Source: Beijerinckiaceae bacterium (GTDB taxonomy: Bacteria > Pseudomonadota > Alphaproteobacteria > Rhizobiales > Beijerinckiaceae). Taken from it: a DNA stretch of 64,000 nt. This document shows, piece after piece, positions 1-64,000 of the stretch. Made by a program: the position numbers and the translations under genes. Location: positions 87,325 through 151,324 of the forward strand of contig CANJNI010000006.1 of NCBI GenBank assembly GCA_947475995.1, given 5' to 3'. Position 1 is the stretch's first letter; every line of letters begins with the position of its first letter. The notes below the pieces were generated by a model. That model was not told where the DNA came from. It saw nothing but the letters and a program-made list of their open reading frames with translations, and made no database searches.

Positions 1-1
1 G

Positions 2-118
2 CTCGCCAGCGGGGATCACGAAATCATCATCGGAGACGTGGTGGACTGCATGCATCGCGACGGCGACCCGCTGGTCTTCTTCGCAGGAAAGTATGGGCTT
101 ATCGAAATGCGCGCCTGA
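2..118 (+). CDS. flavin reductase family protein, C-terminal fragment (cut by window edge)
   Basis: Frame 2 reads into the window and stops at TGA 116-118. The 38 visible residues (LASGDHEIIIGDVV..., then PLVFFAGKYG) match the C-terminal end of HpaC-like FMN reductase domains, where GDH.I..G.V is followed by PLv...G.YG. Such proteins supply reduced flavin to two-component monooxygenases or reduce flavin with NAD(P)H. The binding-protein gene starts about 30 bases downstream on the same strand, so both may belong to one catabolic operon. The N-terminus lies outside the window and the partner oxygenase is not visible. The minus-strand ORF over this stretch is a shadow. Confidence 0.65.
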   Translation, partial: LASGDHEIIIGDVVDCMHRDGDPLVFFAGKYGLIEMRA

Positions 119-148
119 GCGCGAATAAACGTCAAAGGGGAGGCGCAT

Positions 149-1195
149 ATGACAGATCGTAAAGGACAAAACCGCCGTAAAGTTCTTCTGGGTGGCGCAA
201 GCGTCGTGGGCGGCATTTGCATGCCGGCCATCGTCTCCGCCGTCGCGCAGACGAAATACAAGGTGAAGATCATCAACACTGCGTCGAACACCGTCCAGAC
301 GATGCAGGAACTGGTGAAGCAACTCGGCTATCTGGACGAATTCGGCCTTGAAGTTGAAGCGTTGAACGTTTCCGACGGCAGCAAGGTGATGGCCTCGCTG
401 ATCAGCGGCGAGGTGGACGCCGTGATGTTGTCCGGTTTCTCGCAAGTCGTGCCGGCCATCGAGAAGGGCGCGCGGCTCAAGATAATGGCCGGGGCTCTTC
501 TGAAATCCAATTCAATGATCTACACCGCGAAGTCCGACGTGCATTCGGTGAAGGACCTGATGGGCAAGACCATCGGGACGGGCGCGGTCGGCTCCAGTCT
601 CCATACGCTCGTGACAGCGCTTCTGCGCAAGAACGGCATTGAGGAAAGTCAGGTCAAGTTCCTCAACGTCGGCAGCGGAACCGACGTGTTCAAGGCCGTC
701 GCGGCGGGCATCGTGGACGCGGGTCCGTCTCAGGTCGAGTTTCAGGATCAGGCCGCCAAGCTGAACATCAAGGCGCTTCCGGATGGGAAATTCTGGGAAC
801 AACTGCCTGAATATTCCGATCAGGGTTCGTTCACCGCAGACCGCACCATCGCGTCCAGACGCGACGCGATTGTTCGTCTGCTGGCGGCCTACGGGAAGAT
901 GTATCGCTTCGTATGCGCTCCTGGGTCTAAGGAGGCCTACATCAAGGCGCGTGTTGCGGCGCTTGGCGCCAAGGCAGACATTCCGGGCGGCGAGGCGCTC
1001 TGGCAGTTCATGCAGGATTTCCAGCCCTACGCGCTGAATCTCACGCTAACTGAAGCGCGCATTGCGGTGACGCAAAAGATCAATATCGAACAGGGCGTCC
1101 AGAAAACCAATCTGCCATACGACAGGGTTGTCGATGCTTCGCTGGCGCGTGACGCTGTCGCGATGCTCGGCGGTCCGGTCAACCATCCGGGCTGA
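149..1195 (+). CDS. ABC-type substrate-binding protein, NMT1/SsuA-like, Tat-exported
   Basis: 348 aa. The N-terminus carries a twin-arginine signal (NRRKVLLGG followed by a hydrophobic stretch and a cleavage-like AVAQ), so the protein should be exported folded to the periplasm. The mature part has the NMT1/SsuA type II binding-protein pattern: SGEVDAVMLSG, VPAIEKGA, a K-x-L-x-GKTIG motif and a VDAGPS motif. It would bind a small organic ligand for an ABC importer. A Shine-Dalgarno AGGGGAGG lies just before ATG 149. No permease or ATPase gene is nearby, so it is an orphan. It is clearly paralogous to the protein at 5746-6768. An SDR follows 14 bases downstream. Ligand unknown. Confidence 0.8.
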   Translation: MTDRKGQNRRKVLLGGASVVGGICMPAIVSAVAQTKYKVKIINTASNTVQTMQELVKQLGYLDEFGLEVEALNVSDGSKVMASLISGEVDAVMLSGFSQVVPAIEKGARLKIMAGALLKSNSMIYTAKSDVHSVKDLMGKTIGTGAVGSSLHTLVTALLRKNGIEESQVKFLNVGSGTDVFKAVAAGIVDAGPSQVEFQDQAAKLNIKALPDGKFWEQLPEYSDQGSFTADRTIASRRDAIVRLLAAYGKMYRFVCAPGSKEAYIKARVAALGAKADIPGGEALWQFMQDFQPYALNLTLTEARIAVTQKINIEQGVQKTNLPYDRVVDASLARDAVAMLGGPVNHPG

Positions 1196-1209
1196 AGGAT
1201 CAAGCATTC

Positions 1210-1953
1210 ATGACCAATCGCGTTGCGCTGGTTACCGGCGGTTCCTACGGCATCGGCGCAGCAGCGGCGATCACTTTGGCGCGCGACGGCTGCGATGTGG
1301 CCGTCGCTGATCTTCGGCGTGAAACACTCGTCGATACGGTGAAGAGCATCGAGGCGCTTGGGCGTCGCGCTGTTGCGGTCGAACTGGATCTGCGCGAACA
1401 GGCCAGCATTGAAGCCGCAGTCGGTGCAGCGGTCATGGAACTCGGAACGATTGATGTTCTGGTGAATAATGCAGGCGTGCCGCAGCGCAAGGCTGCGCTC
1501 GACGTCACTCGCCAGGACTGGTCGCTGGTGATGGAGGTCAACCTCGCCGGTACATTCTTCATGTCGCAGGCGGCGGGTCGCTACTGGATCGAGTCACGCA
1601 AGGCCGGAGCCATCGTGAGCGTGGCTTCCACCCACGGAATTGTCGGCCTCGCCATGAGCACGACCTACGGCGTCTCCAAGGCTGGCGTCAGTCACATGAC
1701 GCGGATGCTGGCGATCGAATGGGCGCAATACGGCATAAGGGTGAACGCGATTGCGCCTGCGTCTACCGAGACGCCGACCCGGACCGGCCTCTCGGACCCG
1801 TCGAAGCGTGATCTTTTCCTCGCGCGCATTCCGCTCAACCGCTTCGGCTCCGTGCAGGATATGGCTGAGGCGATTGCATATCTTGCCGGCGAAAAAGCCG
1901 GCTTCGTGACCGGGCAGACGCTTGTCGTCGATGGCGGCCTCACGTCGCAGTAG
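1210..1953 (+). CDS. short-chain dehydrogenase/reductase (SDR)
   Basis: 247 aa, classical SDR length. It shows the nucleotide-binding TGGSYGIG near the N-terminus, NNAG around residue 87, the catalytic Ser in VSVASTHG, the YGVSK catalytic motif (Y..xK), and the C-terminal TGQTLVVDGG. It should be a cytoplasmic NAD(P)-dependent oxidoreductase acting on a hydroxyl or keto group. It sits between a binding protein (14 bp upstream) and a hydantoin-racemase-like gene (19 bp downstream), so it probably processes the imported compound. The exact substrate cannot be inferred. Confidence 0.85.
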   Translation: MTNRVALVTGGSYGIGAAAAITLARDGCDVAVADLRRETLVDTVKSIEALGRRAVAVELDLREQASIEAAVGAAVMELGTIDVLVNNAGVPQRKAALDVTRQDWSLVMEVNLAGTFFMSQAAGRYWIESRKAGAIVSVASTHGIVGLAMSTTYGVSKAGVSHMTRMLAIEWAQYGIRVNAIAPASTETPTRTGLSDPSKRDLFLARIPLNRFGSVQDMAEAIAYLAGEKAGFVTGQTLVVDGGLTSQ

Positions 1954-1972
1954 TCAATTCTGGAGCAATCGA

Positions 1973-2845
1973 ATGTCGGACCAGGCGGCGGCGCCGAAGA
2001 AATATCGCTTTCTTCTCATTCAGGCGTTCCGCCTGCCGGAAGACTCGCCCTATCTGCATCGCAAGCTGACGGGTCCGAAAGAAACGACCCTCATGAACTT
2101 CAACACCCTCGCGCCCATTCTGTCCGATGTGGATTGGGATGTGCATCCGGGCGCACTCACCACTTATGGCAACTGGCCTGTCGAGACGCGTGAGGAGTTC
2201 GCCTATTCGGCGGCGGCGCGTCTCCCGCTCGTGCGGGAGGCTTGCGAGAGCGGCAAATACAACGGGATCGTCCTGCTGGGCGGCGGCGAGCCGGGATTTC
2301 AGGAGTCGCGCGAAATCGGACGCCGCTACCGGATTCCGGTCACCTCCTGCGCATTCTCGCAGATGCATGTGGCGACGATGCTGGGCAACAAGTTCAGTAT
2401 CATCGACCTCTCCGAAAATCATAATATGTACTACTACAATCTTGTCGTTCAGCACCGTATGACAGATCGCTGCGCGTCGATCCGCTCTCTCAACTTTCCG
2501 CATGAGCGTCCCGGTTGCGACCCGGTGCGGCCATTGCATGTCGAGCGCGACAAGGCGCGGCGCGGCGAACGATCCGAGGCGGTGGAAGAGGCGGTGGCAG
2601 CTGCGGTCGCGGCCATAGAGGAGGACGGCGCCGAGGTGATCACGTTCGGATGCTCGGGCTCGTTCTGGCTTCAGCCCTTTGTTGAAAAGCGTCTGCACGA
2701 AATGGGGTGGGAAGTGCCGGTGCTGGAAGGCTATCGTTGCGCGATCACGCTCGCCAAGATGATGGTCGATCTCGGTGTCGACGCCAGTGGTCTGATGTTC
2801 CCGGGCGAACGCCCGAAGCAGTGGCGTCGCAAAAAGGTTTTTTGA
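1973..2845 (+). CDS. hydantoin racemase-like protein (Asp/Glu racemase superfamily)
   Basis: 290 aa from ATG 1973; the ORF track starts earlier, but those codons overlap the upstream SDR, and GGAG sits ahead of this ATG. Two cysteines are placed as in HyuE-type cofactor-independent racemases: one in PVTSCAFSQM and one in ITFGCSGSFW, each in a small-residue loop. The family uses two Cys as acid and base to invert an alpha carbon. LGGGEPGFQESREIGRR resembles the stretch before the first Cys in HyuE. It is last in the 149-2845 operon and acts in the cytosol. The C-terminus is basic (PKQWRRKKVF). Racemase versus isomerase activity cannot be decided. Confidence 0.65.
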   Translation: MSDQAAAPKKYRFLLIQAFRLPEDSPYLHRKLTGPKETTLMNFNTLAPILSDVDWDVHPGALTTYGNWPVETREEFAYSAAARLPLVREACESGKYNGIVLLGGGEPGFQESREIGRRYRIPVTSCAFSQMHVATMLGNKFSIIDLSENHNMYYYNLVVQHRMTDRCASIRSLNFPHERPGCDPVRPLHVERDKARRGERSEAVEEAVAAAVAAIEEDGAEVITFGCSGSFWLQPFVEKRLHEMGWEVPVLEGYRCAITLAKMMVDLGVDASGLMFPGERPKQWRRKKVF

Positions 2846-3083
2846 GGAAGGCTGATAAGTGTTCTGCACGGTCCGCTGCGTCGGACTGCGTAATCTTCGC
2901 CCCCGCGATCGGATGAATGTTCAAAGTTGGTCTGCATCAATCAGTCTTGGCGGGAGTGCCGGAGTCGGCATGTTCGTCAGGATGCTTTGATCTTGCAATT
3001 TACGCGCAGGACTCCCTCAAAAAGCAGCTTGGAAAGGGATTGGTTTGTGCTAAGCTCATTCCACAATAGTGGGAGCGAAACTC

Positions 3084-4325
3084 ATGGACGCCGCCTCCGA
3101 TCCAAGCCTCCGTCATCTTCGAGTTTTCGAGATGGTGTCGAGATTGCAGGGTGTCCGCAAGGCTGCAGACGCGGTCCACATGAGCCAGCCTGCCGTCACT
3201 CAGGCGATAACCAAACTTGAATCGCAGGTTGGTGCGACCCTTTTTGAGCGGCGCAGCAAGGGCACCTACCTCAGCCCCGAGGGAGAAATTTTCGTAGCGC
3301 GCATCCGGTTGATGTTCGCGCAGATCGAGGAGGCGCTCGGGGCCTTCGGGGTTGCTTCCACCAAGGTGCGTTCTCTGGCGATGGTGGCCGAGCGGATTAC
3401 GCGCCCGCAGATCCGTGGTCTCTCGGCGATTGCCGATGGTCGTTCGTTTGCAGACGCTGCACGCAAGATCGGCATATCCCAGGCTTCGCTCCACCGTGCT
3501 GCGCGTGAACTGGAACGCAATCTCGGCAAGCCGCTGTTTCACAATACAGCTTCCGGGGTCATTACCACGCGCGGCGGCGCGGAACTGGCGCGGCGTCTGT
3601 CGCTCGCCATGCGTGAAATCGAATGGGGCGTCGAGGAAATTCAGGCCGCGGCCGGGGTCCGCGGCGGTCAGTTGCGCATCGGGGCGCTGCCGCTCGCAGG
3701 AAGTTTTCTGCTGGCTCCGGTAATCAATGAAATCACCCGGATGTTTCCGGACGTACAGGTGCAGGTTCGCACAGGCGACGGCGCGTTGCTGGCCCGCAGT
3801 CTGCAACTCGGCGACATCGATTTCGTCGTCGGGATGGTGAGGGCGAGCGTCGATCCTGCCGAGATCGAGCAGGAGGAACTCGTTTCGTCACCCTATGTGG
3901 TCGTGGCCCGCCGGGGCCATCCGTTGACGCGAAAGAGCCGGCTGTCCCTGTCCGATCTCGAGCGCTACGAATGGATTGCGCCGATGGCGGGCGCGGCGCG
4001 AAGGGCCGCTTTCGACGAGCTTTTCAATACGATGAAGCGCAAGCCTTCCGCCAATGTCGAAACCTATACGCTTTCGACCATTCGGCTGCTGCTGGAGGAT
4101 AGCGACCGTCTGGCTTTGCTCAGCCGTTTTGAATTCGAGTACGAGAAAGGCGCAGGCGTGCTGACAGCGCTTCCGATCCTTCCGATTCAGAAAGAACATG
4201 CGGTGGGAGTTTCCCGGCGCGTGAAATGGACGCCGACCGCGTTGCATTTGACGTTTCTCGATCTGGTGCGTCGTCATGCGGCGAAAATTGCCGCGCAGAA
4301 CGCGCCCAAGCGCAAGGCGGCCTGA
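3084..4325 (+). CDS. LysR-type regulator with two tandem DNA-binding domains
   Basis: 413 aa, about 100 longer than a usual LysR protein. ATG 3084 is preferred over GTG 3069 because GGGAGCG sits 7-8 bases upstream. Residues about 10-67 form a typical LysR winged helix (VRKAADAVHMSQPAVTQAI, then GATLFERRSKG). Residues about 108-167 repeat the pattern in diverged form (FADAARKIGISQASLHRAA, then GKPLFHNTASG). The substrate domain starts near residue 195 (GQLRIGALPLAGSF). It probably controls the flanking same-strand catabolic operons. The gap upstream (2846-3083) is its likely promoter region. The double domain is real sequence, not a frameshift. Confidence 0.85.
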   Translation: MDAASDPSLRHLRVFEMVSRLQGVRKAADAVHMSQPAVTQAITKLESQVGATLFERRSKGTYLSPEGEIFVARIRLMFAQIEEALGAFGVASTKVRSLAMVAERITRPQIRGLSAIADGRSFADAARKIGISQASLHRAARELERNLGKPLFHNTASGVITTRGGAELARRLSLAMREIEWGVEEIQAAAGVRGGQLRIGALPLAGSFLLAPVINEITRMFPDVQVQVRTGDGALLARSLQLGDIDFVVGMVRASVDPAEIEQEELVSSPYVVVARRGHPLTRKSRLSLSDLERYEWIAPMAGAARRAAFDELFNTMKRKPSANVETYTLSTIRLLLEDSDRLALLSRFEFEYEKGAGVLTALPILPIQKEHAVGVSRRVKWTPTALHLTFLDLVRRHAAKIAAQNAPKRKAA

Positions 4326-4350
4326 CGGCGCCATCTCTGCAGGGGAAAAC

Positions 4351-4545
4351 ATGCCGGAAATCTTTGTTTACGCTGTCGAAGGCAAGAGCGTCGAACAGAA
4401 GCGCAGGCTCGTGCGGGCCATCACGGACGCCATGGTGAAGGAATTCGGGGCGCGGGAGCAGGCCGTGATGGTGCAGATCATCGAGTCGCCCAAGCACAAC
4501 AAGGCCAAGGGCGGGGTCCTGTTCTCCGACGCGCCGCCGCCCTGA
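4351..4545 (+). CDS. 4-oxalocrotonate tautomerase family enzyme
   Basis: 64 aa, the normal size of a 4-OT subunit. The true start is ATG 4351, preceded by AGGGGAAAAC, because it places Pro directly after the initiator Met (MPEIFVYAVEG); that Pro becomes the N-terminal catalytic base after Met removal. The track ORF adds 25 non-homologous residues. The protein would tautomerise 2-hydroxymuconate-like enols as a cytosolic oligomer. It lies 25 bases after the LysR gene and before an amidohydrolase, fitting an aromatic or dicarboxylate breakdown context. Confidence 0.85.
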   Translation: MPEIFVYAVEGKSVEQKRRLVRAITDAMVKEFGAREQAVMVQIIESPKHNKAKGGVLFSDAPPP

Positions 4546-4703
4546 CGCCCAAAAATGATCGACGGGGACCAGGTTCCTATAGGACCGTGACTTCGGGGAG
4601 CTGCACAATGCTGCCTTGGGTCGCGCGTCCAGTTCCGGATTTACCGTCGGCTGACGACCGGACGCGCGATGCTGCAAATTGTGAAACGTCCAGGTCAGGA
4701 AAC

Positions 4704-5561
4704 ATGAACGAACCCGTTATCGACATTCATCCCCATATCGTGTCGCATGATACGGACCGTTATCCGATCACACCCATCGGGGGTACGCGGTCGGACTGGT
4801 CGAAGGAGCGGTCGGTTACTTTCGGTGAACTCGTCTCCGCCATGGACGACGCCAACGTGATCAAGGCTGCGATCGTTCATTCGTCTACCACCTACGGATT
4901 CAACAACGATCTCGTCGCCGACGTACTGGAAGGCCAGAAGAGCCGTTTCACCGGCGTTTTTTCCGTGAACATCACCCAGCCTGACGCGCCGGAAAGAATT
5001 CGCCATTGGCATTCGCGCGGCATGACCGGGATGCGCATCTACGTGCGCGGCACCACCATCAAGGAAGCATGGCTGGCGATTGACGATCCTGCTTTCGCGC
5101 CTTCGTGGAAGACCGTTGCTGACCTTGGCATGTCCATGTGCGTCAACGTGCTGGCCAAGCCGGTCGGAATCCAGCAGATCCGCAATTGCCTCGAAGCCTA
5201 TCCGTCGGTGCCTTTGATCGTCGATCATCTCGGTCGCCCGCCGATCGAGGATGGTCCTCCCTATGAACTGGCCAAGCCGTGGTTCGAATTGGCGAAGTAC
5301 AAAAATCTGTACCTCAAGCTGACACCATCCGGCCTCGAGGCGGTCCATCAGGGCAAGGCCGACAAGAAGAGCTACATTTCCAAACTGGTCGAGGTTTTCG
5401 GCGCTGACCATATCGCGTGGGGATCGAACTTCCCCTCCAGCCCGGGCAGTTTGCGGGATATTGTCGCCGAGGCGCACACGGATCTCGCGCACCTGAAGAC
5501 GGAAGATCGCGACTGGATTTTCCGTAAGACAGCCCAGAAGCTTTATCCCTCGCTCGCGTAA
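4704..5561 (+). CDS. amidohydrolase family protein (amidohydrolase_2, TIM barrel)
   Basis: 285 aa from ATG 4704 (CAGGAAAC just upstream). It begins with the metal-binding H-x-H of this family (IDIHPHIVSHD) and continues with VDHLGRPP (metal/catalytic His) and HIAWGSNFPSS near the C-terminus. In many relatives the last motif is GSDxP with a metal-ligand Asp; here it is Asn, a variant also known in the family. Expected reactions are hydrolysis of a lactone or ring, or decarboxylation, as in the ACMSD/LigI/GLI group. It is in line with the tautomerase upstream and a binding protein downstream. Substrate unknown. Confidence 0.8.
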   Translation: MNEPVIDIHPHIVSHDTDRYPITPIGGTRSDWSKERSVTFGELVSAMDDANVIKAAIVHSSTTYGFNNDLVADVLEGQKSRFTGVFSVNITQPDAPERIRHWHSRGMTGMRIYVRGTTIKEAWLAIDDPAFAPSWKTVADLGMSMCVNVLAKPVGIQQIRNCLEAYPSVPLIVDHLGRPPIEDGPPYELAKPWFELAKYKNLYLKLTPSGLEAVHQGKADKKSYISKLVEVFGADHIAWGSNFPSSPGSLRDIVAEAHTDLAHLKTEDRDWIFRKTAQKLYPSLA

Positions 5562-5745
5562 ACTGGCCGGGACCGTCATCCTGATTGGCCAATAATGCGC
5601 AGGGAGTGAGCTGGCCCGAGGCCGCGGAGTCCTGCTTCATTCGCGAATTACTTATTGCGACCGCAGCCGATTTTATTGGCTGCGCGGCAGGACAGGGGCG
5701 ACCTTCGGGAGCTTGACAAATAGCGTTACATTCCGGGAGCGAACG

Positions 5746-6768
5746 ATGAGTGAAGGTTTTCGCGCGGGCGTCCATCGCCGGGCATTTCTGGGCCTTGCCG
5801 GCGCGGTGACGGCGCAGACGGTGTTTCCGCGCTTCGCCTTTGCGGCGGACCCCATAGGGGTTCGGGTCGTGACCAATGGCGGAGTTGAAAATGCCACCAT
5901 CCAGAGCGTTCTCAGCCAGCAGAAGTTTCTGGATTCAGTTGGAGTCGCGCAGACGCTCGTCAATGTGAACACTCCGGTTGCGACGCTGGAAGCTCTCGTC
6001 GACAATCGCGCAGAGATCTGTGTCGTTTCCGGTTTCAACGGCTTGCTGCCCGCCATCGAAAAGGGCGCACCCGTGAAGGTCGTAGGCGCTGCTGCACAGA
6101 CTCCGGCGCTTGCGGTCTATTCGTCGAACAAGGACGTCAGGAAAGCTGCCGATCTGGTCGGCAAGACGGTGGGAATAGGTCCTAACAATGGACTTCTGCA
6201 TGTTGTGGCGCTTGCGCTTCTTAAGGCGAAGGGAGTCGACGCGGCCGGCGTGAAGTTCGTCAACATCGGCAGCAACGCCGAAGTGTATCAGGCAGTGAAG
6301 GCCGGCAAGGTCGACGCGGGTCCGTCGGATGTCTCGAATGCGGCGGACGCGGAGAAATCGGGCCTCAGCATGTTGAGCGACGGCAAGCTGTGGGTCGAGC
6401 TGCCGAATTACCCGTACCAACTTGCCTATGCATCCGACAAGGCCATCAAGGATAACCGCGACGGTCTGGTCCGCGCGCTCGCCGCCTACGGCAAGGTGTT
6501 TCGCTTCATCTCCGCAGCGGATTCGCGCGCGGCCTATGAAGAAGCCCGGAAGGCAGCCAACAATGGCGTGGCCGCCCCGGCGGCGCTCGACGCCTGGAAT
6601 TACGTTCAGGCCAACAAGCCTTACGCAGGCACGCCGGAGACGAGCCGCGAGCGGCTCGACTATCTCCAGCAATTGCACGTTTCGCTCGGGTTGCAGAAGG
6701 AAGTGCTGCCGCTCGAAAGGATTGCCGATCTGTCGCTGGCGCGCGACGCCGTGCGGTTGATGGGCTGA
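5746..6768 (+). CDS. ABC-type substrate-binding protein, NMT1/SsuA-like, Tat-exported
   Basis: 340 aa from ATG 5746 (GGGAGCGAACG upstream); the TTG at 5713 is a less likely start. The signal contains VHRRAFLGLAG, a twin-arginine motif, then FAFAAD for cleavage. Mature-region blocks match the 149-1195 protein: VSGFNGLLPAIEKGA, LVGKTVGIG, VKFVNIGSNAEV and GKVDAGPSDV, so the two arose by duplication. It should bind a small organic ligand in the periplasm. The next gene starts 25 bases downstream. No permease or ATPase is visible in this part of the window. Confidence 0.8.
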   Translation: MSEGFRAGVHRRAFLGLAGAVTAQTVFPRFAFAADPIGVRVVTNGGVENATIQSVLSQQKFLDSVGVAQTLVNVNTPVATLEALVDNRAEICVVSGFNGLLPAIEKGAPVKVVGAAAQTPALAVYSSNKDVRKAADLVGKTVGIGPNNGLLHVVALALLKAKGVDAAGVKFVNIGSNAEVYQAVKAGKVDAGPSDVSNAADAEKSGLSMLSDGKLWVELPNYPYQLAYASDKAIKDNRDGLVRALAAYGKVFRFISAADSRAAYEEARKAANNGVAAPAALDAWNYVQANKPYAGTPETSRERLDYLQQLHVSLGLQKEVLPLERIADLSLARDAVRLMG

Positions 6769-6793
6769 CCTTTCCCCATTCAGGAGAAGAACC

Positions 6794-7693
6794 ATGGATT
6801 TTCCTTCCAGCGGTCCGGTGACCCTGCGAACCAACCTGTCTGAATATCCGGTGACGTCGGCCATTCGCAGCGGCGTCGTGTCGTCGCCAATCGTCAGGAT
6901 GGACTTCTGTGGTCCGCCCGTCGCGCATGATGGGTTCAAGGCCATGGTGCGCGAAAACAAGTACGATTGCGGCGAGCTCGCCATCGTGACCTATCTGCAG
7001 GCGCGTGTGTACAACAAGCCCTACGTGCTGCTGCCTACGCCGATCTCCGGTCGTTTCCAGCATCATGTCATCGGCTACAATGTCGATTTCGGAGACGTGA
7101 AGCCCAAGGATATCGAGGGCCACAAGGTCGGCGTGCGCACCTATGCGCAGACGACGTGCCTTTGGGCGCGCGGCATTCTGCAGCACGAATTCGGTGTCGA
7201 TCTCGACAAGGTCACCTGGATGACCATCGATGAAGGCCATCTGGCCGAATATGCAGATCCGCCGAACTGCGAGCGCCTGCCGAAAGGCTCGAAGCTCGAC
7301 GAGATGATGATGAAGGGCGAGCTGAAGGCGGCCATTCTGGGCGCCTATCTGCCGGATGATCCGCGCGTACGGTCGCTGGTTCCGAACCCGCAGGAAGCCG
7401 CCAAGGAATGGCATGCACGGATGGGGCTGATCCCGATCAACCACATGTTCGCCATTCACCGGGATCTGTCGAAGCAGCGTCCCGACGTCGTCAAGGAAAT
7501 TTTCCGCATGATCGTTGAAGGTCGCAAGCATGCGCCCGAAAAGGCGGTGGCGACCATTCCGCCGATCGGGCTTGAGGCGAACCGCAAGGGTCTGGAACTG
7601 GCGATCGACTGGGCCTATGAACAGAAGATCATTCCGCGCCGGCTAAGCGTCGACGAATTGTTCGACGATGTCACGGCCTCGCTGACGGCCTGA
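6794..7693 (+). CDS. 4,5-dihydroxyphthalate decarboxylase-like / PBP2-fold protein
   Basis: 299 aa, ATG 6794 after CAGGAGAAGAACC. There is no signal peptide. The text resembles the Pht5-like group of the periplasmic-binding-protein fold: FKAMVRENKYDCGELAIVTY parallels the FrrMVrdleFDvaEms.stY block of 4,5-dihydroxyphthalate decarboxylases, followed by LPTPISGRFQHH and a VGVRTYAQTTCLWARG motif. Pht5 is a cytosolic decarboxylase, but many relatives are annotated as ABC binding proteins. Absence of an export signal and the adjacent catabolic genes favour an enzyme. It is the last gene before a hairpin at 7720-7741. Confidence 0.65.
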   Translation: MDFPSSGPVTLRTNLSEYPVTSAIRSGVVSSPIVRMDFCGPPVAHDGFKAMVRENKYDCGELAIVTYLQARVYNKPYVLLPTPISGRFQHHVIGYNVDFGDVKPKDIEGHKVGVRTYAQTTCLWARGILQHEFGVDLDKVTWMTIDEGHLAEYADPPNCERLPKGSKLDEMMMKGELKAAILGAYLPDDPRVRSLVPNPQEAAKEWHARMGLIPINHMFAIHRDLSKQRPDVVKEIFRMIVEGRKHAPEKAVATIPPIGLEANRKGLELAIDWAYEQKIIPRRLSVDELFDDVTASLTA

Positions 7694-7719
7694 ACTGCAG
7701 CGACCACAGGCGCAAAGGA

Positions 7720-7750
7720 CGGACGGGCGCCAGCCTGTCCGTTTGCGTTT
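7720..7750 (+). terminator. probable intrinsic terminator after the 5746-7693 unit
   Basis: CGGACGGGC (7720-7728) pairs with GCCTGTCCG (7733-7741) over nine positions including one G-U, with loop GCCA, followed by the T-rich TTTGCGTTT. It lies 27 bases after the stop of the Pht5-like gene. The T-tract is interrupted, so efficiency is uncertain. Confidence 0.5.
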
Positions 7751-7822
7751 GGGCCTGCAGCGTGCCCGGGGGCTGATTATCGACTAGAGTTGCCAGGTTT
7801 CTGTGATTCGAAAGCGAACGAC

Positions 7823-8224
7823 ATGAAAATCCTGTCTGGCATCTTGCTCGGAGCATCATTGATCATGGCTGCATCAGGCGCATCCTCGGCCGAACTGAAA
7901 ATGGTCGACACAAAGGTCGGAACCGGCGCTGAAGCCGTGGCGGGCAAGAATATCGCCGTTCATTATGACGGTTACCTCAGCGACGGCGGCAAGAAGGGCC
8001 GCAAGTTCGACAGTTCGCGCGATCGCGGTCAGCCTTTCACGTTTGACCTGGGGGCAGGGCGCGTCATTCAGGGCTGGGAGCAAGGCTTCAAGGGAATGAA
8101 GGTAGGCGGGACGCGCACGCTCGTCATTCCGCCCGAGCTTGGCTATGGAGCGCGCGGCGCGGGCGGCGTCATTCCTCCCAATGCGGAGCTCATATTCGAC
8201 GTCGAACTGCTGGGCGTTCGCTGA
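7823..8224 (+). CDS. FKBP-type peptidyl-prolyl cis-trans isomerase, exported
   Basis: 133 aa from ATG 7823; the residues the track adds in front are not signal-like. MKILSGILLGASLIMAASG is a Sec signal ending ASSAE. The rest is one FKBP domain with VHYDGYLSDG, KKGRKFDSSRDR, VIQGWEQGFKGMKVGG and LGYGARGAGGVIPPNAEL, the standard FK506-binding-fold landmarks. It would catalyse prolyl isomerisation of periplasmic proteins. It stands alone, between the terminator at 7720 and the sensor kinase. Confidence 0.92.
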   Translation: MKILSGILLGASLIMAASGASSAELKMVDTKVGTGAEAVAGKNIAVHYDGYLSDGGKKGRKFDSSRDRGQPFTFDLGAGRVIQGWEQGFKGMKVGGTRTLVIPPELGYGARGAGGVIPPNAELIFDVELLGVR

Positions 8225-8337
8225 AGCAGGACGTTCAAGACAAGCCTGGCCGCGCAGTCGCGAACTGCTGCGGCTATGCTTGTTTGCCGGAACAACGCCG
8301 TCTAGTGTCGGGCCTCGCTGCCTGACCGGGACGTCTG

Positions 8338-10533
8338 ATGCCATTTAATGCTCCGCTTCCGGTGAAGTTTATCCGGCAGGACCGGAAGCTGTATTGGCTG
8401 TTCGCCATTGTGCTGCTCCTTCCGCTGATCGGTTGGGGATTTACATCCTGGCAGCTTTACCGGTCCTTTGAAGAATCTGCGCGCGATCGCACGCTTCGTG
8501 TCGCCGACGTGCTGACCGAGCACGCGATCAAGACCTTCGAGACGCAGGAGCTTGTCGCCAGCCAGATCATGCAGCTTGTCGCCGGGATGGACGACGACAC
8601 AATCCGGCAGAAGGAAGCGGAAATCCACCTTGCCATGACCCGGCTGGTGGGGGCCTTCGAGCAATTGCAGGATATCTGGATCATCGACGCCAAGGGGCGG
8701 GTGCTGATCACATCCAAATATCTTCCTGCGCCGCGCGATGTCGTGGCGGCTGATCGCGAGTATTTTTTCGTCCATCGCGACCGCCTCTACTCGCCGGGCC
8801 GCTATTACGTGAGCGAGCATTTGCAGGGCCGGATCGATCCGTCGGCCTTTTTCTTCCAGACCAGTGTCGGGCGTTATGGTCCCAATGGCGAATTCCTGGG
8901 CGTCATCGCGCTGTCGATCGAACCGAAATATTTCGCGAATTTCTACGCCAAGGTGGCGGCCGGCGAATTTGCAGCCGTGGGGCTCGTGCGCGAAGACGGC
9001 TCGGTTCTGGCGCGCTATCCCGAACTTGCCAATACGCAGGTTCAGGCCCCGGCAGGCGTGTCTTTCCTCACCCAGATCAGGCAGGGCCGTGATCGCGGAA
9101 TCTATGAAGCGGTGTCGCCCTACGACAAGACTCCGCGCATCTATGCCTATCGGAGAATGCGGACCTATCCGCTTTATATTCTGGCGAGCACGGATTCATC
9201 CACTGTCTCGGCAAGCTGGGGAAATCAGGCGGTCAGTCATCTCTATTTCGGCTTGCCGGCACTTCTGGGCCTTGTGGGACTGATCATCTATTCGGCGCGT
9301 CAGCACCGCAGCATCGAGGCAGGAGTTGCCGAGCTGCAAAGCGAAGTGGAGCGGCGTCATTTGCTTCAGGAGCAATTGTACAATACGCAAAAGCTGGAAG
9401 TGCTCGGCCAGCTGACGGGCGGCGTGGCGCACGATTTCAACAATATCCTGCAGATCATCAGCGGCGGCGCTCGGCTGATCCAGAGACGGATCGGCGAGGC
9501 GGATCAGGTGGACCGCTTCGCGAAGGCCATTCTCGAAGCCACGCAACGCGGCGCATCGATCACCGGGCGGCTGCTGTCAATTGCCCGTCAGGGCGTGGTG
9601 AACAGGCAGGTCGTGAAGACTGAAGAATTGATGGAAGGCGTGCGCGAGATTGTCACGCACACGCTTCCCAGTTCGATCAAGATTCGTCTCGACGGAGCCA
9701 GGAACGTTCCGTCGGTACTGGCCGACAAGAGCCAACTTGAAATCGTGCTCATCAATCTCTGCACCAATGCGGCGGACGCCATGCCCAACGGCGGCTTTCT
9801 CTGGCTCTCTGCAAATGCGGCGGAAATCGGCGATGCATTCCACCCGGCTGGTTTGCCGCGTGGCCATTATGTGCGCCTGAGCGTCAGCGACACGGGCTTC
9901 GGGATGGAGCCGGAGCTGATCGGCCGCGTCACCGAGCCGTTCTTCACCACCAAGGCGCCGGGCAAGGGAACAGGCCTCGGGCTCGCGATGGCCAAGAGTT
10001 TTGCGGAACAGAACGCGGGTGCGCTGCAGATCGAGAGCAAGGTGGGGCAGGGCACGCGCGTCACGCTCTGGCTGCCGGTGTGTCACGACGCCGCCGACTA
10101 CAAGGTCGAAGCGACAATCGTGCAGACTCGGTTGCTGGACCAGCGCACCGGAAAGCTGCGCGTGCTGATCGTCGATGACGACGATCTCGTGCGCGAGGGA
10201 CTGGTCGAACAACTCGGCGTTGTTTTCGATGTCGTGCAGGCCTCGGGTGGTGAAAAGGCTCTCGAAATCCTGTCACAGATCGGCGGAGTTGACGCGCTGG
10301 TGACGGATCTGTCGATGCCGGGCCTCGATGGCGTGGGCTTGATCAAGGCTGTCCGGGCGCGCTTGCCGGATACGCCGGCGATTCTGTTGACCGGGTTCGC
10401 CAGCCTTGAAAGCGAAGCCGGGTTTGGCGTGGAAATCACGCAAAGGTTTGCGGTGTTGCGCAAGCCTGCGAGCGGGCAGGATGTCATCGACCGGCTTGAG
10501 GCCCTGATGGAGGGCGCAGCCGCCTCCGGGTGA
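8338..10533 (+). CDS. hybrid sensor histidine kinase with PDC/CACHE sensor and receiver domain
   Basis: 731 aa. TM1 lies at about 19-38, then a ~260-residue periplasmic dCACHE-like sensor (DAKGRVLITS, AADREYFFVHR, GRYYVSEHLQGR), TM2 at about 303-320, a short coiled linker, a HisKA-type H-box (GQLTGGVAHDFNNIL, His about 365), an N-box (INLCTNAADAMPNGG), G-boxes (DTGFGMEPE, GKGTGLGLAMAK) and a C-terminal receiver (VLIVDDDDLVREG, phospho-Asp in VTDLSMPGLDG). It senses a periplasmic small ligand and phosphorylates its own receiver. There is no output or HPt domain and no partner regulator next to it, so the phosphorelay target is elsewhere. Confidence 0.92.
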   Translation: MPFNAPLPVKFIRQDRKLYWLFAIVLLLPLIGWGFTSWQLYRSFEESARDRTLRVADVLTEHAIKTFETQELVASQIMQLVAGMDDDTIRQKEAEIHLAMTRLVGAFEQLQDIWIIDAKGRVLITSKYLPAPRDVVAADREYFFVHRDRLYSPGRYYVSEHLQGRIDPSAFFFQTSVGRYGPNGEFLGVIALSIEPKYFANFYAKVAAGEFAAVGLVREDGSVLARYPELANTQVQAPAGVSFLTQIRQGRDRGIYEAVSPYDKTPRIYAYRRMRTYPLYILASTDSSTVSASWGNQAVSHLYFGLPALLGLVGLIIYSARQHRSIEAGVAELQSEVERRHLLQEQLYNTQKLEVLGQLTGGVAHDFNNILQIISGGARLIQRRIGEADQVDRFAKAILEATQRGASITGRLLSIARQGVVNRQVVKTEELMEGVREIVTHTLPSSIKIRLDGARNVPSVLADKSQLEIVLINLCTNAADAMPNGGFLWLSANAAEIGDAFHPAGLPRGHYVRLSVSDTGFGMEPELIGRVTEPFFTTKAPGKGTGLGLAMAKSFAEQNAGALQIESKVGQGTRVTLWLPVCHDAADYKVEATIVQTRLLDQRTGKLRVLIVDDDDLVREGLVEQLGVVFDVVQASGGEKALEILSQIGGVDALVTDLSMPGLDGVGLIKAVRARLPDTPAILLTGFASLESEAGFGVEITQRFAVLRKPASGQDVIDRLEALMEGAAASG

Positions 10534-10590
10534 CAAGTCTGCGCGGTGGTGCGAACATGCGCGCCGTAGCATTTCTTCCCGCGAGCCTCC

Positions 10591-12195
10591 ATGCGGCTAG
10601 TTTCTTCGATAGACAAGCAATCAGCGTCCTTTTCTGAAAACGCCGCGCATATGAAATCGCTGGTGGCGGACCTCAGGGCAAAGGCGGCCGAGATAGCGCT
10701 TGGCGGCGACGAGCGCTCCCGCGAACGCCATTTATCGCGAGGCAAGATGTTGCCGCGCGAGCGGGTGCGGGCCTTGCTGGACCCCGGATCGCCTTTCCTC
10801 GAAATTGGCCAGATGGCGGCGTGGCGCATGTATGGCGGCGAGGCGCCTTCGGCGGGCCTGATCGCAGGCATCGGCCGCATCGCTGGGCGCGAATGCATGG
10901 TCGTCTGCAATGATGCGACTGTGAAGGGCGGAACCTACTACCCGATGACCGTGAAGAAGCATCTGCGGGCGCAGGAAATCGCCCGGGAAAATCATCTTCC
11001 GTGCCTCTATCTGGTGGACTCGGGCGGCGCCTATCTGCCGGCTCAGGATGAGGTGTTTCCGGACCGGGAGCACTTCGGCCGCATCTTTTTCAATCAGGCG
11101 AATATGTCTGCGATCGGCATCGCGCAGATCGCCGTCGTGATGGGGTCCTGCACAGCAGGCGGCGCCTATGTGCCGGCCATGGCGGACGAGAGCGTCATCG
11201 TGCGCAATCAGGGGACCATCTTTCTCGGCGGGCCTCCGCTGATAAAAGCCGCAACCGGGGAAGAGGTAACGGCCGAGGAGCTTGGAGGCGCCGAAGTTCA
11301 CGCCCGCGTGTCGGGCGTCAGCGACCATTATGCAATGGATGATCGCCACGCGTTGAACATCGCGCGCGAAATTGTCGGCTCGCTCAACCTCAAAAGACGC
11401 GAGCAGCCGGATGCCGTTGCGGCGCGGCCCCCGCAATATCCTGTCGACGACATCTATGGAATCATTCCGAAGGACGCCCGTACGCCTTACGATGTCCGGG
11501 AAGTCATTGCGCGCATCGTGGACGACAGCGATCTGCACGAGTTCAAGAAGCTTTATGGAACGACGCTCGTCTGCGGATTCGCGCACATTCAGGGACATGC
11601 AGTCGGCATACTCGCGAACAATGGGGTGCTGTTTTCTGAAAGCGCCCTGAAGGGCGCGCATTTCATTGAACTCTGCTGCCAGCGCAACATCCCGCTCGTG
11701 TTCCTGCAGAACATCACAGGGTTCATGGTGGGAAAGAAGCACGAGGCCGGCGGCATCGCGCGCGACGGCGCAAAGCTCGTGACGGCTGTCGCCTGCGCGA
11801 AGGTGCCGAAGTTCACGATCATCATCGGCGGTTCTTATGGCGCAGGAAACTACGGCATGTGCGGACGGGCCTTCGGGCCGCGCTTCCTGTGGATGTGGCC
11901 CAACGCACGCATCGGGGTGATGGGCAGCGAGACAGCGCCTGCCGTCCTGGCGCAGGTGCGTCGGGATGCGCTGGCCGCGCAGGGCCGCGATTGGTCGCCC
12001 AGCGAAGAAGCCGAATTCATGAAACCCATCCGCGAGCAATATGAAACGCAGGGGCACCCCTATTATGCGACGGCGCGGCTTTGGGATGATGGAATCATCG
12101 ACCCTGCCGATACACGCATGGTGCTGGGCCTGGGCCTCGCGGCAGCCGCAAATGCGCCGACGGAAGAAACACGTTTCGGTGTGTTCAGGATGTAG
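10591..12195 (+). CDS. mccB: acyl-CoA carboxylase beta subunit (methylcrotonyl-CoA carboxylase type)
   Basis: 534 aa, matching MccB length (about 535). The N-terminus already matches the family ([35 protein letters not shown]), supporting ATG 10591. The carboxyltransferase core includes [50 protein letters not shown] and [18 protein letters not shown]. It transfers CO2 from carboxybiotin to 3-methylcrotonyl-CoA in leucine or isovalerate breakdown. It is paired with the biotinylated subunit 2 bases downstream. The GAYLPAQDE block is typical of MCC; geranyl-CoA carboxylase is the main alternative. Other leucine-pathway genes (ivd, liuE) are not in the window. Confidence 0.88.
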
Positions 12196-12197
12196 TC

Positions 12198-14183
12198 ATG
12201 TTCGACAAGATCCTCATTGCAAATCGCGGTGAAATCGCCTGCAGGATCATGCGGACGTGCCGCCGCATGGGTGTCCGGACCGTCGCGGTCTATTCCGACG
12301 CAGACGCAAGCGCCTTGCATGTGCGAGCGGCCGATGAGGCTGTGCGGCTGGGGCCGGCGCCTGCGGCGGACAGCTATCTGAAGGGCGAGGCGATCATCGC
12401 GGCTGCGTTGCAGTTCGGCGCACAAGCGATCCATCCGGGCTACGGGTTCCTGTCCGAGCGCGCTGAATTTGCGCTCGCGTGCCATGCGGCCGGCATCGTC
12501 TTCATTGGTCCTCCGGTGGAGGCGATCCGGACGATGGGCCTGAAGGGCGCAGCCAAGATCCTGATGCGGGAAGCGGAGGTTCCGGTTCTGCCGGGCTATG
12601 AGGGAACTGAACAGAGCGACGATTTTCTGATGCAGCAGGCTGTGGCGACCGGCTGGCCCTTGCTGATCAAGGCGGAAGCAGGCGGCGGCGGAAAGGGGAT
12701 GCGCAAGGTCGTCTCGCCCGATGAGTTCCTGCCAGCACTTGCCGGAGCGCGCCGCGAAGCGCTTGCGGCATTCGGCGATCACCGCGTCGTGCTGGAAAAA
12801 TATCTGGCGCAGGCGCGCCATATCGAAGTGCAGGTGTTCGGCGATCAGTCCGGCAATGTGGTGCATCTTTTCGAACGTGATTGTTCGGTCCAGCGGCGGC
12901 ACCAGAAAATCATCGAGGAAGCTCCGGCGTTCGGCCTTCCGGACGAGATGCGAGCCGCGATGGGCGCCGCCGCCGTGGCAGCCGCGAAGGCGGTGAACTA
13001 CACGGGCGCAGGAACAGTCGAGTTCATCGCGGATGTGTCGGCAGGACTGCGTCCCGACCGCTTCTACTTCATGGAAATGAATACGCGCCTGCAGGTCGAA
13101 CATCCGGTGACGGAGGCGATCACCGGCGTCGATCTTGTCGAATGGCAGTTGCGAATTGCGGCGGGCGAGAGGTTGCCTCTGGGGCAGGAGCAGATTTCAT
13201 TCGACGGCCACGCGATCGAAGCGCGCATCTATGCAGAAAATCCGGCACAGGGGTTTCTCCCCTCGACCGGTCAGTTGCTTCATCTGCGGGCTCCGGGGAG
13301 TTCGCGCTTCGTGCGCGTCGATACGGGCGTGCGGCAAGGCGATACGGTGACGCTTCACTATGATCCGATGATCGCCAAGCTCGTGGCGCGGGGCGCTTCG
13401 CGGGAAGACGCGCTTCGCCGTTTGCGTCTTGCGCTTGAAGCCTATGAAATAGCCGGTCCGCACACGAACAGGGATTTCCTGCTGCGGGTCGCGGAGCATC
13501 AGGCCTTCGCGGCCGGAGACGTCGACACAGGTTTTGTGGACAAACACGCGACAGACCTGCTGGCCGCTACTGAAGATGTGGCGGATGTTCTGGTGTTGGC
13601 GACGCTTCATCTGATGCTCATGCGTCGCACCCTTGCAGGCCCGCAATCTGCGTGGGACGAGTCCTGCTGCTGGCACAACAATCTCGATGTGCGCGAGACG
13701 TTCCGTTTTACGCGTGGCGACGTGGGGCATGAGGTTGTCGCGGTTCACGCGCGTGGCCGCCTTTCGCTGATATGTGGCGAGCGCACTTTCGATATAGCAA
13801 GCTATCGTGAGGATGCCGGCCATATCGAGGTCGAATGCGGCGGCCGGCGGCTTCGAAGCGCTGTCGCACAGGGCGATGCGGAATTGACGATCATCACGCG
13901 CCGCCAGACCGTACGGCTGATGCTCGACGCGAATGTTCGAGCCGATGATGCGGAAGAGGGGTCGTCCGCCGGCGTTGTCGACGCGCCCATGCCGGGGCGC
14001 GTCATCGAAGTGTTTGTCCGCGATGGCGACAGCGTCGAGAGAAATGCACCGGTTCTGGTGCTGGAAGCGATGAAGATGGAATATACGATCCGGGCTCCGG
14101 TGGCCGGAGCTGTTCGGTCTCTTTTGCTGCGCGCAGGCGATCAGGTCAGCGAAGGTGCGCGGCTTTTTGCCATCGAACCATAG
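12198..14183 (+). CDS. mccA: acyl-CoA carboxylase alpha subunit (biotin carboxylase + BCCP, methylcrotonyl-CoA type)
   Basis: 661 aa. The N-terminal biotin carboxylase part starts MFDKILIANRGEIACRIMRT, with GGGGKGMRKV (ATP-grasp glycine loop), CSVQRRHQKIIEEAP, and MNTRLQVEHPVTE. A linker/BT region leads to a C-terminal biotinyl domain with the biotinylation motif VLEAMKMEYTIRAP near residue 620. It carboxylates its own biotin with ATP and bicarbonate. Only TC separates the mccB stop and this ATG, so translation is coupled. Its TAG ends at 14183, directly abutting the stop of the convergent ABC-F gene. Confidence 0.9.
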   Translation: MFDKILIANRGEIACRIMRTCRRMGVRTVAVYSDADASALHVRAADEAVRLGPAPAADSYLKGEAIIAAALQFGAQAIHPGYGFLSERAEFALACHAAGIVFIGPPVEAIRTMGLKGAAKILMREAEVPVLPGYEGTEQSDDFLMQQAVATGWPLLIKAEAGGGGKGMRKVVSPDEFLPALAGARREALAAFGDHRVVLEKYLAQARHIEVQVFGDQSGNVVHLFERDCSVQRRHQKIIEEAPAFGLPDEMRAAMGAAAVAAAKAVNYTGAGTVEFIADVSAGLRPDRFYFMEMNTRLQVEHPVTEAITGVDLVEWQLRIAAGERLPLGQEQISFDGHAIEARIYAENPAQGFLPSTGQLLHLRAPGSSRFVRVDTGVRQGDTVTLHYDPMIAKLVARGASREDALRRLRLALEAYEIAGPHTNRDFLLRVAEHQAFAAGDVDTGFVDKHATDLLAATEDVADVLVLATLHLMLMRRTLAGPQSAWDESCCWHNNLDVRETFRFTRGDVGHEVVAVHARGRLSLICGERTFDIASYREDAGHIEVECGGRRLRSAVAQGDAELTIITRRQTVRLMLDANVRADDAEEGSSAGVVDAPMPGRVIEVFVRDGDSVERNAPVLVLEAMKMEYTIRAPVAGAVRSLLLRAGDQVSEGARLFAIEP

Positions 14184-15806
14184 TCAACTGTGCAGGCCGG
14201 GCGCTTCGTGTCCGGTGCGGGCGACATATTCGGTGTAGCCGCCCCCATAGGCGTGAACGCCGTCGGGCGTGAGTTCGAGAACACGGTTCGACAATGCGGC
14301 GAGAAAATGCCGATCGTGCGAAACGAACAGCATGGTGCCTTCATAATTGCCGAGCGCGGCGATGAGCATTTCCTTGGTGGTCATGTCGAGGTGGTTGGTT
14401 GGTTCGTCCAGCACCAGGAAATTCGGCGGATCGTAAAGCATCTTCGCCATGACCAGGCGGGCCTTCTCGCCGCCGGACAAAACGCGGCATTTCTTCTCGA
14501 CATCGTCGCCCGAAAATCCGAAGCAGCCTGCTAGATTGCGCAGCGAGCCCTGTCCGGCTTGCGGAAATGAATGTTCCAGCGACTCGAAGATCGTCTCGTC
14601 GCCATCGAGCAGTTCCATGGCATGCTGGGCGAAGTAACCCATCTTGACGCTGCCGCCGACCGTCACGCTTCCGGCGTCCGGCTGCGAGGCGCCGGCGATG
14701 AGCTTCAGGAGAGTCGACTTGCCTGCGCCGTTGACGCCCAGCACGCACCAGCGCTCGCGCCGCCGGATCTCAAGGTTGAAATCGTCATAGACGCGCAGGC
14801 TGCCGTAGCTTTTCGAAATCTTCTTCAGGCTGGCGACATCGTCGCCGGAGCGAGGCGCCGGCGGAAAATCGAACAGGACCGTCTGGCGACGCTTCGGGGG
14901 TTCGACGCGGTCGATCTTTTCCAGTTTCTTGACGCGGCTCTGCACCTGAGACGCATGGGAAGCGCGCGCCTTGAAACGTTCGATGAACTTGATTTCCTTG
15001 GCGAGCATCGCCTGCTGGCGTTCGAATTGCGCCTGCTGCTGCTTCTCGTTCAGCGCTCGCTGCTGCTCGTAGAATTCGTAATTGCCCGAATAGGTGTTGA
15101 GGCTGCCGGCGTCGATCTCGATGATCTTCGTGACGATGCGGTTCATGAACTCGCGATCGTGCGAGGTCATGAGCAGCGCCCCTTCGTAGCCCTTCAGGAA
15201 CTGCTCCAGCCAGATCAGGCTTTCGAGATCGAGATGGTTGCTGGGCTCGTCCAGCAGCATCGCGTCCGGCCGCATGAGCAGAATGCGAGCCAACGCGACG
15301 CGCATCTTCCAGCCGCCCGAGAGCAGGCCGACGTCGCCGTCCATCATCTCGGGAGAGAAGCTGAGGCCTGCCAGCACCTCGCGGGCGCGCCCGTCCAGCG
15401 CATAGCCGTCGAGTTCCTCGAAACGGGCCTGAACTTCGCCGTAGCGCTGGATGATGTCGTCCATCTCGTCTGCGCGGTCGGGGTCCGCCATTGCGGATTC
15501 CAGTTCGCGGAGTTCCGCCGCGACTTCGCTGACCGGACCAGCGCCGTCCATGACCTCGGCCACCGCGCTGCGGCCGCCCATCTCGCCTACATCCTGCGAA
15601 AAATATCCTATGGTGACGCCGCGATCGACCGCCACCTGGCCTTCGTCGGGCTGTTCGCGGCTGGTGATCATCCTGAACAGGGTTGTCTTGCCTGCTCCGT
15701 TCGGCCCTACGAGACCGACCTTTTCGCCACGCAGGATGGTGGCCGAGGCCTCGATGAACAGGAGCTGGTGTCCGTTCTGCTTGCTGATGTTTTCAAGGCG
15801 AATCAT
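14184..15806 (-). CDS. ABC-F family ATPase (YheS/YbiT-like, ribosome-associated)
   Basis: 540 aa, two tandem ATPase domains and no membrane segments. Domain 1 has [30 protein letters not shown] and LLDEPSNHLDLESL; domain 2 has VLGVNGAGKSTLL, LSGGEKARLVMAK and [12 protein letters not shown] charged linker rich in Q, K and E (NEKQQQAQFERQQ, KARASHASQVQSRVKKLEK) lies between them, as expected for ABC-F proteins that reach into the ribosome. The role would be rescue or adjustment of translation. It is convergent with mccA, with no spacer. It is distinct from EttA at 58118. Confidence 0.88.
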   Translation of the reverse strand: MIRLENISKQNGHQLLFIEASATILRGEKVGLVGPNGAGKTTLFRMITSREQPDEGQVAVDRGVTIGYFSQDVGEMGGRSAVAEVMDGAGPVSEVAAELRELESAMADPDRADEMDDIIQRYGEVQARFEELDGYALDGRAREVLAGLSFSPEMMDGDVGLLSGGWKMRVALARILLMRPDAMLLDEPSNHLDLESLIWLEQFLKGYEGALLMTSHDREFMNRIVTKIIEIDAGSLNTYSGNYEFYEQQRALNEKQQQAQFERQQAMLAKEIKFIERFKARASHASQVQSRVKKLEKIDRVEPPKRRQTVLFDFPPAPRSGDDVASLKKISKSYGSLRVYDDFNLEIRRRERWCVLGVNGAGKSTLLKLIAGASQPDAGSVTVGGSVKMGYFAQHAMELLDGDETIFESLEHSFPQAGQGSLRNLAGCFGFSGDDVEKKCRVLSGGEKARLVMAKMLYDPPNFLVLDEPTNHLDMTTKEMLIAALGNYEGTMLFVSHDRHFLAALSNRVLELTPDGVHAYGGGYTEYVARTGHEAPGLHS

Positions 15807-15881
15807 GGCGGTCCGGCGAAAGGTTTTCCGGGGCGTCTTAAGCCATTCGGCCGGTGCTTGGAAATCCGTTGGCGGCCTCTG

Positions 15882-16766
15882 TCAGGACGACATGTCCACG
15901 ACTTCCCGGATTGCGGCGGCCGTGGCCGCATCGAGACCGGCGGGCACAAAGGTCACGGTCCGCACATAGGACTGCATCATGTATTTATACATGACAAGCG
16001 CAGCCATGTAGGAGCCCGCAACCGAGGGACTGTCCTCGCTCTCGTAAAGCAGGATTTTCGGGTATCGAAGGCGCATCAGTTCAGATGTGTGAGCGACATT
16101 CACCAGTCCGATCTCGTTGCTCGCGCTGAGGCCGCGATAGATGCCCTGCGTGTCCGAGACGGCCTTGGTGCGGACGTCGTTGCGGCGCGATGCCGGATAT
16201 TTCGTATAGAAAATATCGCTGTAGCCCGGCGAGACCAGCATGGCGGGCTGCGACTTGCTCGCTTTGGCTGCGAGTATGAGCTTTGCCCCATAGTCGACGA
16301 AATCGCGGCGGGTTTCGTTGGACTTGCGCGGGTTGATTTCACCCTGAAGCAGGACGTGGTCCCACTTGTTCTTCAGGGCGCTCTGGACTCCGGAGCTTTC
16401 CCAATGCGTCTTGAATGCGACATCCTTGCCGGTTTTGGTCGTGACCGAGAACCGCACGGGTGCATTGGCCGACTTGCCGATGTCCTCCAGCATGTCGGCG
16501 ATCTCGTGCTGGATGGTCCGGTTGCTGCCGATGATCAGAACGGTCCTGACCGGCCGGGAATCGAAGAACTTGGAGAAAGGCTTCGCGATGGTCGCGAAAG
16601 CGGCGCTGACGGGCGGCACAAACCAGACAAGCAGGAAGAGGGCGAATGCGCCTAGGATGACGCCGATCAGCGTCTTTTCGAGCCGGGAATCGCTATCGCC
16701 CGCTGCGGTTGCAGCAACGCGCTGCGAGCCGCGATTCCCAAATCCTGCCACCCCGTTCCCTGACAT
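15882..16766 (-). CDS. membrane-anchored SGNH-like (DUF4886-type) protein
   Basis: 294 aa. One TM helix at about 32-54 (LIGVILGAFALFLLVWFVPP) follows a short cytoplasmic N-terminus. The outer part starts with VLIIGSNRTIQHEIADML, where GSN sits at the position of the GDS nucleophile block, followed by HVLLQGEINPRKSNETR and a C-terminal DSPSVAGSYMAALVMYKYM that parallels the D-x-x-H ... G-x-Y-L-A-A block of SGNH/DUF4886 proteins, but with Ser-Pro-Ser instead of a clear catalytic His. It may be a divergent or inactive periplasmic esterase. It is divergently placed from the creatininase-family gene; 16767-16949 is the shared upstream region. Confidence 0.5.
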   Translation of the reverse strand: MSGNGVAGFGNRGSQRVAATAAGDSDSRLEKTLIGVILGAFALFLLVWFVPPVSAAFATIAKPFSKFFDSRPVRTVLIIGSNRTIQHEIADMLEDIGKSANAPVRFSVTTKTGKDVAFKTHWESSGVQSALKNKWDHVLLQGEINPRKSNETRRDFVDYGAKLILAAKASKSQPAMLVSPGYSDIFYTKYPASRRNDVRTKAVSDTQGIYRGLSASNEIGLVNVAHTSELMRLRYPKILLYESEDSPSVAGSYMAALVMYKYMMQSYVRTVTFVPAGLDAATAAAIREVVDMSS

Positions 16767-16949
16767 TGCCGTCTCCGGTGCCTGCGGCGGACACTAGCGG
16801 GCATTTCTTGATGTTCTTCCCTGACCGGGGCGCCCGTGGAGTCGGGCGGTCTTGCTTTCCTTGGCGTTTGGTTGACGGGCGGTTACGTCTGCGGCTCAAA
16901 TCCAATGGAGACTCCCTGCAACGGCGGGTCCAGAAAGTCGGGATTCACA

Positions 16950-17771
16950 ATGGTTCAGCACACCGACCCCAAGGTCCATATGGGCACAATCACCGGCGGG
17001 GAGGCGCGGGACATTTACGCCGCGAATCCTGTCGTCCTGTTGCCGCTCGGCAGTCACGAGGATCAGGGCCCGCACGCCATGATGGGCGACTACCTGCTTG
17101 CGGAGACGATGAGCGAGATCATCGCGCTGAAGGCCACGCGGGCCGGGACACGCACGGTCGTGGCGCCTGTCCTGCCATACGGCGGGCAGGACTTCTTCGG
17201 GCCGATGATCGGCGGCATGACGATCACGCCTGCGGTGCTGACGGGCGTCATCACCGACCTCGTCGCGTCACTGCACCGGAACGGACTGACGCGCGTGATT
17301 GTCATCAACGGTCACGGCGGTAATGTGGGGCCGATCTATGAAGTGACGCGCGAGATCTATCGCCGCACGAAGCAGATCGTTCCGAGCCTCTATCTGTGGC
17401 GCATCGCCTATCCGATGCTCGCGAAGGTCATCGGGGCGGAGAAGGCCGCAACGGCGGCCAGCCACGGTTCCGATCCGCTGACCAGCGTCGGCCTGCATCT
17501 GCATCCGGAGTGGATGCGGATGGATCTCGCCCCCGAACCGAAGCCGATGCAAAGGCTCGATGCGCTCGATCTGCCGTTTACCGGCCTTGGCACGGCGAGC
17601 TTTGAGGGTGCGGAAGTGGCGGTGCCGCACGAATATGACGAGGTTTACAATCTGGGCGTCGGCAAGGGCGATCCGCGCATGGGCTCGGCCGAGACAGGCG
17701 AGAAGCTCACCGAAATGGTGACCGACGTGTGCGCGCGCTTTGTGCAGCATTTTGCGGCGCGCGTGAGCTGA
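16950..17771 (+). CDS. creatininase family amidohydrolase
   Basis: 273 aa from ATG 16950; the longer track start lacks homology. The family metal-binding pattern is clear: LLPLGSHEDQGPHAMMGDY (E, H and D ligands, as in creatininase GSTEQHGPHLPLxTD) and VINGHGGN. Creatininase-like enzymes are cytosolic binuclear metal hydrolases acting on cyclic amides; close relatives act on formamides such as FAPy in F420/riboflavin pathways or on mycofactocin peptide. None of those pathways is visible here, so the substrate is unknown. A perfect hairpin at 17779-17804 follows the stop. Confidence 0.85.
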   Translation: MVQHTDPKVHMGTITGGEARDIYAANPVVLLPLGSHEDQGPHAMMGDYLLAETMSEIIALKATRAGTRTVVAPVLPYGGQDFFGPMIGGMTITPAVLTGVITDLVASLHRNGLTRVIVINGHGGNVGPIYEVTREIYRRTKQIVPSLYLWRIAYPMLAKVIGAEKAATAASHGSDPLTSVGLHLHPEWMRMDLAPEPKPMQRLDALDLPFTGLGTASFEGAEVAVPHEYDEVYNLGVGKGDPRMGSAETGEKLTEMVTDVCARFVQHFAARVS

Positions 17772-17778
17772 AATGCGA

Positions 17779-17804
17779 ATGCCGGACGCGAGAGCGTCCG
17801 GCAT
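17779..17804. terminator. strong hairpin between convergent genes (no T-tract)
   Basis: ATGCCGGACGC (17779-17789) and GCGTCCGGCAT (17794-17804) are perfectly complementary over 11 bp with a GAGA tetraloop. It lies between the stops of the creatininase gene and the minus-strand propeller protein. Neither side has a run of T, so it is a mRNA 3'-end stabiliser or a non-canonical terminator rather than a textbook one. Confidence 0.45.
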
Positions 17805-17827
17805 GTCCGGTTGCGGCGACTTCGTGT

Positions 17828-19966
17828 TTATTTCGCCAGCGGATCAGGCCGCAACTGGAAGTGCGCTGCGAGCGGCTTCGTGCCCTTGCCGCCCTCGATC
17901 AGCCAGGGCGTGCGGTCTCCATTGGTGGTCCAGAGGCCGCGGCCTTTCCAGCCGGCGTTCGGATCGTCGATCCGCCCGTCGAAGCCTTTCGCGTAAAAGC
18001 CCATCGGGTAAGGCACGCGCAGCACGACCATCTTGCCGTCCTTAAGGGCCACAAGGCCGTCGTTGAGATTGCCGGTCGACATGGGGACGTTTTCGCCCAG
18101 GCCGAATGTGTTGTGCTGATCGACCCAGGTGTAATAGCTCGATTCTGCGCTGTTATCGCCGATCCCCTCGAAGCCGGGGCCGGGATATTTGTGCAGCGTC
18201 CAGCCTTCCGGGCAATGATCGCCGAGCGCCTTCGGACCATTCAGCGGGCCCTTGCATTTGGACCGGTCAAAGGCCCCCAGATGTCCGCTCGCGAGCGAAA
18301 CCCAGACGACGCCGTTCTTGTCGATGTCGCCGCCGCGCACGCCAAAGCCGGGCGCGGGGACGTTGTAGACTTCCGCCAGCGCAGTCTCGGGCGGATTGGA
18401 ACCCGGATCAAGCCGCACGACCGCACCCGGATTGGAGCGTGACGCGCCCCATATCGAGCCATCCTTCGTGTGCGGCATCACCGCATAGAAGCCCGCCACG
18501 ACGCGCTTGTCCTTTGTCGGATCGACCGGCTGGTTGGGCTCGACATAATCGTCGCGCTTGCCGTTGCCGTTCGTGTCGAGCACAAGCGCCGTCCAGCCCT
18601 GCGCCTTCTGGATATCTCCGGTCTCCTCCAGAAGTTTGGTGTTGATCCAGCCGACAACCTGTCCGCCGCCGCTTGTCCACAAGGTGTTGTTCGCGTCGTA
18701 GCCGAACTGCAAATGGTGCGTGCCGAAGCAGGTCTGAAAGGCCGTGTATTTCTGCGTTTTCGGATCATACATGGTGATCCGGCGGGCGGAGGAATCGAGC
18801 GGGAACAGCTTCGCGGACGGGTGAGCCGAGCCCTTGCGGCAGAAGTCCGGATTCTCGGGCTTGTGTCCGGTGGCGGAAAGCCACAGGCGGCCCTTCTCGT
18901 CGAACATCGAATTGTGATTGTTGCCGTGCGTATCCCAGATCTTTTCCTCGCCCCAATAGGCCGAGGGCATCAGTGGATCTTTCGAGGCTGCGTGACCGGG
19001 GCCGAGCGCTTCGGGCGTGCCGGGCTCGTAGGTCATCATGAAGGAACTCTCGGCATTCTTCACGGGATCGAGAGTCGGAATCCTGTCGGTCGAATATTCG
19101 GGCGAGCCGTAGAGCGGGCCATAGCCGTTGACGGTCGGGTTGCGGCGGTCGCTGGAAATCAGGTCGTGCAGATATTGCTTTTCGTTCATCCAGTCGCGCA
19201 ACGTAACGACGATATTGCGCTCCTCGCCTTGCGGGCGCTGCGGTTTCGTCTTTGGCAATTCTCCCGCGGCGATCCGTCGTGTCCAATCGGCAAAATATTT
19301 CAGGGGCTCCGCATTCAACTGGCCCGCGACGATGTTGACCATGCTTTCGCCGCCCTGGCCCGACTGGATGCGCCGCATCCAGGCGTCCTCGTGCGTCGGC
19401 AAGTTGCTGAAGGCAGGCGGGAATGTGCGGGTCGAAAGTTGCCCGAGCTGGTGACAGCCCACGCAACCATTGTTCTTCATCAGGTTGATCCAGTCGGACT
19501 GCTTGATGTTCTTGGGAATATCCCCGGTTCCGCCGAACTGGTCGGCCCCCGGCATCCTGAGCATCGAATACCAGTAGATCGCGGGATAATAATGCGCCGC
19601 TGCGGCTTCACTGGGTGCGGGCTTCGCCGAGATCTGAACGGTCTTGCCGGGCTCGACCTTCTGCTTGTCGGAGTCGACAAGTCCATAGCCGCGCGCCCAG
19701 ACGTCATAGGCGCCCTTGGGAAGATCCGGCAGGACGAAGCGGCCCTGATCGTCCGTGACGACCATCTTGATGTAGCGCATCGGAAGCCGCGTCTCGGCGA
19801 TCACCCAGACGCCCGCCTCTGGCCCGTTGGGTCCGCGCACGACGCCGCCGATGTCGTCGGAATCAATGGCAGGCGCTTCCTGCGCGCGCAGCGAATGACT
19901 TGCAGACAGCGCCATTGCGGCGCCCGCAATTGCTCTCATGCTTCGACGGAATCCAGCTTTCTTCAT
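17828..19966 (-). CDS. exported carboxypeptidase-regulatory-like / haem c / beta-propeller protein
   Basis: 712 aa. A signal peptide (RRSMRAIAGAAMALSASHSLRAQ) precedes a carboxypeptidase-regulatory-like beta-sandwich at about 35-95 (GGVVRGPNGPEAGVWVIAE, DDQGRFVLPDLPKGAYDVWARGYG), then a single haem c site CVGCHQ near residue 165, then a long propeller-like region with repeated short blocks (IWDTHGNNHNSMFDEKGRLWLSA, LDTNGNGKRDDYV, GDIDKNGVVWVSLASGHL) similar to Vgb/SMP-30-type proteins. It should be a periplasmic redox-linked or sugar/lactone-binding protein. It is the last minus-strand gene after the dehydratase pair (103 bp gap), so it may be co-expressed. Function not known. Confidence 0.7.
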   Translation of the reverse strand: MKKAGFRRSMRAIAGAAMALSASHSLRAQEAPAIDSDDIGGVVRGPNGPEAGVWVIAETRLPMRYIKMVVTDDQGRFVLPDLPKGAYDVWARGYGLVDSDKQKVEPGKTVQISAKPAPSEAAAAHYYPAIYWYSMLRMPGADQFGGTGDIPKNIKQSDWINLMKNNGCVGCHQLGQLSTRTFPPAFSNLPTHEDAWMRRIQSGQGGESMVNIVAGQLNAEPLKYFADWTRRIAAGELPKTKPQRPQGEERNIVVTLRDWMNEKQYLHDLISSDRRNPTVNGYGPLYGSPEYSTDRIPTLDPVKNAESSFMMTYEPGTPEALGPGHAASKDPLMPSAYWGEEKIWDTHGNNHNSMFDEKGRLWLSATGHKPENPDFCRKGSAHPSAKLFPLDSSARRITMYDPKTQKYTAFQTCFGTHHLQFGYDANNTLWTSGGGQVVGWINTKLLEETGDIQKAQGWTALVLDTNGNGKRDDYVEPNQPVDPTKDKRVVAGFYAVMPHTKDGSIWGASRSNPGAVVRLDPGSNPPETALAEVYNVPAPGFGVRGGDIDKNGVVWVSLASGHLGAFDRSKCKGPLNGPKALGDHCPEGWTLHKYPGPGFEGIGDNSAESSYYTWVDQHNTFGLGENVPMSTGNLNDGLVALKDGKMVVLRVPYPMGFYAKGFDGRIDDPNAGWKGRGLWTTNGDRTPWLIEGGKGTKPLAAHFQLRPDPLAK

Positions 19967-20069
19967 GCGTCTCTCCCCGTGGCCGATCTTGCAGCCGGTT
20001 CCTTAGCTGGAACTTGGCCGCAAGTGTGCCGTTGAAAGAGCGCTCTGGCAAGCGAGGATATTCCGCCGT

Positions 20070-21386
20070 TCAGGCGTAGATGTTCTTCTTCGCCTTGGAG
20101 GGGAGGACGCGCTGTTCGATGAAGTTGCTGACGAGCGCCCGCATTTTCTGCTCGTCCCATGTGTTTCCGTCTACGGCGTCCACCGGGAAGTCGAGCACCG
20201 GAATGCCGGCCTCCTCAAGAGCCTGATTGACTGTCTTGACGCCCCACCAGCCGGCGATGGACAGGCCGCCGTCGACGCGATGCGTGCGGGCTTCCTCGAT
20301 CGCCCATGCGCTGCCGAGCCCCGGAATGTGCATCTGTTCCGACATGGTGACATAGCGGCTGGCGAGGGCGCGGATCGGGTCGCGGCCGCCGTAACGGATG
20401 TAGCCATCGCTGGCGATGGACAGATAATTGGAGCGCACGAAGACCGCGCCGTACTTCTCTTCGAATTCGGTGAAGAAATCGAGGTTCTGCCAGAGGCCCT
20501 GTCCGACATACATCAGCCGGATCTGCTCGTTGGGGCAGGCCCACATCTGGTTGTCGGCGCGGTGCTTGATCTCGTCGCGGAAAGCGCGCGCCTGCTGGTA
20601 AGCCCATTCGGTGCCGCGATGCCACTGGATGCCCATCACCTGTCCCATCACTTCGCCAAGTCGTGCGGGAAGCTTCGGGGCGGTCTCGATGATGGTGCGG
20701 ATTTCATGGAAGTACTCTTCCTGCGCGTTCACCCGATTGATGATCTCGCGCAGGCGGTCGTAATCGAGTTTCTTGCCCGCGACCTTTTCGGCGGCCGCGA
20801 TGAGATCCTGATATTGGGCGGCGAGCGCGTCGATGCGATAGTCGCCGTCGAGATCTTCCCACTGCCAGCGCGACATTTTCCACCACTCGGGCGTGGGACG
20901 GTCCAGCACCGGCTGTTCGATGGGAATGAAGGGCGCGCCCGAAATCGCCGACATGACCTCGGCGCTGCGCTCATTGATCGAGGTGCAGAGCAGCGAAGGC
21001 ATCGGCAGGCCGCCCCACGGCTTGTCGGGATTTTCCTCGTCGAGCATCACCGCGAGAGTGAGCGCCGCATAGCGACTGAGATTGCGATGGTAGCCGCACT
21101 TGTCGAGAAAGTTCGAATAATAGCCCGACTGACGTTTGGCGGCCACGAGGCCCGAATACCAGACGTCCGTGATGAACGGGATGTCGAGCGCTTCGAGAAT
21201 TTCGTGCGGCACGAGTGCGCCCACAACCGCATAGGGCTGGCCGCCCTGGAACACGTCCTTGCGCAGGCCCTCGAACCATTCGCGCTGATAGGCCCGCAAG
21301 GTATGGCTCACCTTGAGTTGCGTGAGCGATTCATGTTTGCGCTTTGCTTCTTCACGGGCCTTGGCGGCGTCAGTGGGAGCGCTCAT
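20070..21386 (-). CDS. 2-hydroxyacyl-CoA dehydratase / benzoyl-CoA reductase-type subunit (large)
   Basis: 438 aa from ATG 21386, preceded by an ideal AAGGAGG and overlapping the upstream stop as ATGA; the longer track ORF is not used. The fold signature is that of HgdB/BcrBC proteins: VVGALVPHEILEALDIPF, then a Cys in DKCGYHRNLSRY (C97), a second in SLLCTSINE (C134), and IRLMYVGQGLWQNL before the second Rossmann half. Two Cys match the usual Fe-S ligand positions, but the C-terminal half has no Cys at the expected third site; C284 lies just before the IRLMYVG strand. In known systems the enzyme dehydrates (R)-2-hydroxyacyl-CoA radically and needs an ATPase activator, not seen here. Confidence 0.75.
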   Translation of the reverse strand: MSAPTDAAKAREEAKRKHESLTQLKVSHTLRAYQREWFEGLRKDVFQGGQPYAVVGALVPHEILEALDIPFITDVWYSGLVAAKRQSGYYSNFLDKCGYHRNLSRYAALTLAVMLDEENPDKPWGGLPMPSLLCTSINERSAEVMSAISGAPFIPIEQPVLDRPTPEWWKMSRWQWEDLDGDYRIDALAAQYQDLIAAAEKVAGKKLDYDRLREIINRVNAQEEYFHEIRTIIETAPKLPARLGEVMGQVMGIQWHRGTEWAYQQARAFRDEIKHRADNQMWACPNEQIRLMYVGQGLWQNLDFFTEFEEKYGAVFVRSNYLSIASDGYIRYGGRDPIRALASRYVTMSEQMHIPGLGSAWAIEEARTHRVDGGLSIAGWWGVKTVNQALEEAGIPVLDFPVDAVDGNTWDEQKMRALVSNFIEQRVLPSKAKKNIYA

Positions 21387-22537
21387 CGGGCGGCCTCCTT
21401 GCGGCCGGGGATGCCGGCAAAAAACGGTTCGAGTTCGGATGCGATGGCAGAGCGGCCCTTGTCGCGCAGGGCGTCGTGGAACAGGAGCTGGACCGGCTTG
21501 CCCATGTCGCGGAAGGTCTTCGCAAGGCGCGGCGTGTCCCAGCCGAGCATACGGTCGCTGGGGGGGATGTACATGACGATGGCGTCGATATCGCTGCGCG
21601 CAGCTTGCTCCATCATCCATGTCTCGCGCGCGGCGGGCGGCCAGACGCCGGTTGTCGGCACGTCGCTCCAGTATTTGTCGAGGATGGCCTGCAGCGGATC
21701 GAGCTTCGTTGAAATGTCGTCGCCTGCGGCGCGTGCGCCCCAGGTGTCATCCTCGGCCACCACATTGGCTCCGGCCGCTTCGATCAATTGATGGACGTTG
21801 GTGTGGCCGAGCGGCTCGGCGGTGATGAGCAGCACATTGTGTCGCGCCGAAAGGGCGGGGCCGGCGGCTGCTTCGGAGATGAAGGATGCGAGCGCCTGCG
21901 CATAAGACTGCGGGTCCATGAAGTAACCTGCGCCGATGGCCTGCATGGCTTCGACGCCGCCGACCGTCCCGGTGGCGCGCAGATTGCCGAGCCGGCGCTG
22001 CAAGGCGCGCGTGCTGTTCGTCGTCTCGATGGCGGCCACCAGCGCGGCGTCGTCGACCTTTGCGGCGATGCGTCCGATGCGTTTCACGAGATCGCGGATA
22101 CGGTCCTCGTTATAGACGCGCACGGCTTCGCGCTGGCTTTGCATCAGATCGTAGATGGCAAAGGGCGGCATTTTCGGCGCGCGGCCGAGACGATAGATTT
22201 CCTTCAGGAAATAATAGAGCTTGTCGTAGGGGCGCGAGAGCACGAGCAGATCGAGAAACTCGAAATCTCCGTCCACACCAGCCTCGAACAAGGTTCGTGT
22301 TTCGGGCGGCAGCTCAGGATCGACATAGATGTCGGCGACCGGCGTCTTGCGGTCGAGATCGGCGGTGATCAAGATCGGCACTGCGCCCGCAGCCATGATG
22401 AGTTCCGTCGGGACCGTGTGGCCAATGCGGCCGATCACCTTGCGCCCTGCGGCGTGAGCGGCACGCGCGGCTTCCTGCCGATGCGCATAATGGTGCGCGA
22501 GCGTCTGGAACGCCGCTCCGCGTTGAGGTTTTTGCAT
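21383..22537 (-). CDS. 2-hydroxyacyl-CoA dehydratase-type subunit (small), entirely cysteine-free
   Basis: 384 aa. It begins like HgdA/HgdB subunits (AAHAAGRKVIGRIGHTVPTELIMAAGAVPILI) and continues with FLDLLVLSRPYDKLYYFLKEI and VLLITAEPLGHTNVHQLIEAAGANVV, matching the two-Rossmann architecture. No Cys occurs anywhere in the translation, so it cannot bind a [4Fe-4S] cluster through cysteine. TADLDRKTPVADIYV occupies the place of the first Cys region. Start ATG 22537 overlaps the CoA-transferase stop by one base (TAATG) and its own stop overlaps the large subunit start (ATGA), so three proteins are translated in series. Confidence 0.75.
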   Translation of the reverse strand: MQKPQRGAAFQTLAHHYAHRQEAARAAHAAGRKVIGRIGHTVPTELIMAAGAVPILITADLDRKTPVADIYVDPELPPETRTLFEAGVDGDFEFLDLLVLSRPYDKLYYFLKEIYRLGRAPKMPPFAIYDLMQSQREAVRVYNEDRIRDLVKRIGRIAAKVDDAALVAAIETTNSTRALQRRLGNLRATGTVGGVEAMQAIGAGYFMDPQSYAQALASFISEAAAGPALSARHNVLLITAEPLGHTNVHQLIEAAGANVVAEDDTWGARAAGDDISTKLDPLQAILDKYWSDVPTTGVWPPAARETWMMEQAARSDIDAIVMYIPPSDRMLGWDTPRLAKTFRDMGKPVQLLFHDALRDKGRSAIASELEPFFAGIPGRKEAAR

Positions 22538-23718
22538 TAGACCACTCCAGCCGCTTTCAGGCGTTCTGTTTCATCTGCGCTGTAGCCGAGTTCGGCCAGC
22601 ACTTCATTCGTATGTTCGCCGAGTTCGGGCAGGCGCTTTTCGAGAGCGGGACCATCGGCATCGGCCACGAAGCCCGCGTTCATCAGACGCATGGCCTTGC
22701 CATCGGCGGTGGCGCTGTCCTGCAACATGCGTCGCTCGCGCAGGGATGGCATGGACAGAAGTTCGCCGGATGTGCGGACTTTTGCGGCGGGCGCGCCGGC
22801 CTCCATCAAGGCCCTTTCGAGATCGCTCGCCTTCAGCGGCGCGATGCGGCGCGACAGTTCGGCGCGCAATTCATCCTTGTTGGCGAGACGCGACGCGGGC
22901 TTTTCATAGCGCGGGTCCTTGATCAGTTCGGGAGCGCCGAGCACGCCGCACAGGGCTTCCCAATGGTTCTGGAAATTGCCGCTGAGCCACAGCCATCCAT
23001 CGGTGGTGCGGAAAGGTCCGACCGTGGGGCGATCCTGCACGATCGGTTGCGTCGCCTTGATGCGGTCGCCGCTGATCATTTGGCGCACGAGGCCGGGCCC
23101 CATGAGGACGAGCGTTGCGTCCAGCATGGCGACGTCGAGATGCTGCCCCTCGCCGGTGCGTTCGCGTCGGATGAGCGCCTGGAGGATCGCCGAATAAGCC
23201 ACGAAGCCACTGAAACAATCGATGCTGAAGCCGCGACCCTGCGAGGGAATGTCGTTGTCTTCGCCGCTCCACGCCATCCCGGTCATGGCCTGAATGGTAT
23301 GGTCATAGGCGGGCCATCTGGCCATCTCGCCGCCCTGTCCGAAGCCGGTGATGCTGCAGGTGATGAGGCGCGGATTCAGCGCGCGCAGATCCTCATGGCC
23401 GAGGCCTATTTCGGTGAGCGCGCCGGGGCGCTGGTTCTCCACCATGACGTCGGCCGTCATCGCGAGTGCGCGCACGATGGACTGGCCTTCGGGGCTCTTG
23501 AGATTGACGGTGATGGAGCGCTTGCCGGCATTCACCGCCGCAAAGGCAGATCCGACATTCCAGCCCGGCTCCTTGATGAATTCGCGGAAATCATCGCCGA
23601 TGCCGGGACGCTCGACCTTGACGACGTCCGCGCCCAGAAGGCCCAGATGGTAGGTGCAGAAAGGCCCGGCGAGCGCATGGGTCAGATCGAGAATTCGCAG
23701 GCCTTCGAGCGCCTTCAT
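22537..23718 (-). CDS. class III CoA-transferase (CaiB/BaiF family)
   Basis: 393 aa, normal for the family. It opens MKALEGLRILDLTHALAGPFCTYHLG with GADVVKVERPGIGDDFR, and carries the catalytic-Asp region RLITCSITGFGQGG...YDHTIQAMTG, plus SRRIAPLKASDLERALMEAGAPAAKV near the end. It moves CoA between acids, here presumably activating the imported acid for the downstream dehydratase subunits, with which it is translationally coupled. This gene order parallels HadA-HadBC of clostridial 2-hydroxyacid pathways but with no activator gene. The ABC binding protein is 58 bp upstream. Confidence 0.88.
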   Translation of the reverse strand: MKALEGLRILDLTHALAGPFCTYHLGLLGADVVKVERPGIGDDFREFIKEPGWNVGSAFAAVNAGKRSITVNLKSPEGQSIVRALAMTADVMVENQRPGALTEIGLGHEDLRALNPRLITCSITGFGQGGEMARWPAYDHTIQAMTGMAWSGEDNDIPSQGRGFSIDCFSGFVAYSAILQALIRRERTGEGQHLDVAMLDATLVLMGPGLVRQMISGDRIKATQPIVQDRPTVGPFRTTDGWLWLSGNFQNHWEALCGVLGAPELIKDPRYEKPASRLANKDELRAELSRRIAPLKASDLERALMEAGAPAAKVRTSGELLSMPSLRERRMLQDSATADGKAMRLMNAGFVADADGPALEKRLPELGEHTNEVLAELGYSADETERLKAAGVV

Positions 23719-23776
23719 GTCTTTTTAATTCCCCGAATGGTGTGCGCCGCCGCTGATGCGCGGCGGCGCTTCTTGA

Positions 23777-24796
23777 TCAGTTGGCGCCGAGCAATTGCAC
23801 GAGGCCGGGGATTTTTTCCTTGATGGTCCGGAAGTCGGGCGTCGCCATCTGGGGGAGCGGCAGCGTGCCGGGCACACCGTTGATCGGCGAGAAACCGTCC
23901 TTGTTAAGCACGGCCTGCCCGTCGACGCTCAGCGTAAAGGCGGCGAGCAACCTGGCGATATTCGGATGCGGGGCCTTCTGCATGATCATCATGCTGGTGT
24001 CGGAAGAGATCGTCGGCTGCGGGAAAATCTCGCCGATCGGCGCGCCCTTATCGAGCAGACCCACGACGACCTGATGGATGCCGGGCGCGTAGATTGCCTT
24101 TGCGCCGGCCGCAATCTGCTGAATGCCCGGAACCGCGCTCGGCGAGAGCGTCGCGTTCTGGCCGAGCGCCTTGATGAAGCCCTCCCCATAGGTGTCGCGC
24201 ATCAGCACATGCCAGAGGGCAGGCGAGCCGCCGACGCGCGGGTCGATGGTCAGCACGCGGCCCTTCCACTTCGGGTCGATCAGGTCCTGCCACGTCTTCG
24301 GCGGGTCCTTGATCTGGTCCTTGTTGTAGATCAGCGAATAGGGAATGTGCGAAACGATCACCGAGAACGGCGTCTTCACATGCGCATAGGGAGCCAGACC
24401 CGGCACGATATCGATGGAGGCGAACATGCCCTTGGCGTGCATCTGCTCCTGCAGCAACTTATCGGTGTCCAGGACGACATCCGCGACCGGGCTGCCGCTT
24501 TCGTGCTCGGAAAGAAGACGTTGGCCGAGCGCGCCGGAGATGAGGCGCGTCACCTCCAGTTCGATGCCGTACTTTTCCTTGAACTTGGCCACGAAGGCCT
24601 GAATGATCGCCGGATCGGTGACGGCATAGAGCGAGCCCTTGCCTTCCTTCTTGGCGGCCTCGATCAACGCCGCGTCGACCTGCTGGGCGGAGGCGATGGA
24701 GGGCAGCATGGCGGCGGCCATTGCCGCACCCGCAACCTGCTTGATGAATTTCCGGCGCGTCGTCCGGCCTTTTAGCATTCTGGTCATCTGTTTCAT
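23777..24796 (-). CDS. ABC-type extracellular solute-binding protein family 1 (FbpA/iron-type), Tat-exported
   Basis: 339 aa. The N-terminus holds TTRRKFIKQVAGAAMAAAMLPSIASAQQ, a twin-arginine signal. The mature protein has the FbpA-like order: LIEAAKKEGKGSLYAVTDPAIIQAFVAKF, VADVVLDTD, YSLIYNKDQIKDPPKTWQDLIDPKWKGR and LSVDGQAVLNKDGFSPI. This subfamily binds ferric iron, but also organic acids, phosphonates and thiamine; the tyrosine pair typical of iron binders is not seen, so an organic ligand is more likely. AGGAAGGGG precedes ATG 24796. It lies between the permease (25 bp upstream) and the CoA-transferase. Confidence 0.85.
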   Translation of the reverse strand: MKQMTRMLKGRTTRRKFIKQVAGAAMAAAMLPSIASAQQVDAALIEAAKKEGKGSLYAVTDPAIIQAFVAKFKEKYGIELEVTRLISGALGQRLLSEHESGSPVADVVLDTDKLLQEQMHAKGMFASIDIVPGLAPYAHVKTPFSVIVSHIPYSLIYNKDQIKDPPKTWQDLIDPKWKGRVLTIDPRVGGSPALWHVLMRDTYGEGFIKALGQNATLSPSAVPGIQQIAAGAKAIYAPGIHQVVVGLLDKGAPIGEIFPQPTISSDTSMMIMQKAPHPNIARLLAAFTLSVDGQAVLNKDGFSPINGVPGTLPLPQMATPDFRTIKEKIPGLVQLLGAN

Positions 24797-24821
24797 CCCC
24801 TTCCTGTTATGGCGGTCCCGA

Positions 24822-26519
24822 TCAGCTCATTCTTGCAGAGTATCGCGAAAAGAAAAGCATGATGGCGACGCCGACGGACGTTACCGCCGTCACCACGATC
24901 GACATGGCGGCAAGCTGCGGAAACGATCCGAAAACCCACAGTTCCGTCATGACGCGGCCGATGACCGGATTGCGGGCTCCGCCCAGCAGGCTCGACGCAG
25001 TGACTTCGCCTGCCGTGTGAATGAAAACGATGATCCAGCCCGCCACCAGCCCCGGAACCGAAAGCGGCAGAAGCACGCGCCAGAATGTGCGGCCGGGTCC
25101 TGCGCCGGCGATCCGGGAGGCTTCGGACAGGTCGATCCCGATGCCGGACGCAGCCGCCGCCGCCGCACGCGCCGCGAAGGGCAGGGCCATCGCCAGATAA
25201 GCGAGGAAGAGGATCGTCAATGTGCCGTAGAACTGGAAAGGTTTGGGGGTGAAGGTGATCAGGAACGCGATGCCGATCACCGTATGCGGCAAGGTTGCCG
25301 GAAGGCTCATCACGATATCGGCCCAGCGGCTGCTCGCGCCTTTCTGCTGGCGGGCCTGCAAGGTCACCAGCGCGGCGATCAGCACCGCCACCGTCGCGAC
25401 GGCCGCTCCCAGTGAAAAGCTGGTGACGAAGGCGCGGCTTGTGGGTCCGTTTTCGAACAGCACGAAGCGATAATTGGCGAGACTGAGCTGGTTCCAGCGC
25501 ACGATCGGCGTCCAGAAGGATTGCAGCGAGACCAGAATGAGCCCCAGCACCGGCAGGACGGACGTCGAGACCAGATAGGCGATTGCGAGAATTTTCGCCG
25601 GGATGCGCAAACGTCCCAGTCTTATGCGACCGGCGCGCGCGCCGCGTCCGCCTGTCACCGCATTGCGGTCTCCCGGCGCCAGATAGCGCTGCGCCAGAAG
25701 CAGCGATTGCACGACCGCCACCATGGCGGCGCTCAGCAGAAGTCCGGCTGCGGTCTGCGGCGGGAATTGCTCGAAGAGCCGATAGATATAGACCGAAATC
25801 ACATCCATGCGGGCCGCCGTGCCGAGCACGATCGGCACCGAGAACAGCCCGATGCCGGCGATGATCGCCAGCAGCGACGCCGACGCAATGGCCGGGCGTA
25901 TGGCGGGCAGCGTTACTCGCAACATGGTGCGAACAGGAGGAGCGCCGCTGACGCGCGAGGCTTCCTCCAGAGCGGAATCGAGTCCGCGCAGGGCCGCCGA
26001 AACGACGAGATAGACGTAGGGCGTCAGATAGAGGCCCGTGATGGCCATGAGGCCGGCGGGCGTATAGATGTTCAGCGGGCCGGTGAAGGACTCGACGCCC
26101 ACCAGCCCCAGCAGCCAGCGCAGAAAGCTGTTGCCGAATCCGACATTCGGATCGAGCAGGATCGCCCAGCCGATGACTCCCGCGATGGGCGGCACGATCA
26201 TCGGCGCGAGCGGCAGCAGTTCGCCGGCAGCTCCCAGATCGCCGTCCGTGCGCTCATTGATGAAGGCCAGCAGGGAGCCGATGATGGTCGCGATAAAGGC
26301 TCCGCCCATCACGATGATGGCGGTGTTGAACATCACGCGGCCTAGCGCCCCGGAGGCAAAGGCCGCAGTGAGTTCCTTCAGGCCTGCGGGCGCTTCGCCG
26401 ATCGTGCGCCAGATGGTCACCCCGAACGGAAAGATCAGAAAAACCGCGACGAGCGCCACAACGCCCATCACGAGGGGCGCGAAAAGCGGCTTGCGCCGGA
26501 CTGGGCGGGAGGCGCTCAT
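24822..26519 (-). CDS. ABC transporter permease, fused double-domain (FbpB/PotBC-type)
   Basis: 565 aa from ATG 26519, which overlaps the ATPase stop (TAATG). Two permease halves of about 6 TM each are joined, as in FbpB. Each half has an EAA loop: LDSALEEASRVSGAPPVRTMLRVTLPAIRPAI near residue 200 and GIDLSEASRIAGAGPGRTFWRVLLPLSVPGL near 480. Both EAA loops would contact the ATPase. With the ATPase and binding protein it makes a complete importer in the inner membrane. The ORF as given by the track runs upstream without homology. Confidence 0.92.
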   Translation of the reverse strand: MSASRPVRRKPLFAPLVMGVVALVAVFLIFPFGVTIWRTIGEAPAGLKELTAAFASGALGRVMFNTAIIVMGGAFIATIIGSLLAFINERTDGDLGAAGELLPLAPMIVPPIAGVIGWAILLDPNVGFGNSFLRWLLGLVGVESFTGPLNIYTPAGLMAITGLYLTPYVYLVVSAALRGLDSALEEASRVSGAPPVRTMLRVTLPAIRPAIASASLLAIIAGIGLFSVPIVLGTAARMDVISVYIYRLFEQFPPQTAAGLLLSAAMVAVVQSLLLAQRYLAPGDRNAVTGGRGARAGRIRLGRLRIPAKILAIAYLVSTSVLPVLGLILVSLQSFWTPIVRWNQLSLANYRFVLFENGPTSRAFVTSFSLGAAVATVAVLIAALVTLQARQQKGASSRWADIVMSLPATLPHTVIGIAFLITFTPKPFQFYGTLTILFLAYLAMALPFAARAAAAAASGIGIDLSEASRIAGAGPGRTFWRVLLPLSVPGLVAGWIIVFIHTAGEVTASSLLGGARNPVIGRVMTELWVFGSFPQLAAMSIVVTAVTSVGVAIMLFFSRYSARMS

Positions 26520-27673
26520 TATCCTTGCGCCAGCGGAAAGATCATGGTGCGCGCCTTGGGGAAGGACACCGTCAGATTCTCCCCGTGCGGATGACGTTCG
26601 CCGCCGATCGCAATGGCGACTATGAGCTTGTCGGCAACGCGCAGCACATGTTCGAAGGTGGAGCCCTGAAACAGGGATCTTTCGAGAACTGCGCTCACCG
26701 TATTGTGCGTCGCGGGCGCGGCCCCGTCGACAGCAAGGCCGCATTGCTCTGGCCGGAACATGACGGCGACCTTCTGGCCGATGGTCGCAACACCGGCACC
26801 GGCCGAGCCCGCAATGACTCCGGCGGGCGTCGAGACGACACATGTCCTGCCGTCAAGCGCGGTGACTTCGCCCTGCATTTCGTTGGCGCTGCCGATGAAG
26901 TCCGCCACGTAGCGGGAGGCGGGCGCATCATAGATCTCTTCGGGCGTGCCGATCTGGGCGATCTTTCCCACTTCCATCACGGCGATCCGGTCTGCCAGGG
27001 CGAGAGCCTCGCTCTGGTCATGCGTGACGTAAAGACTCGAAAAGCCGATTTCCTGCTGGAGCGCGACGAGTTCGATCCGCAGGCGCGCGCGCACCTTCGC
27101 GTCGAGATTGGAGAGTGGTTCATCGAACAGCACGAGGCCGCCGGTGGAGACGAGGGCGCGGGCGAGCGCCACGCGCTGCTGCTGGCCGCCGGACAATTGT
27201 CCCGGGAAGGATTGGGACAGATGGGCAAGCCCGACGCGGTCCAGCGCCTGCGTGACGCGCGGGCGCAGCTCAGCATCCTTCACGCGTTGATTTCGCAAGG
27301 GATAGGCGACGTTCTCAAAAACGCTCATATGCGGCCAGAGCGCGTAGGACTGGAACACCATGCCCAGATTGCGCTCTTCCGGCGGAAACCAGATGTCCCG
27401 GCCGGCGGAGGACACGATCTGCCCTTCTATCTGGATATCGCCGCCATCGGGCTGTTCCAGTCCGGCGATGGAGCGCAACAGCGTTGTCTTGCCACAACCT
27501 GAAGGCCCGAGCAGCACGACGAACTCGCCGGGGTGAATATCGATGGACACGCTGTCGAGCGCCGTGTGTTCACCGGCGCGCGTGCGATAACGCTTGGTCA
27601 GATTCTGCACGGAGACGCGCGGCGTCGTCGACGCTGCGCTCTGGCCCGGTTTGGCCGCGTTCTGCTCGCTCAT
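26519..27673 (-). CDS. ABC transporter ATP-binding protein (FbpC/PotA-type with TOBE domain)
   Basis: 384 aa from ATG 27673, preceded by GAGAGGG; TTG 27712 is a weaker start. Motifs: Walker A LLGPSGCGKTTLL, Q-loop VFQSYALWPHM, signature LSGGQQQRVALARAL, Walker B LVLFDEPLSNLDAKVR, switch His VTHDQSEALALADR, and a C-terminal TOBE-like region (VAVMFRPEQCG). It powers the importer and is the first gene of the minus-strand operon running to at least 20070. The organisation ATPase-permease-binding protein-CoA transferase-dehydratases indicates a dedicated uptake-and-activation route. Confidence 0.93.
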   Translation of the reverse strand: MSEQNAAKPGQSAASTTPRVSVQNLTKRYRTRAGEHTALDSVSIDIHPGEFVVLLGPSGCGKTTLLRSIAGLEQPDGGDIQIEGQIVSSAGRDIWFPPEERNLGMVFQSYALWPHMSVFENVAYPLRNQRVKDAELRPRVTQALDRVGLAHLSQSFPGQLSGGQQQRVALARALVSTGGLVLFDEPLSNLDAKVRARLRIELVALQQEIGFSSLYVTHDQSEALALADRIAVMEVGKIAQIGTPEEIYDAPASRYVADFIGSANEMQGEVTALDGRTCVVSTPAGVIAGSAGAGVATIGQKVAVMFRPEQCGLAVDGAAPATHNTVSAVLERSLFQGSTFEHVLRVADKLIVAIAIGGERHPHGENLTVSFPKARTMIFPLAQG

Positions 27674-27980
27674 GCCGGTCGCGTTCCCTCTCGCAACAGG
27701 TTCGGCCGCCAAGCGGCTCCAATTAGTTATGGGCTATATCATTGCCCCGATCCGACCGCTAGTGGGCCCGTTCAGAGAGGTGTTCCGTTGCACGTCCGGA
27801 CGGCGAATTCAATTATCGCGTGTTTGTCGGACCTGCAGCGCGCGTCCGCGAAGTCAATAGTTGCTCGAAACGATATAGCGTTAGTTGTGATGGCTTTTTA
27901 CCGCGAACCTGTTTTGTTCAATTGACAACGTGAATCGACCGCTCCATTTAGCGCTTTGTAGGCAACAATGGGTTTGGTGA
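27674..27980. other. intergenic region upstream of the ABC operon and small wHTH gene
   Basis: About 307 bases without a convincing gene, visibly more AT-rich than its surroundings. It must hold the divergent promoters of the minus-strand ABC operon and the plus-strand small gene. A TTGACA occurs at 27922-27927 but no good -10 follows at the right spacing. No repeat, tRNA or terminator was seen. Confidence 0.5.
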
Positions 27981-28181
27981 ATGGCACGCGCTACGGTTGA
28001 AGAAGACGCAAAGGTATTTTTGACGGCGCTGCGCAAATTGCGCGTTCGTGTTGGCAATGGATTTCTGCGGACGCAACTTGGTTGGAAAGACGAGCGCTAT
28101 TGGCGCGCTCACGGACTTCTTCTGGAAAAGGGCAAGATCGTGCCGGGCCGCGGCCGCGGCGGCTCGGTTGGACTGCAATAA
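27981..28181 (+). CDS. small conserved-looking protein with winged-helix features
   Basis: 66 aa. The sequence runs VEEDAKVFLTALRKLRVRVGN, GFLRTQLGWKDERYWRAHGLLL and EKGKIVPGRGRGGSVGL, that is helix, helix-turn-helix-like segment and a Gly/Arg-rich beta-wing, as seen in minimal winged-helix DNA-binding domains. It is compact, basic, and starts at ATG 27981 with no strong Shine-Dalgarno. It could be a DNA-binding regulator of the stress genes downstream, but this is inference from position. It stands alone, convergent with the DUF3618 operon, 7 bases away. Confidence 0.5.
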   Translation: MARATVEEDAKVFLTALRKLRVRVGNGFLRTQLGWKDERYWRAHGLLLEKGKIVPGRGRGGSVGLQ

Positions 28182-28188
28182 AGCAGGT

Positions 28189-28773
28189 TCAAGCTTTTCT
28201 TTGTTTCAGCAATTCGCTTACGAGCGCCAGGCCAACCATCAAGGTTGCGGCCATTCGGGGCGCATCGTAGGCGTTGACGACCTTGCGCTGCAGGTCGCCA
28301 AAATGCTCACGCCAGAGCTTTCGGGCCAGATCGCTGGAGAGCAAGTGACCGGGCGCCGCAGAACCGGCGCTGTTTCGGCCCGTTTCGCCAAGAAAGAAGC
28401 CCACCGCGAGGGGCGCGAGCGACGCCGCGAGGGTTTTGAAGGAAAATTCCGCCGGCTTGCTGGCGGTGGCTGCTGTTTTCGTGGGCGAATGATGGGCAGC
28501 GGCTCCAAAGTCCGGCAGACGCACTCCCGAGCGCGACGCCAGCAACAGGCCGCCAATTATCACCAGCCCGCCAATCAGCAATCCCTTATGTTGTGACGCA
28601 TCGCGCCGCAGCGTCCGCGTGAAGTGACGGGCGCTGCTTTTGACGGTGTCTTCCATCTGATGCGTCAGGGCCGATGGCGACAGTTGCGCCCGGATGTTGT
28701 GCCCCGACTCGACCAGACGCGCCCGCGCCCGTTCGGCTTCGGCCTGCAGATCGTTCAGCCTGTCATCCGGCAT
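28189..28773 (-). CDS. DUF3618-domain membrane protein
   Basis: 194 aa. The N-terminal 60 residues form a DUF3618-like helix (LQAEAERARARLVESGHNIRAQLSPSALTHQM), followed by a TM helix at about 65-82 (GLLIGGLVIIGGLLLASRSG), a low-complexity A/T/K linker and a second hydrophobic segment (TLAASLAPLAVGFFLGETG). Similar proteins in rhizobia are envelope stress proteins of unknown mechanism. It overlaps the holin-like gene upstream by 11 bases, so it is the third gene of a minus-strand operon starting at 29586. It ends convergent with the winged-helix gene. Confidence 0.7.
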   Translation of the reverse strand: MPDDRLNDLQAEAERARARLVESGHNIRAQLSPSALTHQMEDTVKSSARHFTRTLRRDASQHKGLLIGGLVIIGGLLLASRSGVRLPDFGAAAHHSPTKTAATASKPAEFSFKTLAASLAPLAVGFFLGETGRNSAGSAAPGHLLSSDLARKLWREHFGDLQRKVVNAYDAPRMAATLMVGLALVSELLKQRKA

Positions 28774-29167
28774 GACGTGTCCCCGATATGCTGGCCTTGA
28801 GGGCCTGCCAGTCCTGCTTCATCTGTTCGGCCGTGCGGTGCGGGAACGCCTCGATGCTTCGCGCTCTGCTCACCGCCATCAGCACGAGGCCGACTGTCAG
28901 AACCAGGAAAAATCCCGAGACGATGAGGGAAGAGACGAGCGGCGTCAGCTCGAAAGTCAAAAGCCAGAAGAAAAGGCTGACGGACAGAAAGACCGTCAGC
29001 ATCGTGACGGATGCAAAGGCCAACGCGCCCAGCACCGCCACCATGACGACGCTCCGCAGCGTCGAACTCGCCTCGGCCTTCAACATCGCAACGTTGAGAC
29101 GACCGAGCGCGCAAAGCTCTGCCCAATAAGTGGAAACGGACCCGCTGAAGGATAATCCGGAACGCAT
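28763..29167 (-). CDS. putative holin-X / phage-holin-superfamily membrane protein
   Basis: 134 aa from ATG 29167, preceded by GGAGG; the track start at 29236 overlaps the upstream gene and is rejected. An amphipathic N-terminal helix (VSTYWAELCALGRLNVAMLKAEA) precedes two TM helices (VVMVAVLGALAFASVTMLTVFLSVSLFFW and PLVSSLIVSGFFLVLTVGLVLMAV). This is the layout of the actinobacterial Holin-X (PF07332) group, common in non-phage chromosomes next to DUF883/DUF3618 genes. It is more likely an envelope-stress component than a lysis protein. Second gene in its operon. Confidence 0.7.
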   Translation of the reverse strand: MRSGLSFSGSVSTYWAELCALGRLNVAMLKAEASSTLRSVVMVAVLGALAFASVTMLTVFLSVSLFFWLLTFELTPLVSSLIVSGFFLVLTVGLVLMAVSRARSIEAFPHRTAEQMKQDWQALKASISGTRHAG

Positions 29168-29181
29168 GACGCCTCCGGGGA

Positions 29182-29586
29182 TCAATCGTTCGAACGCAGG
29201 AGTCGTGAGGCCACGATGCCCGCCACCAATCCGCAACCAACAAACACGAGCGGTTTGCGACGTGCGAAATCGGTAATGGAATCGAGCATCTCGTTAAAGC
29301 TCATGTCGCGCAGATCGGCGGAAATCTTTTCCACGCGCTCGGCTGCATCGCGGACAGCGCCCGCAATCTGCGGAGCTTCGTCCTTCATGCTTTCGGCTGC
29401 ATCCTTGGTGGATCGCGCCAGGCGCGAAATGGCGTCGGCGCCGGACGCCTTGCTCTCGTTCATCGAATCGCGGAACGATTCAGCTACATCCGCCGCAACC
29501 CCAGTGATCGTGTCCTTGGCGGCCTTCGTGGCGCTGGTCGCGCTGGAAAGCATCGTGTCGCTGTCTCGCGTCGTGGCGTTCGTCAT
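29182..29586 (-). CDS. DUF883/ElaB-YqjD-like membrane-anchored helical protein
   Basis: 134 aa. Long amphipathic helix rich in A, K, D and E with heptad-like spacing (ATKAAKDTITGVAADVAESF, SRLARSTKDAAESMKDEAP) ending in one C-terminal TM helix (KPLVFVGCGLVAGIVASRLL). This is the ElaB/YqjD layout; E. coli relatives are stationary-phase, ribosome-binding membrane proteins. GGAGCGGG precedes ATG 29586 and an EcfG-like promoter (29613-29637) lies directly upstream, so it should be the first gene of a stress-induced operon with the holin-X and DUF3618 genes. Confidence 0.72.
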   Translation of the reverse strand: MTNATTRDSDTMLSSATSATKAAKDTITGVAADVAESFRDSMNESKASGADAISRLARSTKDAAESMKDEAPQIAGAVRDAAERVEKISADLRDMSFNEMLDSITDFARRKPLVFVGCGLVAGIVASRLLRSND

Positions 29587-29612
29587 GGTCCCGCTCCTGT
29601 TTGGCCAACCTT

Positions 29613-29637
29613 AATGCGCGGCTCTCCGGAAGGTTCC
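29613..29637 (-). promoter_or_regulatory. EcfG-like promoter of the DUF883-holin-DUF3618 operon
   Basis: On the minus strand GGAAC (29637-29633), 16-base spacer, CATT (29616-29613). The alphaproteobacterial EcfG consensus, from general knowledge, is GGAAC-N16/17-CGTT; one mismatch. The predicted start is about 20 bases before ATG 29586. Confidence 0.5.
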
Positions 29638-29643
29638 CGGTTG

Positions 29644-29668
29644 CGAACTTCGGGTGCGATGCGACGTT
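29644..29668 (+). promoter_or_regulatory. EcfG-like promoter of the SemiSWEET gene
   Basis: CGAAC (29644-29648), 16-base spacer, CGTT (29665-29668): one mismatch in the -35 and a perfect -10. It lies 23 bases before ATG 29692, back to back with the minus-strand site at 29613-29637. Confidence 0.5.
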
Positions 29669-29691
29669 CCGCAACATCGAGAGGAGCGCAG

Positions 29692-29994
29692 ATGGATTGG
29701 GTTACGATCGTCGGCAGCGCAGCGGCGCTGTGTTCAATGGTGAGTTTCGGGCCGCAGGCATGGCGGATCATACGCACACGCGACACAGCCGCTATTTCGG
29801 CTGTTACATATTCGGTCACGGTCTGCGGCTTTGTGCTCTGGGTTTGTTACGGACTGCTGCTTGGTCAGTGGCCGATCATTGTGACCAATTCCGTGTGCTT
29901 TCTGCTCGCCGGATTCATTCTTGTCATGAAGCTTTTGCCCCGGCGCAAGAGAGAGGCTCTCGCCGACGCGCTCGATCCGAATTCCGACGCCTAG
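29692..29994 (+). CDS. SemiSWEET/PQ-loop family membrane transporter
   Basis: 100 aa from ATG 29692 (GAGAGGAGCGCAG upstream); the track start at 29614 adds unrelated residues. Three TM helices and the PQ motif in the first one (GSAAALCSMVSFGPQAWRIIRTRDT) followed by SAVTYSVTVCGFVLWVCYGLL and IIVTNSVCFLLAGFILVMKLL match SemiSWEET sugar carriers, which work as dimers. It probably facilitates sugar movement across the inner membrane under stress. A basic, charged tail follows. Confidence 0.85.
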   Translation: MDWVTIVGSAAALCSMVSFGPQAWRIIRTRDTAAISAVTYSVTVCGFVLWVCYGLLLGQWPIIVTNSVCFLLAGFILVMKLLPRRKREALADALDPNSDA

Positions 29995-30007
29995 ATCAAA
30001 AGCCAGC

Positions 30008-30032
30008 GGAACCAAGTGCGCCGCTTCCGGTT
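30008..30032 (+). promoter_or_regulatory. EcfG-like promoter of the 30060-32086 stress unit
   Basis: GGAAC (30008-30012), 16-base spacer, GGTT (30029-30032), one mismatch to GGAAC-N16-CGTT. The expected start is about 20 bases before ATG 30060, which has an AAAGGAGG Shine-Dalgarno. Confidence 0.5.
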
Positions 30033-30059
30033 GAGTAGCGATCTTCAAAGGAGGCTCGC

Positions 30060-30374
30060 ATGCCGCGCGGCGAAAAGTCGAAATATACGGACAAGCAGGA
30101 GCGCAAGGCGGACCAAATTGCGGAAAGCTACGAACAGAAAGGCGTTCCGGAGAACGAAGCCGAGCGCCGCGCATGGGCGACCGTGAACAAGGACGACGGG
30201 GGCGGCAAGAAGGCAGGTTCGGGCCGGGGAAAAACGACCGGCCATCCGGCCGCTCATCGCGGCGGCCGCAAGGGCGGCGCAGCCTCGGCGGCCCGCCCGG
30301 CATCCGCCCGCTCCGCTTCGGCCCGCAAGGGCGCAGCAACGCGAAAGAAGAACGCCAAAGGCAGCGGTTCCTGA
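30060..30374 (+). CDS. small basic protein of the 'plasmid stabilization' family, KGG/AT-hook-like tail
   Basis: 104 aa. The first 45 residues are conserved-looking and helical (KSKYTDKQERKADQIAESYEQKG, AERRAWATVNKDDGGGKK); the rest is Gly/Ala/Arg/Lys/Ser repeats (GGRKGGAASAARPASARSASARKG) like histone-H1-type DNA-binding tails. Relatives in rhizobia are labelled plasmid stabilization proteins without functional proof. A nucleoid-binding stress role is an inference. It is the first gene of a plus-strand unit: the SDR starts 9 bases downstream, and the EcfG-like box lies upstream. Confidence 0.7.
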   Translation: MPRGEKSKYTDKQERKADQIAESYEQKGVPENEAERRAWATVNKDDGGGKKAGSGRGKTTGHPAAHRGGRKGGAASAARPASARSASARKGAATRKKNAKGSGS

Positions 30375-30383
30375 GGGCGCATC

Positions 30384-31256
30384 ATGATCGAACTTGCGCA
30401 TCACAACTGGCCGAAGCCGCCGTTTCCGAAACAGCCGCAATCCATGCCGGGCGAAACCCGAAAGATGGATCCGGTCCCGGATCACGGCGAAAGTTCCTAT
30501 CGAGGCTCGGGCCGTCTCGAGGGGATGAAAACGCTCATCACCGGCGCCGACAGCGGCATCGGAAGAGCCGTCGCGATTGCGTTCGCGCGTGAAGGCGCCG
30601 ATGTGCTGATCTCATACCTGCAAGAGGATGCCGATGCGGCCGAGACCAGACGTCTGGTCGAATCTGCGGGCCGCAAAGCTGTTCTGGTGCGGGGCGATAT
30701 CCAGTCGGGCGACCATTGCCGCGCGATAGTCAGCAAGTGTGTCGAGGAACTTGGCGGGATCGACATTCTCGTCAACAACGCTGCGCATCAGGCGAGCTTC
30801 AAGGACATCGTGGATATCAGCGACGAGGAATGGGAGCTTACCTTCCGGGTCAACATCCACGCAATGTTCTATCTCAGCAAAGCTGCTGTGCCTTACATGA
30901 AGCCGGGCAGTTCGATCATCAACACGGCCTCCATCAATTCCGACAGTCCGAATCCGCATCTGCTCGCTTACGCGACAACGAAAGGCGCAATCCAGAATTT
31001 CACTGCGGGACTTGCGCAATTGCTTGCCGAAAAAGGCATACGGGCGAATTCGGTCGCGCCCGGACCGGTTTGGACGCCGCTGATCCCGTCCACCTTGCCT
31101 GAGGAATCGGTTTCAAGCTTCGGACTTCAGACGCCGATGAAGAGGCCTGCGCAACCGGCGGAACTTGCGTCCGCCTTCGTGATGCTGGCCGATCCACGCT
31201 CCAGCTACACATCCGGCGCGACGATCGCCGTGACCGGCGGAAAGCCCATTCTCTAA
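30384..31256 (+). CDS. SDR family oxidoreductase, general-stress YghA/YdaD-like
   Basis: 290 aa. A proline-rich N-terminal extension (HNWPKPPFPKQPQSMPGETRKMDP..., ending ESSYRGSGRLEGMKTLIT) precedes a classical SDR domain: TGADSGIGRAVA, NNAAHQ, catalytic Ser in TASINS, YATTKGAIQNF and VAPGPVWTPL. The extension is diagnostic of the bacterial stress-induced SDR group. Cytosolic NAD(P)-dependent reductase; substrate unknown. It lies between the basic protein and the Mn catalase (14 bases downstream), so the three genes probably share a transcript. Confidence 0.88.
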   Translation: MIELAHHNWPKPPFPKQPQSMPGETRKMDPVPDHGESSYRGSGRLEGMKTLITGADSGIGRAVAIAFAREGADVLISYLQEDADAAETRRLVESAGRKAVLVRGDIQSGDHCRAIVSKCVEELGGIDILVNNAAHQASFKDIVDISDEEWELTFRVNIHAMFYLSKAAVPYMKPGSSIINTASINSDSPNPHLLAYATTKGAIQNFTAGLAQLLAEKGIRANSVAPGPVWTPLIPSTLPEESVSSFGLQTPMKRPAQPAELASAFVMLADPRSSYTSGATIAVTGGKPIL

Positions 31257-31270
31257 ACCAGCGAGGCTTC

Positions 31271-32086
31271 ATGTATCATCACATCAAGGAACTAATGTAC
31301 ACGGTGAATGTCGGCGATCCTGATCCGCGTTTCGGCAATATGTTGCTCGAACAATTCGGCGGCGCGAACGGCGAACTCGCCGCCGCCATGCAATATTCCA
31401 TTCAGGGATGGAACTGCCCCGATCCGGCGCTGAAAGACCTCCTGCTCGACATCGGCACGGAGGAATTGAGCCATCTGGAAGTGATCGGCAATCTGGCGCG
31501 TCTGCACTTGCAGCCGACGAAATCGGATCGTGACGCGGCCGAAGCAGATCCGTTGATCGCGATTGCGGGTGGGGGCGGCGTCGCGCTGCAGAATTCCCAA
31601 GGCAATCCGTGGACCGCCGATTATCTTAAGATCACAGGCGAAATCGACGTCGACCTTCGCAGCAACATCGCCGCCGAGGCACGCGCCAAGATCGTCTACG
31701 AACGGCTCATCAACTTCTGCGACGATCCCGGCACAAAAGACGCGCTGCAGTTCCTGATGACGCGCGAGATCACTCACATGAAGGCCTTCGGCAAGGCGCT
31801 CGAAAGCCTTAGAAAGCCGCCGCTCAAGATCGGCAGGATCGAGCCTACGCCTGTACTGGTGGATCAATATTTCAATGCGTCAACGGGCGAAAGTCAGGAC
31901 GGCGATACGGACATTCGTGGACCCTGGAACGAGGGCGAGGACTGGGAACGTGTCGACGCGCCCGCCTTCCGCGAATTCGCCGACGAGGAAGCCGGCACAC
32001 GCGAACCTTCTGAAGAGGACGAAGGCTCTTCCGGCGACGCGGCAAAGAAAGCCAAGGGACGCCGTAAGTCCAAGGGCGGCGAGTGA
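31271..32086 (+). CDS. manganese catalase (non-haem)
   Basis: 271 aa. Dinuclear manganese ligands are recognisable: E in FGGANGELAAAMQY, the E-x-x-H in TEELSHLEVIG, E in NIAAEARAKIVYERL and E-x-x-H in TREITHMKAFGKAL. It decomposes hydrogen peroxide in the cytosol without haem. The C-terminal tail is acidic then lysine-rich (EEDEGSSGDAAKKAKGRRKSKGGE), as in other rhizobial homologues. A Shine-Dalgarno GCGAGG precedes ATG 31271. In one unit with a stress SDR, it points to peroxide or desiccation defence. Confidence 0.93.
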   Translation: MYHHIKELMYTVNVGDPDPRFGNMLLEQFGGANGELAAAMQYSIQGWNCPDPALKDLLLDIGTEELSHLEVIGNLARLHLQPTKSDRDAAEADPLIAIAGGGGVALQNSQGNPWTADYLKITGEIDVDLRSNIAAEARAKIVYERLINFCDDPGTKDALQFLMTREITHMKAFGKALESLRKPPLKIGRIEPTPVLVDQYFNASTGESQDGDTDIRGPWNEGEDWERVDAPAFREFADEEAGTREPSEEDEGSSGDAAKKAKGRRKSKGGE

Positions 32087-32141
32087 CGCCCCGACCGTGA
32101 TCTGCAATCAGCGCAGAACATTCCATCAAAAGGAGAACTCC

Positions 32142-32507
32142 ATGCGGAAAGCATTTGTCGTTGCGGCCTTCTGCGCCGCCTATTCCTGCTCTGTGAGCGC
32201 TGTGCTTGCACAGGCCAACAATCAGCCGGCCCCGAATCCCGCGCCTGCGCAGTCGAATCCGCCTGCCCAGAACGCGCCCAACAACAATGCGGTCAATTCG
32301 CCTGGCGCCAACAATGCAGCTGCGCCGGTGGCCGGCGCCAACAGCTTCACAGAGGCGCAGGCCCGTTCGCGCATCGAGTCGCAAGGCTACACGAACGTCT
32401 CCGGCCTCGCGAAGGACGGCAACGGCGTCTGGCGGGGCAACGCCATGAAGGACGGAAAGAACACCAATGTGAGCCTGGATTTCCAAGGCAACATTTTCGC
32501 GCGCTAA
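32142..32507 (+). CDS. secreted PepSY-like small protein
   Basis: 121 aa from ATG 32142 (AAAAGGAGAACTCC upstream). A signal peptide MRKAFVVAAFCAAYSCSVSAVLAQA is followed by an Asn/Pro/Ala-rich linker and a folded C-terminal half: FTEAQARSRIESQGYTNVSG, then GNGVWRGNAMKDGKNTNVSLD, which matches the helix plus three-strand PepSY pattern. Such proteins may inhibit proteases or bind the envelope. The start lies 55 bases after the Mn catalase stop, so it may be in the same transcript. The YflT-like gene follows after 17 bases. Confidence 0.75.
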   Translation: MRKAFVVAAFCAAYSCSVSAVLAQANNQPAPNPAPAQSNPPAQNAPNNNAVNSPGANNAAAPVAGANSFTEAQARSRIESQGYTNVSGLAKDGNGVWRGNAMKDGKNTNVSLDFQGNIFAR

Positions 32508-32524
32508 CAGCAAAGGATAAGATC

Positions 32525-33115
32525 ATGGCCACCTTGTCACGTCTTTACGATGATTATGAAACAGCCTCCACGGTTGTTCGTGCGCTGGAGAATGCCGGCG
32601 TTCCGGCGGGCGACATCAGCCTGATTTCCAACAATGCCGAAGGACGCATCCGCACGAGCTCTGCCGATGGCACTGGTACCGGGGACGCAGCCGGTGCTGG
32701 CGCAGGCGTGGGGGCCATGGTTGGCGGCGCGGCGGGCCTTCTCGCCGGCCTCGGGATGATTGCCATTCCGGGCATCGGCCCGGTTGTGGCCGCTGGCTGG
32801 CTTGCCTCGACGCTCGTGGGCGCTGCGGCCGGCGGCGCTGCAGGCGGGATTCTTGGAGCGCTCAGCGAAGCCGGCATCGAGGAAAGCGACGCTCCGGTGT
32901 ATGCCGAAGGGCTGCGCCGCGGCGGAGCGATTGTCACCGTGCGGGTTTCGGATGCTGATCGTCTGCGTGTCGAAAACCTGCTGGATCGTTCGTCGGTGAA
33001 CCTGCCGGAGCGCGCCGCCACATATCGCAGCGCCGGATGGACCGGCTTTGATCCGGCCGCACCCTATCCGGTGGATCGGGATCGGGACATCCTGAACAAG
33101 CCTCGAACGTTCTAG
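32525..33115 (+). CDS. general-stress protein with YflT-like domain and glycine-zipper hydrophobic core
   Basis: 196 aa. The N-terminus MATLSRLYDDYETASTVVRALENAGVPAGDISLIS is the YflT/heat-induced stress-protein pattern. The middle (about 58-120) is a Gly/Ala-rich membrane-inserting region (AGAGAGVGAMVGGAAGLLAG, LVGAAAGGAAGGILGAL). The end (GLRRGGAIVTVRVSDADRLRVENLL) is an ACT-like strand-helix unit. It likely associates with the inner membrane under stress. The gene ends 10 bases before a strong terminator shared with the convergent ABC transporter gene. Confidence 0.78.
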   Translation: MATLSRLYDDYETASTVVRALENAGVPAGDISLISNNAEGRIRTSSADGTGTGDAAGAGAGVGAMVGGAAGLLAGLGMIAIPGIGPVVAAGWLASTLVGAAAGGAAGGILGALSEAGIEESDAPVYAEGLRRGGAIVTVRVSDADRLRVENLLDRSSVNLPERAATYRSAGWTGFDPAAPYPVDRDRDILNKPRTF

Positions 33116-33125
33116 GCCAACGTTG

Positions 33126-33156
33126 AAAAGCCCGGCAGTTTTGCCGGGCTTTTTTT
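33126..33156. terminator. strong bidirectional intrinsic terminator
   Basis: AAAAGCCCGGCA pairs with TGCCGGGCTTTT (33126-33137 with 33142-33153), loop GTTT, followed by more T on the plus strand. The A-run on the left gives a T-run on the minus strand. It ends both the stress unit (stop 33115) and the ABC gene whose stop codon overlaps at 33156. Confidence 0.9.
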
Positions 33157-35045
33157 CATGCGGCGTCGCGGTCTCCGCGCTTGGGTCTTGGCTCTTCGTC
33201 CTTCACTTCGATGACTATATCCGGGACGTTATCCTTTCGGTCCTGCCGGGAGATTCGTTTCAATAGCGAGGACACGACACGCCCGCCGATGCTCACCCTG
33301 AGCATGTCGCCTTCGTGCACGACTGCCGGACCGCCTCCCTCACGCTTCAGCACGAGTTCGCGCGTGTGGTACTTGTCCAGTCCCGGGCGATGCGCAACGT
33401 GGATCACCATCGCCTTGGGCAGGTGTTCCATCATCATTTCCATCATGCGGCGCTGACTGATTTCATCGAGCGCGGACGTCGCCTCGTCCATGATGACGAT
33501 ATCCGGCTTCTTGAGAAAGACGCGCGCGAAGGCAAGTCGCTGCTGCTCGCCGCCCGACATGATCGAGGACCAGTTGTCCTCTTCGTCGAGCCGCGCGGTG
33601 AAATGTTGTAATCCGCATTCCTCAAGAATAGCCGCGATGTCGTCATCGGAAAAAGGCAAGCCGTCGTCCGGATAGGACAGGGCCGTGCGGAGTGTCCCGA
33701 GCGGAATATAGGGCCGTTGCGGCATGAAGGAGAAACGCGCGTCGAGCGGTCGCAGGATTTGTCCCGAGCCCCACGGCCACAGGCCCGCAATGGCGCGGAT
33801 CAACGTGCTTTTGCCGCTGCCGGACTCGCCTTTGACGATGACCTTCTCGCCCATCTCGATCCGCGCGTCGGATTCATCGAGCATGATCTTCCCGTCGTGC
33901 TGGGAGATTGAAACTGCGATGAGGCGGACGGCGCCATCCTCGCTGTCCTTGATTTCGATGGACGTCCCGTCCTGCTTGGCGGAAAAAGTGTCCATGTCGT
34001 CGAAGGCCTGATCGAGCGCAGCGACGCGCCGCGCGGAGGCGGACCAGTTGGCGAGGCTGAGGGCGTTGTCGGCGAGCCAGTTCAGCGCCGTCTGCACAGA
34101 TGAAAACGCGGCGGCGGCTTGCATCAAATCGCCTAACGTCATTTCACCGGAGAGAAATTTCGGCGCGCCAAGGAGCAGCGGAACCGCCGGCGCAATCACA
34201 TTGTTTCCGCTCGACAGGAAAATCATCCGCACCTGACGGCCGATGACGAGGATCCAGCGTCGGGCGAGCTCCGAAAAATTGTCCTTGAGCATTCTCTGCT
34301 CGTCTTCCTCGCCGCCAATCAGCGCAATTGTTTCTGCATTTTCACGCGTTCGGGTGAGCGCATAGCGAAAGTCGCCTTCACCAGCGGCCTTCTCTTCGAC
34401 GCGCTCCACCAGCGGCCGGCCAAGCTTGTACATGCCGAAGGTCGTCAGGGAGGTGTAGATCACCACGGCAATCACCAGATAGCCGGGGATTGTGTAGCCC
34501 CAGACGGTGAGTGATCCGCCCACTTGCCAAAGCACGAAGACGAACGCCATCGACAGCATCAGCGTATTCAGAACGCCGCCCGCGAGATCGACGAAAAGTT
34601 CGATGGACAGGCGCCCGTCTTCGGCCATTCGGGCTTCGGGATTGTCGACAGTCCTGAGAATGCTCAGCTTGTAGAAGCGGCGCTCGCTCAGCCATCGCCC
34701 GGCGAGCTTGTGCGTCAGCCATTCGCGCCAGCGCAACTGCAAGCGCATCCGGGCCTGCGTCAGGCCGACCATCGCGATCGCGCTTGCAAGTGCAAGACCC
34801 GCGACGACGGCCACCGACCATATCAGTGCTTCGATGTCCTTGTTCTGCAGGGCGTCGAAAAAATATTTGTTCCAGCGATTGACCGCGATGGACAGGAGCA
34901 TGTTCACGGCCAGCGCGCCGAGAAAAGCCAGCGCGAGAATCCAGGCAATTTTCCTGGATGATCCGGACCAGAAGCGAAACGACAAGGTAATGAAGCGTCG
35001 CAGGAGCCCACGCTCGCGCTGCTCGGTCTGTGCTGTCTGTTCCAT
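33156..35045 (-). CDS. ABC transporter, permease fused to ATPase (YddA/SbmA-BacA-like, ABC_membrane_2)
   Basis: 629 aa. The N-terminal 350 residues carry six TM helices in the SbmA/BacA/YddA style (FWSGSSRKIAWILALAFLG, VNRWNKYFFDALQNKD, WREWLTHKLAGRWLSERRFY). The ATPase half has Walker A VKGESGSGKSTLIRAIAGLWPWGSGQ, signature MSGGEQQRLAFARVFL and DEATSALDE, all typical of peroxisomal-ABCD-like bacterial transporters. Relatives import peptides or affect very-long-chain fatty acids in lipid A. A perfect EcfG-type promoter lies 24 bases upstream, so it is stress-controlled. Confidence 0.88.
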   Translation of the reverse strand: MEQTAQTEQRERGLLRRFITLSFRFWSGSSRKIAWILALAFLGALAVNMLLSIAVNRWNKYFFDALQNKDIEALIWSVAVVAGLALASAIAMVGLTQARMRLQLRWREWLTHKLAGRWLSERRFYKLSILRTVDNPEARMAEDGRLSIELFVDLAGGVLNTLMLSMAFVFVLWQVGGSLTVWGYTIPGYLVIAVVIYTSLTTFGMYKLGRPLVERVEEKAAGEGDFRYALTRTRENAETIALIGGEEDEQRMLKDNFSELARRWILVIGRQVRMIFLSSGNNVIAPAVPLLLGAPKFLSGEMTLGDLMQAAAAFSSVQTALNWLADNALSLANWSASARRVAALDQAFDDMDTFSAKQDGTSIEIKDSEDGAVRLIAVSISQHDGKIMLDESDARIEMGEKVIVKGESGSGKSTLIRAIAGLWPWGSGQILRPLDARFSFMPQRPYIPLGTLRTALSYPDDGLPFSDDDIAAILEECGLQHFTARLDEEDNWSSIMSGGEQQRLAFARVFLKKPDIVIMDEATSALDEISQRRMMEMMMEHLPKAMVIHVAHRPGLDKYHTRELVLKREGGGPAVVHEGDMLRVSIGGRVVSSLLKRISRQDRKDNVPDIVIEVKDEEPRPKRGDRDAA

Positions 35046-35068
35046 ATGGCCCCTCTGGCTTCGCAGTA

Positions 35069-35093
35069 AACGCGGGCGGAGCGGGACAGTTCC
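35069..35093 (-). promoter_or_regulatory. EcfG-type promoter, perfect match, of the SbmA/YddA-like ABC gene
   Basis: On the minus strand GGAAC (35093-35089), 16 bases, CGTT (35072-35069): no mismatch to GGAAC-N16-CGTT. It lies just ahead of ATG 35045 and back to back with the AI-2E site at 35102. Confidence 0.7.
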
Positions 35094-35101
35094 GTTTCTG
35101 G

Positions 35102-35126
35102 TGAACCTTATGCGCGACCGTGCGTT
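35102..35126 (+). promoter_or_regulatory. EcfG-like promoter of the AI-2E transporter gene
   Basis: TGAAC (35102-35106), 16 bases, CGTT (35123-35126); one mismatch. The inferred start near 35132 would leave ATG 35136 almost leaderless, favouring ATG 35163 as the true start. Confidence 0.5.
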
Positions 35127-35162
35127 ACATCCGCCATGGCCATGGGCCGGAAAGCAACACGC

Positions 35163-36959
35163 ATGTGGCCTGGAGCATCTTCGAACTCTACCATTCTGAG
35201 CGCCGCGAGCCTGACAATTGCGGCCATTGTGGTGGGCGGTCTTTCCCTCGGTCGCGACATTCTCATTCCTCTCGCGATGGCCGGGCTGCTAAGCTTCGTA
35301 CTCGCGCCGCTTGTGAAGCGGCTGGGCCGTCTGGGCCTGCCGAGAGGTCTGGCGGTCAGCCTTGTCGTGCTGTTGCTGCTGGCCATCATTGCAACGAGTT
35401 TCTGGCTGCTGGGAAAGCAGGCCGCGTCGCTGGCTGAATCCCTGCCTGCCTATCAGGCCAATTTGTCGAGGAAGGTCGAACTGGCGAAGGAGTTCTTCGG
35501 CAACGGCGGCATCTGGAAGCAGGCGCTGCGCGTGCTGGAGGGCATCCAGTCGCAGCTGACGTCCGTGGTGACCGCGCCGGACCGGACTCTGGAGGTTCGG
35601 CAAGCATCGCAGCCCGTAGGCGCCTTCATGTCCTACGTGAGCGGCACCATTCCGGCCCTCGGGACGGTTGTGCTTATCGTCATCCTGACGACGTTCATTC
35701 TCCTGCAATACGAGGATATTCGCGACCGATCAGTGCGGTTGATGGGCGTGCAGGAAATCGGCCGGTCCACGCAGGCGCTCGATGAAGTCGGCAAGGACCT
35801 TGCCCGGTTCTTTCTCTTGCAGGCCTCGCTTAACGCCAGCTTCGGTGTGGTGATCGGATCTGCGCTATGGATGTTCGGCGTACCCGGCGCGATCCTTTGG
35901 GGTTTCGTGGCCGCCGCCATGCGATTTGTGCCTTATGTGGGCAGCATCGTAGCGGCATTCTTTCCATTGATGGCGGCGGCCCTTTTCGATTCCGGCTGGA
36001 ACATGCTGATCGAGACGGCCGCGCTGTTTGTCGTCAGCGAGTCACTGGTGGGCCAGGTTGTCGAGCCGTTGTTGTTCGGGCATCGGACCAGCCTGTCGCC
36101 ACTCGCCGTCGTGGCGAGCGCGGCCTTCTGGACCTTCCTCTGGGGGCCGCTTGGACTGTTGATTGCAACGCCTCTCACGCTCACCATCGTGGTGCTGGGG
36201 CATCATGTACCGGCGTTGAATTTTATTTCCGTCATCCTCGGGAATGAACCGCCGCTGGAGCGACCGGCGCAATTGTATCATCAGCTTTTGCAGGCCGATG
36301 TCGCGCGGGCGACGCGCGATGCAGAGGAATGGATCGTCGAGAAGTCCCCCAGGGAATATATCGATGAAGTCGTCCTGCCGGCTTTTGCGGCGGCCGCCTA
36401 TGATCAACGGCGGGGTGTGCTGGAAGGGGGCACGCTCGAGCGGGCTGCGCATGGGACCGACGAGTTCATCGAAACGTTCGGGGATCTGTTGCCTGAAGCA
36501 ATCGAGGAATCCGCGCAGGTCTTTCGTCCGTTGCTTGCGATTTTCGGCGTACGCGGCCCGTTCGATCAGGCGGCGGCTGCCGTCGTCGGCGATTATGCCG
36601 CGCGTACGACCGGGTTCCAGGTGGCTCGCCCGGCCATGCCGGGCCTGAACGGCATTGCAAGCCTGCTGGCGGAAAACGACTCTCCCGACGTTGTGGCCAT
36701 TGTCGCAGCAGGGGGAGGAACGCCGGGCCAGTTGCGTCTCATCGTGCGCAAGATCAGACGTACTTTTCCGCACGCATCGCTGCACATTTTGGCCGTGGAC
36801 ACAGAACGTGAAATGGCCGCGCAGACGGACCGTTACGATGGCGCCTCGATGTTTGACAAGGCCGGAGAACTGATCAGCGCACTCGAGCGCTGCTATCATC
36901 AATTGCGGGCCGATGCTACGCCGGAACAGACCGATGCTGTTCCGGCGGCTGCCAAATGA
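35163..36959 (+). CDS. AI-2E family transporter with long C-terminal soluble extension
   Basis: 598 aa if started at ATG 35163, which has GGAAAG 8 bases upstream and fits the promoter at 35102; ATG 35136 is the alternative. The N-terminal 340 residues form the 8-TM AI-2E permease (RDILIPLAMAGLLSFVLAPLV, FWLLGKQAASLAESLPAY, GVPGAILWGFVAAAMRFVPYVG). A further ~250 residues are soluble; the last 100 (DSPDVVAIVAAGGGTPGQLRLIVRKIRR, HILAVDTEREMAAQTDRYDGA) look like a Rossmann/receiver-type fold. The common AI-2E protein lacks this. Efflux of an unknown solute or proton/sodium antiport is possible. Confidence 0.85.
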   Translation: MWPGASSNSTILSAASLTIAAIVVGGLSLGRDILIPLAMAGLLSFVLAPLVKRLGRLGLPRGLAVSLVVLLLLAIIATSFWLLGKQAASLAESLPAYQANLSRKVELAKEFFGNGGIWKQALRVLEGIQSQLTSVVTAPDRTLEVRQASQPVGAFMSYVSGTIPALGTVVLIVILTTFILLQYEDIRDRSVRLMGVQEIGRSTQALDEVGKDLARFFLLQASLNASFGVVIGSALWMFGVPGAILWGFVAAAMRFVPYVGSIVAAFFPLMAAALFDSGWNMLIETAALFVVSESLVGQVVEPLLFGHRTSLSPLAVVASAAFWTFLWGPLGLLIATPLTLTIVVLGHHVPALNFISVILGNEPPLERPAQLYHQLLQADVARATRDAEEWIVEKSPREYIDEVVLPAFAAAAYDQRRGVLEGGTLERAAHGTDEFIETFGDLLPEAIEESAQVFRPLLAIFGVRGPFDQAAAAVVGDYAARTTGFQVARPAMPGLNGIASLLAENDSPDVVAIVAAGGGTPGQLRLIVRKIRRTFPHASLHILAVDTEREMAAQTDRYDGASMFDKAGELISALERCYHQLRADATPEQTDAVPAAAK

Positions 36960-36960
36960 T

Positions 36961-37140
36961 TTATTTCGGCTTCTTGTCCTTCCCGGATTCCGATCCGACC
37001 CGCATCTGGTAGTAAGCGGGCGGATCGCTTGCCGGAAAGGATTCCAGCGAGGCTTCCTCGACTTCATCCTTCGCGCGGGGCTTCACCTGCGCCTGCTTCT
37101 TGGCCTTGTCGTCGGACGTTTTCTCGGGCTTCTTCATCAT
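36961..37140 (-). CDS. small hydrophilic protein with ESFPASDPPA motif
   Basis: 59 aa from ATG 37140 (or 37137), preceded by AAGGAG. Lys/Glu/Asp-rich, with KARAKDEVEEASLESFPASDPPAYYQMR-type ending; the short ESFPASDPPA block is a recurrent signature of small rhizobial proteins of unknown role. No signal or TM. It follows the PRC-barrel gene after 7 bases on the same strand, so it is in the same operon and probably under the EcfG-like promoter at 37550. The track's 100-aa ORF uses an upstream start inside the PRC gene. Confidence 0.65.
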   Translation of the reverse strand: MMKKPEKTSDDKAKKQAQVKPRAKDEVEEASLESFPASDPPAYYQMRVGSESGKDKKPK

Positions 37141-37147
37141 CAACTCC

Positions 37148-37519
37148 TTACCAGTAAGGCGCCACGCCCCAGTAATCGTTGAGCTCGCGCTCGCGATTGC
37201 GGTCGGTCCAATTGTATTCGGGCTCACGATAGAAAGTCGGTGCGCCCCGCAATTGCTGCTCATTGATGTCGACGCGGTAGCCGCCGAGCGAGGTGTCGTA
37301 AGTCAGCTTGTTCCATGGAATCGTGTGTTCTTCCGAGCCCATGCCGAGAAAGCCGCCGAACGACATGACGGCATAAACCGCCTTGCCGCTGACCTTTTCG
37401 AGCATGATGCGCTTGATGGTGCCGATGTCGCGGCCGCTGGTGTCATAGACGGTTGTGCCTTCGACCCGATCGCTCTCGATGAGCGGCTTGCCCGTAAGGA
37501 TGGAAGATGACGTCGCCAT
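37148..37519 (-). CDS. PRC-barrel domain protein
   Basis: 123 aa from ATG 37519 (TGGAGGCTAAA upstream); the 390-aa track ORF runs through an unrelated upstream frame. The core LIESDRVEGTTVYDTSGRDIGTIKRIMLEKVSGKAVYAVMSFGGFLGMG is a PRC-barrel beta unit like the photosynthetic reaction centre H and RimM barrels, followed by HTIPWNKLTYD and a Tyr/Asn/Arg-rich tail. Soluble stress-related PRC proteins of this size are common in rhizobia and have no known activity. First gene of a two-gene minus unit. Confidence 0.82.
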   Translation of the reverse strand: MATSSSILTGKPLIESDRVEGTTVYDTSGRDIGTIKRIMLEKVSGKAVYAVMSFGGFLGMGSEEHTIPWNKLTYDTSLGGYRVDINEQQLRGAPTFYREPEYNWTDRNRERELNDYWGVAPYW

Positions 37520-37549
37520 TTTAGCCTCCACAGGTTGATGGTGAACCGT

Positions 37550-37574
37550 AACCTTGGAGGCGGATGGAGGTTCC
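37550..37574 (-). promoter_or_regulatory. EcfG-like promoter of the PRC-barrel unit
   Basis: On the minus strand GGAAC (37574-37570), 16 bases, GGTT (37553-37550), one mismatch to GGAAC-N16-CGTT. It lies 31 bases before ATG 37519. Confidence 0.5.
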
Positions 37575-37595
37575 TGGCGATCTGAAGGGTCGCGT

Positions 37596-37621
37596 GGAAC
37601 ATCCGGCAACGTGGCGGCATT
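37596..37621 (+). promoter_or_regulatory. EcfG-like promoter of the small secreted protein gene
   Basis: GGAAC (37596-37600), 17-base spacer, CATT (37618-37621). One mismatch to the consensus and 31 bases before ATG 37652. Confidence 0.45.
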
Positions 37622-37651
37622 CAGAATGGAGTGAACCAGCGGAGATTCGCC

Positions 37652-37957
37652 ATGAAGCGCGCGTTCGTGATGATTGTTGCTGCATTCGCCCCGCTCGGCT
37701 TTGCGGTTGCGCAGGAAAAGCTGCCCCAATCTCCTCACCCGACGGAAACCGACAAGGTGATCCGGGAAAAGATGGACAAGCCGGCCGATCAGACCCGCGG
37801 TGGCGAGACCCTGACGGAAAAGCTCGACCGCACCGACGGGGTGATTGCACCTCCTAAAATCGATCCGGACATCAACAAGGGTGCGCCAGCCGCAGGGAGC
37901 AATATGCCGGTCATCCGTCCGCTCCCCAATCAGGACATGGATGCGAAGCCGAAGTAG
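37652..37957 (+). CDS. small secreted proline/lysine-rich protein
   Basis: 101 aa from ATG 37652 (AGCGGAGATTCGCC upstream). The signal MKRAFVMIVAAFAPLGFAVAQ is followed by a hydrophilic chain without cysteines or recognised domain (EKLPQSPHPTETDKVIREKM, ETLTEKLDRTDGVIAPPKIDPD). It should be periplasmic. It is divergent from the PRC-barrel gene, each with an EcfG-like box, suggesting co-induction by stress. I do not recognise a family; similar small proteins are common in rhizobia. Confidence 0.65.
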   Translation: MKRAFVMIVAAFAPLGFAVAQEKLPQSPHPTETDKVIREKMDKPADQTRGGETLTEKLDRTDGVIAPPKIDPDINKGAPAAGSNMPVIRPLPNQDMDAKPK

Positions 37958-38041
37958 CTTTGGCCGGAGGATTGGGCTGCAGGATTGCGGGGTCGCCGGG
38001 GACGTCCTAGATTGCCGGCGATCCCATTCGCCGGAATGCCC

Positions 38042-38410
38042 ATGACCGACCCGAAAATGTACTACGACTCCCATGTTTTCGTCTGCAAGAACGAGCGTCC
38101 GGCAGATCATCCGCGCGGATGCTGTCTGCATCGCGGCTCGGGCGAATTGCACGCCTATATGAAGGAGCGCACGAAGAAGCTGGGGATCAAGAACGCCCGC
38201 ATCAACCAGTCGGGTTGTCTGGAGCGGTGCGAAATGGGGCCGGCGATGGTGATCTACCCCGAGGGCGTCTGGTACACCTATCGCAACAAGGATGACATTG
38301 ATGAGATCATCCAGACCCACATGATCGACGGCGGGCGGGTCGAGCGATTGATGCTTTTGCCAACCGACAAGTTCCCGGCCGACCGCGAGTCCCGGCTGAC
38401 CGAAAGGTGA
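38042..38410 (+). CDS. thioredoxin-like [2Fe-2S] ferredoxin
   Basis: 122 aa from ATG 38042; the track ORF starts upstream. Four cysteines in the order C-x10-12-CC ... C-x3-C: VFVCKNERPADHPRGCCLHRG, then SGCLERCEMGPAMVIYPEGVWYTY. This is the thioredoxin-fold 2Fe-2S ferredoxin (Shethna/NuoE-like) arrangement. It carries one electron in the cytosol; its partner is not identifiable here. It stands alone between the secreted protein gene and a Bug-type gene. Confidence 0.85.
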   Translation: MTDPKMYYDSHVFVCKNERPADHPRGCCLHRGSGELHAYMKERTKKLGIKNARINQSGCLERCEMGPAMVIYPEGVWYTYRNKDDIDEIIQTHMIDGGRVERLMLLPTDKFPADRESRLTER

Positions 38411-38475
38411 TGCCCGCGCTTGTCGACAAGCCTGCTTCTGCGCTCTAGTTTATTCGGCATTCAGGGAGTGGCATT

Positions 38476-39507
38476 ATGGCGATGGGGCAAAAAAGTCTGT
38501 CGGTTGCGGCATTGGCGATCGGCGCAACTGCGCTGGTCTTCTCGCTGCCTGCCGTGGCGCAAGTCTACAAAGGCAAACAAATACGCATGATCATCGCCAG
38601 CGGCGCTGGCGGCGGTTATGACGCTTACGCCCGCATCCTGCAGCGCTATCTTGAAAAACATATCGACGGCAATCCGACCATCGTGAACCAGAACATGCCC
38701 GGCGCATCCGGCATGCTGGCGATGAACTGGGCCTTCAATGCGGCTCCCAAGGATGGCACGGTCATTCTGGCGACCTATAATGCGCTGCTGGCCGAACCGC
38801 TCTACGGCAATCCTTCGGTGCAATATGATCCGCTGAAGTTCGAGCTGATCGGCAGTTTCTCGAAGCAGCAGAACATCTGCGTCACGTGGAATACCAGCCC
38901 CATCAAGTCAGTCCTTCAGGCGAAGGATCGCGAGGTGATTGTTTCGTCCACGGGCGCGACGGGCAATTCGGCCACGATGCCGAAGATTCTCAACACCGTG
39001 CTGGGTACGAAATTCAAGGTTGTGATGGGCTACGGCACCACCGAAGCGCGGCTCGCGGTCGAGAAGGGCGAGGTCGAGGGCATTTGCGGACTTTCATGGT
39101 CCACCCTGAAAGCCTCAAATCCCGATTGGGTGCAGAACAAGCGCATCAATATTCTCGTGCAGACAGGCGCGAAGGCGCAGGCCGATCTGCCTGACGTGCC
39201 GGTTCTGCTGGATCTGGTGAATGACCCGGAAAACAAGGCGATCATCAAGCTGCTGGGCTTCCCGGAAGACATGGGACGACCGTTTGTGATGCCGCCCGGC
39301 ACGCCCAAAGAGATGGTGGCGGCGGTGCGTCGGGGTTTCGACGCCGCTCTCAAGGACCCGCTGCTCAAGCAGGAAGCCGAGAAGCAACTTCTGGAAGTCG
39401 ATCCGGTCACGGGCGCGGAGATGGAGCAGATCCTGAAGGAGGCATACAGCCAGCCGAAGGATCTGGTGAAGAAGGCCTCGCAGTTCGTGACCAGCGAGGG
39501 CCGCTAG
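38476..39507 (+). CDS. tripartite tricarboxylate transporter (Bug/TctC) family binding protein
   Basis: 343 aa. Signal MAMGQKSLSVAALAIGATALVFSLPAVAQ, then the Bug pattern: KGKQIRMIIASGAGGGYDAYARILQRYL, NPTIVNQNMPGASG, and RPFVMPPGTPKEMVAAVRRGFDAALKDP. These periplasmic proteins bind mono-, di- or tricarboxylates for TctAB carriers or act as sensors. No tctA or tctB gene is in the window, so it is an orphan. It neighbours a racemase/decarboxylase-type gene on the opposite strand, supporting a carboxylic-acid ligand. Confidence 0.88.
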   Translation: MAMGQKSLSVAALAIGATALVFSLPAVAQVYKGKQIRMIIASGAGGGYDAYARILQRYLEKHIDGNPTIVNQNMPGASGMLAMNWAFNAAPKDGTVILATYNALLAEPLYGNPSVQYDPLKFELIGSFSKQQNICVTWNTSPIKSVLQAKDREVIVSSTGATGNSATMPKILNTVLGTKFKVVMGYGTTEARLAVEKGEVEGICGLSWSTLKASNPDWVQNKRINILVQTGAKAQADLPDVPVLLDLVNDPENKAIIKLLGFPEDMGRPFVMPPGTPKEMVAAVRRGFDAALKDPLLKQEAEKQLLEVDPVTGAEMEQILKEAYSQPKDLVKKASQFVTSEGR

Positions 39508-39563
39508 TCGTTGGTGCTGCGGATCGCCGAGGCTTCGCGCCGCGGCGATCTTCCACTTGCGGA

Positions 39564-40307
39564 TTAGTGTTCGCTCAGCAGGCGTCCATAGCCCTTGATC
39601 TTGTCGTTGACGCCGGTCTTGCGCATGGACTCCCAGGCGATGGCCTGTAGCGACGCCATGCAGCTTACCTTCAATTCCTGCTCGATTGCCTCGATAGCGT
39701 CGATGACGCGCCAGTGCGGGCAGGCGAAGTTGAACGTGTCGATTTCAGGACGTTCCTTTTTCAGCGCGCGGGCCCATTGCAGCGCGCTGTCGACCGGGAT
39801 CTTGCCGAGTTCCTTCAGGTTGGACATGCCAGCGTAGCAACCAGCCGGTTCGAGTCCGAAAAACTCCTTCAGGTACTTTTCGTGGCGCGGATGCTGGTCC
39901 GGCATGAATGGATGAATGGTGCCGACCTTGCGGCTCCCAAGCGCCTTGTAGGCATTGCGTTGCGCGCTGCTGCTGCTGGAAACCGGCACGCCGATCTCGT
40001 CTTCAAGCTGCTTCAGATAATCATCCAGCTTGTCGGCGCCGCGCGACAGGTTGACCGGTACGCCACCGAGCAACACGAGGTCTGCGCCGGATTGCGCGAA
40101 GGCGTGCGCTGCCTCGTGGCTGGCGTCGTTGCATTTCTTCACGTCCTCCGGGCTTCGATCGCCAAGCGGCAGCGTGATCATCATCAGCGTCACGCCATCC
40201 GGGACGATCTTGTACCAGTCGATGGGGAAGACTTCGGTCGTGACGGCTGCGACCGTGTAGCCGATGCGGGCGCGATGCCCGTAGGTTCCGGAGGGGCTTG
40301 GCATCAT
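39564..40307 (-). CDS. arylmalonate decarboxylase / maleate isomerase-like protein
   Basis: 247 aa. Aligning by eye with AMDase, the C-terminal catalytic Cys is present (FNFACPHWRVIDAIEAIE) while the N-terminal site holds Gly (LVLLGGVPVNLSRG), the same arrangement as in arylmalonate decarboxylase (Gly/Cys) rather than the two-Cys racemases and maleate isomerases. Thus a cofactor-free decarboxylation of a malonate-type acid is possible. The middle VPVSSSSSAQRNAYKAL corresponds to the phosphate-like carboxylate-binding loop. It precedes the TonB-like and hydrolase genes; operon membership is unclear. Confidence 0.7.
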   Translation of the reverse strand: MMPSPSGTYGHRARIGYTVAAVTTEVFPIDWYKIVPDGVTLMMITLPLGDRSPEDVKKCNDASHEAAHAFAQSGADLVLLGGVPVNLSRGADKLDDYLKQLEDEIGVPVSSSSSAQRNAYKALGSRKVGTIHPFMPDQHPRHEKYLKEFFGLEPAGCYAGMSNLKELGKIPVDSALQWARALKKERPEIDTFNFACPHWRVIDAIEAIEQELKVSCMASLQAIAWESMRKTGVNDKIKGYGRLLSEH

Positions 40308-40322
40308 GTGTCCTTTCGAAGG

Positions 40323-40700
40323 TCAGGCCTGTCGGCCCCGTTGACTGAAGAGAATCGTGAAGGGGCGTCCGGCAAGCGCCCCGCCGAGCGCAGGCGTGAT
40401 CGAAACCGGCACGCAGGTCTGAAGCGACTGAAGAACGGAAGCTACGAATTCGGCATTCAGCTTCTCGTCCTTGCCGAGGGTCGAATGCGTGATGGCGGGT
40501 TTGCCCAGAAGCCCTCCGTCGCGTTTCAGGCTCATCCGCACGGTCAGTTGCATCGCTTCAGTACCGGCGGGCGGCCGCCAGCATTTCGTTACGGCGGCGA
40601 ACATGTCTTTCATTGTGTTGGCCGGGTTCGCCTGCGCGTGGACCTTTGTTGATGACAGGGCGCATGCCAGCAAGGCGAATGCGCCGACAACACGCTTCAC
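40323..40700 (-). CDS. small periplasmic protein with TonB-C-like fold
   Basis: 125 aa from GTG 40700, which overlaps the TGA of the hydrolase upstream as GTGA, strong evidence for this start. The signal VKRVVGAFALLACALSSTKVHAQA is followed by MFAAVTKCWRPPAGTEAMQLTVRMSLKRDGGL and ASVLQSLQTCVPVSI, like the beta-alpha TonB C-terminal/energy-transducer domains found in short secreted proteins. Two cysteines (CW and CVP) could form a disulfide. Function unknown; translation is coupled to an alpha/beta hydrolase. Confidence 0.6.
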   Translation of the reverse strand: MKRVVGAFALLACALSSTKVHAQANPANTMKDMFAAVTKCWRPPAGTEAMQLTVRMSLKRDGGLLGKPAITHSTLGKDEKLNAEFVASVLQSLQTCVPVSITPALGGALAGRPFTILFSQRGRQA

Positions 40701-41518
40701 CAAAGCCTGTTCTCCGTGAAGAATCTCGCGACCCGCGCATTGAAGGCGGCAGGCTGCTCGATGAAGCAGCAATGACCCGCATCGGGGAGGATCACATGTT
40801 CCGATTGGGGAACGAGGCCCGCCGTGCGTGCGCCGCCCTTGAGTGCGTTGTCGTGTTCGCCGTTCACGATCAGCGTCGGAGAGCCATAGGACGACAGGCG
40901 CGGCGTCAGGTCGGACTCGCCGACAGCGTGAAAGACGCTGACAATGCTTTCGGGATCGAGGGCCGCGCCGCGCTCCACGAAGCCTCCCAACAGGTACTGG
41001 CCCGTCGGGGTGTCGGCCCATTTCGCCGTTACGCCGTGGCGCAGGTGTCCCAGATGATAGGCGGGCAGACGGCCTGCGGCATGTTCGGCCCGGTAGGCCG
41101 CAATGCGGTGGTCGAACTGCGCCTGCAATCCGCTATTGCCGCCGACGAGCACCGCAGCCCGGTATAGTTCCGGATGGTCGCAGGCCAGCATCAGGGCGAT
41201 CTTCGATCCGACGCTGCACCCCATGACGACCGCGCCGCAATCGAAGCCCGCATCATGCAGCACGCCGGTGACGTCATGGCCCATCTCTTCCAGCGAGAAA
41301 CGGTCACGGGGTTTGCCGGAGGCGCCCCAGCCGCGCAGGTCCATGGCGAGCGTGGTGAACCGGCTTGAAAAGCGCTCGACCTGATAGAGCCACACATGGT
41401 GGTCGAACGGCATGGCGTGGATCAGCACCAGCGGGGGGCCTCGCCCGACCTTCTCGTAATAGATGTCGACGCCGTTGCGGTGACTGACTGGCAAAATGTC
41501 CTCCCGATCAGACGCCAT
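40697..41518 (-). CDS. alpha/beta hydrolase
   Basis: 273 aa from ATG 41518. Oxyanion strand PLVLIHAMPFDHHVW, nucleophile elbow GCSVGS (G-x-S-x-G, Ser nucleophile), acid in LIVNGEHDNALKGG and catalytic His in DAGHCCFIEQP. This is the 3-oxoadipate enol-lactonase/haloperoxidase-like group; lactone or ester hydrolysis in the cytosol is likely. In a region with PobA and dienelactone hydrolase, an enol-lactonase (PcaD-like) activity is plausible but unproved. Divergent from the maleate-isomerase operon (84 bp between). Confidence 0.85.
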   Translation of the reverse strand: MASDREDILPVSHRNGVDIYYEKVGRGPPLVLIHAMPFDHHVWLYQVERFSSRFTTLAMDLRGWGASGKPRDRFSLEEMGHDVTGVLHDAGFDCGAVVMGCSVGSKIALMLACDHPELYRAAVLVGGNSGLQAQFDHRIAAYRAEHAAGRLPAYHLGHLRHGVTAKWADTPTGQYLLGGFVERGAALDPESIVSVFHAVGESDLTPRLSSYGSPTLIVNGEHDNALKGGARTAGLVPQSEHVILPDAGHCCFIEQPAAFNARVARFFTENRLW

Positions 41519-41602
41519 ACTAGACAGCGCCGCCACGCCCGCAAGACTGGCGCGCCGCCCCGGCCTTCGCTACGATGCGGGAAACGAATTCCGGGAGACC
41601 AC

Positions 41603-42355
41603 ATGGCCTACAAGACCATTGAGACGCGGGCGCGCATCGGCTTCATCATTCCGTCTTCCAACCGCATGGTTGAGCCGCAGGCGGCACGCTACATGCCTGA
41701 AGGCGTGCAGCCGCATTTCACCCGGATCGGGATGACGAACCGCCACAAGGCGCCGCTGGAGAAGCTGCTGCCGCGCATTCTGGACGCGGCTGAGTTGCTG
41801 GGCGACTCAAAGTGCAACGTCACCGTCCTGCAATGCACCGGCACCTCGATGTCGGGCGGCGTGGATATGGAGGCGCACGTCATCCGCGAGATCGAGCGCG
41901 TGACCGGCAAGCCGGCGCTGAGCGCGGCGTCGTCGCTGACGGCGGCGTTCCGGACGCTGAATGCGCGCAAGCTCGTTTTCATTTCGGAGAACAAGCAGCC
42001 GGATCACGACAAGAAAAAGGATTTCGTTGTCGAGGCCGGATACGAGATCGTTGCCGACAAGGCGGTGGGGCTTTCGGGCACGGATGAATATTGCATCATG
42101 CCGCCGGAGCTTTGGTACGACACGGCGATCTCATTGCGTGACGAATCTGCCGACGCCTATTTCATTTCCTGCGCCAACATTCGCTCGATCGACGCCATCG
42201 AGGCGCTGGAGAAGGAACTCGGCAAGCCGGTCGTAACCAGCAATCAGGCGGCATTCTGGTGTTCGCTGCGCATGGCGGGCATCAAGGATCAGGTGCCGGG
42301 GCTGGGCAGACTGATGCAATACGATCTGCCAAAAGCGGCTGTGGCGGCGGAATAA
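41603..42355 (+). CDS. maleate cis-trans isomerase-like protein (two active-site Cys)
   Basis: 250 aa from ATG 41603 (GGGAGACC upstream). Both Asp/Glu-racemase-superfamily cysteines are present: VLQCTGTSMSGG (N-terminal) and YFISCANIRSIDAIEALE (C-terminal), as in maleate isomerase and Asp racemase. IGFIIPSSNRMVEPQ at the N-terminus is the typical maleate-isomerase opening. It would isomerise a cis-dicarboxylate in the cytosol without cofactor. First gene of a plus-strand unit with a BKACE (32 bp downstream) and an FAH family hydrolase, a natural route for cleaving a substituted dicarboxylate. Confidence 0.82.
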   Translation: MAYKTIETRARIGFIIPSSNRMVEPQAARYMPEGVQPHFTRIGMTNRHKAPLEKLLPRILDAAELLGDSKCNVTVLQCTGTSMSGGVDMEAHVIREIERVTGKPALSAASSLTAAFRTLNARKLVFISENKQPDHDKKKDFVVEAGYEIVADKAVGLSGTDEYCIMPPELWYDTAISLRDESADAYFISCANIRSIDAIEALEKELGKPVVTSNQAAFWCSLRMAGIKDQVPGLGRLMQYDLPKAAVAAE

Positions 42356-42387
42356 AAAACCCAGCAAGCGCCAGGGAGGGCGAACAA

Positions 42388-43254
42388 TTGGAGAAGCTGA
42401 TCATTTATGCGGCCGTAGGGTATCCGCGGAAGACCGAGAACCCGCATTTTCCGGCTGTGCCGCAGACATGGGAAGGGCTGGTGGACAGCGCTGTGCGAGC
42501 CGCGGAGGCAGGAGCCAGCATCGTGCATTTCCACGGGCCGCACGACGACAAGCATCGCATCATTCCGGAAGGCTGGGGCAAGCTGGTCGAGGAAATCCGC
42601 AAGCGCAGTGATGTGCTGATTGACTTCGGTCAAGCCGGCGCGCCGCTCGATCAGCGCAAGCCGCTTCTGGAACTGGGCGCGAACAAGCCCGACTTCATGG
42701 CTGTTTCGCTGACCAATCACGACTATCGCCGACACAGCCCGGAGCGCGGGGCGTTCGATGTCTATTACCAGCACCCGCGCGACGAACTGGAAGAATATGC
42801 GCGTTGCCTCAAGGCAGCAGGCGTGAAGCCGGCCTGGGAGATCTGGCATCTGGGCGGCATGTGGAATTTTGAATATCTGGAAAAGCTGGGGCTCGTCGAG
42901 AAGCCTTACTGGCTGAACATTTTCTTCGGGACGCCCGGCGGTGTCTGGTCGCCCCCGACCGTCGAGGAAATCAGTCACCGCATCGCCAATCTGCCGGCTG
43001 ATGCGCCCTTCATGCTCGCCCCGCGCGGCACGGCTGGACCCATGGGCCAGACGCGCATGTTGACCTTCGGGATCATCAAGGGCGGTCACGTTCGGCTCGG
43101 GACGCAGGACATGGCCTGGTATACGGACGGCGTTCCGGCGGAAAGTAACGCCCAGATCGTGGGTCGCATCGCCCGCATCTCGCGAGAGCTTGGCCGCGAA
43201 GTCGCCACGCCGGACGATGCGCGCCGCATTCTCGGCCTGCCGCCGCGCAAGTAA
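42388..43254 (+). CDS. beta-keto acid cleavage enzyme (BKACE, DUF849)
   Basis: 288 aa from TTG 42388: AGGGAGGG ends 7 bases before it and no in-frame ATG follows until late, so this TTG start is well supported. Family marks: IIYAAVGYPRKTENP, the Zn-binding H-x-H in ASIVHFHGPHDD, WEIWHLGGMWNFEYL and the end GHVRLGTQD...AESNAQIVGRIARI. BKACE enzymes condense a beta-keto acid with acetyl-CoA and split off acetoacetate. Operon partners are a maleate-isomerase-like and an FAH-like protein. Confidence 0.85.
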   Translation: MEKLIIYAAVGYPRKTENPHFPAVPQTWEGLVDSAVRAAEAGASIVHFHGPHDDKHRIIPEGWGKLVEEIRKRSDVLIDFGQAGAPLDQRKPLLELGANKPDFMAVSLTNHDYRRHSPERGAFDVYYQHPRDELEEYARCLKAAGVKPAWEIWHLGGMWNFEYLEKLGLVEKPYWLNIFFGTPGGVWSPPTVEEISHRIANLPADAPFMLAPRGTAGPMGQTRMLTFGIIKGGHVRLGTQDMAWYTDGVPAESNAQIVGRIARISRELGREVATPDDARRILGLPPRK

Positions 43255-43265
43255 CGGAGAGGGCG

Positions 43266-44180
43266 ATGAAGATTCTCCGTTTCAACGACGACCGCATCGG
43301 CATTCTGAAAAACGACAGCCATGTGGTCGATATCAGCGCCATCATCAGCCACCGCGAGGAGCGTGGCCCGCAACGCACGATGGAAGTGCTCATCGAGAAT
43401 TTCGATGATCTGCGTGGCGAGATCGACCGGATGGTGGCGGCAAGCGACGGTGTTCCGCTGGCGAGCGTGAAGCTGCTCGTTCCGCTGCCGCGTCCGTCCA
43501 AGGTTCTGGGCGCGTTCCTGAACTATCTGGATGCGCCGGACCGCAAGCTGGAGCTTCTGCCCAACGAGTTTTTCCACAAGGCGCCCGAGCTGCTGGGCCC
43601 CGAAGGCGACATTATTTTTCGCGATCTTGCTCCCGTGAAGGAATGCACGCCCGAGGCGGAGCTGGCTTTTGTGGTCGGCAAGCGCGCGAAGGATGTGTCC
43701 GAAGATGACGCCATGAGCCATGTGTTCGGCTATGTGCCGTTCTTCGATATTTCGGTGCGGGGCATCAAGCGGCGCAGCCTTGTCATTCCCAAGGGGCAGG
43801 ATACGCACGGCCCATGCGGCCCGTGGATCGTGACGCGCGACGAGATTCCAGACCCGCACAATCTCAACGTCAAATCATGGGTCGATGGGACATTGCGGCA
43901 GGACTACAACACCTGCGACATGGCGCACAAAATTCCCGAACAGATTTCGTGGCTGAGCAAGTTCATCCAGTTGCAGCCCGGCGACGTGATCGCGACCGGC
44001 ACGCACCATAAAGGTCTGGGGCCGTTGAATGTCGGCAACATTCTCGAAATCGAGATCGAGAAGATCGGCAAGGCGCGCTTCTACGTGAAGGGCGACATGC
44101 CCTACAAGGACACGAAGAAGAGCGGGACCAGCAAGAGTCCCGATCCGCTGCCGCCCGGCATGGTGATCACGCCGATCTGA
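43266..44180 (+). CDS. fumarylacetoacetate hydrolase (FAH) family protein
   Basis: 304 aa. Metal site E-x-E (CTPEAELAFVVGKRAKDV) with a third acidic residue in FGYVPFFDISVRG, then KGQDTHGPCGPWIVTRDEI and PGDVIATGTHHKGLGPLN, the standard FAH C-terminal landmarks. The motif F-F-D replaces the usual N-D. The family hydrolyses or decarboxylates 1,3-diketo or 2-oxo acids with Mg2+. An N-terminal extension of about 60 residues forms the usual small domain. GGAGAGGGCG precedes ATG 43266. Cytosolic; last gene of the isomerase-BKACE operon. Confidence 0.87.
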   Translation: MKILRFNDDRIGILKNDSHVVDISAIISHREERGPQRTMEVLIENFDDLRGEIDRMVAASDGVPLASVKLLVPLPRPSKVLGAFLNYLDAPDRKLELLPNEFFHKAPELLGPEGDIIFRDLAPVKECTPEAELAFVVGKRAKDVSEDDAMSHVFGYVPFFDISVRGIKRRSLVIPKGQDTHGPCGPWIVTRDEIPDPHNLNVKSWVDGTLRQDYNTCDMAHKIPEQISWLSKFIQLQPGDVIATGTHHKGLGPLNVGNILEIEIEKIGKARFYVKGDMPYKDTKKSGTSKSPDPLPPGMVITPI

Positions 44181-44195
44181 GATCGGCGCGAAGCA

Positions 44196-45140
44196 TTACA
44201 ACGTAATGAGCGCCTTCGGCTTTTCGCCGCGCACGAAAGCAGCGACGTTTTCTGCCGCGAAACCCGCGAGGCGCTCCGCGCTGCCGGCTGCCGAGACATG
44301 CGGGGTCAGCACGAGGTTCGGGGCTTTCCACAGCGGATGCTCGGGCGGCAAAGGTTCGGGGTCGGTCACGTCGAGACCCGCGCCGCCCAGATGTCCCGAA
44401 TTCAAAGCCTCTGTTAGCGCATTCGTGTCGATGATCGAACCGCGTGCGATATTGATCAGGATCGCGCCCTTCTGCATGCGGGCGATGCGAGCCGCATCGA
44501 ACATGCCCTTGGTCTGCGGCGTCAGCGGCGTCGAGATCATCACGATGTCGGAATGGCCGAGCACTGAATCGAGCTGATTGATCGTCAGTTTCTCATCCGC
44601 CAGTGGGCTGACGGGCCGTGTGCGCGAAATGCCGATGATGTGCGCGTCAAAGGCTTTCAGCCGTTTGGCCGCCTGCTGCCCGATGGCTCCGAAGCCCACG
44701 ATGGTGACGATCTTGCCTTCGAGGGTGAACATTTTGGTGTTGTAAGCGCCGTCCCATTTCGCCGAGGGAATGTTGGCCTGCGCATCGTGCAGCCGCCGTG
44801 ACAACGCGAGCATCATCGCAACCGCATGTTCGCCGACTGCGGGCGCAAGGCTGTCTCCGGCGCTCGAAACCGAGACGGTCGATTGCGGCTTGTCGAGCGC
44901 CATGCGGTCGTAGCCGATGGTGAGAAGCTGGATGAATTTCAGCTTCGTCGAGGCGCGAACCGCATTTGCCACGGCCGGTGTGTAATTGAACACGGGCGCG
45001 ACCAGAACATCGGCGTCTGGCAGGGCTGCAATCGTTTCATCCGCGTTTTTCACGCTGGTGAATTCGATATTTGGAATTTTGGCGAAAGCCGCTTCGAGTG
45101 AGGCCCGCGAGATGGGCGCAGCCCACATGACGATGCGCAT
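44196..45140 (-). CDS. D-2-hydroxyacid dehydrogenase family protein
   Basis: 314 aa. The NAD-binding fold shows VGFGAIGQQAAKRL, then catalytic Arg in INIARGSIID, Glu in DVTDPEPLP and His in LTPHVSAAG, the complete dehydrogenase triad. It reduces 2-keto acids or oxidises (R)-2-hydroxyacids in the cytosol. A 122-base gap with a palindromic repeat separates it from the upstream enolase-family gene on the same strand, so co-transcription is uncertain. Its ATG 45140 is preceded by AGGAGAACAAG. Confidence 0.9.
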   Translation of the reverse strand: MRIVMWAAPISRASLEAAFAKIPNIEFTSVKNADETIAALPDADVLVAPVFNYTPAVANAVRASTKLKFIQLLTIGYDRMALDKPQSTVSVSSAGDSLAPAVGEHAVAMMLALSRRLHDAQANIPSAKWDGAYNTKMFTLEGKIVTIVGFGAIGQQAAKRLKAFDAHIIGISRTRPVSPLADEKLTINQLDSVLGHSDIVMISTPLTPQTKGMFDAARIARMQKGAILINIARGSIIDTNALTEALNSGHLGGAGLDVTDPEPLPPEHPLWKAPNLVLTPHVSAAGSAERLAGFAAENVAAFVRGEKPKALITL

Positions 45141-45229
45141 CTTGTTCTCCTGATGTCTTCAATTGCACGAATGCGATTGCGGGTGGCCCGCCGCCCGTTG
45201 AAGCAACCCATCTGTGCGCGCACGACTAT

Positions 45230-45259
45230 GGATTGCTTCGCTTCGCTCGCAATGATGGA
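45230..45259. repeat. short rhizobial-type palindromic (REP-like) repeat
   Basis: GGATTGCTTCGCTTCGCTCG followed by CAATGATGGA has an ATTGC...GCAAT stem around TTCG-rich loops. This closely resembles the abundant extragenic repeats of Bradyrhizobium and relatives that I know by sequence. It sits in the gap between the enolase-family and dehydrogenase genes. Confidence 0.6.
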
Positions 45260-45262
45260 ATG

Positions 45263-46429
45263 TCACTTGATCGGAATAACGTCCTGTTCACGGAATTCCA
45301 GTCCAAATCCGGGCGCATCCGAGGGTCGCACGACGCCGTTCACCGGCACATTCATGCCCGGATACTTGTTGGCTTCCGCGAGCGGCACGCCCGGATCGGA
45401 ATGCAGCCAGAACTCGGCAATCGAGGCCTCCGGCATTGCGATGGAGAAATGCTGGCCGAAGGGCGAACTGGCTCCCGAATGCGGGATCGTCTGAATGCCA
45501 GCCGCTTCGCCGATGGTGTAGATTTTCAAGATCTCCGTCATGCCGCCGCACCAACGGAAATCCGGTTGCAGAATATCCACACAACGGCGGTCGACCAGTT
45601 CGCGGAAGTTGAAGCGGCCGTGAAGATCCTCGCCGGTCGCGATGGGCACGGTGGGATTGGCTTTCTTCAACTGCGCCATGCCATCAAAGTCGTGCGGCAT
45701 CAGCGGTTCCTCGAACCAGCGCAGCCTGTAAGGCTTAAGCCGCTCCATGATCCGCGCCGCATATTCGACGTTGAAGGACATGACCGGATTGTACATGAGG
45801 TCAGCTTTGTCGCCGACGGTCTCGCGCGCTTTGGCGACCTTCTCCTCGATGCGGTTGATGCCGTCGAGGCCCTCGTCATAGTGAACCGGATTGCTGATCT
45901 TGAACTTGGTGAAACCCAGTTCCATCGTCCAGTCGAGATCGTCGCTCGTGCAATAGGGGGTGATTTCCTCGCGGCATGGTCCGCCGATGAGGCTGTAAAC
46001 CGGAACGCCGAGCAGCTTGCCCTTCAGATCCCACAGCGCAAGGTCGATGGCGCTGCGCGCGACCATCGCGAGGCCGGTTGCGCCGAAGCGCATCGAGGAG
46101 CGCCACATCAGGTCGTTCAGATATTCGATGGCGAAGCAGTCGCGGCCTGTCAGGAGCGGCGCGAAATGATCGCGGATCAGCGGCGTCACCAGATTGGCCC
46201 AGTTGCAAAGGCCGATGCCCCAGACGCCGTTTTCCGCCGTCACCTTCACCCATAATTCGGGGCCGACTTCGCCGGGAATATTGTGCAGGCTGCGTGGAAA
46301 TTCCGGATATTTGTTGATCGGAAAGGCGCGCTTGGCGGATTTGTTGTAGCTGGCGCGGCGCGGCGGAGTCTTCGGCTTGGGACGCGGGGCGACCGTGCAG
46401 GCCTCTATGGATTTGATCTTGATGGTCAT
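45263..46429 (-). CDS. enolase-superfamily acid-sugar dehydratase-like (RhmD/MR-MLE) protein
   Basis: 388 aa. Capping domain then barrel with FTKFKISNPV (K-x-K), RWFEEPLMPHDF, ATGEDLHGR, DILQPDFRWCGGMTE and QTIPHSGAS, matching L-rhamnonate-dehydratase-type enzymes (E, E, D and H in place). The first metal position, Asp in the common LxxDxWM-type block, is Asn here (DLMYNPVMSFN). Reactions of the family are dehydration or racemisation of hydroxy acids with Mg2+. It is preceded by two racemase-family genes on the same strand (11 bp gap) and followed by a hydroxyacid dehydrogenase. Confidence 0.8.
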   Translation of the reverse strand: MTIKIKSIEACTVAPRPKPKTPPRRASYNKSAKRAFPINKYPEFPRSLHNIPGEVGPELWVKVTAENGVWGIGLCNWANLVTPLIRDHFAPLLTGRDCFAIEYLNDLMWRSSMRFGATGLAMVARSAIDLALWDLKGKLLGVPVYSLIGGPCREEITPYCTSDDLDWTMELGFTKFKISNPVHYDEGLDGINRIEEKVAKARETVGDKADLMYNPVMSFNVEYAARIMERLKPYRLRWFEEPLMPHDFDGMAQLKKANPTVPIATGEDLHGRFNFRELVDRRCVDILQPDFRWCGGMTEILKIYTIGEAAGIQTIPHSGASSPFGQHFSIAMPEASIAEFWLHSDPGVPLAEANKYPGMNVPVNGVVRPSDAPGFGLEFREQDVIPIK

Positions 46430-46440
46430 CGTTCTTCCGT

Positions 46441-47178
46441 TCAGGCGGAGAGCAGCTTGCCGTGGCCCTGAATGGGCTCCCAGGCGTTCAGCATTTGCAG
46501 CATGTGGCGCACGCGGGCCGTCTGGTTGCAGATGACGGGCTTGCCGAATTCATCTTCGAGCTTGCGGCAAACGGGTTCCGCCAGCCAGGTGCCGCCGCCG
46601 ATGTAAAGCGCATCGGCTTCCGGATGATCGAGCAGCGCCTGCCGTCCGAGGTCCCACGCAAGCTGGATGTGATCGCCGGTCTTGATCTTCACGAATTCCG
46701 AGGGCTTCAGCGCCTTGTTGACGACGCCGCACAGTTCGACGCCTTCGCGGGCGAAGAACTGCCCGAGATTGCGGTTCATCTCGTCGGTCCATTTATTGGC
46801 CGCTACGATCTTCTTCACGCCGATCTGCGCGGTGGTCTTTACCACGGCGTTCACGGTGCTGGTCGCCGGCACGCCCGTGTGCTTGCCCATCAGGTCGACG
46901 AGCCGATCATGTCCGTCGAGCCCGAGCAGGATCGGCAATGGCACGCCGTTCTGGATCACCATGTCGACGCCGCGCTCCATGAGCTGATCGAGGTAGGACG
47001 TCATGGGGGCGAAGACGCGCTCCACGTCGGCGCTCGAAAACTCCTTCAGGCCGACTGGAATCATGATGAGCATGATTCCCGGTGGGGCGATGCGGTAGAA
47101 TTCGTAAGGCTCGTTGCCGATGACGCCAAGCGGCGTGAGGCAGCCGATCTTGAAGCGGGGCTGGCTTTCTTCGAACAT
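46441..47178 (-). CDS. Asp/Glu racemase-superfamily protein lacking both usual cysteines (copy 2)
   Basis: 245 aa. The fold is that of maleate isomerase/AMDase (IGCLTPLGVIGNEPYEFYRIAP, GKHTGVPATSTVNAV, DALYIGGGTWLAEPV). Aligned by eye with the 41603 protein, the N-terminal Cys site reads IQNGVPLPILLG (Gly) and the C-terminal Cys site reads IGGGTWLA (Gly), so no catalytic Cys is in place; Cys occurs elsewhere (KPVICNQTARV). It is a tandem paralogue of the 47194 protein (15 bp apart) and lies upstream of the enolase-family gene. Confidence 0.7.
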   Translation of the reverse strand: MFEESQPRFKIGCLTPLGVIGNEPYEFYRIAPPGIMLIMIPVGLKEFSSADVERVFAPMTSYLDQLMERGVDMVIQNGVPLPILLGLDGHDRLVDLMGKHTGVPATSTVNAVVKTTAQIGVKKIVAANKWTDEMNRNLGQFFAREGVELCGVVNKALKPSEFVKIKTGDHIQLAWDLGRQALLDHPEADALYIGGGTWLAEPVCRKLEDEFGKPVICNQTARVRHMLQMLNAWEPIQGHGKLLSA

Positions 47179-47193
47179 GTTGGGTCCTCGCTC

Positions 47194-47934
47194 TCAGGGC
47201 GTCGAGAAGATGCGGCCGAAGCCTTCGCGAGGCTTCCAGTCTTTCAGGATTTGCATGACATGGCGCACGCGCGCTGTCTCGTTGCAGATGACCGGCTTGC
47301 CGATGGCCTGTTCGAGCCGGTTCGCGACCGGTTCGCAGAGCCAGGAGCCGCCGCCGAGATAGACGCCGTCGCAATCGGGATGTTCGTCTGCTGCACGCTT
47401 GCCGAGTTCCCAGGCGAGCCGCATGTGCGTCTCGTCCTCGATCTTCATGAAGTCCTTCGGGGCGATAGACTTGTTGGCTATGCCGCAGACCGTCACGCCC
47501 TCGCGGGCGAAAAATTGCGACAGGCTGGCGTTCATCGCGTCGGTCCATTTGTTGGCGACGGCGATTTTTTTGATGCCTATTTCGGCGGCGGACTTCGCCA
47601 CTGCCAGTACGGTGCTGGTGGCCGGAAGGCCCGTGTATTTCGCCATGTGGGCAATCATCCGGTCATGCGCGTCGACACCGATCAGAATGGGCAGCGGCAC
47701 GCCATTCTGGATCACGATCTCGACGCCGCGCTGCATGAGCTGGTCGAGGTATCCATCGAGCGGCGCAAAGGCGCGCTCTACATCCGTGGCGGAAAATTCG
47801 GTCAGCCCGACCGGAATGATCACCGACATGCAGCCCTTCGGCCAGAGGCGGTAGAACTCATAGGCTCCGTTGTCGATGACGCCCAGCGGGGCGAGCGTGC
47901 CGATCTTGTGAGTCGGAACCTGATCGTCGAACAT
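47194..47934 (-). CDS. Asp/Glu racemase-superfamily protein lacking both usual cysteines (copy 1)
   Basis: 246 aa from ATG 47934, with GGAGG upstream; the long track ORF runs in from an unrelated frame. Highly similar to the next gene: IGTLAPLGVIDNGAYEFYRLWP, IVIQNGVPLPILIG, GLPATSTVLAV, GVYLGGGSWLCEPV, KPVICNETARVRHVM. Both loop positions that hold Cys in racemases or isomerases are Gly here. A different chemistry, or a binding role, is therefore likely. First gene of a minus-strand unit with copy 2 and the enolase-family gene, divergent from pobA. Confidence 0.7.
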   Translation of the reverse strand: MFDDQVPTHKIGTLAPLGVIDNGAYEFYRLWPKGCMSVIIPVGLTEFSATDVERAFAPLDGYLDQLMQRGVEIVIQNGVPLPILIGVDAHDRMIAHMAKYTGLPATSTVLAVAKSAAEIGIKKIAVANKWTDAMNASLSQFFAREGVTVCGIANKSIAPKDFMKIEDETHMRLAWELGKRAADEHPDCDGVYLGGGSWLCEPVANRLEQAIGKPVICNETARVRHVMQILKDWKPREGFGRIFSTP

Positions 47935-48033
47935 GTTTCCTCCGCGTTTCGCGCATTTTGCATCAGGCTCCACCAAAGCGCAAAGCCCGGCAGGCTTGTG
48001 TCCGGCGCAGGGGTCGGCAATATGCTGGCATGA

Positions 48034-49245
<1,212 letters not shown>

Positions 49246-49298
49246 AGGCCAATTTTCATTGCCAGCGGTCGAGCGACGCCGAGTCAACTCAAACTGAA

Positions 49299-49318
49299 AG
49301 CGCCCTTTTAGGGGCGCT
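49299..49318. terminator. weak hairpin between pobA and the SGNH gene
   Basis: AGCGCCC (49299-49305) and GGGCGCT (49312-49318) pair across the loop TTTTAG. No T-run follows on the plus strand; on the minus strand TTTCAG follows. It could end either convergent gene weakly. Confidence 0.35.
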
Positions 49319-49374
49319 CGCGATGGAGCAGCGGATCGTCCCGGCTCACTCCGGCCGGGAGGGCGATGCAGCGG

Positions 49375-50217
49375 CTAGTTGACCTTGGCCGGAAGTCCCT
49401 GCGGGCGGCGGATGAACAGGTTGGCGGTCACCGCATGGGCGACATGTTCGGCCATGCACTGATAGCCGAGATCGTTCAGGTGAAACTCATCGCCCGCCAG
49501 CATCTGCAGGTTGGCGCGGGTCTTGGCCAGAAACTGCATGGCGTCGTAGCGGCGGATGTAGAGAACATTCTCGGCTGCGGCGACGCGGCGGAGCGCATCA
49601 CGGATGCCGGTGTAATTCTCGTCGCGCGCATATTTCGGGGTGTACTGCAGCCCGACGAGGACGACGTCGATGTTCTTTTTCTTGAGACGGCGGACAGCGG
49701 CAGACACCGTGTTTTCGAAATCCTCGGGCGAGATGCCCGAAAGCGCGTCGTTCGTGCCCAACTGCCAGAGCACCAGATTGGGGTGGGTGAGGGCAACTTC
49801 AGACTTCAGGCGCTCGGCGGTCGCCGAAGCGATCTCGCCCGAAACGCCCCGATTGATGATCTTCACCTCGACGCCCGACAGGGTCTTTTCCAGAATCTGC
49901 TCAAGCTGCGCCGGATAGGCCTTGCCGCGCACGGTCGCTCCAATTCCGTAGGTGGAGGAGGAGCCGATCGCCAGAATCCGGACTTTCTTGCTGTTTTCAA
50001 GAAGGGTGGCGGTGGTCGGCAGGGGAGCAGGGGTGGCGATGTCGCTGTTCGGGACCTCGCATTGCGGACTCAGGCTCCCGGCCGAGCGAGCGGCGTCCGC
50101 CGCAGGCGCAGCAGCGTCCTGCGCCAGAGAAGCTCCGGCGAGCAATAGGGACAGGCCTGCCACGAGGCAGGCTCCGGTCACGGTGCGCGCAAGCGTTGAC
50201 GCCATTCTGACACCCAT
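49375..50217 (-). CDS. secreted SGNH/GDSL hydrolase (TesA-like)
   Basis: 280 aa from ATG 50217 (ATG 50205 is possible; neither has a good Shine-Dalgarno). Signal ARTVTGACLVAGLSLLLAGASLAQ, then SGNH blocks: VRILAIGSSSTYGIGA (GSS replacing GDS), IINRGVSGEIAS, LVLWQLGTNDALSG (GTND) and EFHLNDLGYQCMAE (D-x-x-H). It should be a periplasmic esterase or deacetylase. It overlaps the upstream OpgC gene by about 40 bases, linking it to membrane glycan acylation, where SGNH enzymes and OpgC often work together. Confidence 0.8.
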   Translation of the reverse strand: MGVRMASTLARTVTGACLVAGLSLLLAGASLAQDAAAPAADAARSAGSLSPQCEVPNSDIATPAPLPTTATLLENSKKVRILAIGSSSTYGIGATVRGKAYPAQLEQILEKTLSGVEVKIINRGVSGEIASATAERLKSEVALTHPNLVLWQLGTNDALSGISPEDFENTVSAAVRRLKKKNIDVVLVGLQYTPKYARDENYTGIRDALRRVAAAENVLYIRRYDAMQFLAKTRANLQMLAGDEFHLNDLGYQCMAEHVAHAVTANLFIRRPQGLPAKVN

Positions 50218-51386
50218 CCTGTCAGACTCAGCACGAGAATGCCGAGCGTAACTATGAGGAAATCTATCCACAAACCGCCGGAAAAAGCGAATCTTACGTA
50301 CTGCCCGGTCAGGCTCAGGATCGATCCCACACAAAAAACATTGAGGGAATTACGGCCCAGCATGGAAAACAACCGCGTTAACGGCCGCGCATATCCATGC
50401 AGAATGGTAAACGCTCCCCCAAACATTATTGCGAGAGATAATAAGTGGATGATCCGAGCGGGAGTCAAGAAGGTCTTGTCGATCGTGAAAAATAGCCAGC
50501 CCTGCTGGTCGCCGACTTCGTAGGCCCATTCGGTGAGGCCGGCCCAGGCCCCGACGGCCAGCACGGGGACAACCAGCGCCCGGGCCGTCCAGCGGTGATT
50601 CTTGATCCAGTTTCCCACCGGATTCGGCTTCGCGATCATGAACCCGAGGACGAACATGAGCTGCCAGGCGAGCGGATTGAAGAACCAGCGTCCCTCCACC
50701 GGCCATGTCGCCAGGTTGATCTCGAAGAACACCGCAGTCAGGTAGACCGCCAGCGACAGGGGCAGAAGCGCCCAGCGGGCATAGTAATCCACAATGGCGA
50801 TCAGCGGCGCGAGGCCCATCAGCACCACATAAAGCGGGAGAATGTCGAAATAGCCGAGCTGGTAGGTCAGCAGCACGAAGCCCACATGGGCCTGCACGGG
50901 GTCCTGGAAGGCCGCCGCCGCATTGTTCCATTCGAGCAGCAGCGGGGCATCCAGGATGATCGCCGCCGCCGCCACGATGGCGAGCGCCAGCATGGTGATG
51001 AGCAGCTGCGCCATGTAGATCGCCCAGGCGCGGCCGCCCAGATGCAGCAGCAGACGGGGAAAGGTGATGACCTTGTACTGGCTGTTCACCACCAGCCGCA
51101 GGGACCAGCCGGCCAGAAAGACGAACAGCTCCGCCGCATCCGAGACGCCCAGATGCCGGTGGGTGAAATTCTCGAAATAGATGCCCGGAATATGGTTGAT
51201 GAAGATCGTGATGAGCGCGAATCCACGCCAGAAGTCGATTTCGTTCGGCTTCCGGGTCCCGCCGCTGGCATAATCGTCCTTGGCGGCGCGCGCGCGTATC
51301 CAGCCGAGGAAAGGCCCGGTATTGGGGCTCCCGAAGATGCTTCGCAGAAAGCCGGGAGTTTTTGGCTTTTGGAGAAGGGAGGACAT
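50178..51386 (-). CDS. OpgC family membrane protein (acyltransferase-like)
   Basis: 402 aa from ATG 51386; GTG 51407 is an alternative. About ten TM helices. The start NEIDFWRGFALITIFINHIPG and the block RHLGVSDAAELFVFLAGWSLRL match OpgC/acyltransferase-3-type proteins, which succinylate osmoregulated periplasmic glucans. It acts in the inner membrane. SGNH hydrolase is translationally overlapping downstream. A paralogue lies at 62518-63732. Start and substrate not certain. Confidence 0.85.
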   Translation of the reverse strand: MSSLLQKPKTPGFLRSIFGSPNTGPFLGWIRARAAKDDYASGGTRKPNEIDFWRGFALITIFINHIPGIYFENFTHRHLGVSDAAELFVFLAGWSLRLVVNSQYKVITFPRLLLHLGGRAWAIYMAQLLITMLALAIVAAAAIILDAPLLLEWNNAAAAFQDPVQAHVGFVLLTYQLGYFDILPLYVVLMGLAPLIAIVDYYARWALLPLSLAVYLTAVFFEINLATWPVEGRWFFNPLAWQLMFVLGFMIAKPNPVGNWIKNHRWTARALVVPVLAVGAWAGLTEWAYEVGDQQGWLFFTIDKTFLTPARIIHLLSLAIMFGGAFTILHGYARPLTRLFSMLGRNSLNVFCVGSILSLTGQYVRFAFSGGLWIDFLIVTLGILVLSLTGWVSEWRQRLRAP

Positions 51387-51442
51387 GCGCGTGACCGAGC
51401 TAGTCACGCGAGCCTGTCAAAATCAAGACAGGACTTGTGCGG

Positions 51443-52249
51443 CTATTCGAGACGCTTGTTTTTCGAGAAGTCGTAATTGCGGCTGTAGGCCGCCTCGAAA
51501 TTGCAGGTGATCGTGCCGGAATCGTAGGTCGGGCTCAGCACTTCCGCCAGGAAGCGTTGCTGGGCGGCCCAGCCGGCCTCGGCCTGCGGCTTGCGGTAGC
51601 GGCCCGGCATGGTGTCGTTGAGCCAGCCGTGCGGCGCGCCGTTGTAGATGTGAATGTCGTAGCTCTTCTGGTGCTTTTCGAGCGTGTCGCGCAGGCGGCG
51701 CACGTCATCGACCGAGATGATGTGGTCGTCCGACCCGAAGGCGCCGAAAACCGGGCACTGTATCTTCGCGATCATGTCTTCCAGAGGCTTGGGCTGGCGC
51801 TCGGTCACCCCCCATTCGCGCTTCGAAGCGGCCCCGTACCAGACGACTGCGGCCTGAATCGGCACTTCCGATGCGAAAACCAGCGGATGACGACCGGTCT
51901 GGCAATAGCCCCCCACTGCCACGCGGCTCATGTCCGCCGCCGGAACGTCGCGAATCGAGTCGAGCGCGGCCTTGAGGTATTCCACGGCTTCCGTATCGGT
52001 CAGATCGTAGCGGGAATCGCCCTTGTTCAGGGCCTTCTTGTCCGGATGCTTGAAGAAGAAATCCGGCGCCAGAACGAAAAACCCGTCCGCCGCGCAGCGC
52101 ATCGCCAGATCGCGCGTGTGCTGCACGAGCCCGTAGCGCTCGTGCATGAAGACGTAAACCGGATGCGGACCGGGCGACAGCGGGCGGGCCATGAAGCCCG
52201 GCATGCCGTTCGACAGAAGCAGATCGCTGGAAACAACCTTGGCGGCCAT
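51443..52249 (-). CDS. dienelactone hydrolase family protein
   Basis: 268 aa from ATG 52249, preceded by GGGAGAAAAC. The nucleophile elbow is G-x-C-x-G (VAVGGYCQTGRHPL), the Cys hallmark of dienelactone hydrolases, with an acid in FGAFGSDDHIIS and His in NGAPHGWLND. It opens carboxymethylenebutenolide-type lactones in the cytosol during chloro- or hydroxy-aromatic breakdown. Eleven bases separate it from the isochorismatase-fold gene upstream, so both form a small minus-strand operon. Confidence 0.88.
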   Translation of the reverse strand: MAAKVVSSDLLLSNGMPGFMARPLSPGPHPVYVFMHERYGLVQHTRDLAMRCAADGFFVLAPDFFFKHPDKKALNKGDSRYDLTDTEAVEYLKAALDSIRDVPAADMSRVAVGGYCQTGRHPLVFASEVPIQAAVVWYGAASKREWGVTERQPKPLEDMIAKIQCPVFGAFGSDDHIISVDDVRRLRDTLEKHQKSYDIHIYNGAPHGWLNDTMPGRYRKPQAEAGWAAQQRFLAEVLSPTYDSGTITCNFEAAYSRNYDFSKNKRLE

Positions 52250-52260
52250 TGTTTTCTCCC

Positions 52261-52905
52261 TCAGGCGTGCATCAGCGCGACGGTCTGGTCCACTGTCATC
52301 ACGCGGCCCATGCGGGGGAACACGCGCTCCATGAAAAACTCGTTGTTGTTGCCGCGCGCGGAATAGCAGCAATCCTTGACGACCACGATGCCGTAGTCGA
52401 GGTCGCGCGCCGCGAAGACCGTGCTGGCGATTCCCACATCAGTCGAGCCGCCGCAGATGATGATCGTATCGATGCCGCGCACCCGCAATTGCAGGTCGAG
52501 ATCGGTCTGGAAGAAGGAATTCCAGCGGTGCTTCGGCACCACATAGTCGCCCTTCACGGGCGCAATTTCCGGGGCGATCTCGGCGTCCTTGCCGCCGCGA
52601 TGGAAGCGCGGAACGATGGGCTTGTCGGCGCTGCCGCCGGGGCCGAGATCCATATCGGTGTCCGTGAGGCGCGCCACCACGTCCGAACCGTCCTCCGCAT
52701 GGGCGCCGCTTGGATAGAAGGTCGTCATGCCGGCGTTCCGGGCCCCGGCGAGCAAACGCTGCATGTTGGGCAGGATGTTTCGCTCGGCCAGGAACTGGAC
52801 CTTTTTCGGATCGGCCGGATGAAGGTATCCGTTCAGCGCATCGAACATGATCAGGCCCGTCGTCTGGCCGGGAAGCTTCGGATTGAGCCTCGAAATGCGC
52901 GCCAT
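52261..52905 (-). CDS. isochorismatase-fold protein without the catalytic Cys
   Basis: 214 aa. Fold marks: LIMFDALNGYLHP (Asp), VPKHRWNSFFQTDLDLQLR (Lys in PKHRWNSF) and IIICGGSTDVGIASTVFAARDLDYGI. In active cysteine hydrolases the last block is ...T..CV..T..dA...G; here the Cys position is Gly (TDVGIAST). It therefore lacks the nucleophile of the D-K-C triad and cannot work as a normal amidase. True isochorismatases also lack this Cys, so pyruvate-type hydrolysis is possible. Pairs with DLH downstream and is divergent from the 53010 operon. Confidence 0.75.
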   Translation of the reverse strand: MARISRLNPKLPGQTTGLIMFDALNGYLHPADPKKVQFLAERNILPNMQRLLAGARNAGMTTFYPSGAHAEDGSDVVARLTDTDMDLGPGGSADKPIVPRFHRGGKDAEIAPEIAPVKGDYVVPKHRWNSFFQTDLDLQLRVRGIDTIIICGGSTDVGIASTVFAARDLDYGIVVVKDCCYSARGNNNEFFMERVFPRMGRVMTVDQTVALMHA

Positions 52906-53009
52906 GAAACCCTGTCTCCCTGTAAATTAGTCTCGTCTACGCATAGCGTCTCGGAGGTCCTTGCACAATTGTTCGGCTATGGTCATTCTGCCGCAAAACG
53001 GAGCACAGG

Positions 53010-53816
53010 ATGGGTCGGGGACAGTTGCAGGGGCGCGTCGCGCTGATCACAGGCGGCGGCGAGATCGGCGGGGCCATCGCGCGGCGTTTCGCGCTGGAAG
53101 GCGCGCAGATCGCAGTGGCGGACATACGCGCCGAAGCAGCCGAGGCCGTCGCCAACGACATTACGGCCGCAGGCGGAAAAGCGATCTGGTTTGAAGCCGA
53201 TACGTCGAAGCCTGCCGATTGCCAGCGCATCACGGCCGAGACCGTGACGGCCTACGGCAAGCTCACCACCTATGTGAACACGCCGGCCGCCGTGACGCCG
53301 GATTCGCTCGTCGAGGACCTGCCTGTCGAGAAATGGGAGGAGGCGCTGGCGGTGAACCTGACGGCCGCCTTCCTGATGAGCCGGCAGGCGATCCCGGCGA
53401 TCCGCAAGGCCGGCGGCGGAACCATCGTGATGGTGGCCTCGCAACTCGGGCAGATCGGCGTTCCGCTGCGGGCGGCCTATTCGACCACCAAGGCGGCGCT
53501 GATCCAGTTCACCAAATGTCTGGCGGTCGATCACGCCCACGACAACATCCGCGCCAATTCGATTTCGCCCGGCTCCATCGATACGCGGCGCACATTGCGG
53601 CGTTTTGGATCGCGAGAGGCCGCCAACAAGGTGCGCGGACCCTATCATTTGCTGGGGCGCACCGGGCAGGCTCATGAAATCGCCAATGGCGCCCTATTTC
53701 TGGCGAGCGAGGAATCCTCCTTCATGACCGGCGCGGATTTGCTGATCGATGGCGGATATCTTGCATTCAAGGGTCTCCAGCGGCCCGACGGGCCGAGTGG
53801 AACACGTGCGGAGTGA
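53010..53816 (+). CDS. SDR family oxidoreductase with altered NNAG motif
   Basis: 268 aa. TGGGEIGGAIARRF binds NAD(P), catalytic Ser in VMVASQLGQ, YSTTKAALIQF (Y..xK) and VKGDxxIDGG-like end FMTGADLLIDGGYL. The common NNAG reads YVNTPAAVT, that is N-T-P-A. The protein should still be active since Ser, Tyr and Lys are present. ATG 53010 follows CAGG. It heads a plus operon: a Bug protein, an epimerase and a cysteine hydrolase follow at short or overlapping distances. Confidence 0.82.
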   Translation: MGRGQLQGRVALITGGGEIGGAIARRFALEGAQIAVADIRAEAAEAVANDITAAGGKAIWFEADTSKPADCQRITAETVTAYGKLTTYVNTPAAVTPDSLVEDLPVEKWEEALAVNLTAAFLMSRQAIPAIRKAGGGTIVMVASQLGQIGVPLRAAYSTTKAALIQFTKCLAVDHAHDNIRANSISPGSIDTRRTLRRFGSREAANKVRGPYHLLGRTGQAHEIANGALFLASEESSFMTGADLLIDGGYLAFKGLQRPDGPSGTRAE

Positions 53817-53821
53817 TTTCA

Positions 53822-54850
53822 ATGAGCATTCATCATTTTCTTTCGTTTGGCGTTGCAGCGGCGGTGCTGGCTTCCGCGGCTGGCGCTCAGGCGCAAGCTC
53901 CCGCTGAATTCTACAAGGGCAAGACCGTCACGATGGTGATTGGCTCTGCGCCGGGCGGTGGTTACGACGCGCTCGGTCGCGCCGTGGCGCGTCATCTGCC
54001 GAAGCATATTCCGGGCAACCCGACGCTCGTGCCGCAGAACATGTCGGGCGCGGGCGGGATCATTCCCGGAAATCATCTCTATCGCGCCGCCGCCAAGGAC
54101 GGCACGGTAATTGGCACCGTGAACAATACAGTTCCGTTCGAGCCGATGTTCGGCACCAAGGAAGCCACCTACGACGCCACGCAGTTCAACTGGCTCGGAA
54201 CGCCGAGCGTCGAGATCGGCCTCGTGGCTTTGTGGAACACCTCGAAGGTCAATAACATCGACGACCTGCGCAAAATCGAGATCAACGTCGGCGCATCGGG
54301 GGCGAATTCCACTCCGAGTTTCTATGCGCGCCTGCTGAACGAAACACTCGGCGCCAAGATGAAAATCGTCGTTGGCTATCCGGGCCAGAACGAGGCGTTT
54401 CTGGCGATGGAGCGCGGCGAACTCGACGGTTATCCGAGCACGTTCTACAGCGCTCTCACTTCGACGCGGCCCGAATGGCTGCGGGACAAGAAGGTCAAGC
54501 TGATCGTCCAGTATGGACCCATGAAGCTTGCCGCCTTGCCGGATGTGCCATTCGCGCCCGATCTCCTGACAAAAGATGAGGACAAGGCCCTGCTCAACGT
54601 GGCCTTCGCGCCGCTGGCGATTGGTCGCCCGTTCCTGATGCCGCCGGGCGTTCCGGCGGACCGGGTCGCCGCTATGCGCAAGGCGTTCGAGGATGTGTTC
54701 AAGGACCCCGAATTCATTGCAGAGGCGAACAAGCTGCAGTTGAGCGTCGATACGCCGCGCACGGGCGAGCAATTGCAGAAGGAGATCGAGACCGCCTACA
54801 AGGCCCCGCCCGAACTTCTGGCGCGCCTGCGCCGCCTCGCGCAACAATGA
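53822..54850 (+). CDS. tripartite tricarboxylate transporter (Bug/TctC) family binding protein
   Basis: 342 aa from ATG 53822, with CGGAG 8 bases ahead; GTG 53813 overlaps the upstream stop but lacks a Shine-Dalgarno. Signal SFGVAAAVLASAAGAQAQA, then KGKTVTMVIGSAPGGGYDALGRAVARHL, NPTLVPQNMSGAGG, GRPFLMPPGVPADRVAAMRKAFEDVFKDP. Periplasmic carboxylate-binding protein; no TctAB carrier here. Paralogous to the 38476 protein. It is in an operon with an SDR, an epimerase and a cysteine hydrolase, whose substrate it may deliver or sense. Confidence 0.88.
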   Translation: MSIHHFLSFGVAAAVLASAAGAQAQAPAEFYKGKTVTMVIGSAPGGGYDALGRAVARHLPKHIPGNPTLVPQNMSGAGGIIPGNHLYRAAAKDGTVIGTVNNTVPFEPMFGTKEATYDATQFNWLGTPSVEIGLVALWNTSKVNNIDDLRKIEINVGASGANSTPSFYARLLNETLGAKMKIVVGYPGQNEAFLAMERGELDGYPSTFYSALTSTRPEWLRDKKVKLIVQYGPMKLAALPDVPFAPDLLTKDEDKALLNVAFAPLAIGRPFLMPPGVPADRVAAMRKAFEDVFKDPEFIAEANKLQLSVDTPRTGEQLQKEIETAYKAPPELLARLRRLAQQ

Positions 54851-54857
54851 AAGCCAT

Positions 54858-55814
54858 ATGACCACTCTCGTCACCGGAGCCGGCCTGATCGGCACATCTT
54901 TCGCTCGCCACGCCATCGCGCGCGGCGAGCATGTCGTGTTCTTCGACCCCGAGCCGCGCGAGGACTTCATCGCGTTCAAGCTCGGCAAGTCCGGGTATAC
55001 GTTCCTGCGCAAGGATGTGCGCGATCTGCCGGCGCTGGTCGCGGCGATGCAGGAGCACAAGGTCTTCAGCGTGGTGCATACGGCGGGGTTGATCGGCGGG
55101 CGCGTCGATCAATCGCTGTCTGCGGCCTTCGACATCAATCTCGGCGGCACCCGCAATGTGGCCGAAGCCGTGCGGCTGACCAGCGTTAAGCGTCTCGTGC
55201 ATATCAGCACGTTCGGCGTTTATGATTCCCGTCGTCCGCAGGACAGCCTCATCGACGAGGATTTCCCGCGCGGGGCAGGGCGCGGCTACGGCAATTTCAA
55301 GGGCGCGAAGGAACTGATCCTCGAAGCCTATGCGGCCAATTACAAATTTGAACTGATCATGTTGCGGCCCGCGAATGTGTTCGGCTTCGGGCATTTCTGG
55401 TCGGGATCATCGGGCGGCATGAAGATGCAGGCGTTGCTCGAAAGCGGGCTGGACAACAAGCCTGTGCGCATCGCGGCGGCGGATGCGGTGAACAACGAAT
55501 ATGTCTATGGGGCCGACATGGGCCGGGCGGTTGATCTGGCGGCGACCGTGGCGATGCCGCCGGTGAACATCTTCAACATCGGCAGCGGGCGCGTGACGCC
55601 CTTTGCGGAAGTCGTCGATGCCGTGCGGCAAATATTTCCCGCGTTGCAGGTCGAGGTGGAGGCGGGCAATTCAGCGAAGTCGAAGAACACCGGGCTCGAT
55701 CTGTCGCGCGCCAAAAAACATCTGGGGTGGGAGCCCGCCTTCACGATGCGGGCCGCCCTTGAGGATTATCTCGCGGAGCTGAAAGCAGCCCGTGCATTGA
55801 GGAAGACGCCATGA
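54858..55814 (+). CDS. NAD-dependent epimerase/dehydratase (extended SDR)
   Basis: 318 aa. The N-terminal TLVTGAGLIGTSFARHAIARG is the G-x-x-G-x-x-G NAD site, followed by HTAGLIGGRVDQSLSA, HISTFGVYDSRR, YGNFKGAKELILEAY (Y-x-x-x-K) and MLRPANVFGFG. Extended-SDR length. It changes stereochemistry or dehydrates a sugar-acid-like compound in the cytosol. Start ATG 54858 is 7 bases after the Bug stop, and its stop TGA overlaps the next ATG as ATGA, indicating coupled translation. Confidence 0.85.
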   Translation: MTTLVTGAGLIGTSFARHAIARGEHVVFFDPEPREDFIAFKLGKSGYTFLRKDVRDLPALVAAMQEHKVFSVVHTAGLIGGRVDQSLSAAFDINLGGTRNVAEAVRLTSVKRLVHISTFGVYDSRRPQDSLIDEDFPRGAGRGYGNFKGAKELILEAYAANYKFELIMLRPANVFGFGHFWSGSSGGMKMQALLESGLDNKPVRIAAADAVNNEYVYGADMGRAVDLAATVAMPPVNIFNIGSGRVTPFAEVVDAVRQIFPALQVEVEAGNSAKSKNTGLDLSRAKKHLGWEPAFTMRAALEDYLAELKAARALRKTP

Positions 55815-56500
55815 AGGAATGGATGAAGCAGGTTCCTCCCGACGAGGTGAAGAACTACGACAAGGCCGGATTCATGTCCGAAGCGAAGATCGGTGAACGC
55901 ACGGCGCTCATCGTGATCGACGTCACGTACGGCTTCACGGGTTCGGAAGGCCTCACGATGGATGAAGCCATCGCGGAATTTCGTCCTGCCTGCGGGCCGA
56001 TCGCGTGGGAAACGATGCCTCGCATCGCGCGCCTGATCAACATGTTCCGCGAACTCGGCAGGCCGGTCGTGTTCACGCGCGGCCATCCCTACAATGTGCT
56101 GTTCGCCGGCAAGGCGACGAAAAGCACGCGCAGCATGAAGCAGCCGCCGAAGTTCAATGAATTTCCGCCGCAGATCATGCCGCGCGAGGACGAATTCATT
56201 CTCGAAAAGACACGCGCCAGCGTGTTCTTTCAGACGCCGATGGCCAGCTATCTGGTGCAGAACCAGATCGACACGGTCATCGTGTGCGGCGTCTCGACCT
56301 CAGGCTGCGTGCGCGCTTCGGTGGTGGATTGCTTCTCGCACGGGTTCAACACGATCGTGGTGGACGATTGTTGTTTCGACCGGTCGAACTATGCGCATTG
56401 CGCCAATCTGTTCGACATGCATGCCAAATACGCCAACGTCGTGTCGCTGGACGAGCTTGAGCCGCTGATGCTTGGCAAGCAGATGCAGAAGGCGGGATAA
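55811..56500 (+). CDS. isochorismatase family cysteine hydrolase
   Basis: 229 aa. Full D-K-C triad: ALIVIDVTYGFTG (Asp), ILEKTRASVFFQTPM (Lys) and CGVSTSGCVRASVVD (Cys). It resembles N-carbamoylsarcosine amidase/nicotinamidase-type amidohydrolases of about 230 aa. It hydrolyses an amide, carbamoyl or ester bond in the cytosol. It begins inside the epimerase stop (ATGA). Contrast with the 52261 relative, where the same Cys is Gly. Last gene of the SDR-Bug-epimerase operon; a REP-like element follows. Confidence 0.9.
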   Translation: MKEWMKQVPPDEVKNYDKAGFMSEAKIGERTALIVIDVTYGFTGSEGLTMDEAIAEFRPACGPIAWETMPRIARLINMFRELGRPVVFTRGHPYNVLFAGKATKSTRSMKQPPKFNEFPPQIMPREDEFILEKTRASVFFQTPMASYLVQNQIDTVIVCGVSTSGCVRASVVDCFSHGFNTIVVDDCCFDRSNYAHCANLFDMHAKYANVVSLDELEPLMLGKQMQKAG

Positions 56501-56516
56501 TGCGGTCCACCCCCGT

Positions 56517-56620
56517 GCTTCGAGACGCATTGCTTCGCAATGCTCCTCAGCATGAGGGCTGCCGGCAACAAGGCCCTCAGAAACGCCGCAGGCGCGTCTC
56601 GAAGCAATGCGTCTCGAAGC
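56517..56620. repeat. REP-like element with 21-bp perfect inverted repeat
   Basis: Arms 56517-56537 and 56600-56620 are perfect reverse complements (GCTTCGAGACGCATTGCTTC plus one base). The left arm overlaps a further palindrome GCATTGC-TTC-GCAATGC (56527-56543), and GCGTCTCGAAGC occurs twice in direct order (56593 and 56609). CTCAGCATGAGGG and GGCCCTCAG lie between. This is the extragenic repeat style of Bradyrhizobiaceae and could end the transcripts of the two convergent flanking genes. Confidence 0.75.
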
Positions 56621-56634
56621 AGGAGGGCGCGCGG

Positions 56635-57381
56635 TTACTCCAGCTCCCAATCGGTCGGCAGATAACCGGCAGCGCGGCCCTTGCCGACGTAATAGGTCCA
56701 CAGCTTCGACACATGCGGCACGCGCTTGAACTCGCGCGAGAAGGCCGCAATGTCGGCCTCGGTCAGCGGCATGACTTTGCCGAGCATCGACGCCTGATAC
56801 ATGGTGACGGCGTTCTCGACGAAGTGAACGCAATCAACCAGCAGGGCAGGCACGGATTCAGCGGTGATGATCTGGCCGTGCGCGCGGATCTGCATCGCGT
56901 GATGCGGACCGAGCGTGTCGGCGACGGCCTTGCCGAGTTTTGAATCGCTCACATGGGACGGGTCCGGATGGATCGGCATGCCGCTGACCCAGCGGATCGA
57001 ATGGTTCTTGAGCGGCAGGAGCTTTGCGCCCTCGACCAGCGTGAAGACATTGGTGAGATCGTGGTGGAAATGCGCCACGGCGTTCACGTCAGGCCGCACG
57101 CGCAGGATCTCGCCGTGCAGGAACACTTCCGCGGGCGGGCGCGTCCCCCTGGGGCCTTCAACCACCTTGCCGTCATAGTCGCAGATCAGCAGGTCGCTCG
57201 GCTTGAGGCCGGCGCGGCTCGTCTCGAATGGCTGGATGAAATAGTGGTCGGTGCCAGGCACGCGCGAACTGACATGGCCGCTGTAGCCCATCAGGCCTTC
57301 GGCATTCAGCAACAGCGTGCAGGCGGCCACCTGTTCGCGCAGACGCAGATGGGCGGTGTCGGAATTGGAAAGAGTGGTCAT
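56635..57381 (-). CDS. class II aldolase/adducin family protein
   Basis: 248 aa from ATG 57381 (GGAAACCCC upstream). Zinc-site pattern of the family: E in VFLHGEILR, H-x-H in VAHFHHDLT and the third His in IRAHGQII. GYSGHVSSRVPGTDHYFIQP is the phosphate/substrate loop of fuculose-aldolase-like proteins. The family includes aldolases and also decarboxylases of aromatic acids such as the 3,4-dihydroxyphthalate type, which would fit a catabolic island. Cytosolic. Convergent with the cysteine hydrolase, with the REP-like element between. Confidence 0.85.
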   Translation of the reverse strand: MTTLSNSDTAHLRLREQVAACTLLLNAEGLMGYSGHVSSRVPGTDHYFIQPFETSRAGLKPSDLLICDYDGKVVEGPRGTRPPAEVFLHGEILRVRPDVNAVAHFHHDLTNVFTLVEGAKLLPLKNHSIRWVSGMPIHPDPSHVSDSKLGKAVADTLGPHHAMQIRAHGQIITAESVPALLVDCVHFVENAVTMYQASMLGKVMPLTEADIAAFSREFKRVPHVSKLWTYYVGKGRAAGYLPTDWELE

Positions 57382-57482
57382 GGGGTTTCCTGAACGAGCC
57401 ACGATGGCCATATTTTGCGAGAGGTTTAGCGGAAGGGGCGTGCGTGTCCAGAGAATTCCGGCACAGCTCCAAAGCGGCGTCG

Positions 57483-57512
57483 TTGACTTTTCTGTATATT
57501 TTCATAATATAC
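57483..57512 (+). promoter_or_regulatory. brnTA promoter overlapped by an inverted-repeat operator
   Basis: TTGACT (57483-57488), 16-base spacer, TAATAT (57505-57510). The inverted repeat GTATATT-TTCAT-AATATAC (57494-57512) covers the -10 box. Autoregulation by the BrnA antitoxin at such a palindrome is expected. The start point would fall at about 57517, the A of the brnT ATG. Confidence 0.7.
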
Positions 57513-57516
57513 AAAT

Positions 57517-57819
57517 ATGGTCGATCTTGCGAGCACCGAAGGGTTTGACTGGGATTCCGGAAATGCTCGAAAGAGCGTTGAGAAGCATGGCGTCAGTCAA
57601 GCGGAGGCAGAGCAGATTTTTTTCAACGAGCCTTTGCTTCTGCTTGAGGATGCGGCGCATAGCCGGGGCGAGTTACGCTACCATGCTCTCGGCAAGACGA
57701 ATGAGGGCCGCAGGTTGCACATAACCTTCACGTTGCGGGGTGATGGGCGCCTGATCCGGGTCATCTCCGCCCGCGACATGAGCAACAGGGAGCGAATGAT
57801 TTATGAAAAAGAATCGTGA
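57517..57819 (+). CDS. brnT: BrnT family ribonuclease toxin
   Basis: 100 aa. BrnT-like start FDWDSGNARKSVEKHGVSQAEAEQIFFNEP, then the core RGELRYHALGKTNEGRRLHITFTLRG and RVISARDMSNRERMIYE. The family consists of RelE-fold mRNases. There is no Shine-Dalgarno, and the predicted transcription start coincides with the initiator, so the toxin mRNA is probably leaderless. The antitoxin gene begins 17 bases before its end. Toxin first, antitoxin second is the usual brnTA order. Confidence 0.9.
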   Translation: MVDLASTEGFDWDSGNARKSVEKHGVSQAEAEQIFFNEPLLLLEDAAHSRGELRYHALGKTNEGRRLHITFTLRGDGRLIRVISARDMSNRERMIYEKES

Positions 57820-58063
57820 AGCCATCCCGACCTTCGCCAATGAAGCGGAGGAGCGCGCCTATTGGGAACGGACCGACTCCACTATGCATATGGACTGGAG
57901 CAAGGCCGAGCGGGTTCGCTTGCCTAATCTGAAGCCGAGTACGACGGCGATTTCGCTACGTCTGCCGGTGAGCCTGCTCGAGCAGATCAAGATCGCGGCG
58001 AACAAGCGCGATGTGCCTTATCAGTCGTTGATCAAGATGTGGCTGAGCGAGAAGGTGGGGTAG
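57803..58063 (+). CDS. brnA: BrnA family antitoxin
   Basis: 86 aa from ATG 57803 with GGGAG 10 bases ahead, inside brnT. The N-terminal part (AIPTFANEAEERAYWERTDST) wraps the toxin in this family; the C-terminal PSTTAISLRLPVSLLEQIKIAANKRDVPYQSLIKMWLSE is a ribbon-helix-helix DNA-binding domain, TAISLRLP being the beta strand. It neutralises BrnT and should bind the AT-rich palindrome at 57494-57512. Confidence 0.9.
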   Translation: MKKNREAIPTFANEAEERAYWERTDSTMHMDWSKAERVRLPNLKPSTTAISLRLPVSLLEQIKIAANKRDVPYQSLIKMWLSEKVG

Positions 58064-58093
58064 TCAGTCGGGGCAACAATCAGAGGTCCAGAC

Positions 58094-58108
58094 GGCGGCA
58101 ATGCCGCC
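58094..58108. terminator. short GC hairpin between brnA and ettA
   Basis: GGCGGC (58094-58099) and GCCGCC (58103-58108) with loop AAT, located between convergent stops. No T-run on either side, so function is doubtful. Confidence 0.25.
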
Positions 58109-58117
58109 GCCTGTCCA

Positions 58118-59770
58118 TCACCTCGAAAACTTCTTGTACTTCAGCCGGTGCGGGATCACGGAATCGATCCCCAGCCGCCGCTTCTTGTCTTCCTCGTAGT
58201 CGGCGAAGTTGCCCTCGAACCATTCCACATGGCTCTCGCCCTCAAAGGCCAGCATGTGGGTGGCGATGCGGTCGAGGAAGAAGCGATCATGCGAGATGAT
58301 GACCGCGCAACCGGCGAAGTCGGTCAGCGCTTCCTCGAGCGCGCGCAGGGTTTCGACGTCGAGGTCGTTGGTCGGTTCGTCGAGCAGCAGGACGTTCGCG
58401 CCGCTCTTGAGCATCTTGGCCAGATGCACGCGATTGCGCTCGCCGCCCGACAGCATGCCGACCTTCTTCTGCTGGTCGGCGCCCTTGAAGTTGAAGGTCG
58501 AGCAATAGCCGCGCGAATTGATCTCGCGCTTGCCCAGATAAATGATGTCGTTGCCGCCGGAGATTTCTTCCCAGACGGTCTTCTTGTCGTCGAGCGCGTC
58601 GCGCGACTGGTCCACATAGCCGAGTTGCACGGATTCGCCGATGGCGATCTTGCCGCTGTCGGGCTGTTCCTGTCCGGTAATCATGCGGAACAACGTCGTT
58701 TTACCCGCGCCGTTCGGGCCGATCACGCCCACGATGCCGCCGGGCGGCAGCTTGAAGGACAGGTCGTCAATCAGCAGCTTGTCGGCGAAACCCTTGTTGA
58801 GGTGCTCGAAATCGATGACGTTGTTGCCGAGGCGCTCGGCGACCGGGATGATGATCTGCGCGGTCGTGGGCGCCTTGTCGTTCTGCTTGGCGACGAGGTC
58901 ATCGTAACGCTGGATACGCGCCTTGGACTTGGCCTGGCGCGCCTTCGGCGAAGCGGAAATCCATTCGCTTTCGGCTTCGATCGCGCGCTGGCGGGCCTTG
59001 TCTTCGGAGGCCTCCTGCATCAGGCGCTTCTGCTTCTGCTGCAACCATCTGGTGTAGTTGCCCTCATACGGAATGCCGCGGCCGCGATCGAGTTCGAGAA
59101 TCCAGCCCGTCACATTGTCGAGGAAGTAGCGATCGTGGGTGACGATCAGGATCGCGCCCGGATAGTCGCGCAGATGGCCTTCAAGCCAGTTCACCGTTTC
59201 GGCGTCGAGATGGTTGGTGGGTTCGTCGAGCAGCAGCAGCTCCGGCTTTTCGAGGAGAAGCTTGCAGAGCGCCACGCGGCGGCGCTCACCGCCCGAAAGC
59301 TTTTCGACTTCCCAGTCGTCGGGCGGGCAGCCAAGCGCGTCCATCGCCTGTTCGACCTGCGAGTCGAGATCCCACAGGCCCTGCGCCTCGATCTCGTCCT
59401 GCAGTTTGGTCATCTCGTCGGCCGTCTCGTCCGAATAGTTCATGGCGAGATCGTTGTAGCGGTCGAGAATGTCCTTCTTGGCCTTCACGCCCAGCATGAC
59501 ATTGCCGCGTACATCGAGAGTCGTGTCGAGCTGCGGCTCCTGCGGCAGGTAGCCGACGCGGGCGCCTTCGGCCACCCAGCCATCGCCGGTGAATTCCTTG
59601 TCGATCCCGGCCATGATCTTCAGCAGGGTGGACTTGCCGGAGCCGTTGACGCCCAGCACGCCGATCTTGGCGTCCGGATAGAAGGACAGGTGAATATTCT
59701 CCAGAACCTTCTTGCCGCCCGGCCAGGTCTTGGTGAGGCCCTGCATGTGATAGATGAATTGCCGCGCCAT
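58118..59770 (-). CDS. ettA: energy-dependent translational throttle protein EttA (ABC-F)
   Basis: 550 aa from ATG 59770 ([26 protein letters not shown], the typical EttA start). Two ATPase domains with [14 protein letters not shown] and [14 protein letters not shown], signatures [13 protein letters not shown] and [21 protein letters not shown] and DEPTNDLD. The arm and the linker with [17 protein letters not shown] are characteristic of EttA, which binds the ribosomal E site and gates elongation by ADP/ATP ratio. Single gene; the large plus-strand ORF on its back is a shadow. Confidence 0.95.
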
Positions 59771-59979
59771 GAGGCTCAATTCTCGCTCGTTGGGGAAACT
59801 GTTGGGCCGTGTTCTAGCGGCGCAATCGGGCGGGGTCCAGCGCGGCGAGAAATGCGGTGGACGAATGCCCGGCCTGCCCCCACCCGGTCACATTGTCGGG
59901 ATACTCGGCCAGCCCCACTATGCTAGAAGGCGGCCTATATTGCCGCCAAGTCATTGATCCGCACACACCGGAGACCGAA

Positions 59980-61797
59980 TTGACCGATACGCCCGCGGAT
60001 GCCGCTCCCGTCGCCGCGACGACGGGTTCCACCACCCTGCTTTTCGCCAGCGACCGCGCCGGCGGGCCGGACCGGCACGGGATCGGCGTCGCGATCGAGC
60101 CGGTGGCGCGGCTGATCGCGCATCCGCAGGCTGAAGCGCCGTTTACGGTCGGGATTTTCGGCGGCTCGGGCAGCGGCAAGAGCTTCGCGCTGGAGACGCT
60201 GCTGCGGCGGGTGAGCGAAATCGCCAGGGGCGGCGACCGGGCGGTAGCCGGACTGGTGACGGTTCGGGTCGATGCGGCGCGGGCGGGCGATGAGCCTGCA
60301 ACCCTGCTGGCGGGCGACATTTATGAAGCGTTGAACGAAGCGTCCTTTTCCGAGCTCGCACAGGATTGCGCCCAGTCGGGCCGCGATCCGGCGGCTGTCG
60401 CCCGCGAAGCCGCCGACCGTCTCGGCGAGACGCGCCGGAAGCTCGACGCCGAGCGCCTGTCGCTGAACGAACTCGAAGGTCGCCGCCTGCGGCTCACTGA
60501 AACGGTTCTGTACGACACGACCGGCTCGCGCATCGAATCCTATGCGCGCGCCAACCGGGCGAGGGTGGACAGCCGGCTGCGCGCCTTCGGGTTCAAGTCG
60601 AATGATCCGGTCGCGACCTACAAGGATCTGGTGCGCGATATTGCGGAGGGCGGGGGCCTGACGGGCCGGGCCGGGGCATTCCTGCACTCCCTCTGGGCTT
60701 TCAAGGGCCAGACCAAGCTGCTCGTGTGGGCCGTGGTCTTCTTCCTGCTCGCTTTTGGGCTGGAGCGCCTGTTCGGCAGCCGCGAGGTCTGGCTCGGCTG
60801 GTTGCGCGAAACGGGCGGCGAGAAGCTCGGACCCACGATGGGCTTCGTGCAGGAGAACGTGGGAATTGTGACGCTCGCGGCGCGCGTGGCCTTCTGGGCG
60901 GGCGTGGCGGCGCTGGTGGTCAATGTTCTGCGCGCCCTGCGCTTCACCATGCCGCTGTTTCGCGGCGTGCGGCTGCTGCGCGGCGACATCGAAACCCGCA
61001 AGCGCGAGCTGGACGGGTTGATCGCGCATCAGACCCGTCTGGTGAACGCCCTCAATGCGGAATCCGAATCCCTCGCGCGGCGTGTGGACGAGGCCGAGAA
61101 GCGGGCAGGTTCATCGGCTCCCGCAGCGCCTGCAGTCGAGCGGCCCTTTGATGGGCCGGGGGCCGGCAAGCTGGCCCAGGCGGCGCGTCATTTTCTCGCC
61201 GCGCTGGGACGCGAAATACCCAGGCGCGGCAGCCGTGCGCCGGGCCGCATCGTTGTGGCGATCGACAATGTGGATTCGGCTTCTCCGGAAGTGGCCGCGC
61301 GACTGATCGAGACGGCGCATAACCTCCTTGGCGCTTCTTTCGTCACCGCCATCTCGTGCGATCCGGCGCGCCTGTGGGGCGCCGATGAGGCGCGACAGGC
61401 GAAATTCGTGAACGTGCCGTGGCGGGTTTCGGCCGCCATCGCGTCGAACGACGTGCAGAAAGCAGCGCTGGAAGAATCGCTGACGAGCGTCGAGGCGCAG
61501 ACGATCGAGCGGCTGAACGCACTGTTTTCATCAGGGCCGCGCGCCGCGAAAATGTTCGCCAATCTTTATCGCCTCGCCCGCACGCAGACCTCGGCGCGCG
61601 CCGCGCTCGCGCTGCTGCTGGCTGTCGATGTGCACGGGTCCGGGGAAGAGCGCGCGCAGCTTTCGAGCGCTCTGGCGGATGGCCGTGCGGCCTTCGGCGG
61701 GCGCGTTGAGCAAGCCTATGGGGTCGTCGGCCCGGTTCCGGTGGACGATCTGCGCGCAGCCGCTTCGGTGGCGCGCATCTACGCTCTGCACGCCTGA
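59980..61797 (+). CDS. KAP-type P-loop NTPase with membrane insertion
   Basis: 605 aa from TTG 59980, chosen for GGAG 6 bases ahead; ATG 59920 and GTG 59857 are further upstream and lack a ribosome site. Walker A FTVGIFGGSGSGKSFALETLL at about 58-75, a coiled region rich in A, E and R, two TM segments near 245-265 and 290-315 (LLVWAVVFFLLAFGLERLF; VAFWAGVAALVVNVLRAL), a second coiled stretch, then Walker B RIVVAIDNVDSASPE. Inserted TM helices between Walker A and B are the mark of KAP NTPases (STAND/AAA-like, membrane-associated). Bacterial KAP genes are mostly of unknown function and some are linked to phage defence. Isolated, not in an operon with a clear partner. Confidence 0.7.
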   Translation: MTDTPADAAPVAATTGSTTLLFASDRAGGPDRHGIGVAIEPVARLIAHPQAEAPFTVGIFGGSGSGKSFALETLLRRVSEIARGGDRAVAGLVTVRVDAARAGDEPATLLAGDIYEALNEASFSELAQDCAQSGRDPAAVAREAADRLGETRRKLDAERLSLNELEGRRLRLTETVLYDTTGSRIESYARANRARVDSRLRAFGFKSNDPVATYKDLVRDIAEGGGLTGRAGAFLHSLWAFKGQTKLLVWAVVFFLLAFGLERLFGSREVWLGWLRETGGEKLGPTMGFVQENVGIVTLAARVAFWAGVAALVVNVLRALRFTMPLFRGVRLLRGDIETRKRELDGLIAHQTRLVNALNAESESLARRVDEAEKRAGSSAPAAPAVERPFDGPGAGKLAQAARHFLAALGREIPRRGSRAPGRIVVAIDNVDSASPEVAARLIETAHNLLGASFVTAISCDPARLWGADEARQAKFVNVPWRVSAAIASNDVQKAALEESLTSVEAQTIERLNALFSSGPRAAKMFANLYRLARTQTSARAALALLLAVDVHGSGEERAQLSSALADGRAAFGGRVEQAYGVVGPVPVDDLRAAASVARIYALHA

Positions 61798-61896
61798 GCT
61801 TTCAGGGCGGCGACATGTGTCCGGGGCGATTTGCCAAATCGCCCCGCCTGCGGCATCGTCCGCCGCCTTCAGGGGACGGCTAACCCGGCAGACCAT

Positions 61897-62529
61897 ATGG
61901 CTTATCTCGATCTTCCCGCGCTTGAGCGGACACAGCTCGAACGCGACCCGTACGATTATCTGATCGTGCCGAATTTCATCGAGCCTTCGCGCTTCAGCGC
62001 GGTCTCGAAAGATTATCCGCAGGTGCCGGGGCCGGGCTCGCATCCGCCGTCCGAACTCGACATACGCGGCGAATTCGCGGCGCTCATCGAGGAACTGCAC
62101 GGCGAGGCTTTCCGCAAGTCCATTGAGCAGAAGTTCGACATCGACCTCGCCGGCCGCCCGACCATGTACACGGTGCGGGGCTTCGTGCGCGCGCGCGACG
62201 GCGAGATACACACTGACTCGCGCACCAAGATCATCACGGTCCTGCTTTACATGAACGAGGGCTGGGAAGCCGATGGCGGGCGGCTGCGGATCTTGCGCAG
62301 CGGCACATCGCTTGAAGATCCGGTTGCGGAAGTGCCGCCGAACGGCGGCACGCTTCTGGCCTTTCGCCGGGCCGACAATTCCTGGCACGGCCACAAGCCG
62401 CATGAGGGGCCGCGCCGCGCCATCCAGTTGAACTGGGTGACCAGCCAGGACGTGGTGGATCGCGAGCAGGGCCGCCACCGCTTTTCCACGCGGATCAAGA
62501 AGATCGGCAACGTGCTGCTAGGCCGCTGA
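61897..62529 (+). CDS. 2-oxoglutarate/Fe(II)-dependent oxygenase (prolyl-hydroxylase-like)
   Basis: 210 aa from ATG 61897. Metal motif H-x-D in DGEIHTDSRTKIITVLLYMN, distal His in DNSWHGHKPHEGPRRAIQLNW (with the Arg that binds 2-oxoglutarate in GPRRAI), and the double-stranded helix start YDYLIVPNFIEPSRF. It would hydroxylate a peptide, sugar or small molecule using oxygen. Its stop overlaps the tail-to-tail OpgC gene by 12 bases. The KAP gene ends 99 bases upstream on the same strand. A link with glycan modification is inferred only from location. Confidence 0.8.
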   Translation: MAYLDLPALERTQLERDPYDYLIVPNFIEPSRFSAVSKDYPQVPGPGSHPPSELDIRGEFAALIEELHGEAFRKSIEQKFDIDLAGRPTMYTVRGFVRARDGEIHTDSRTKIITVLLYMNEGWEADGGRLRILRSGTSLEDPVAEVPPNGGTLLAFRRADNSWHGHKPHEGPRRAIQLNWVTSQDVVDREQGRHRFSTRIKKIGNVLLGR

Positions 62530-63732
62530 CGCCGGCTTGCTGCGCCACGGCGGGCGCTTGAACCAGCCGACGATGCGTGCCGCTGCGATCAGCACCGCAA
62601 AGCCGGCGAGATTCACCAGGGCAGTGGTCCAGATATTGCGGCCGATCAGGTCGAGCGTGATGCCCATGATCTGCGCCGTCACGAGACCAGTAAGGAACAC
62701 GGCCAGAGTCTGCTGACCGACCTGCAGGGTGATTGCGACGAGCGGACCCGCCAGATTTCGGCCGCGCTCTCCGGCCAGCACATAGGCGAGATAGACGGTC
62801 GCCATGAAATGCACGTAGCGCAGCGGGCCATAGTTCGTCTTCTCGGTCCACCACTCGCGCAGATGGTCCTGAATCTCCGCCAGCGCCGGAAAATAGCCGT
62901 AGCCCGCATAGCAGGAATAGCCGCCCTGACACGAGATCGGCAGTGCGACGATCACCATCGCGACAGACGCGATCACCAGCCAGCGATGGACCGGCGGCGC
63001 GGGAATCCAGCCGCGCATGAAGGCGAAGCCGGTGAAGAAAATGACCTGCCAGCCGAACGGATTGAAGTACCAGCCCTGTCCGGTGCGCGGATCGCCGACA
63101 AAATTCAGGTGAAGAAAATTCGCCCCGATCCAGCAGGCCAGCATGAAGGCCGCAACCAGCCAGCGATTGATTTTCGCCAGCAGCATCACGACCGGAATCA
63201 TGGCGAGGATCGCCAGATACATGGGCAGAATGTCGATGTAGGGCGGCGTGTAATGCAGCGTCAGAAGCTCGGGCAGCCGCTCGCGCGCATTGGCCAGTAT
63301 GTCGCCCAGCGGGATTTCGCCGTTGATGTAATGGTCGCCGCCCAGCCACGAATCTGCTGTCAGCAAAACCAGCGCGACGGCCAGAAACGACCCTATATGC
63401 GCCCAGTAAACCTGCCAGATGCGGAACAGGATGCGCGCGGCCCCCTGAAACCATCCGGCGTCGACAAAAAGACGCCCGAACGCGATGGCGGAGGCCATCC
63501 CGGAGCAGAAGACAAACATGTCCGCCGCATCGCTGAAGCCGAATCTCGCCGGAATCCAGTTCGCCCAACCGTTCGCCCGCACATGGGCGATGAGGATGAT
63601 GAACATGCCGAGGCCGCGAAAGAAATCGAGGCGCGGATCGCGCGCTCGCTTCGCAGGAGCTGTAGCGTTGAGCGTTTGGGGCTGGATGTTCAAGCAGATT
63701 GTCCGGACACGCCGACGGATCGATAGAGGCAC
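62518..63732 (-). CDS. OpgC family membrane protein (acyltransferase-like)
   Basis: 404 aa from GTG 63732; a later start near LNIQPQTL is possible. About ten TM helices. DPRLDFFRGLGMFIILIAHV and ARFGFSDAADMFVFCSGMASA match OpgC, paralogous to the 50178 protein (same SDAA..FVF block). It is presumed to modify periplasmic glucans at the inner membrane. The other minus-strand ORF on this stretch (62495-63748) is a frame shadow. Tail overlap with the oxygenase. Confidence 0.85.
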   Translation of the reverse strand: MPLSIRRRVRTICLNIQPQTLNATAPAKRARDPRLDFFRGLGMFIILIAHVRANGWANWIPARFGFSDAADMFVFCSGMASAIAFGRLFVDAGWFQGAARILFRIWQVYWAHIGSFLAVALVLLTADSWLGGDHYINGEIPLGDILANARERLPELLTLHYTPPYIDILPMYLAILAMIPVVMLLAKINRWLVAAFMLACWIGANFLHLNFVGDPRTGQGWYFNPFGWQVIFFTGFAFMRGWIPAPPVHRWLVIASVAMVIVALPISCQGGYSCYAGYGYFPALAEIQDHLREWWTEKTNYGPLRYVHFMATVYLAYVLAGERGRNLAGPLVAITLQVGQQTLAVFLTGLVTAQIMGITLDLIGRNIWTTALVNLAGFAVLIAAARIVGWFKRPPWRSKPASAA

Positions 63733-63887
63733 GGCGTGTCGGGCTCAAGTCGCGTTGACGTGAATTCAGGCGACGTCGCGAAGCGCTTTCGTTGCAAGGC
63801 CGGCCTCAAGCCGCTTCGCCATGGTCTTGACCCCGAAAAGTGATCCTCCCTGAAGTATGGCTTTATGGCCTGATGGAGGACTACGAG

Positions 63888-64000
63888 ATGCCGAGGAAAA
63901 GACACAAGGCGGAGGAGATCGTCACCAAGATTCGGCAGGAGTAAGTGCTGACCGCACAGGGCAGATCGGTCGCCGAGGCGATCAGATCGATTGGGGTGAC
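63888..64000 (+). pseudogene. IS3-family transposase OrfA, 5' part with in-frame stop
   Basis: ATG 63888 starts MPRKRHKAEEIVTKIRQE, the recognisable beginning of IS3-type OrfA proteins, but TAA at 63942-63944 interrupts it; the same frame goes on with VLTAQGRSVAEAIRSIGV, also family-like. So the ORF carries a nonsense codon and runs out of the window. The remaining IS, including OrfB and ends, is not visible. The 5' flank from about 63830 could hold the left inverted repeat, which I cannot place. Confidence 0.75.

Follow-up and report, generated by a model that had tools for sequence, protein, structure and literature searches.

Within a 64,000-nucleotide stretch of a Beijerinckiaceae genome, hereafter the window, three coupled genes encode a family III CoA-transferase and two proteins that we call S and L, with S in the middle (Table 1). 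The stop codon of the CoA-transferase gene overlaps the start of S in a TAATG junction, and the stop of S overlaps the start of L in an ATGA junction; L also has its own AGGAGG site ahead of its start, taken here as the start of the 438-residue form, the alternative 516-residue open reading frame beginning too far upstream. The CoA-transferase matches PF02515 with 337.6 bits, and its catalytic Asp is kept in 114 of 115 sequences. Upstream of the trio lie the solute-binding protein, permease, and ATPase of an ABC importer, the first of which occupies the same place in four related loci (L025, L027, L028, and L057). The exported protein that may be associated with the trio carries a haem-type CVGCH motif and has no Pfam match over the cut-off; a copy with 88% identity follows L in L025, and in that locus only.

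Table 1 Features of the gene trio and its surroundings, with positions in the window.
Feature	Coordinates	Strand	Remarks
S, small subunit, HadC/BzdN-like	21383..22537	minus	384 aa, no Cys; P77, Y104, D328 at ligand positions
L, large subunit (partner of S), HadB/BzdO-like	20070..21386	minus	438 aa; Cys 97, 134, 284
Family III CoA-transferase	22537..23718	minus	393 aa; Asp167 at expected catalytic position
Extracellular solute-binding protein, ABC importer (2-aminoethylphosphonate/Fe type)	23777..24796	minus	TAT-like signal
ABC permease	24822..26843	minus	true start probably further in; homologues 570-580 aa
ABC importer ATPase (PhnT2/PotA type)	26519..27712	minus	
Possible associated gene, 712-aa exported protein	17828..19966	minus	CarboxypepD_reg-like N-terminus; CxxCH motif

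A first-pass annotation had described S, with no strand given, as a 384-residue, Cys-free subunit of the 2-hydroxyacyl-CoA dehydratase type. Both parts of that description hold: read on the minus strand (22537..21383), the frame is intact over 384 codons, the plus-strand frame being interrupted, its translation has a Cys count of zero, and Pfam assigns it to PF06050 with an E-value of 6e-35 (2.5e-30 for L). S aligns to its relatives over the full length and uninterrupted, with 61% identity to the copy in L025. Measured against the same locus, dN/dS is 0.26 for S, 0.07 for L, and 0.12 for the CoA-transferase, and all three genes are under purifying selection. S is 62% identical to its nearest relative, compared with 89% for L, and because it evolves this fast it may be structural only.

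The total absence of Cys is by itself weak evidence, because at the Cys frequency of 0.8% found in 14 window genes a protein of 384 residues would lack Cys with a probability of ~0.045; near relatives of S have zero or one stray Cys. Chance could thus account for the total count, but not for the ligand sites, and the informative finding is that Cys has gone from all three ligand positions. The gene pair resembles an iron-sulfur-dependent enzyme of anaerobes that is sensitive to oxygen. 2-Hydroxyacyl-CoA dehydratases need two [4Fe-4S] clusters, one per subunit with three Cys ligands each, as well as an ATP-driven activase (PMC11574389). In the alignment with HadBC that the annotation had proposed, all six ligand positions of the S-L pair are lost. 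C72, C99, and C325 of HadC correspond to P77, Y104, and D328 of S, where the residue at the second position is uncertain by 1-2 columns, S being free of Cys regardless; the three-Cys [4Fe-4S] site of the HadC-type subunit is therefore absent. C84, C117, and C346 of HadB correspond in L to S104, a four-residue deletion, and a second deletion, so that the three-Cys [4Fe-4S] site of the HadB-type subunit, in which one iron is open, is missing as well. The annotation had credited the partner with two of the usual Cys positions; this was mistaken, since none of its Cys (97, 134, and 284) falls in a ligand column. Ser37 and Glu55 of HadB, which we take to have catalytic roles, are Ala57 and Val75 in L.

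The activase is also missing. A profile search detected none beside the S-L pairs in any locus of the family; as controls, the same profile detects the classical locus L023, and seed queries detect genuine activases. In the window genome, which is 96% complete, no activase (PF01869, BcrAD_BadFG) scored over the cut-off, and no PF06050 genes apart from S and L were found. In half of the 26 sampled genomes whose L is site-free (13), no PF01869 member exceeds the cut-off, and the other half hold some gene of the BcrAD_BadFG family; where L has the three classical Cys, a PF01869 member occurs in 12 of 13 genomes, never adjoining the pair. Some of these matches may not be activases, because PF01869 also includes N-acetylglucosamine-kinase-like proteins. 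The window genome has three haem-copper oxidase (COX1) genes, so its host is probably an aerobe.

Despite these losses, S and L are predicted to be complete family folds rather than degraded remnants. AlphaFold2 models of each subunit singly, built from family alignments free of plasmid-record rows, reached a pLDDT of 95.4 and pTM of 0.93 for S and a pLDDT of 92.9 and pTM of 0.92 for L. The model of S superimposes on BzdN with Z 39.6 (2.5 A over 365 residues) and on HadC with Z 38.6, and that of L on HadB with Z 39.4 (2.3 A over 384) and on BzdO with Z 37.6.

Searching species genomes with an L profile gave 307 related places, from which we kept 80 loci spanning Pseudomonadota, Acidobacteria, Bacteroidota, Chloroflexota, Actinomycetes, Lachnospiraceae, and others. 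Of 398 genomes drawn from the window's phylum, only 4 carry the gene, one being the window's own, and none of the other genomes sampled from its family does; its nearest counterparts come from a Beijerinckiaceae MAG (90%), a Rhizobiales MAG, and Ramlibacter MAGs (79%). This patchy distribution, together with the pattern of closest copies, suggests horizontal transfer. In the tree, the family forms one side of a branch separating it from the classical pairs, with a support of 96 that is to be read alongside long outgroup branches.

Across this family the small subunit is uniform: none of 75 relatives has a Cys at any of the three ligand columns, where classical rows read CCC, and the third column (S328) is always acidic (Asp in 66, Glu in 9). 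For L we defined the site by five columns, comprising the three classical ligands, a CxxC partner (the column of A107), and a CxC partner; classical large subunits read C.C.C at these columns. In 86 full-length rows the Cys are retained or lost together as a set, with one exception: 48 rows have none, 22 read CCCC., 9 read CCC.C, and 6 read CCCCC. Every L with the classical first two Cys has an additional Cys too, and this residue could occupy the iron site that is left open for substrate in HadB. On the tree, no fewer than four changes are needed at the third Cys and as many at the first two, and the set appears to have been lost several times independently; we infer the direction of change from a root placed by the outgroup. 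The suggestion that a cluster might be held by one subunit through other ligands finds no support in the window pair, but relatives come close to the single-subunit arrangement, in that a set of four or five Cys survives in the HadB-like subunit alone in 37 of the 86 rows.

The Lachnospiraceae offer the clearest case. In Blautia/Oribacterium other residues (N, D, G, V, D) stand in for all five site Cys of L, these subunits being 70-73% identical to sisters in which the Cys remain, and the Cys-keeping and Cys-less operons are alike in having a PucR regulator, a CitMHS transporter, S, L, and the CoA-transferase. Since the Blautia/Oribacterium copies lost all five Cys within a similar operon, the function of the pair does not seem to require the cluster.

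Several further arrangements were seen among the relatives. Close Lachnospiraceae large subunits (L078, L087, L088, L070, and L100 versus L079, L081, and L096) differ by the loss of all five Cys and provide a convenient natural comparison. Two Bacillota MAGs encode natural S-L fusions in one open frame (L068:8621-11311 and L069:8765-11308), in which the S half is without cluster Cys and the L half of L068 reads CCC.C. Eight neighbourhoods (L030, L031, L043, L051, L055, L075, L077, and L092) combine different S-L subtypes, with two or three pairs each, and in L043 and L031 one pair has CCC.C in L and another has lost it.

The conserved residues of L have changed along with the ligands. W76, W168, W176, W255, W261, Y329, R344, H353, and W361 are invariant or nearly so in L and absent from classical pairs; W299 is also conserved, with an aromatic residue in classical rows too. 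The Ser37 position of HadB is Ala in 81 of 86 rows and the Glu55 position is Gln in 60 of 86. These new conserved residues and the replacement of Ser37 and Glu55 argue for an active site that was remodelled rather than one that decayed.

The constant neighbours of S-L pairs are a family III CoA-transferase and importers, the latter varying by lineage among ABC, TRAP, MFS, CitMHS, and Dpp types. CapA-type PF09587 proteins, CocE/S15 hydrolases, TonB receptors, and esterases also recur. Together these neighbours suggest that an organic acid, or one of its esters or amides, is catabolized; we rejected reading a single substrate from them, as the importers differ between lineages. The CapA-type protein (PF09587, 'capsule synthesis') adjoins the pair in ~22 loci, L034-L038, L041, L044, L045, L047, L049, L052, L063, and L109 among them, and may be a pathway hydrolase rather than a capsule gene. 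Clusters in Rhodobacterales/Hyphomicrobiales (L058-L067, L083, L085, and L098) have three or four family III CoA-transferases per S-L pair, and also carry a TRAP importer and a MarR regulator.

Because the pair lacks the ligands in both subunits, the activase, and the Ser37 and Glu55 residues, S-L should not be named a 2-hydroxyacyl-CoA dehydratase and is better placed in a cluster-free sister branch of the superfamily. The same losses speak for the idea, already raised in the first-pass annotation, that the protein has been repurposed. The reading we favour, with a probability of roughly 0.6, is that S-L is a cluster-free, activase-independent heterodimer with a non-redox action on CoA esters supplied by its CoA-transferase. 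The importer would take up an organic acid, the CoA-transferase would convert it to the CoA ester, and the dimer would bind this ester in the old HadB pocket and process it without an iron-sulfur cluster, ATP-driven activase, or ketyl radical, with the new L residues presumably performing the acid-base chemistry of a lyase, hydratase, or hydrolase step. Judging from the tree, the first losses would have been those of the activase and of the relay cluster in S; L would then have gained a fourth Cys (CxxC), filling the open site on the iron to which substrate binds in HadB, and the whole Cys set of L would later have been lost in several lineages, the window's included.

The strongest competitor, still clearly the less probable account, is that S-L is no catalyst at all and either partners the CoA-transferase by binding acyl-CoA or regulates that enzyme. 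An analogous physical association links FldBC with FldA, and the constant CoA-transferase neighbour with overlapping genes, the loss of every known catalytic group, the fast drift of S, and the presence of several CoA-transferases per pair at some loci are all compatible with such a role. The low dN/dS of L and its ~20 invariant residues, which include many new W, Y, and R, are instead what an active site would be expected to show. We consider it rather unlikely that the L of the window pair binds another metal, or holds a cluster through non-Cys ligands, and that redox or radical chemistry persists: relatives retain the Cys set in L, the acidic residue at S328 is universal, and Asp, His, and Glu do ligate clusters in rare cases (PMC11574389), but in the window clade the L segments of the second and third ligands are deleted, the electron-relay subunit is devoid of ligands, and the activase is missing. 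An ordinary activase-dependent dehydratase with one working cluster, the reading implied by pipelines that annotate relatives as '2-hydroxyacyl-CoA dehydratase family protein', is very improbable and was rejected, since alpha-elimination requires both clusters and the activase, C2 dehydration being beyond protein bases (PMC11574389), and all of these are missing from the pair, its locus, and the window genome. Finally, a normal Cys-bearing subunit hidden by a frameshift, misassembly, or pseudogene, the first of which the annotation had itself raised, was looked for and can be dismissed given the uninterrupted full-length homology, the dN/dS and pLDDT of S, the clean junctions on both sides, and the same losses across dozens of independent assemblies.

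The cluster-free heterodimer that we favour belongs to a branch that is widespread and apparently undescribed; a full-text literature search, which largely missed subscription papers, found no description of it, and one candidate article (PMC13101534) treats another gene cluster. On balance, we think that this branch gave up its clusters and activase for a new, oxygen-tolerant, non-redox reaction, and that the large subunits with four or five Cys are surviving intermediates. Low-potential-cluster chemistry driven by ATP-energized electrons has its textbook examples in the 2-hydroxyacyl-CoA dehydratases and class I benzoyl-CoA reductases, and a cluster-free branch with graded intermediates and several independent losses allows one to ask which other catalytic options the scaffold has; it also bears on how a radical enzyme might be turned into an oxygen-tolerant one. 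For this branch the automatic name given to relatives is misleading, and the small subunit is sometimes annotated as 'hypothetical protein'.

Among known systems, the (R)-2-hydroxyisocaproyl-CoA dehydratase HadBC (PDB 3o3m/3o3n/3o3o) resembles S-L in its subunit folds, its PF06050 membership, its CoA-transferase partner, and its pairing of one long with one short subunit, as in the predicted S-L dimer; S-L differs in having lost all six ligand Cys together with Ser37 and Glu55, and in having no activase HadI. The double-cubane-cluster protein (6eno, 7yzm) has the same fold but possesses a double-cubane cluster and its own reductase, and against its family model (NF040772) S scores 77.5 and L 32 bits, with a cut-off of 350. 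The class I benzoyl-CoA reductases BzdNO/MbdON (8s02, 9g87) include the closest solved structure for S, BzdN, and match L with Z 36-38, whereas S-L has no clusters or activase-type subunits, no aromatic-degradation genes were seen in the operon, and scores against the benzoyl-CoA reductase models (TIGR02263, TIGR03190, TIGR03191, and TIGR02260) are 27-54 bits, with cut-offs of 421-487. The phenyllactate dehydratase module, which has been reviewed (PMC11574389), consists of FldABC and FldI. The window operon differs from it in having no FldI-type activase and no cluster ligands, in including an importer, and in the hosts of the site-free branch, which are mostly presumed aerobes with some Lachnospiraceae; like FldABC, it combines a family III CoA-transferase with two PF06050 subunits.

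Follow-up and report, generated by a model that had tools for sequence, protein, structure and literature searches.

Introduction

The closest described relatives of the proteins studied here are cofactor-free enzymes of the Asp/Glu racemase superfamily. Arylmalonate decarboxylase (AMDase; EC 4.1.1.76; PDB 3DG9/2VLB; PF17645, NF052327) has Gly74 and Cys188 at the two characteristic sites, and its dioxyanion hole is formed by Thr75, Ser76, Tyr126 and Gly189 (PMC4996985). Maleate cis-trans isomerase (PDB 2XED, 4FQ7) contains two cysteines and a PSSN...E motif. Hydantoin/allantoin racemases (PF01177; PDB 3QVJ) belong to the same superfamily, and the characterized ones use two cysteines (PMC12661438). 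A 2025 study of the superfamily reported that the two cysteines are conserved superfamily-wide and essential in the enzyme tested; in OpaE, a member, the C199S and double mutants retain at most 0.3% activity (PMC12661438). A literature search turned up no report of superfamily members lacking the cysteines. The Rhodococcus opacus hypothetical protein OPAG_01669 (PDB 4IX1), for which a literature search found no paper, has a PF17645-type fold in which both cysteine sites are Gly, and it carries a GxP motif.

In contrast to the conservation reported in that study (PMC12661438), the lineage described here mostly lacks both cysteines, its tested members are under strong selection, and they occur in defined genomic units together with binding-protein genes.

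Results and discussion

Layout of the locus

The window, the whole 64,000-nucleotide stretch of DNA that was analyzed, contains four PF17645 genes, A to D, where the first-pass annotation had placed them. PF17645 covers the AMDase/maleate isomerase fold. All four genes are intact open reading frames and score above the Pfam gathering cut-off of 25.9 bits (A 63.1, B 86.7, C 81.3 and D 78.8 bits). These genes, their neighbors and a more distant relative, E, are as follows.

1973..2845, plus strand: E, PF01177 hydantoin/allantoin-racemase-like protein, Gly/Cys
38476..39507, plus strand: TctC-type solute-binding protein (TTT receptor) gene, PF03401, 39.6 bits; adjoins A
39564..40307, minus strand: A, PF17645 protein, 247 aa, Gly/Cys (LLGGVPVN / NFACPHWR)
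40697..41536, minus strand: alpha/beta hydrolase, divergent from B; same arrangement in genomes G035 (L062) and G006 (L130)
41603..42355, plus strand: B, PF17645 protein, 250 aa, Cys/Cys (LQCTGTS / ISCANIR), maleate-isomerase-like, with PSSN motif
42388..43254, plus strand: BKACE-family beta-keto acid cleavage enzyme, downstream of B; missing at the counterpart position in G035
43266..44180, plus strand: fumarylacetoacetate-hydrolase-family enzyme; missing at the counterpart position in G035
44196..45140, minus strand: D-2-hydroxyacid dehydrogenase, final gene of the D-C-MR/MLE block
45263..46429, minus strand: enolase-superfamily (MR/MLE) enzyme; closest NCBIfam model L-rhamnonate dehydratase, under cut-off
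46441..47178, minus strand: C, PF17645 protein, 245 aa, Gly/Gly
47194..47934, minus strand: D, PF17645 protein, 246 aa, Gly/Gly
48076..49245, plus strand: 4-hydroxybenzoate 3-monooxygenase (PobA), divergent from D; adjoins the pair also in G034 and G035

The locus consists of two adjacent paralogue pairs. A and B lie beside the TctC gene. D and C, read in that order, are separated by 15 bases, share 60% identity and are accompanied by the MR/MLE enzyme and the 2-hydroxyacid dehydrogenase. A neighborhood with tripartite-transporter and MR/MLE genes has also been reported for AMDases (PMC4996985). An NMT1-type binding-protein gene (206-1195) is found near E.

We favor, with a probability of about 55%, a reading in which these pairs are two neighboring modules from a genus-wide expansion linked to solute-binding proteins, with the predicted chemistries described below. 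Module 1 would comprise TctC, A and B, and module 2 would comprise D, C, the MR/MLE enzyme and the dehydrogenase. A to D are predicted to be cytoplasmic and to act on carboxylates imported via binding proteins, to which they are linked by gene neighborhood only. The setting may be aromatic or hydroxy-acid catabolism.

Cysteine states

Aligned to the AMDase Gly74 and Cys188 sites, A is Gly/Cys, B is Cys/Cys, and C and D are Gly/Gly. This agrees with the first-pass annotation, which had assigned both cysteines to B, Gly and the C-terminal-site cysteine to A, and neither cysteine to C and D. It had also counted four states among the four genes. The states do differ, but there are three of them, since C and D have one in common. 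E had been described as a two-cysteine protein. Aligned with Klebsiella allantoin racemase, E has Gly at the first site (LGGGEPG in place of ACFGDPG) and keeps the second cysteine alone, so that it lacks the cysteine pair of hydantoin/allantoin racemases.

C and D belong to a clade of 34 members, all with Gly at both sites, and thus depart from the two-cysteine pattern of the superfamily. The clade was defined by Gly/Gly and Trp126; a tree built without the two cysteine columns also recovers it, with a support of 98. A displacement of the cysteines by a few residues is rejected by the alignment for both sites. C has no cysteine a few residues to either side of the two sites, and D has one at AMDase position 193, found in just 8 of the 34 clade members. 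A conserved cysteine at position 210 is discussed below.

Comparison of A and B with characterized enzymes

The AlphaFold2 (AF2) model of A (pLDDT 87.1) has 4IX1 and AMDase as its best PDB matches. It superimposes on AMDase (3dg9) with a TM score of 0.80-0.84 by Foldseek and has the two-domain pseudo-symmetric fold. Although A to D share this fold and the Pfam family with AMDase, they score 76-88 bits against the AMDase model NF052327, far below its cut-off of 225. The Gly74 plus Cys188 pattern of AMDase is present in A and absent in B, C and D. This pattern is the sole basis for the earlier assignment of A to the arylmalonate-decarboxylase type. A matches 3 of 13 AMDase catalytic or pocket positions and has none of the dioxyanion-hole residues; the four positions are Val, Pro, Phe and Pro in A, and Thr, Gly, Asn and Ala in B. 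A as a true AMDase was therefore rejected on the published features of that enzyme. Its most likely activity would be a one-cysteine proton transfer whose substrate is not an arylmalonate.

The best PDB match of the B clade is maleate isomerase (E = 9e-32). The two cysteines and PSSN motif of B align in 2XEC and 4FQ7; the second cysteine is mutated in 2XED and 4FQ5. B thus has both cysteines and the motif of maleate isomerase, but differs at the Tyr of the VTPY motif, which we take to be catalytic. This residue is Asn in B, and the more remote members L132, L134 and L116 of its clade keep Tyr. Nicotinate or maleamate genes were not seen among the neighbors examined. EutA (TIGR02990) is the best NCBIfam match of B, yet the score of 112.4 bits is far below the cut-off of 318. 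B most likely catalyzes an isomerization or epimerization that would proceed through its two cysteines.

Fold and cleft of C and D

The AF2 model of C (pLDDT 92.8) has 4IX1 (Foldseek E = 8e-17), AMDase (5e-16) and maleate isomerase as its best PDB matches. The TM score to AMDase (3dg9) is 0.83-0.87, and the two-domain pseudo-symmetric fold is present. 4IX1 is the top Foldseek match of both C and A; it differs in its identity of about 24% and in the tree, where it does not branch with the C/D clade. C and D match 4 of 13 AMDase catalytic or pocket positions and lack Cys188. At the dioxyanion-hole positions they have Val, Pro, Trp and Gly, so three of the four residues are lost. Across 26 C/D homologues (47-93% identity to C), 41 columns are invariant, including the cleft motifs GxPL, NKW and GGGxW. 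These columns are enriched at the C-terminal strand ends, the active-site side (odds ratio 2.7, p = 0.006, counting all loops at strand ends rather than distances to the pocket), and the opposite side has no enrichment. C and D have kept the fold and an invariant cleft, but retain neither of the cysteines nor the side chains of the dioxyanion hole.

Most likely, C and D use the same cleft for catalysis, with an imported carboxylate as substrate, in a candidate reaction that would dispense with cysteine acid/base chemistry. Invariant Asn128-Lys129-Trp130, His90 and Asn218 (C numbering) are candidate substrate-binding or catalytic residues. A competing explanation, which we consider possible but rather unlikely, gives C, D and their cysteine-less relatives a non-enzymatic role in ligand binding, in regulation or as partner proteins, with the AMDase-fold cleft serving to sense or hold the imported compound. 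The joint loss of both acid/base cysteines (Cys74 and Cys188) and of Thr75, Ser76 and Tyr126 fits a non-catalytic protein too, as does the near-complete inactivity of the OpaE mutants (PMC12661438), and many relatives adjoin solute-binding proteins. However, the 41 fully invariant columns concentrate on the active-site side, D and C sit in a catabolic-type operon with the MR/MLE enzyme and the dehydrogenase, and a DNA-binding or other extra domain is absent.

It is improbable that a relocated cysteine has taken over catalysis in the C/D clade. The candidate is Cys217 of C, at AMDase position 210 on a neighboring strand end. In the C model it ends the strand 215-217 and is followed by a helix, and 32 of 34 clade members have a cysteine at this position, other cysteines being variable. 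The remaining two members have Thr or Asn, however, position 210 is outside the published AMDase catalytic and pocket residues, and in the other Gly/Gly clade (APPFM) it is His in all nine members.

Phylogeny, synteny and selection

In the tree, A, B and C/D fall into separate, well-supported clades and do not form a single local group. A is in a seven-row clade of Gly/Cys and Gly/Ser proteins (support 100), where its own ‘PHW’ clade is sister to the Gly/Ser clade. B is in the Cys/Cys set (99) and C and D are in the Gly/Gly clade (98). Identities among A, B and C/D are 14-26%, only C and D being close, and each of the three has nearer relatives in other genomes. Synteny is kept in G035 (L062), whereas G034 (L063) has the D-C-MR/MLE-dehydrogenase block without adjoining A and B.

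These results contradict the first-pass view that the genes look like an evolutionary series, kept in one region, of cofactor-free chemistries, and we now regard such a divergence in place as very improbable. The observation behind it is sound in part: different cysteine states do lie side by side within 8.4 kb, C and D are near paralogues, and clusters of mixed state are found repeatedly across the genus. A single local radiation is nevertheless rejected by the separate clades with closer kin outside the window, and by the occurrence of D-C in G034 without A and B alongside.

All four genes are intact and under purifying selection, with dN/dS of 0.052-0.081, similar to the neighboring genes for PobA (0.053) and the MR/MLE enzyme (0.054). 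C and D orthologues stay distinct over five genomes, with identities of 58-64% between and 70-93% within the two groups. Although they lack residues that characterized relatives need (PMC12661438), there is almost no chance that C and D, or all four genes, are pseudogenes or duplicates decaying by drift, given these dN/dS values, full-length frames, orthologues in several species and strong site conservation.

Expansion in the genome and the genus

The reading of the locus as two modules of a wider expansion is consistent with the gene content of this genome, which has 13 PF17645 genes and nine further PF01177 genes. Both catalytic cysteines are missing in 17 of the 21 classified members. Seven of these are PF01177 proteins with Asn/Gly or Gly/Gly instead, a parallel loss that sets them apart from the characterized hydantoin/allantoin racemases. 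Clustering of the PF17645 genes far exceeds chance: eight of these 13 genes lie no more than 3 kb from another member (expected mean 0.28), a number reached in none of 200,000 random placements in the same genome.

Genus-wide, we found recurrent pairs with a binding-protein gene inside or beside the pair. Two PF17645 genes flanking a TctC gene combine Gly/Gly with Gly/Gly in seven regions and Gly/Gly with Gly/Cys in six. Cys/Cys is paired with Gly/Cys or Gly/Ser in four regions, and two Gly/Gly genes flank an ABC-type solute-binding protein gene in three. Of 36 regions, 30 have a TctC-type gene no more than 4 kb from a PF17645 gene; the regions are not independent, because many were picked for holding several PF17645 genes and the genomes are related. 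The C/D pair of this window has no binding-protein gene within 3 kb. Several close relatives of C (L055, L057 and L060) are single genes, so pairing is not obligate, and an obligate heterodimer was not adopted as an explanation for the pairs.

A broader proposal, which we put forward tentatively, is that the PF17645 and PF01177 branches have each radiated in the genus into selected families without both cysteines, often as pairs linked to solute-binding proteins. Such families would represent a new class of cysteine-independent, cofactor-free reactions, or two-protein enzymes, on the racemase scaffold. Most members lack both cysteines and yet those tested are strongly selected, which makes their chemistry a testable question. 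The linked binding proteins offer a ligand-screening route to the substrate, and the sets of near paralogues in Cys/Cys, Gly/Cys, Gly/Ser and Gly/Gly states allow loss or replacement of proton transfer to be tested on one scaffold. Since AMDases are of biocatalytic interest, relatives that need no cofactor and have another active site could find applications as well.

A search of plasmids gave distant relatives only (at most 30% identity), including one from Roseomonas. Carriers of such genes include Roseomonas sp. OT10 (plasmid pOT10-1) and Rhizobium sp. P32RR-XVIII, the latter with an unpaired C-like gene. PF01177 genes are paired with C/D-like genes in six loci, one of them on a Roseomonas plasmid.

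Cysteine states of the PF17645 genes

Four genes in the window exceed the Pfam cut-off for PF17645, all with intact open reading frames. They and two further genes discussed here are:

39564-40307 (-), gene A
41603-42355 (+), gene B
46441-47178 (-), gene C
47194-47934 (-), gene D
38476-39507 (+), TctC-type solute-binding gene beside A
1973-2845 (+), PF01177 gene, hydantoin/allantoin-racemase relative

Alignment to Gly74 and Cys188 of arylmalonate decarboxylase (AMDase) gave Gly/Cys for A, Cys/Cys for B and Gly/Gly for both C and D. These are the residues read in the first-pass annotation, although its four cysteine states reduce to three. The gene at 1973 had been credited with two cysteines. 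Only the second is present; the first site, Cys in the Klebsiella allantoin racemase, is Gly.

C and D align with AMDase without displacement around both sites, which argues against cysteines moved by a few residues. C has no cysteine near either site. D has one at AMDase-193, common to 8 of the 34 C/D clade members. The alignment indicates that the cysteines of C and D are lost, not shifted. A rival candidate for a relocated catalytic residue is the cysteine at AMDase-210, which is near-invariant in the clade (32/34). Pseudogenes are ruled out by the low dN/dS against orthologues in G035, the genome of a relative (A 0.071, B 0.076, C 0.052, D 0.081), similar to flanking PobA (0.053) and the enolase-superfamily (MR/MLE) enzyme (0.054).

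Separate lineages in two modules

The four genes had been regarded as a single local evolutionary series, which the phylogeny contradicts. C and D share 60% identity; A, B and the C/D pair share 14-26% with one another. A tree calculated from 74 representatives with the two cysteine columns left out puts A in a clade of Gly/Cys and Gly/Ser proteins (support 100), B among maleate-isomerase-related Cys/Cys proteins (99) and C/D in a clade of Gly/Gly proteins (98). True AMDases are placed elsewhere. C-type and D-type orthologues stay distinct in five genomes (70-93% identity within types, 58-64% between). The Gly/Ser sister clade of A (L121, about 7161-7904; L072, 7247-8185; L040; L031; L038) has Ser exactly at the Cys188 position (SPHWP).

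The order in G035 is that of the window: PobA, D, C, MR/MLE, D-2-hydroxyacid dehydrogenase, B, alpha/beta hydrolase, small gene, A, TctC. The beta-keto acid cleavage enzyme (BKACE) and fumarylacetoacetate-hydrolase family (FAH) genes found between B and the dehydrogenase in the window (42388-44180) are missing at the matching place (L062), reflecting insertion or loss. G034, another relative, has PobA-D-C-MR/MLE-dehydrogenase followed by other genes, and neither A nor B. These gene orders show that D-C-MR/MLE-dehydrogenase and A/B-TctC are separable modules, which stand side by side in the window.

Active sites

The AF2 model of C (mean pLDDT 92.8) matched 4IX1 (Foldseek E 8e-17), AMDase (5e-16) and maleate isomerase (2e-13); that of A (pLDDT 87.1) has the same structural neighbors. 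Both sites are also Gly in 4IX1, an uncharacterised protein of Rhodococcus. Of 41 invariant columns in the C/D alignment, 18 follow the C-terminal ends of strands, on the cleft side (odds ratio 2.7, p = 0.006); no concentration was found on the opposite side of the fold. Invariant residues include Pro16, Gly43-Phe47-Ser48, Gly78-Pro80-Leu81, Asn128-Lys129-Trp130, Pro159, Gly194-Gly195-Gly196-Trp198, Asn218 and, in a helix, His90. A conserved ligand site is therefore probably still present. The AMDase dioxyanion hole is formed by Thr75, Ser76, Tyr126 and Gly189 (PMC4996985). C/D retain Gly189 alone, so the published AMDase mechanism cannot operate in them.

A has the Gly/Cys pattern of the arylmalonate-decarboxylase type to which it had been assigned. 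However, just 3 of its 13 catalytic or pocket positions match AMDase, and no residue of the dioxyanion hole is kept; the identification as an arylmalonate decarboxylase is rejected. The best PDB match of B's clade is maleate isomerase (E 9e-32). Both cysteines and the PSSN motif align, whereas the Tyr of the maleate isomerase VTPY motif is Asn in B. No nicotinate-type partner genes were seen among the neighbors examined.

The nearby PobA, MR/MLE, dehydrogenase, BKACE and FAH genes point to aromatic or hydroxy/keto-acid catabolism. A TctC-type receptor would bind a carboxylate, which would be imported and processed in the cytoplasm. B may isomerise or epimerise with two cysteines, A may carry out one-sided proton transfer with one, and C and D may use the conserved cleft without cysteine. 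A non-catalytic role of C/D is a serious rival to this last step.

Genus-wide expansion and recurring pairs

The genome contains 13 PF17645 genes (10 without both cysteines, 2 Cys/Cys, 1 Gly/Cys) and 9 further PF01177 genes, a tenth match overlapping a PF17645 gene. Eight of the nine were aligned: seven lack both cysteines (Asn/Gly in L155, L158, L159 and L161; Gly/Gly in L153, L154 and L157) and one is Gly/Cys. PF17645 genes number 2 to 16 per genome in the 23 genus members searched. Across the class sample, 1-3 is the usual number in genomes that have a match at all, and the highest count outside the genus is 9. The C/D clade is nearly confined to the genus: 1 of 224 alphaproteobacterial genera sampled gave a match at E <= 1e-30. 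Single relatives also occur in a Rhizobium and a Chloroflexota MAG.

When the window is read together with paralogues from its own genome and relatives from the genus, pairs recur with a binding-protein gene inside or beside them: Gly/Gly-TctC-Gly/Gly (7 regions), Gly/Gly-TctC-Gly/Cys (6), Cys/Cys with Gly/Cys or Gly/Ser plus TctC (4, including the window) and Gly/Gly-ABC binding protein-Gly/Gly (3). In 30 of 36 regions a PF17645 gene has a TctC-type gene no more than 4 kb away; the regions were selected partly for multiple PF17645 genes and not for the presence of binding proteins. Of the 13 PF17645 genes in the own genome, 8 have another member at a distance of 3 kb or less (0.28 expected). 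Six further loci have a cysteine-less PF01177 gene next to a C-like gene; one of these is on a plasmid of Roseomonas, which belongs to another bacterial order. Some C-like genes are solitary, so pairing is not obligate.

AMDase neighborhoods with TTT genes and MR/MLE enzymes have been published (PMC4996985), and the genomic setting is thus known. Our limited literature search found no description of large-scale double cysteine loss in two superfamily branches within one genus, or of pairs that recur together with a binding-protein gene.

The genome encodes 35 TctC-type binding proteins against just 9 TctA membrane subunits. The majority of the TctC genes, the ones next to PF17645 genes among them, may be orphans relying on a few shared transporters, or have another role. 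In the stretch 206-2845, the PF01177 gene at 1973 comes after genes for an NMT1-type ABC binding protein and for a short-chain dehydrogenase; here too a racemase-fold gene has a binding-protein gene nearby. A 2-hydroxyacyl-CoA dehydratase-like cluster that brings its own uptake system lies at 20070-27673 (-). It comprises two D-component genes of 2-hydroxyglutaryl-CoA dehydratase (PF06050), genes for a family III CoA-transferase and for an ABC-type solute-binding protein and, after these, apparent permease and ATPase genes.
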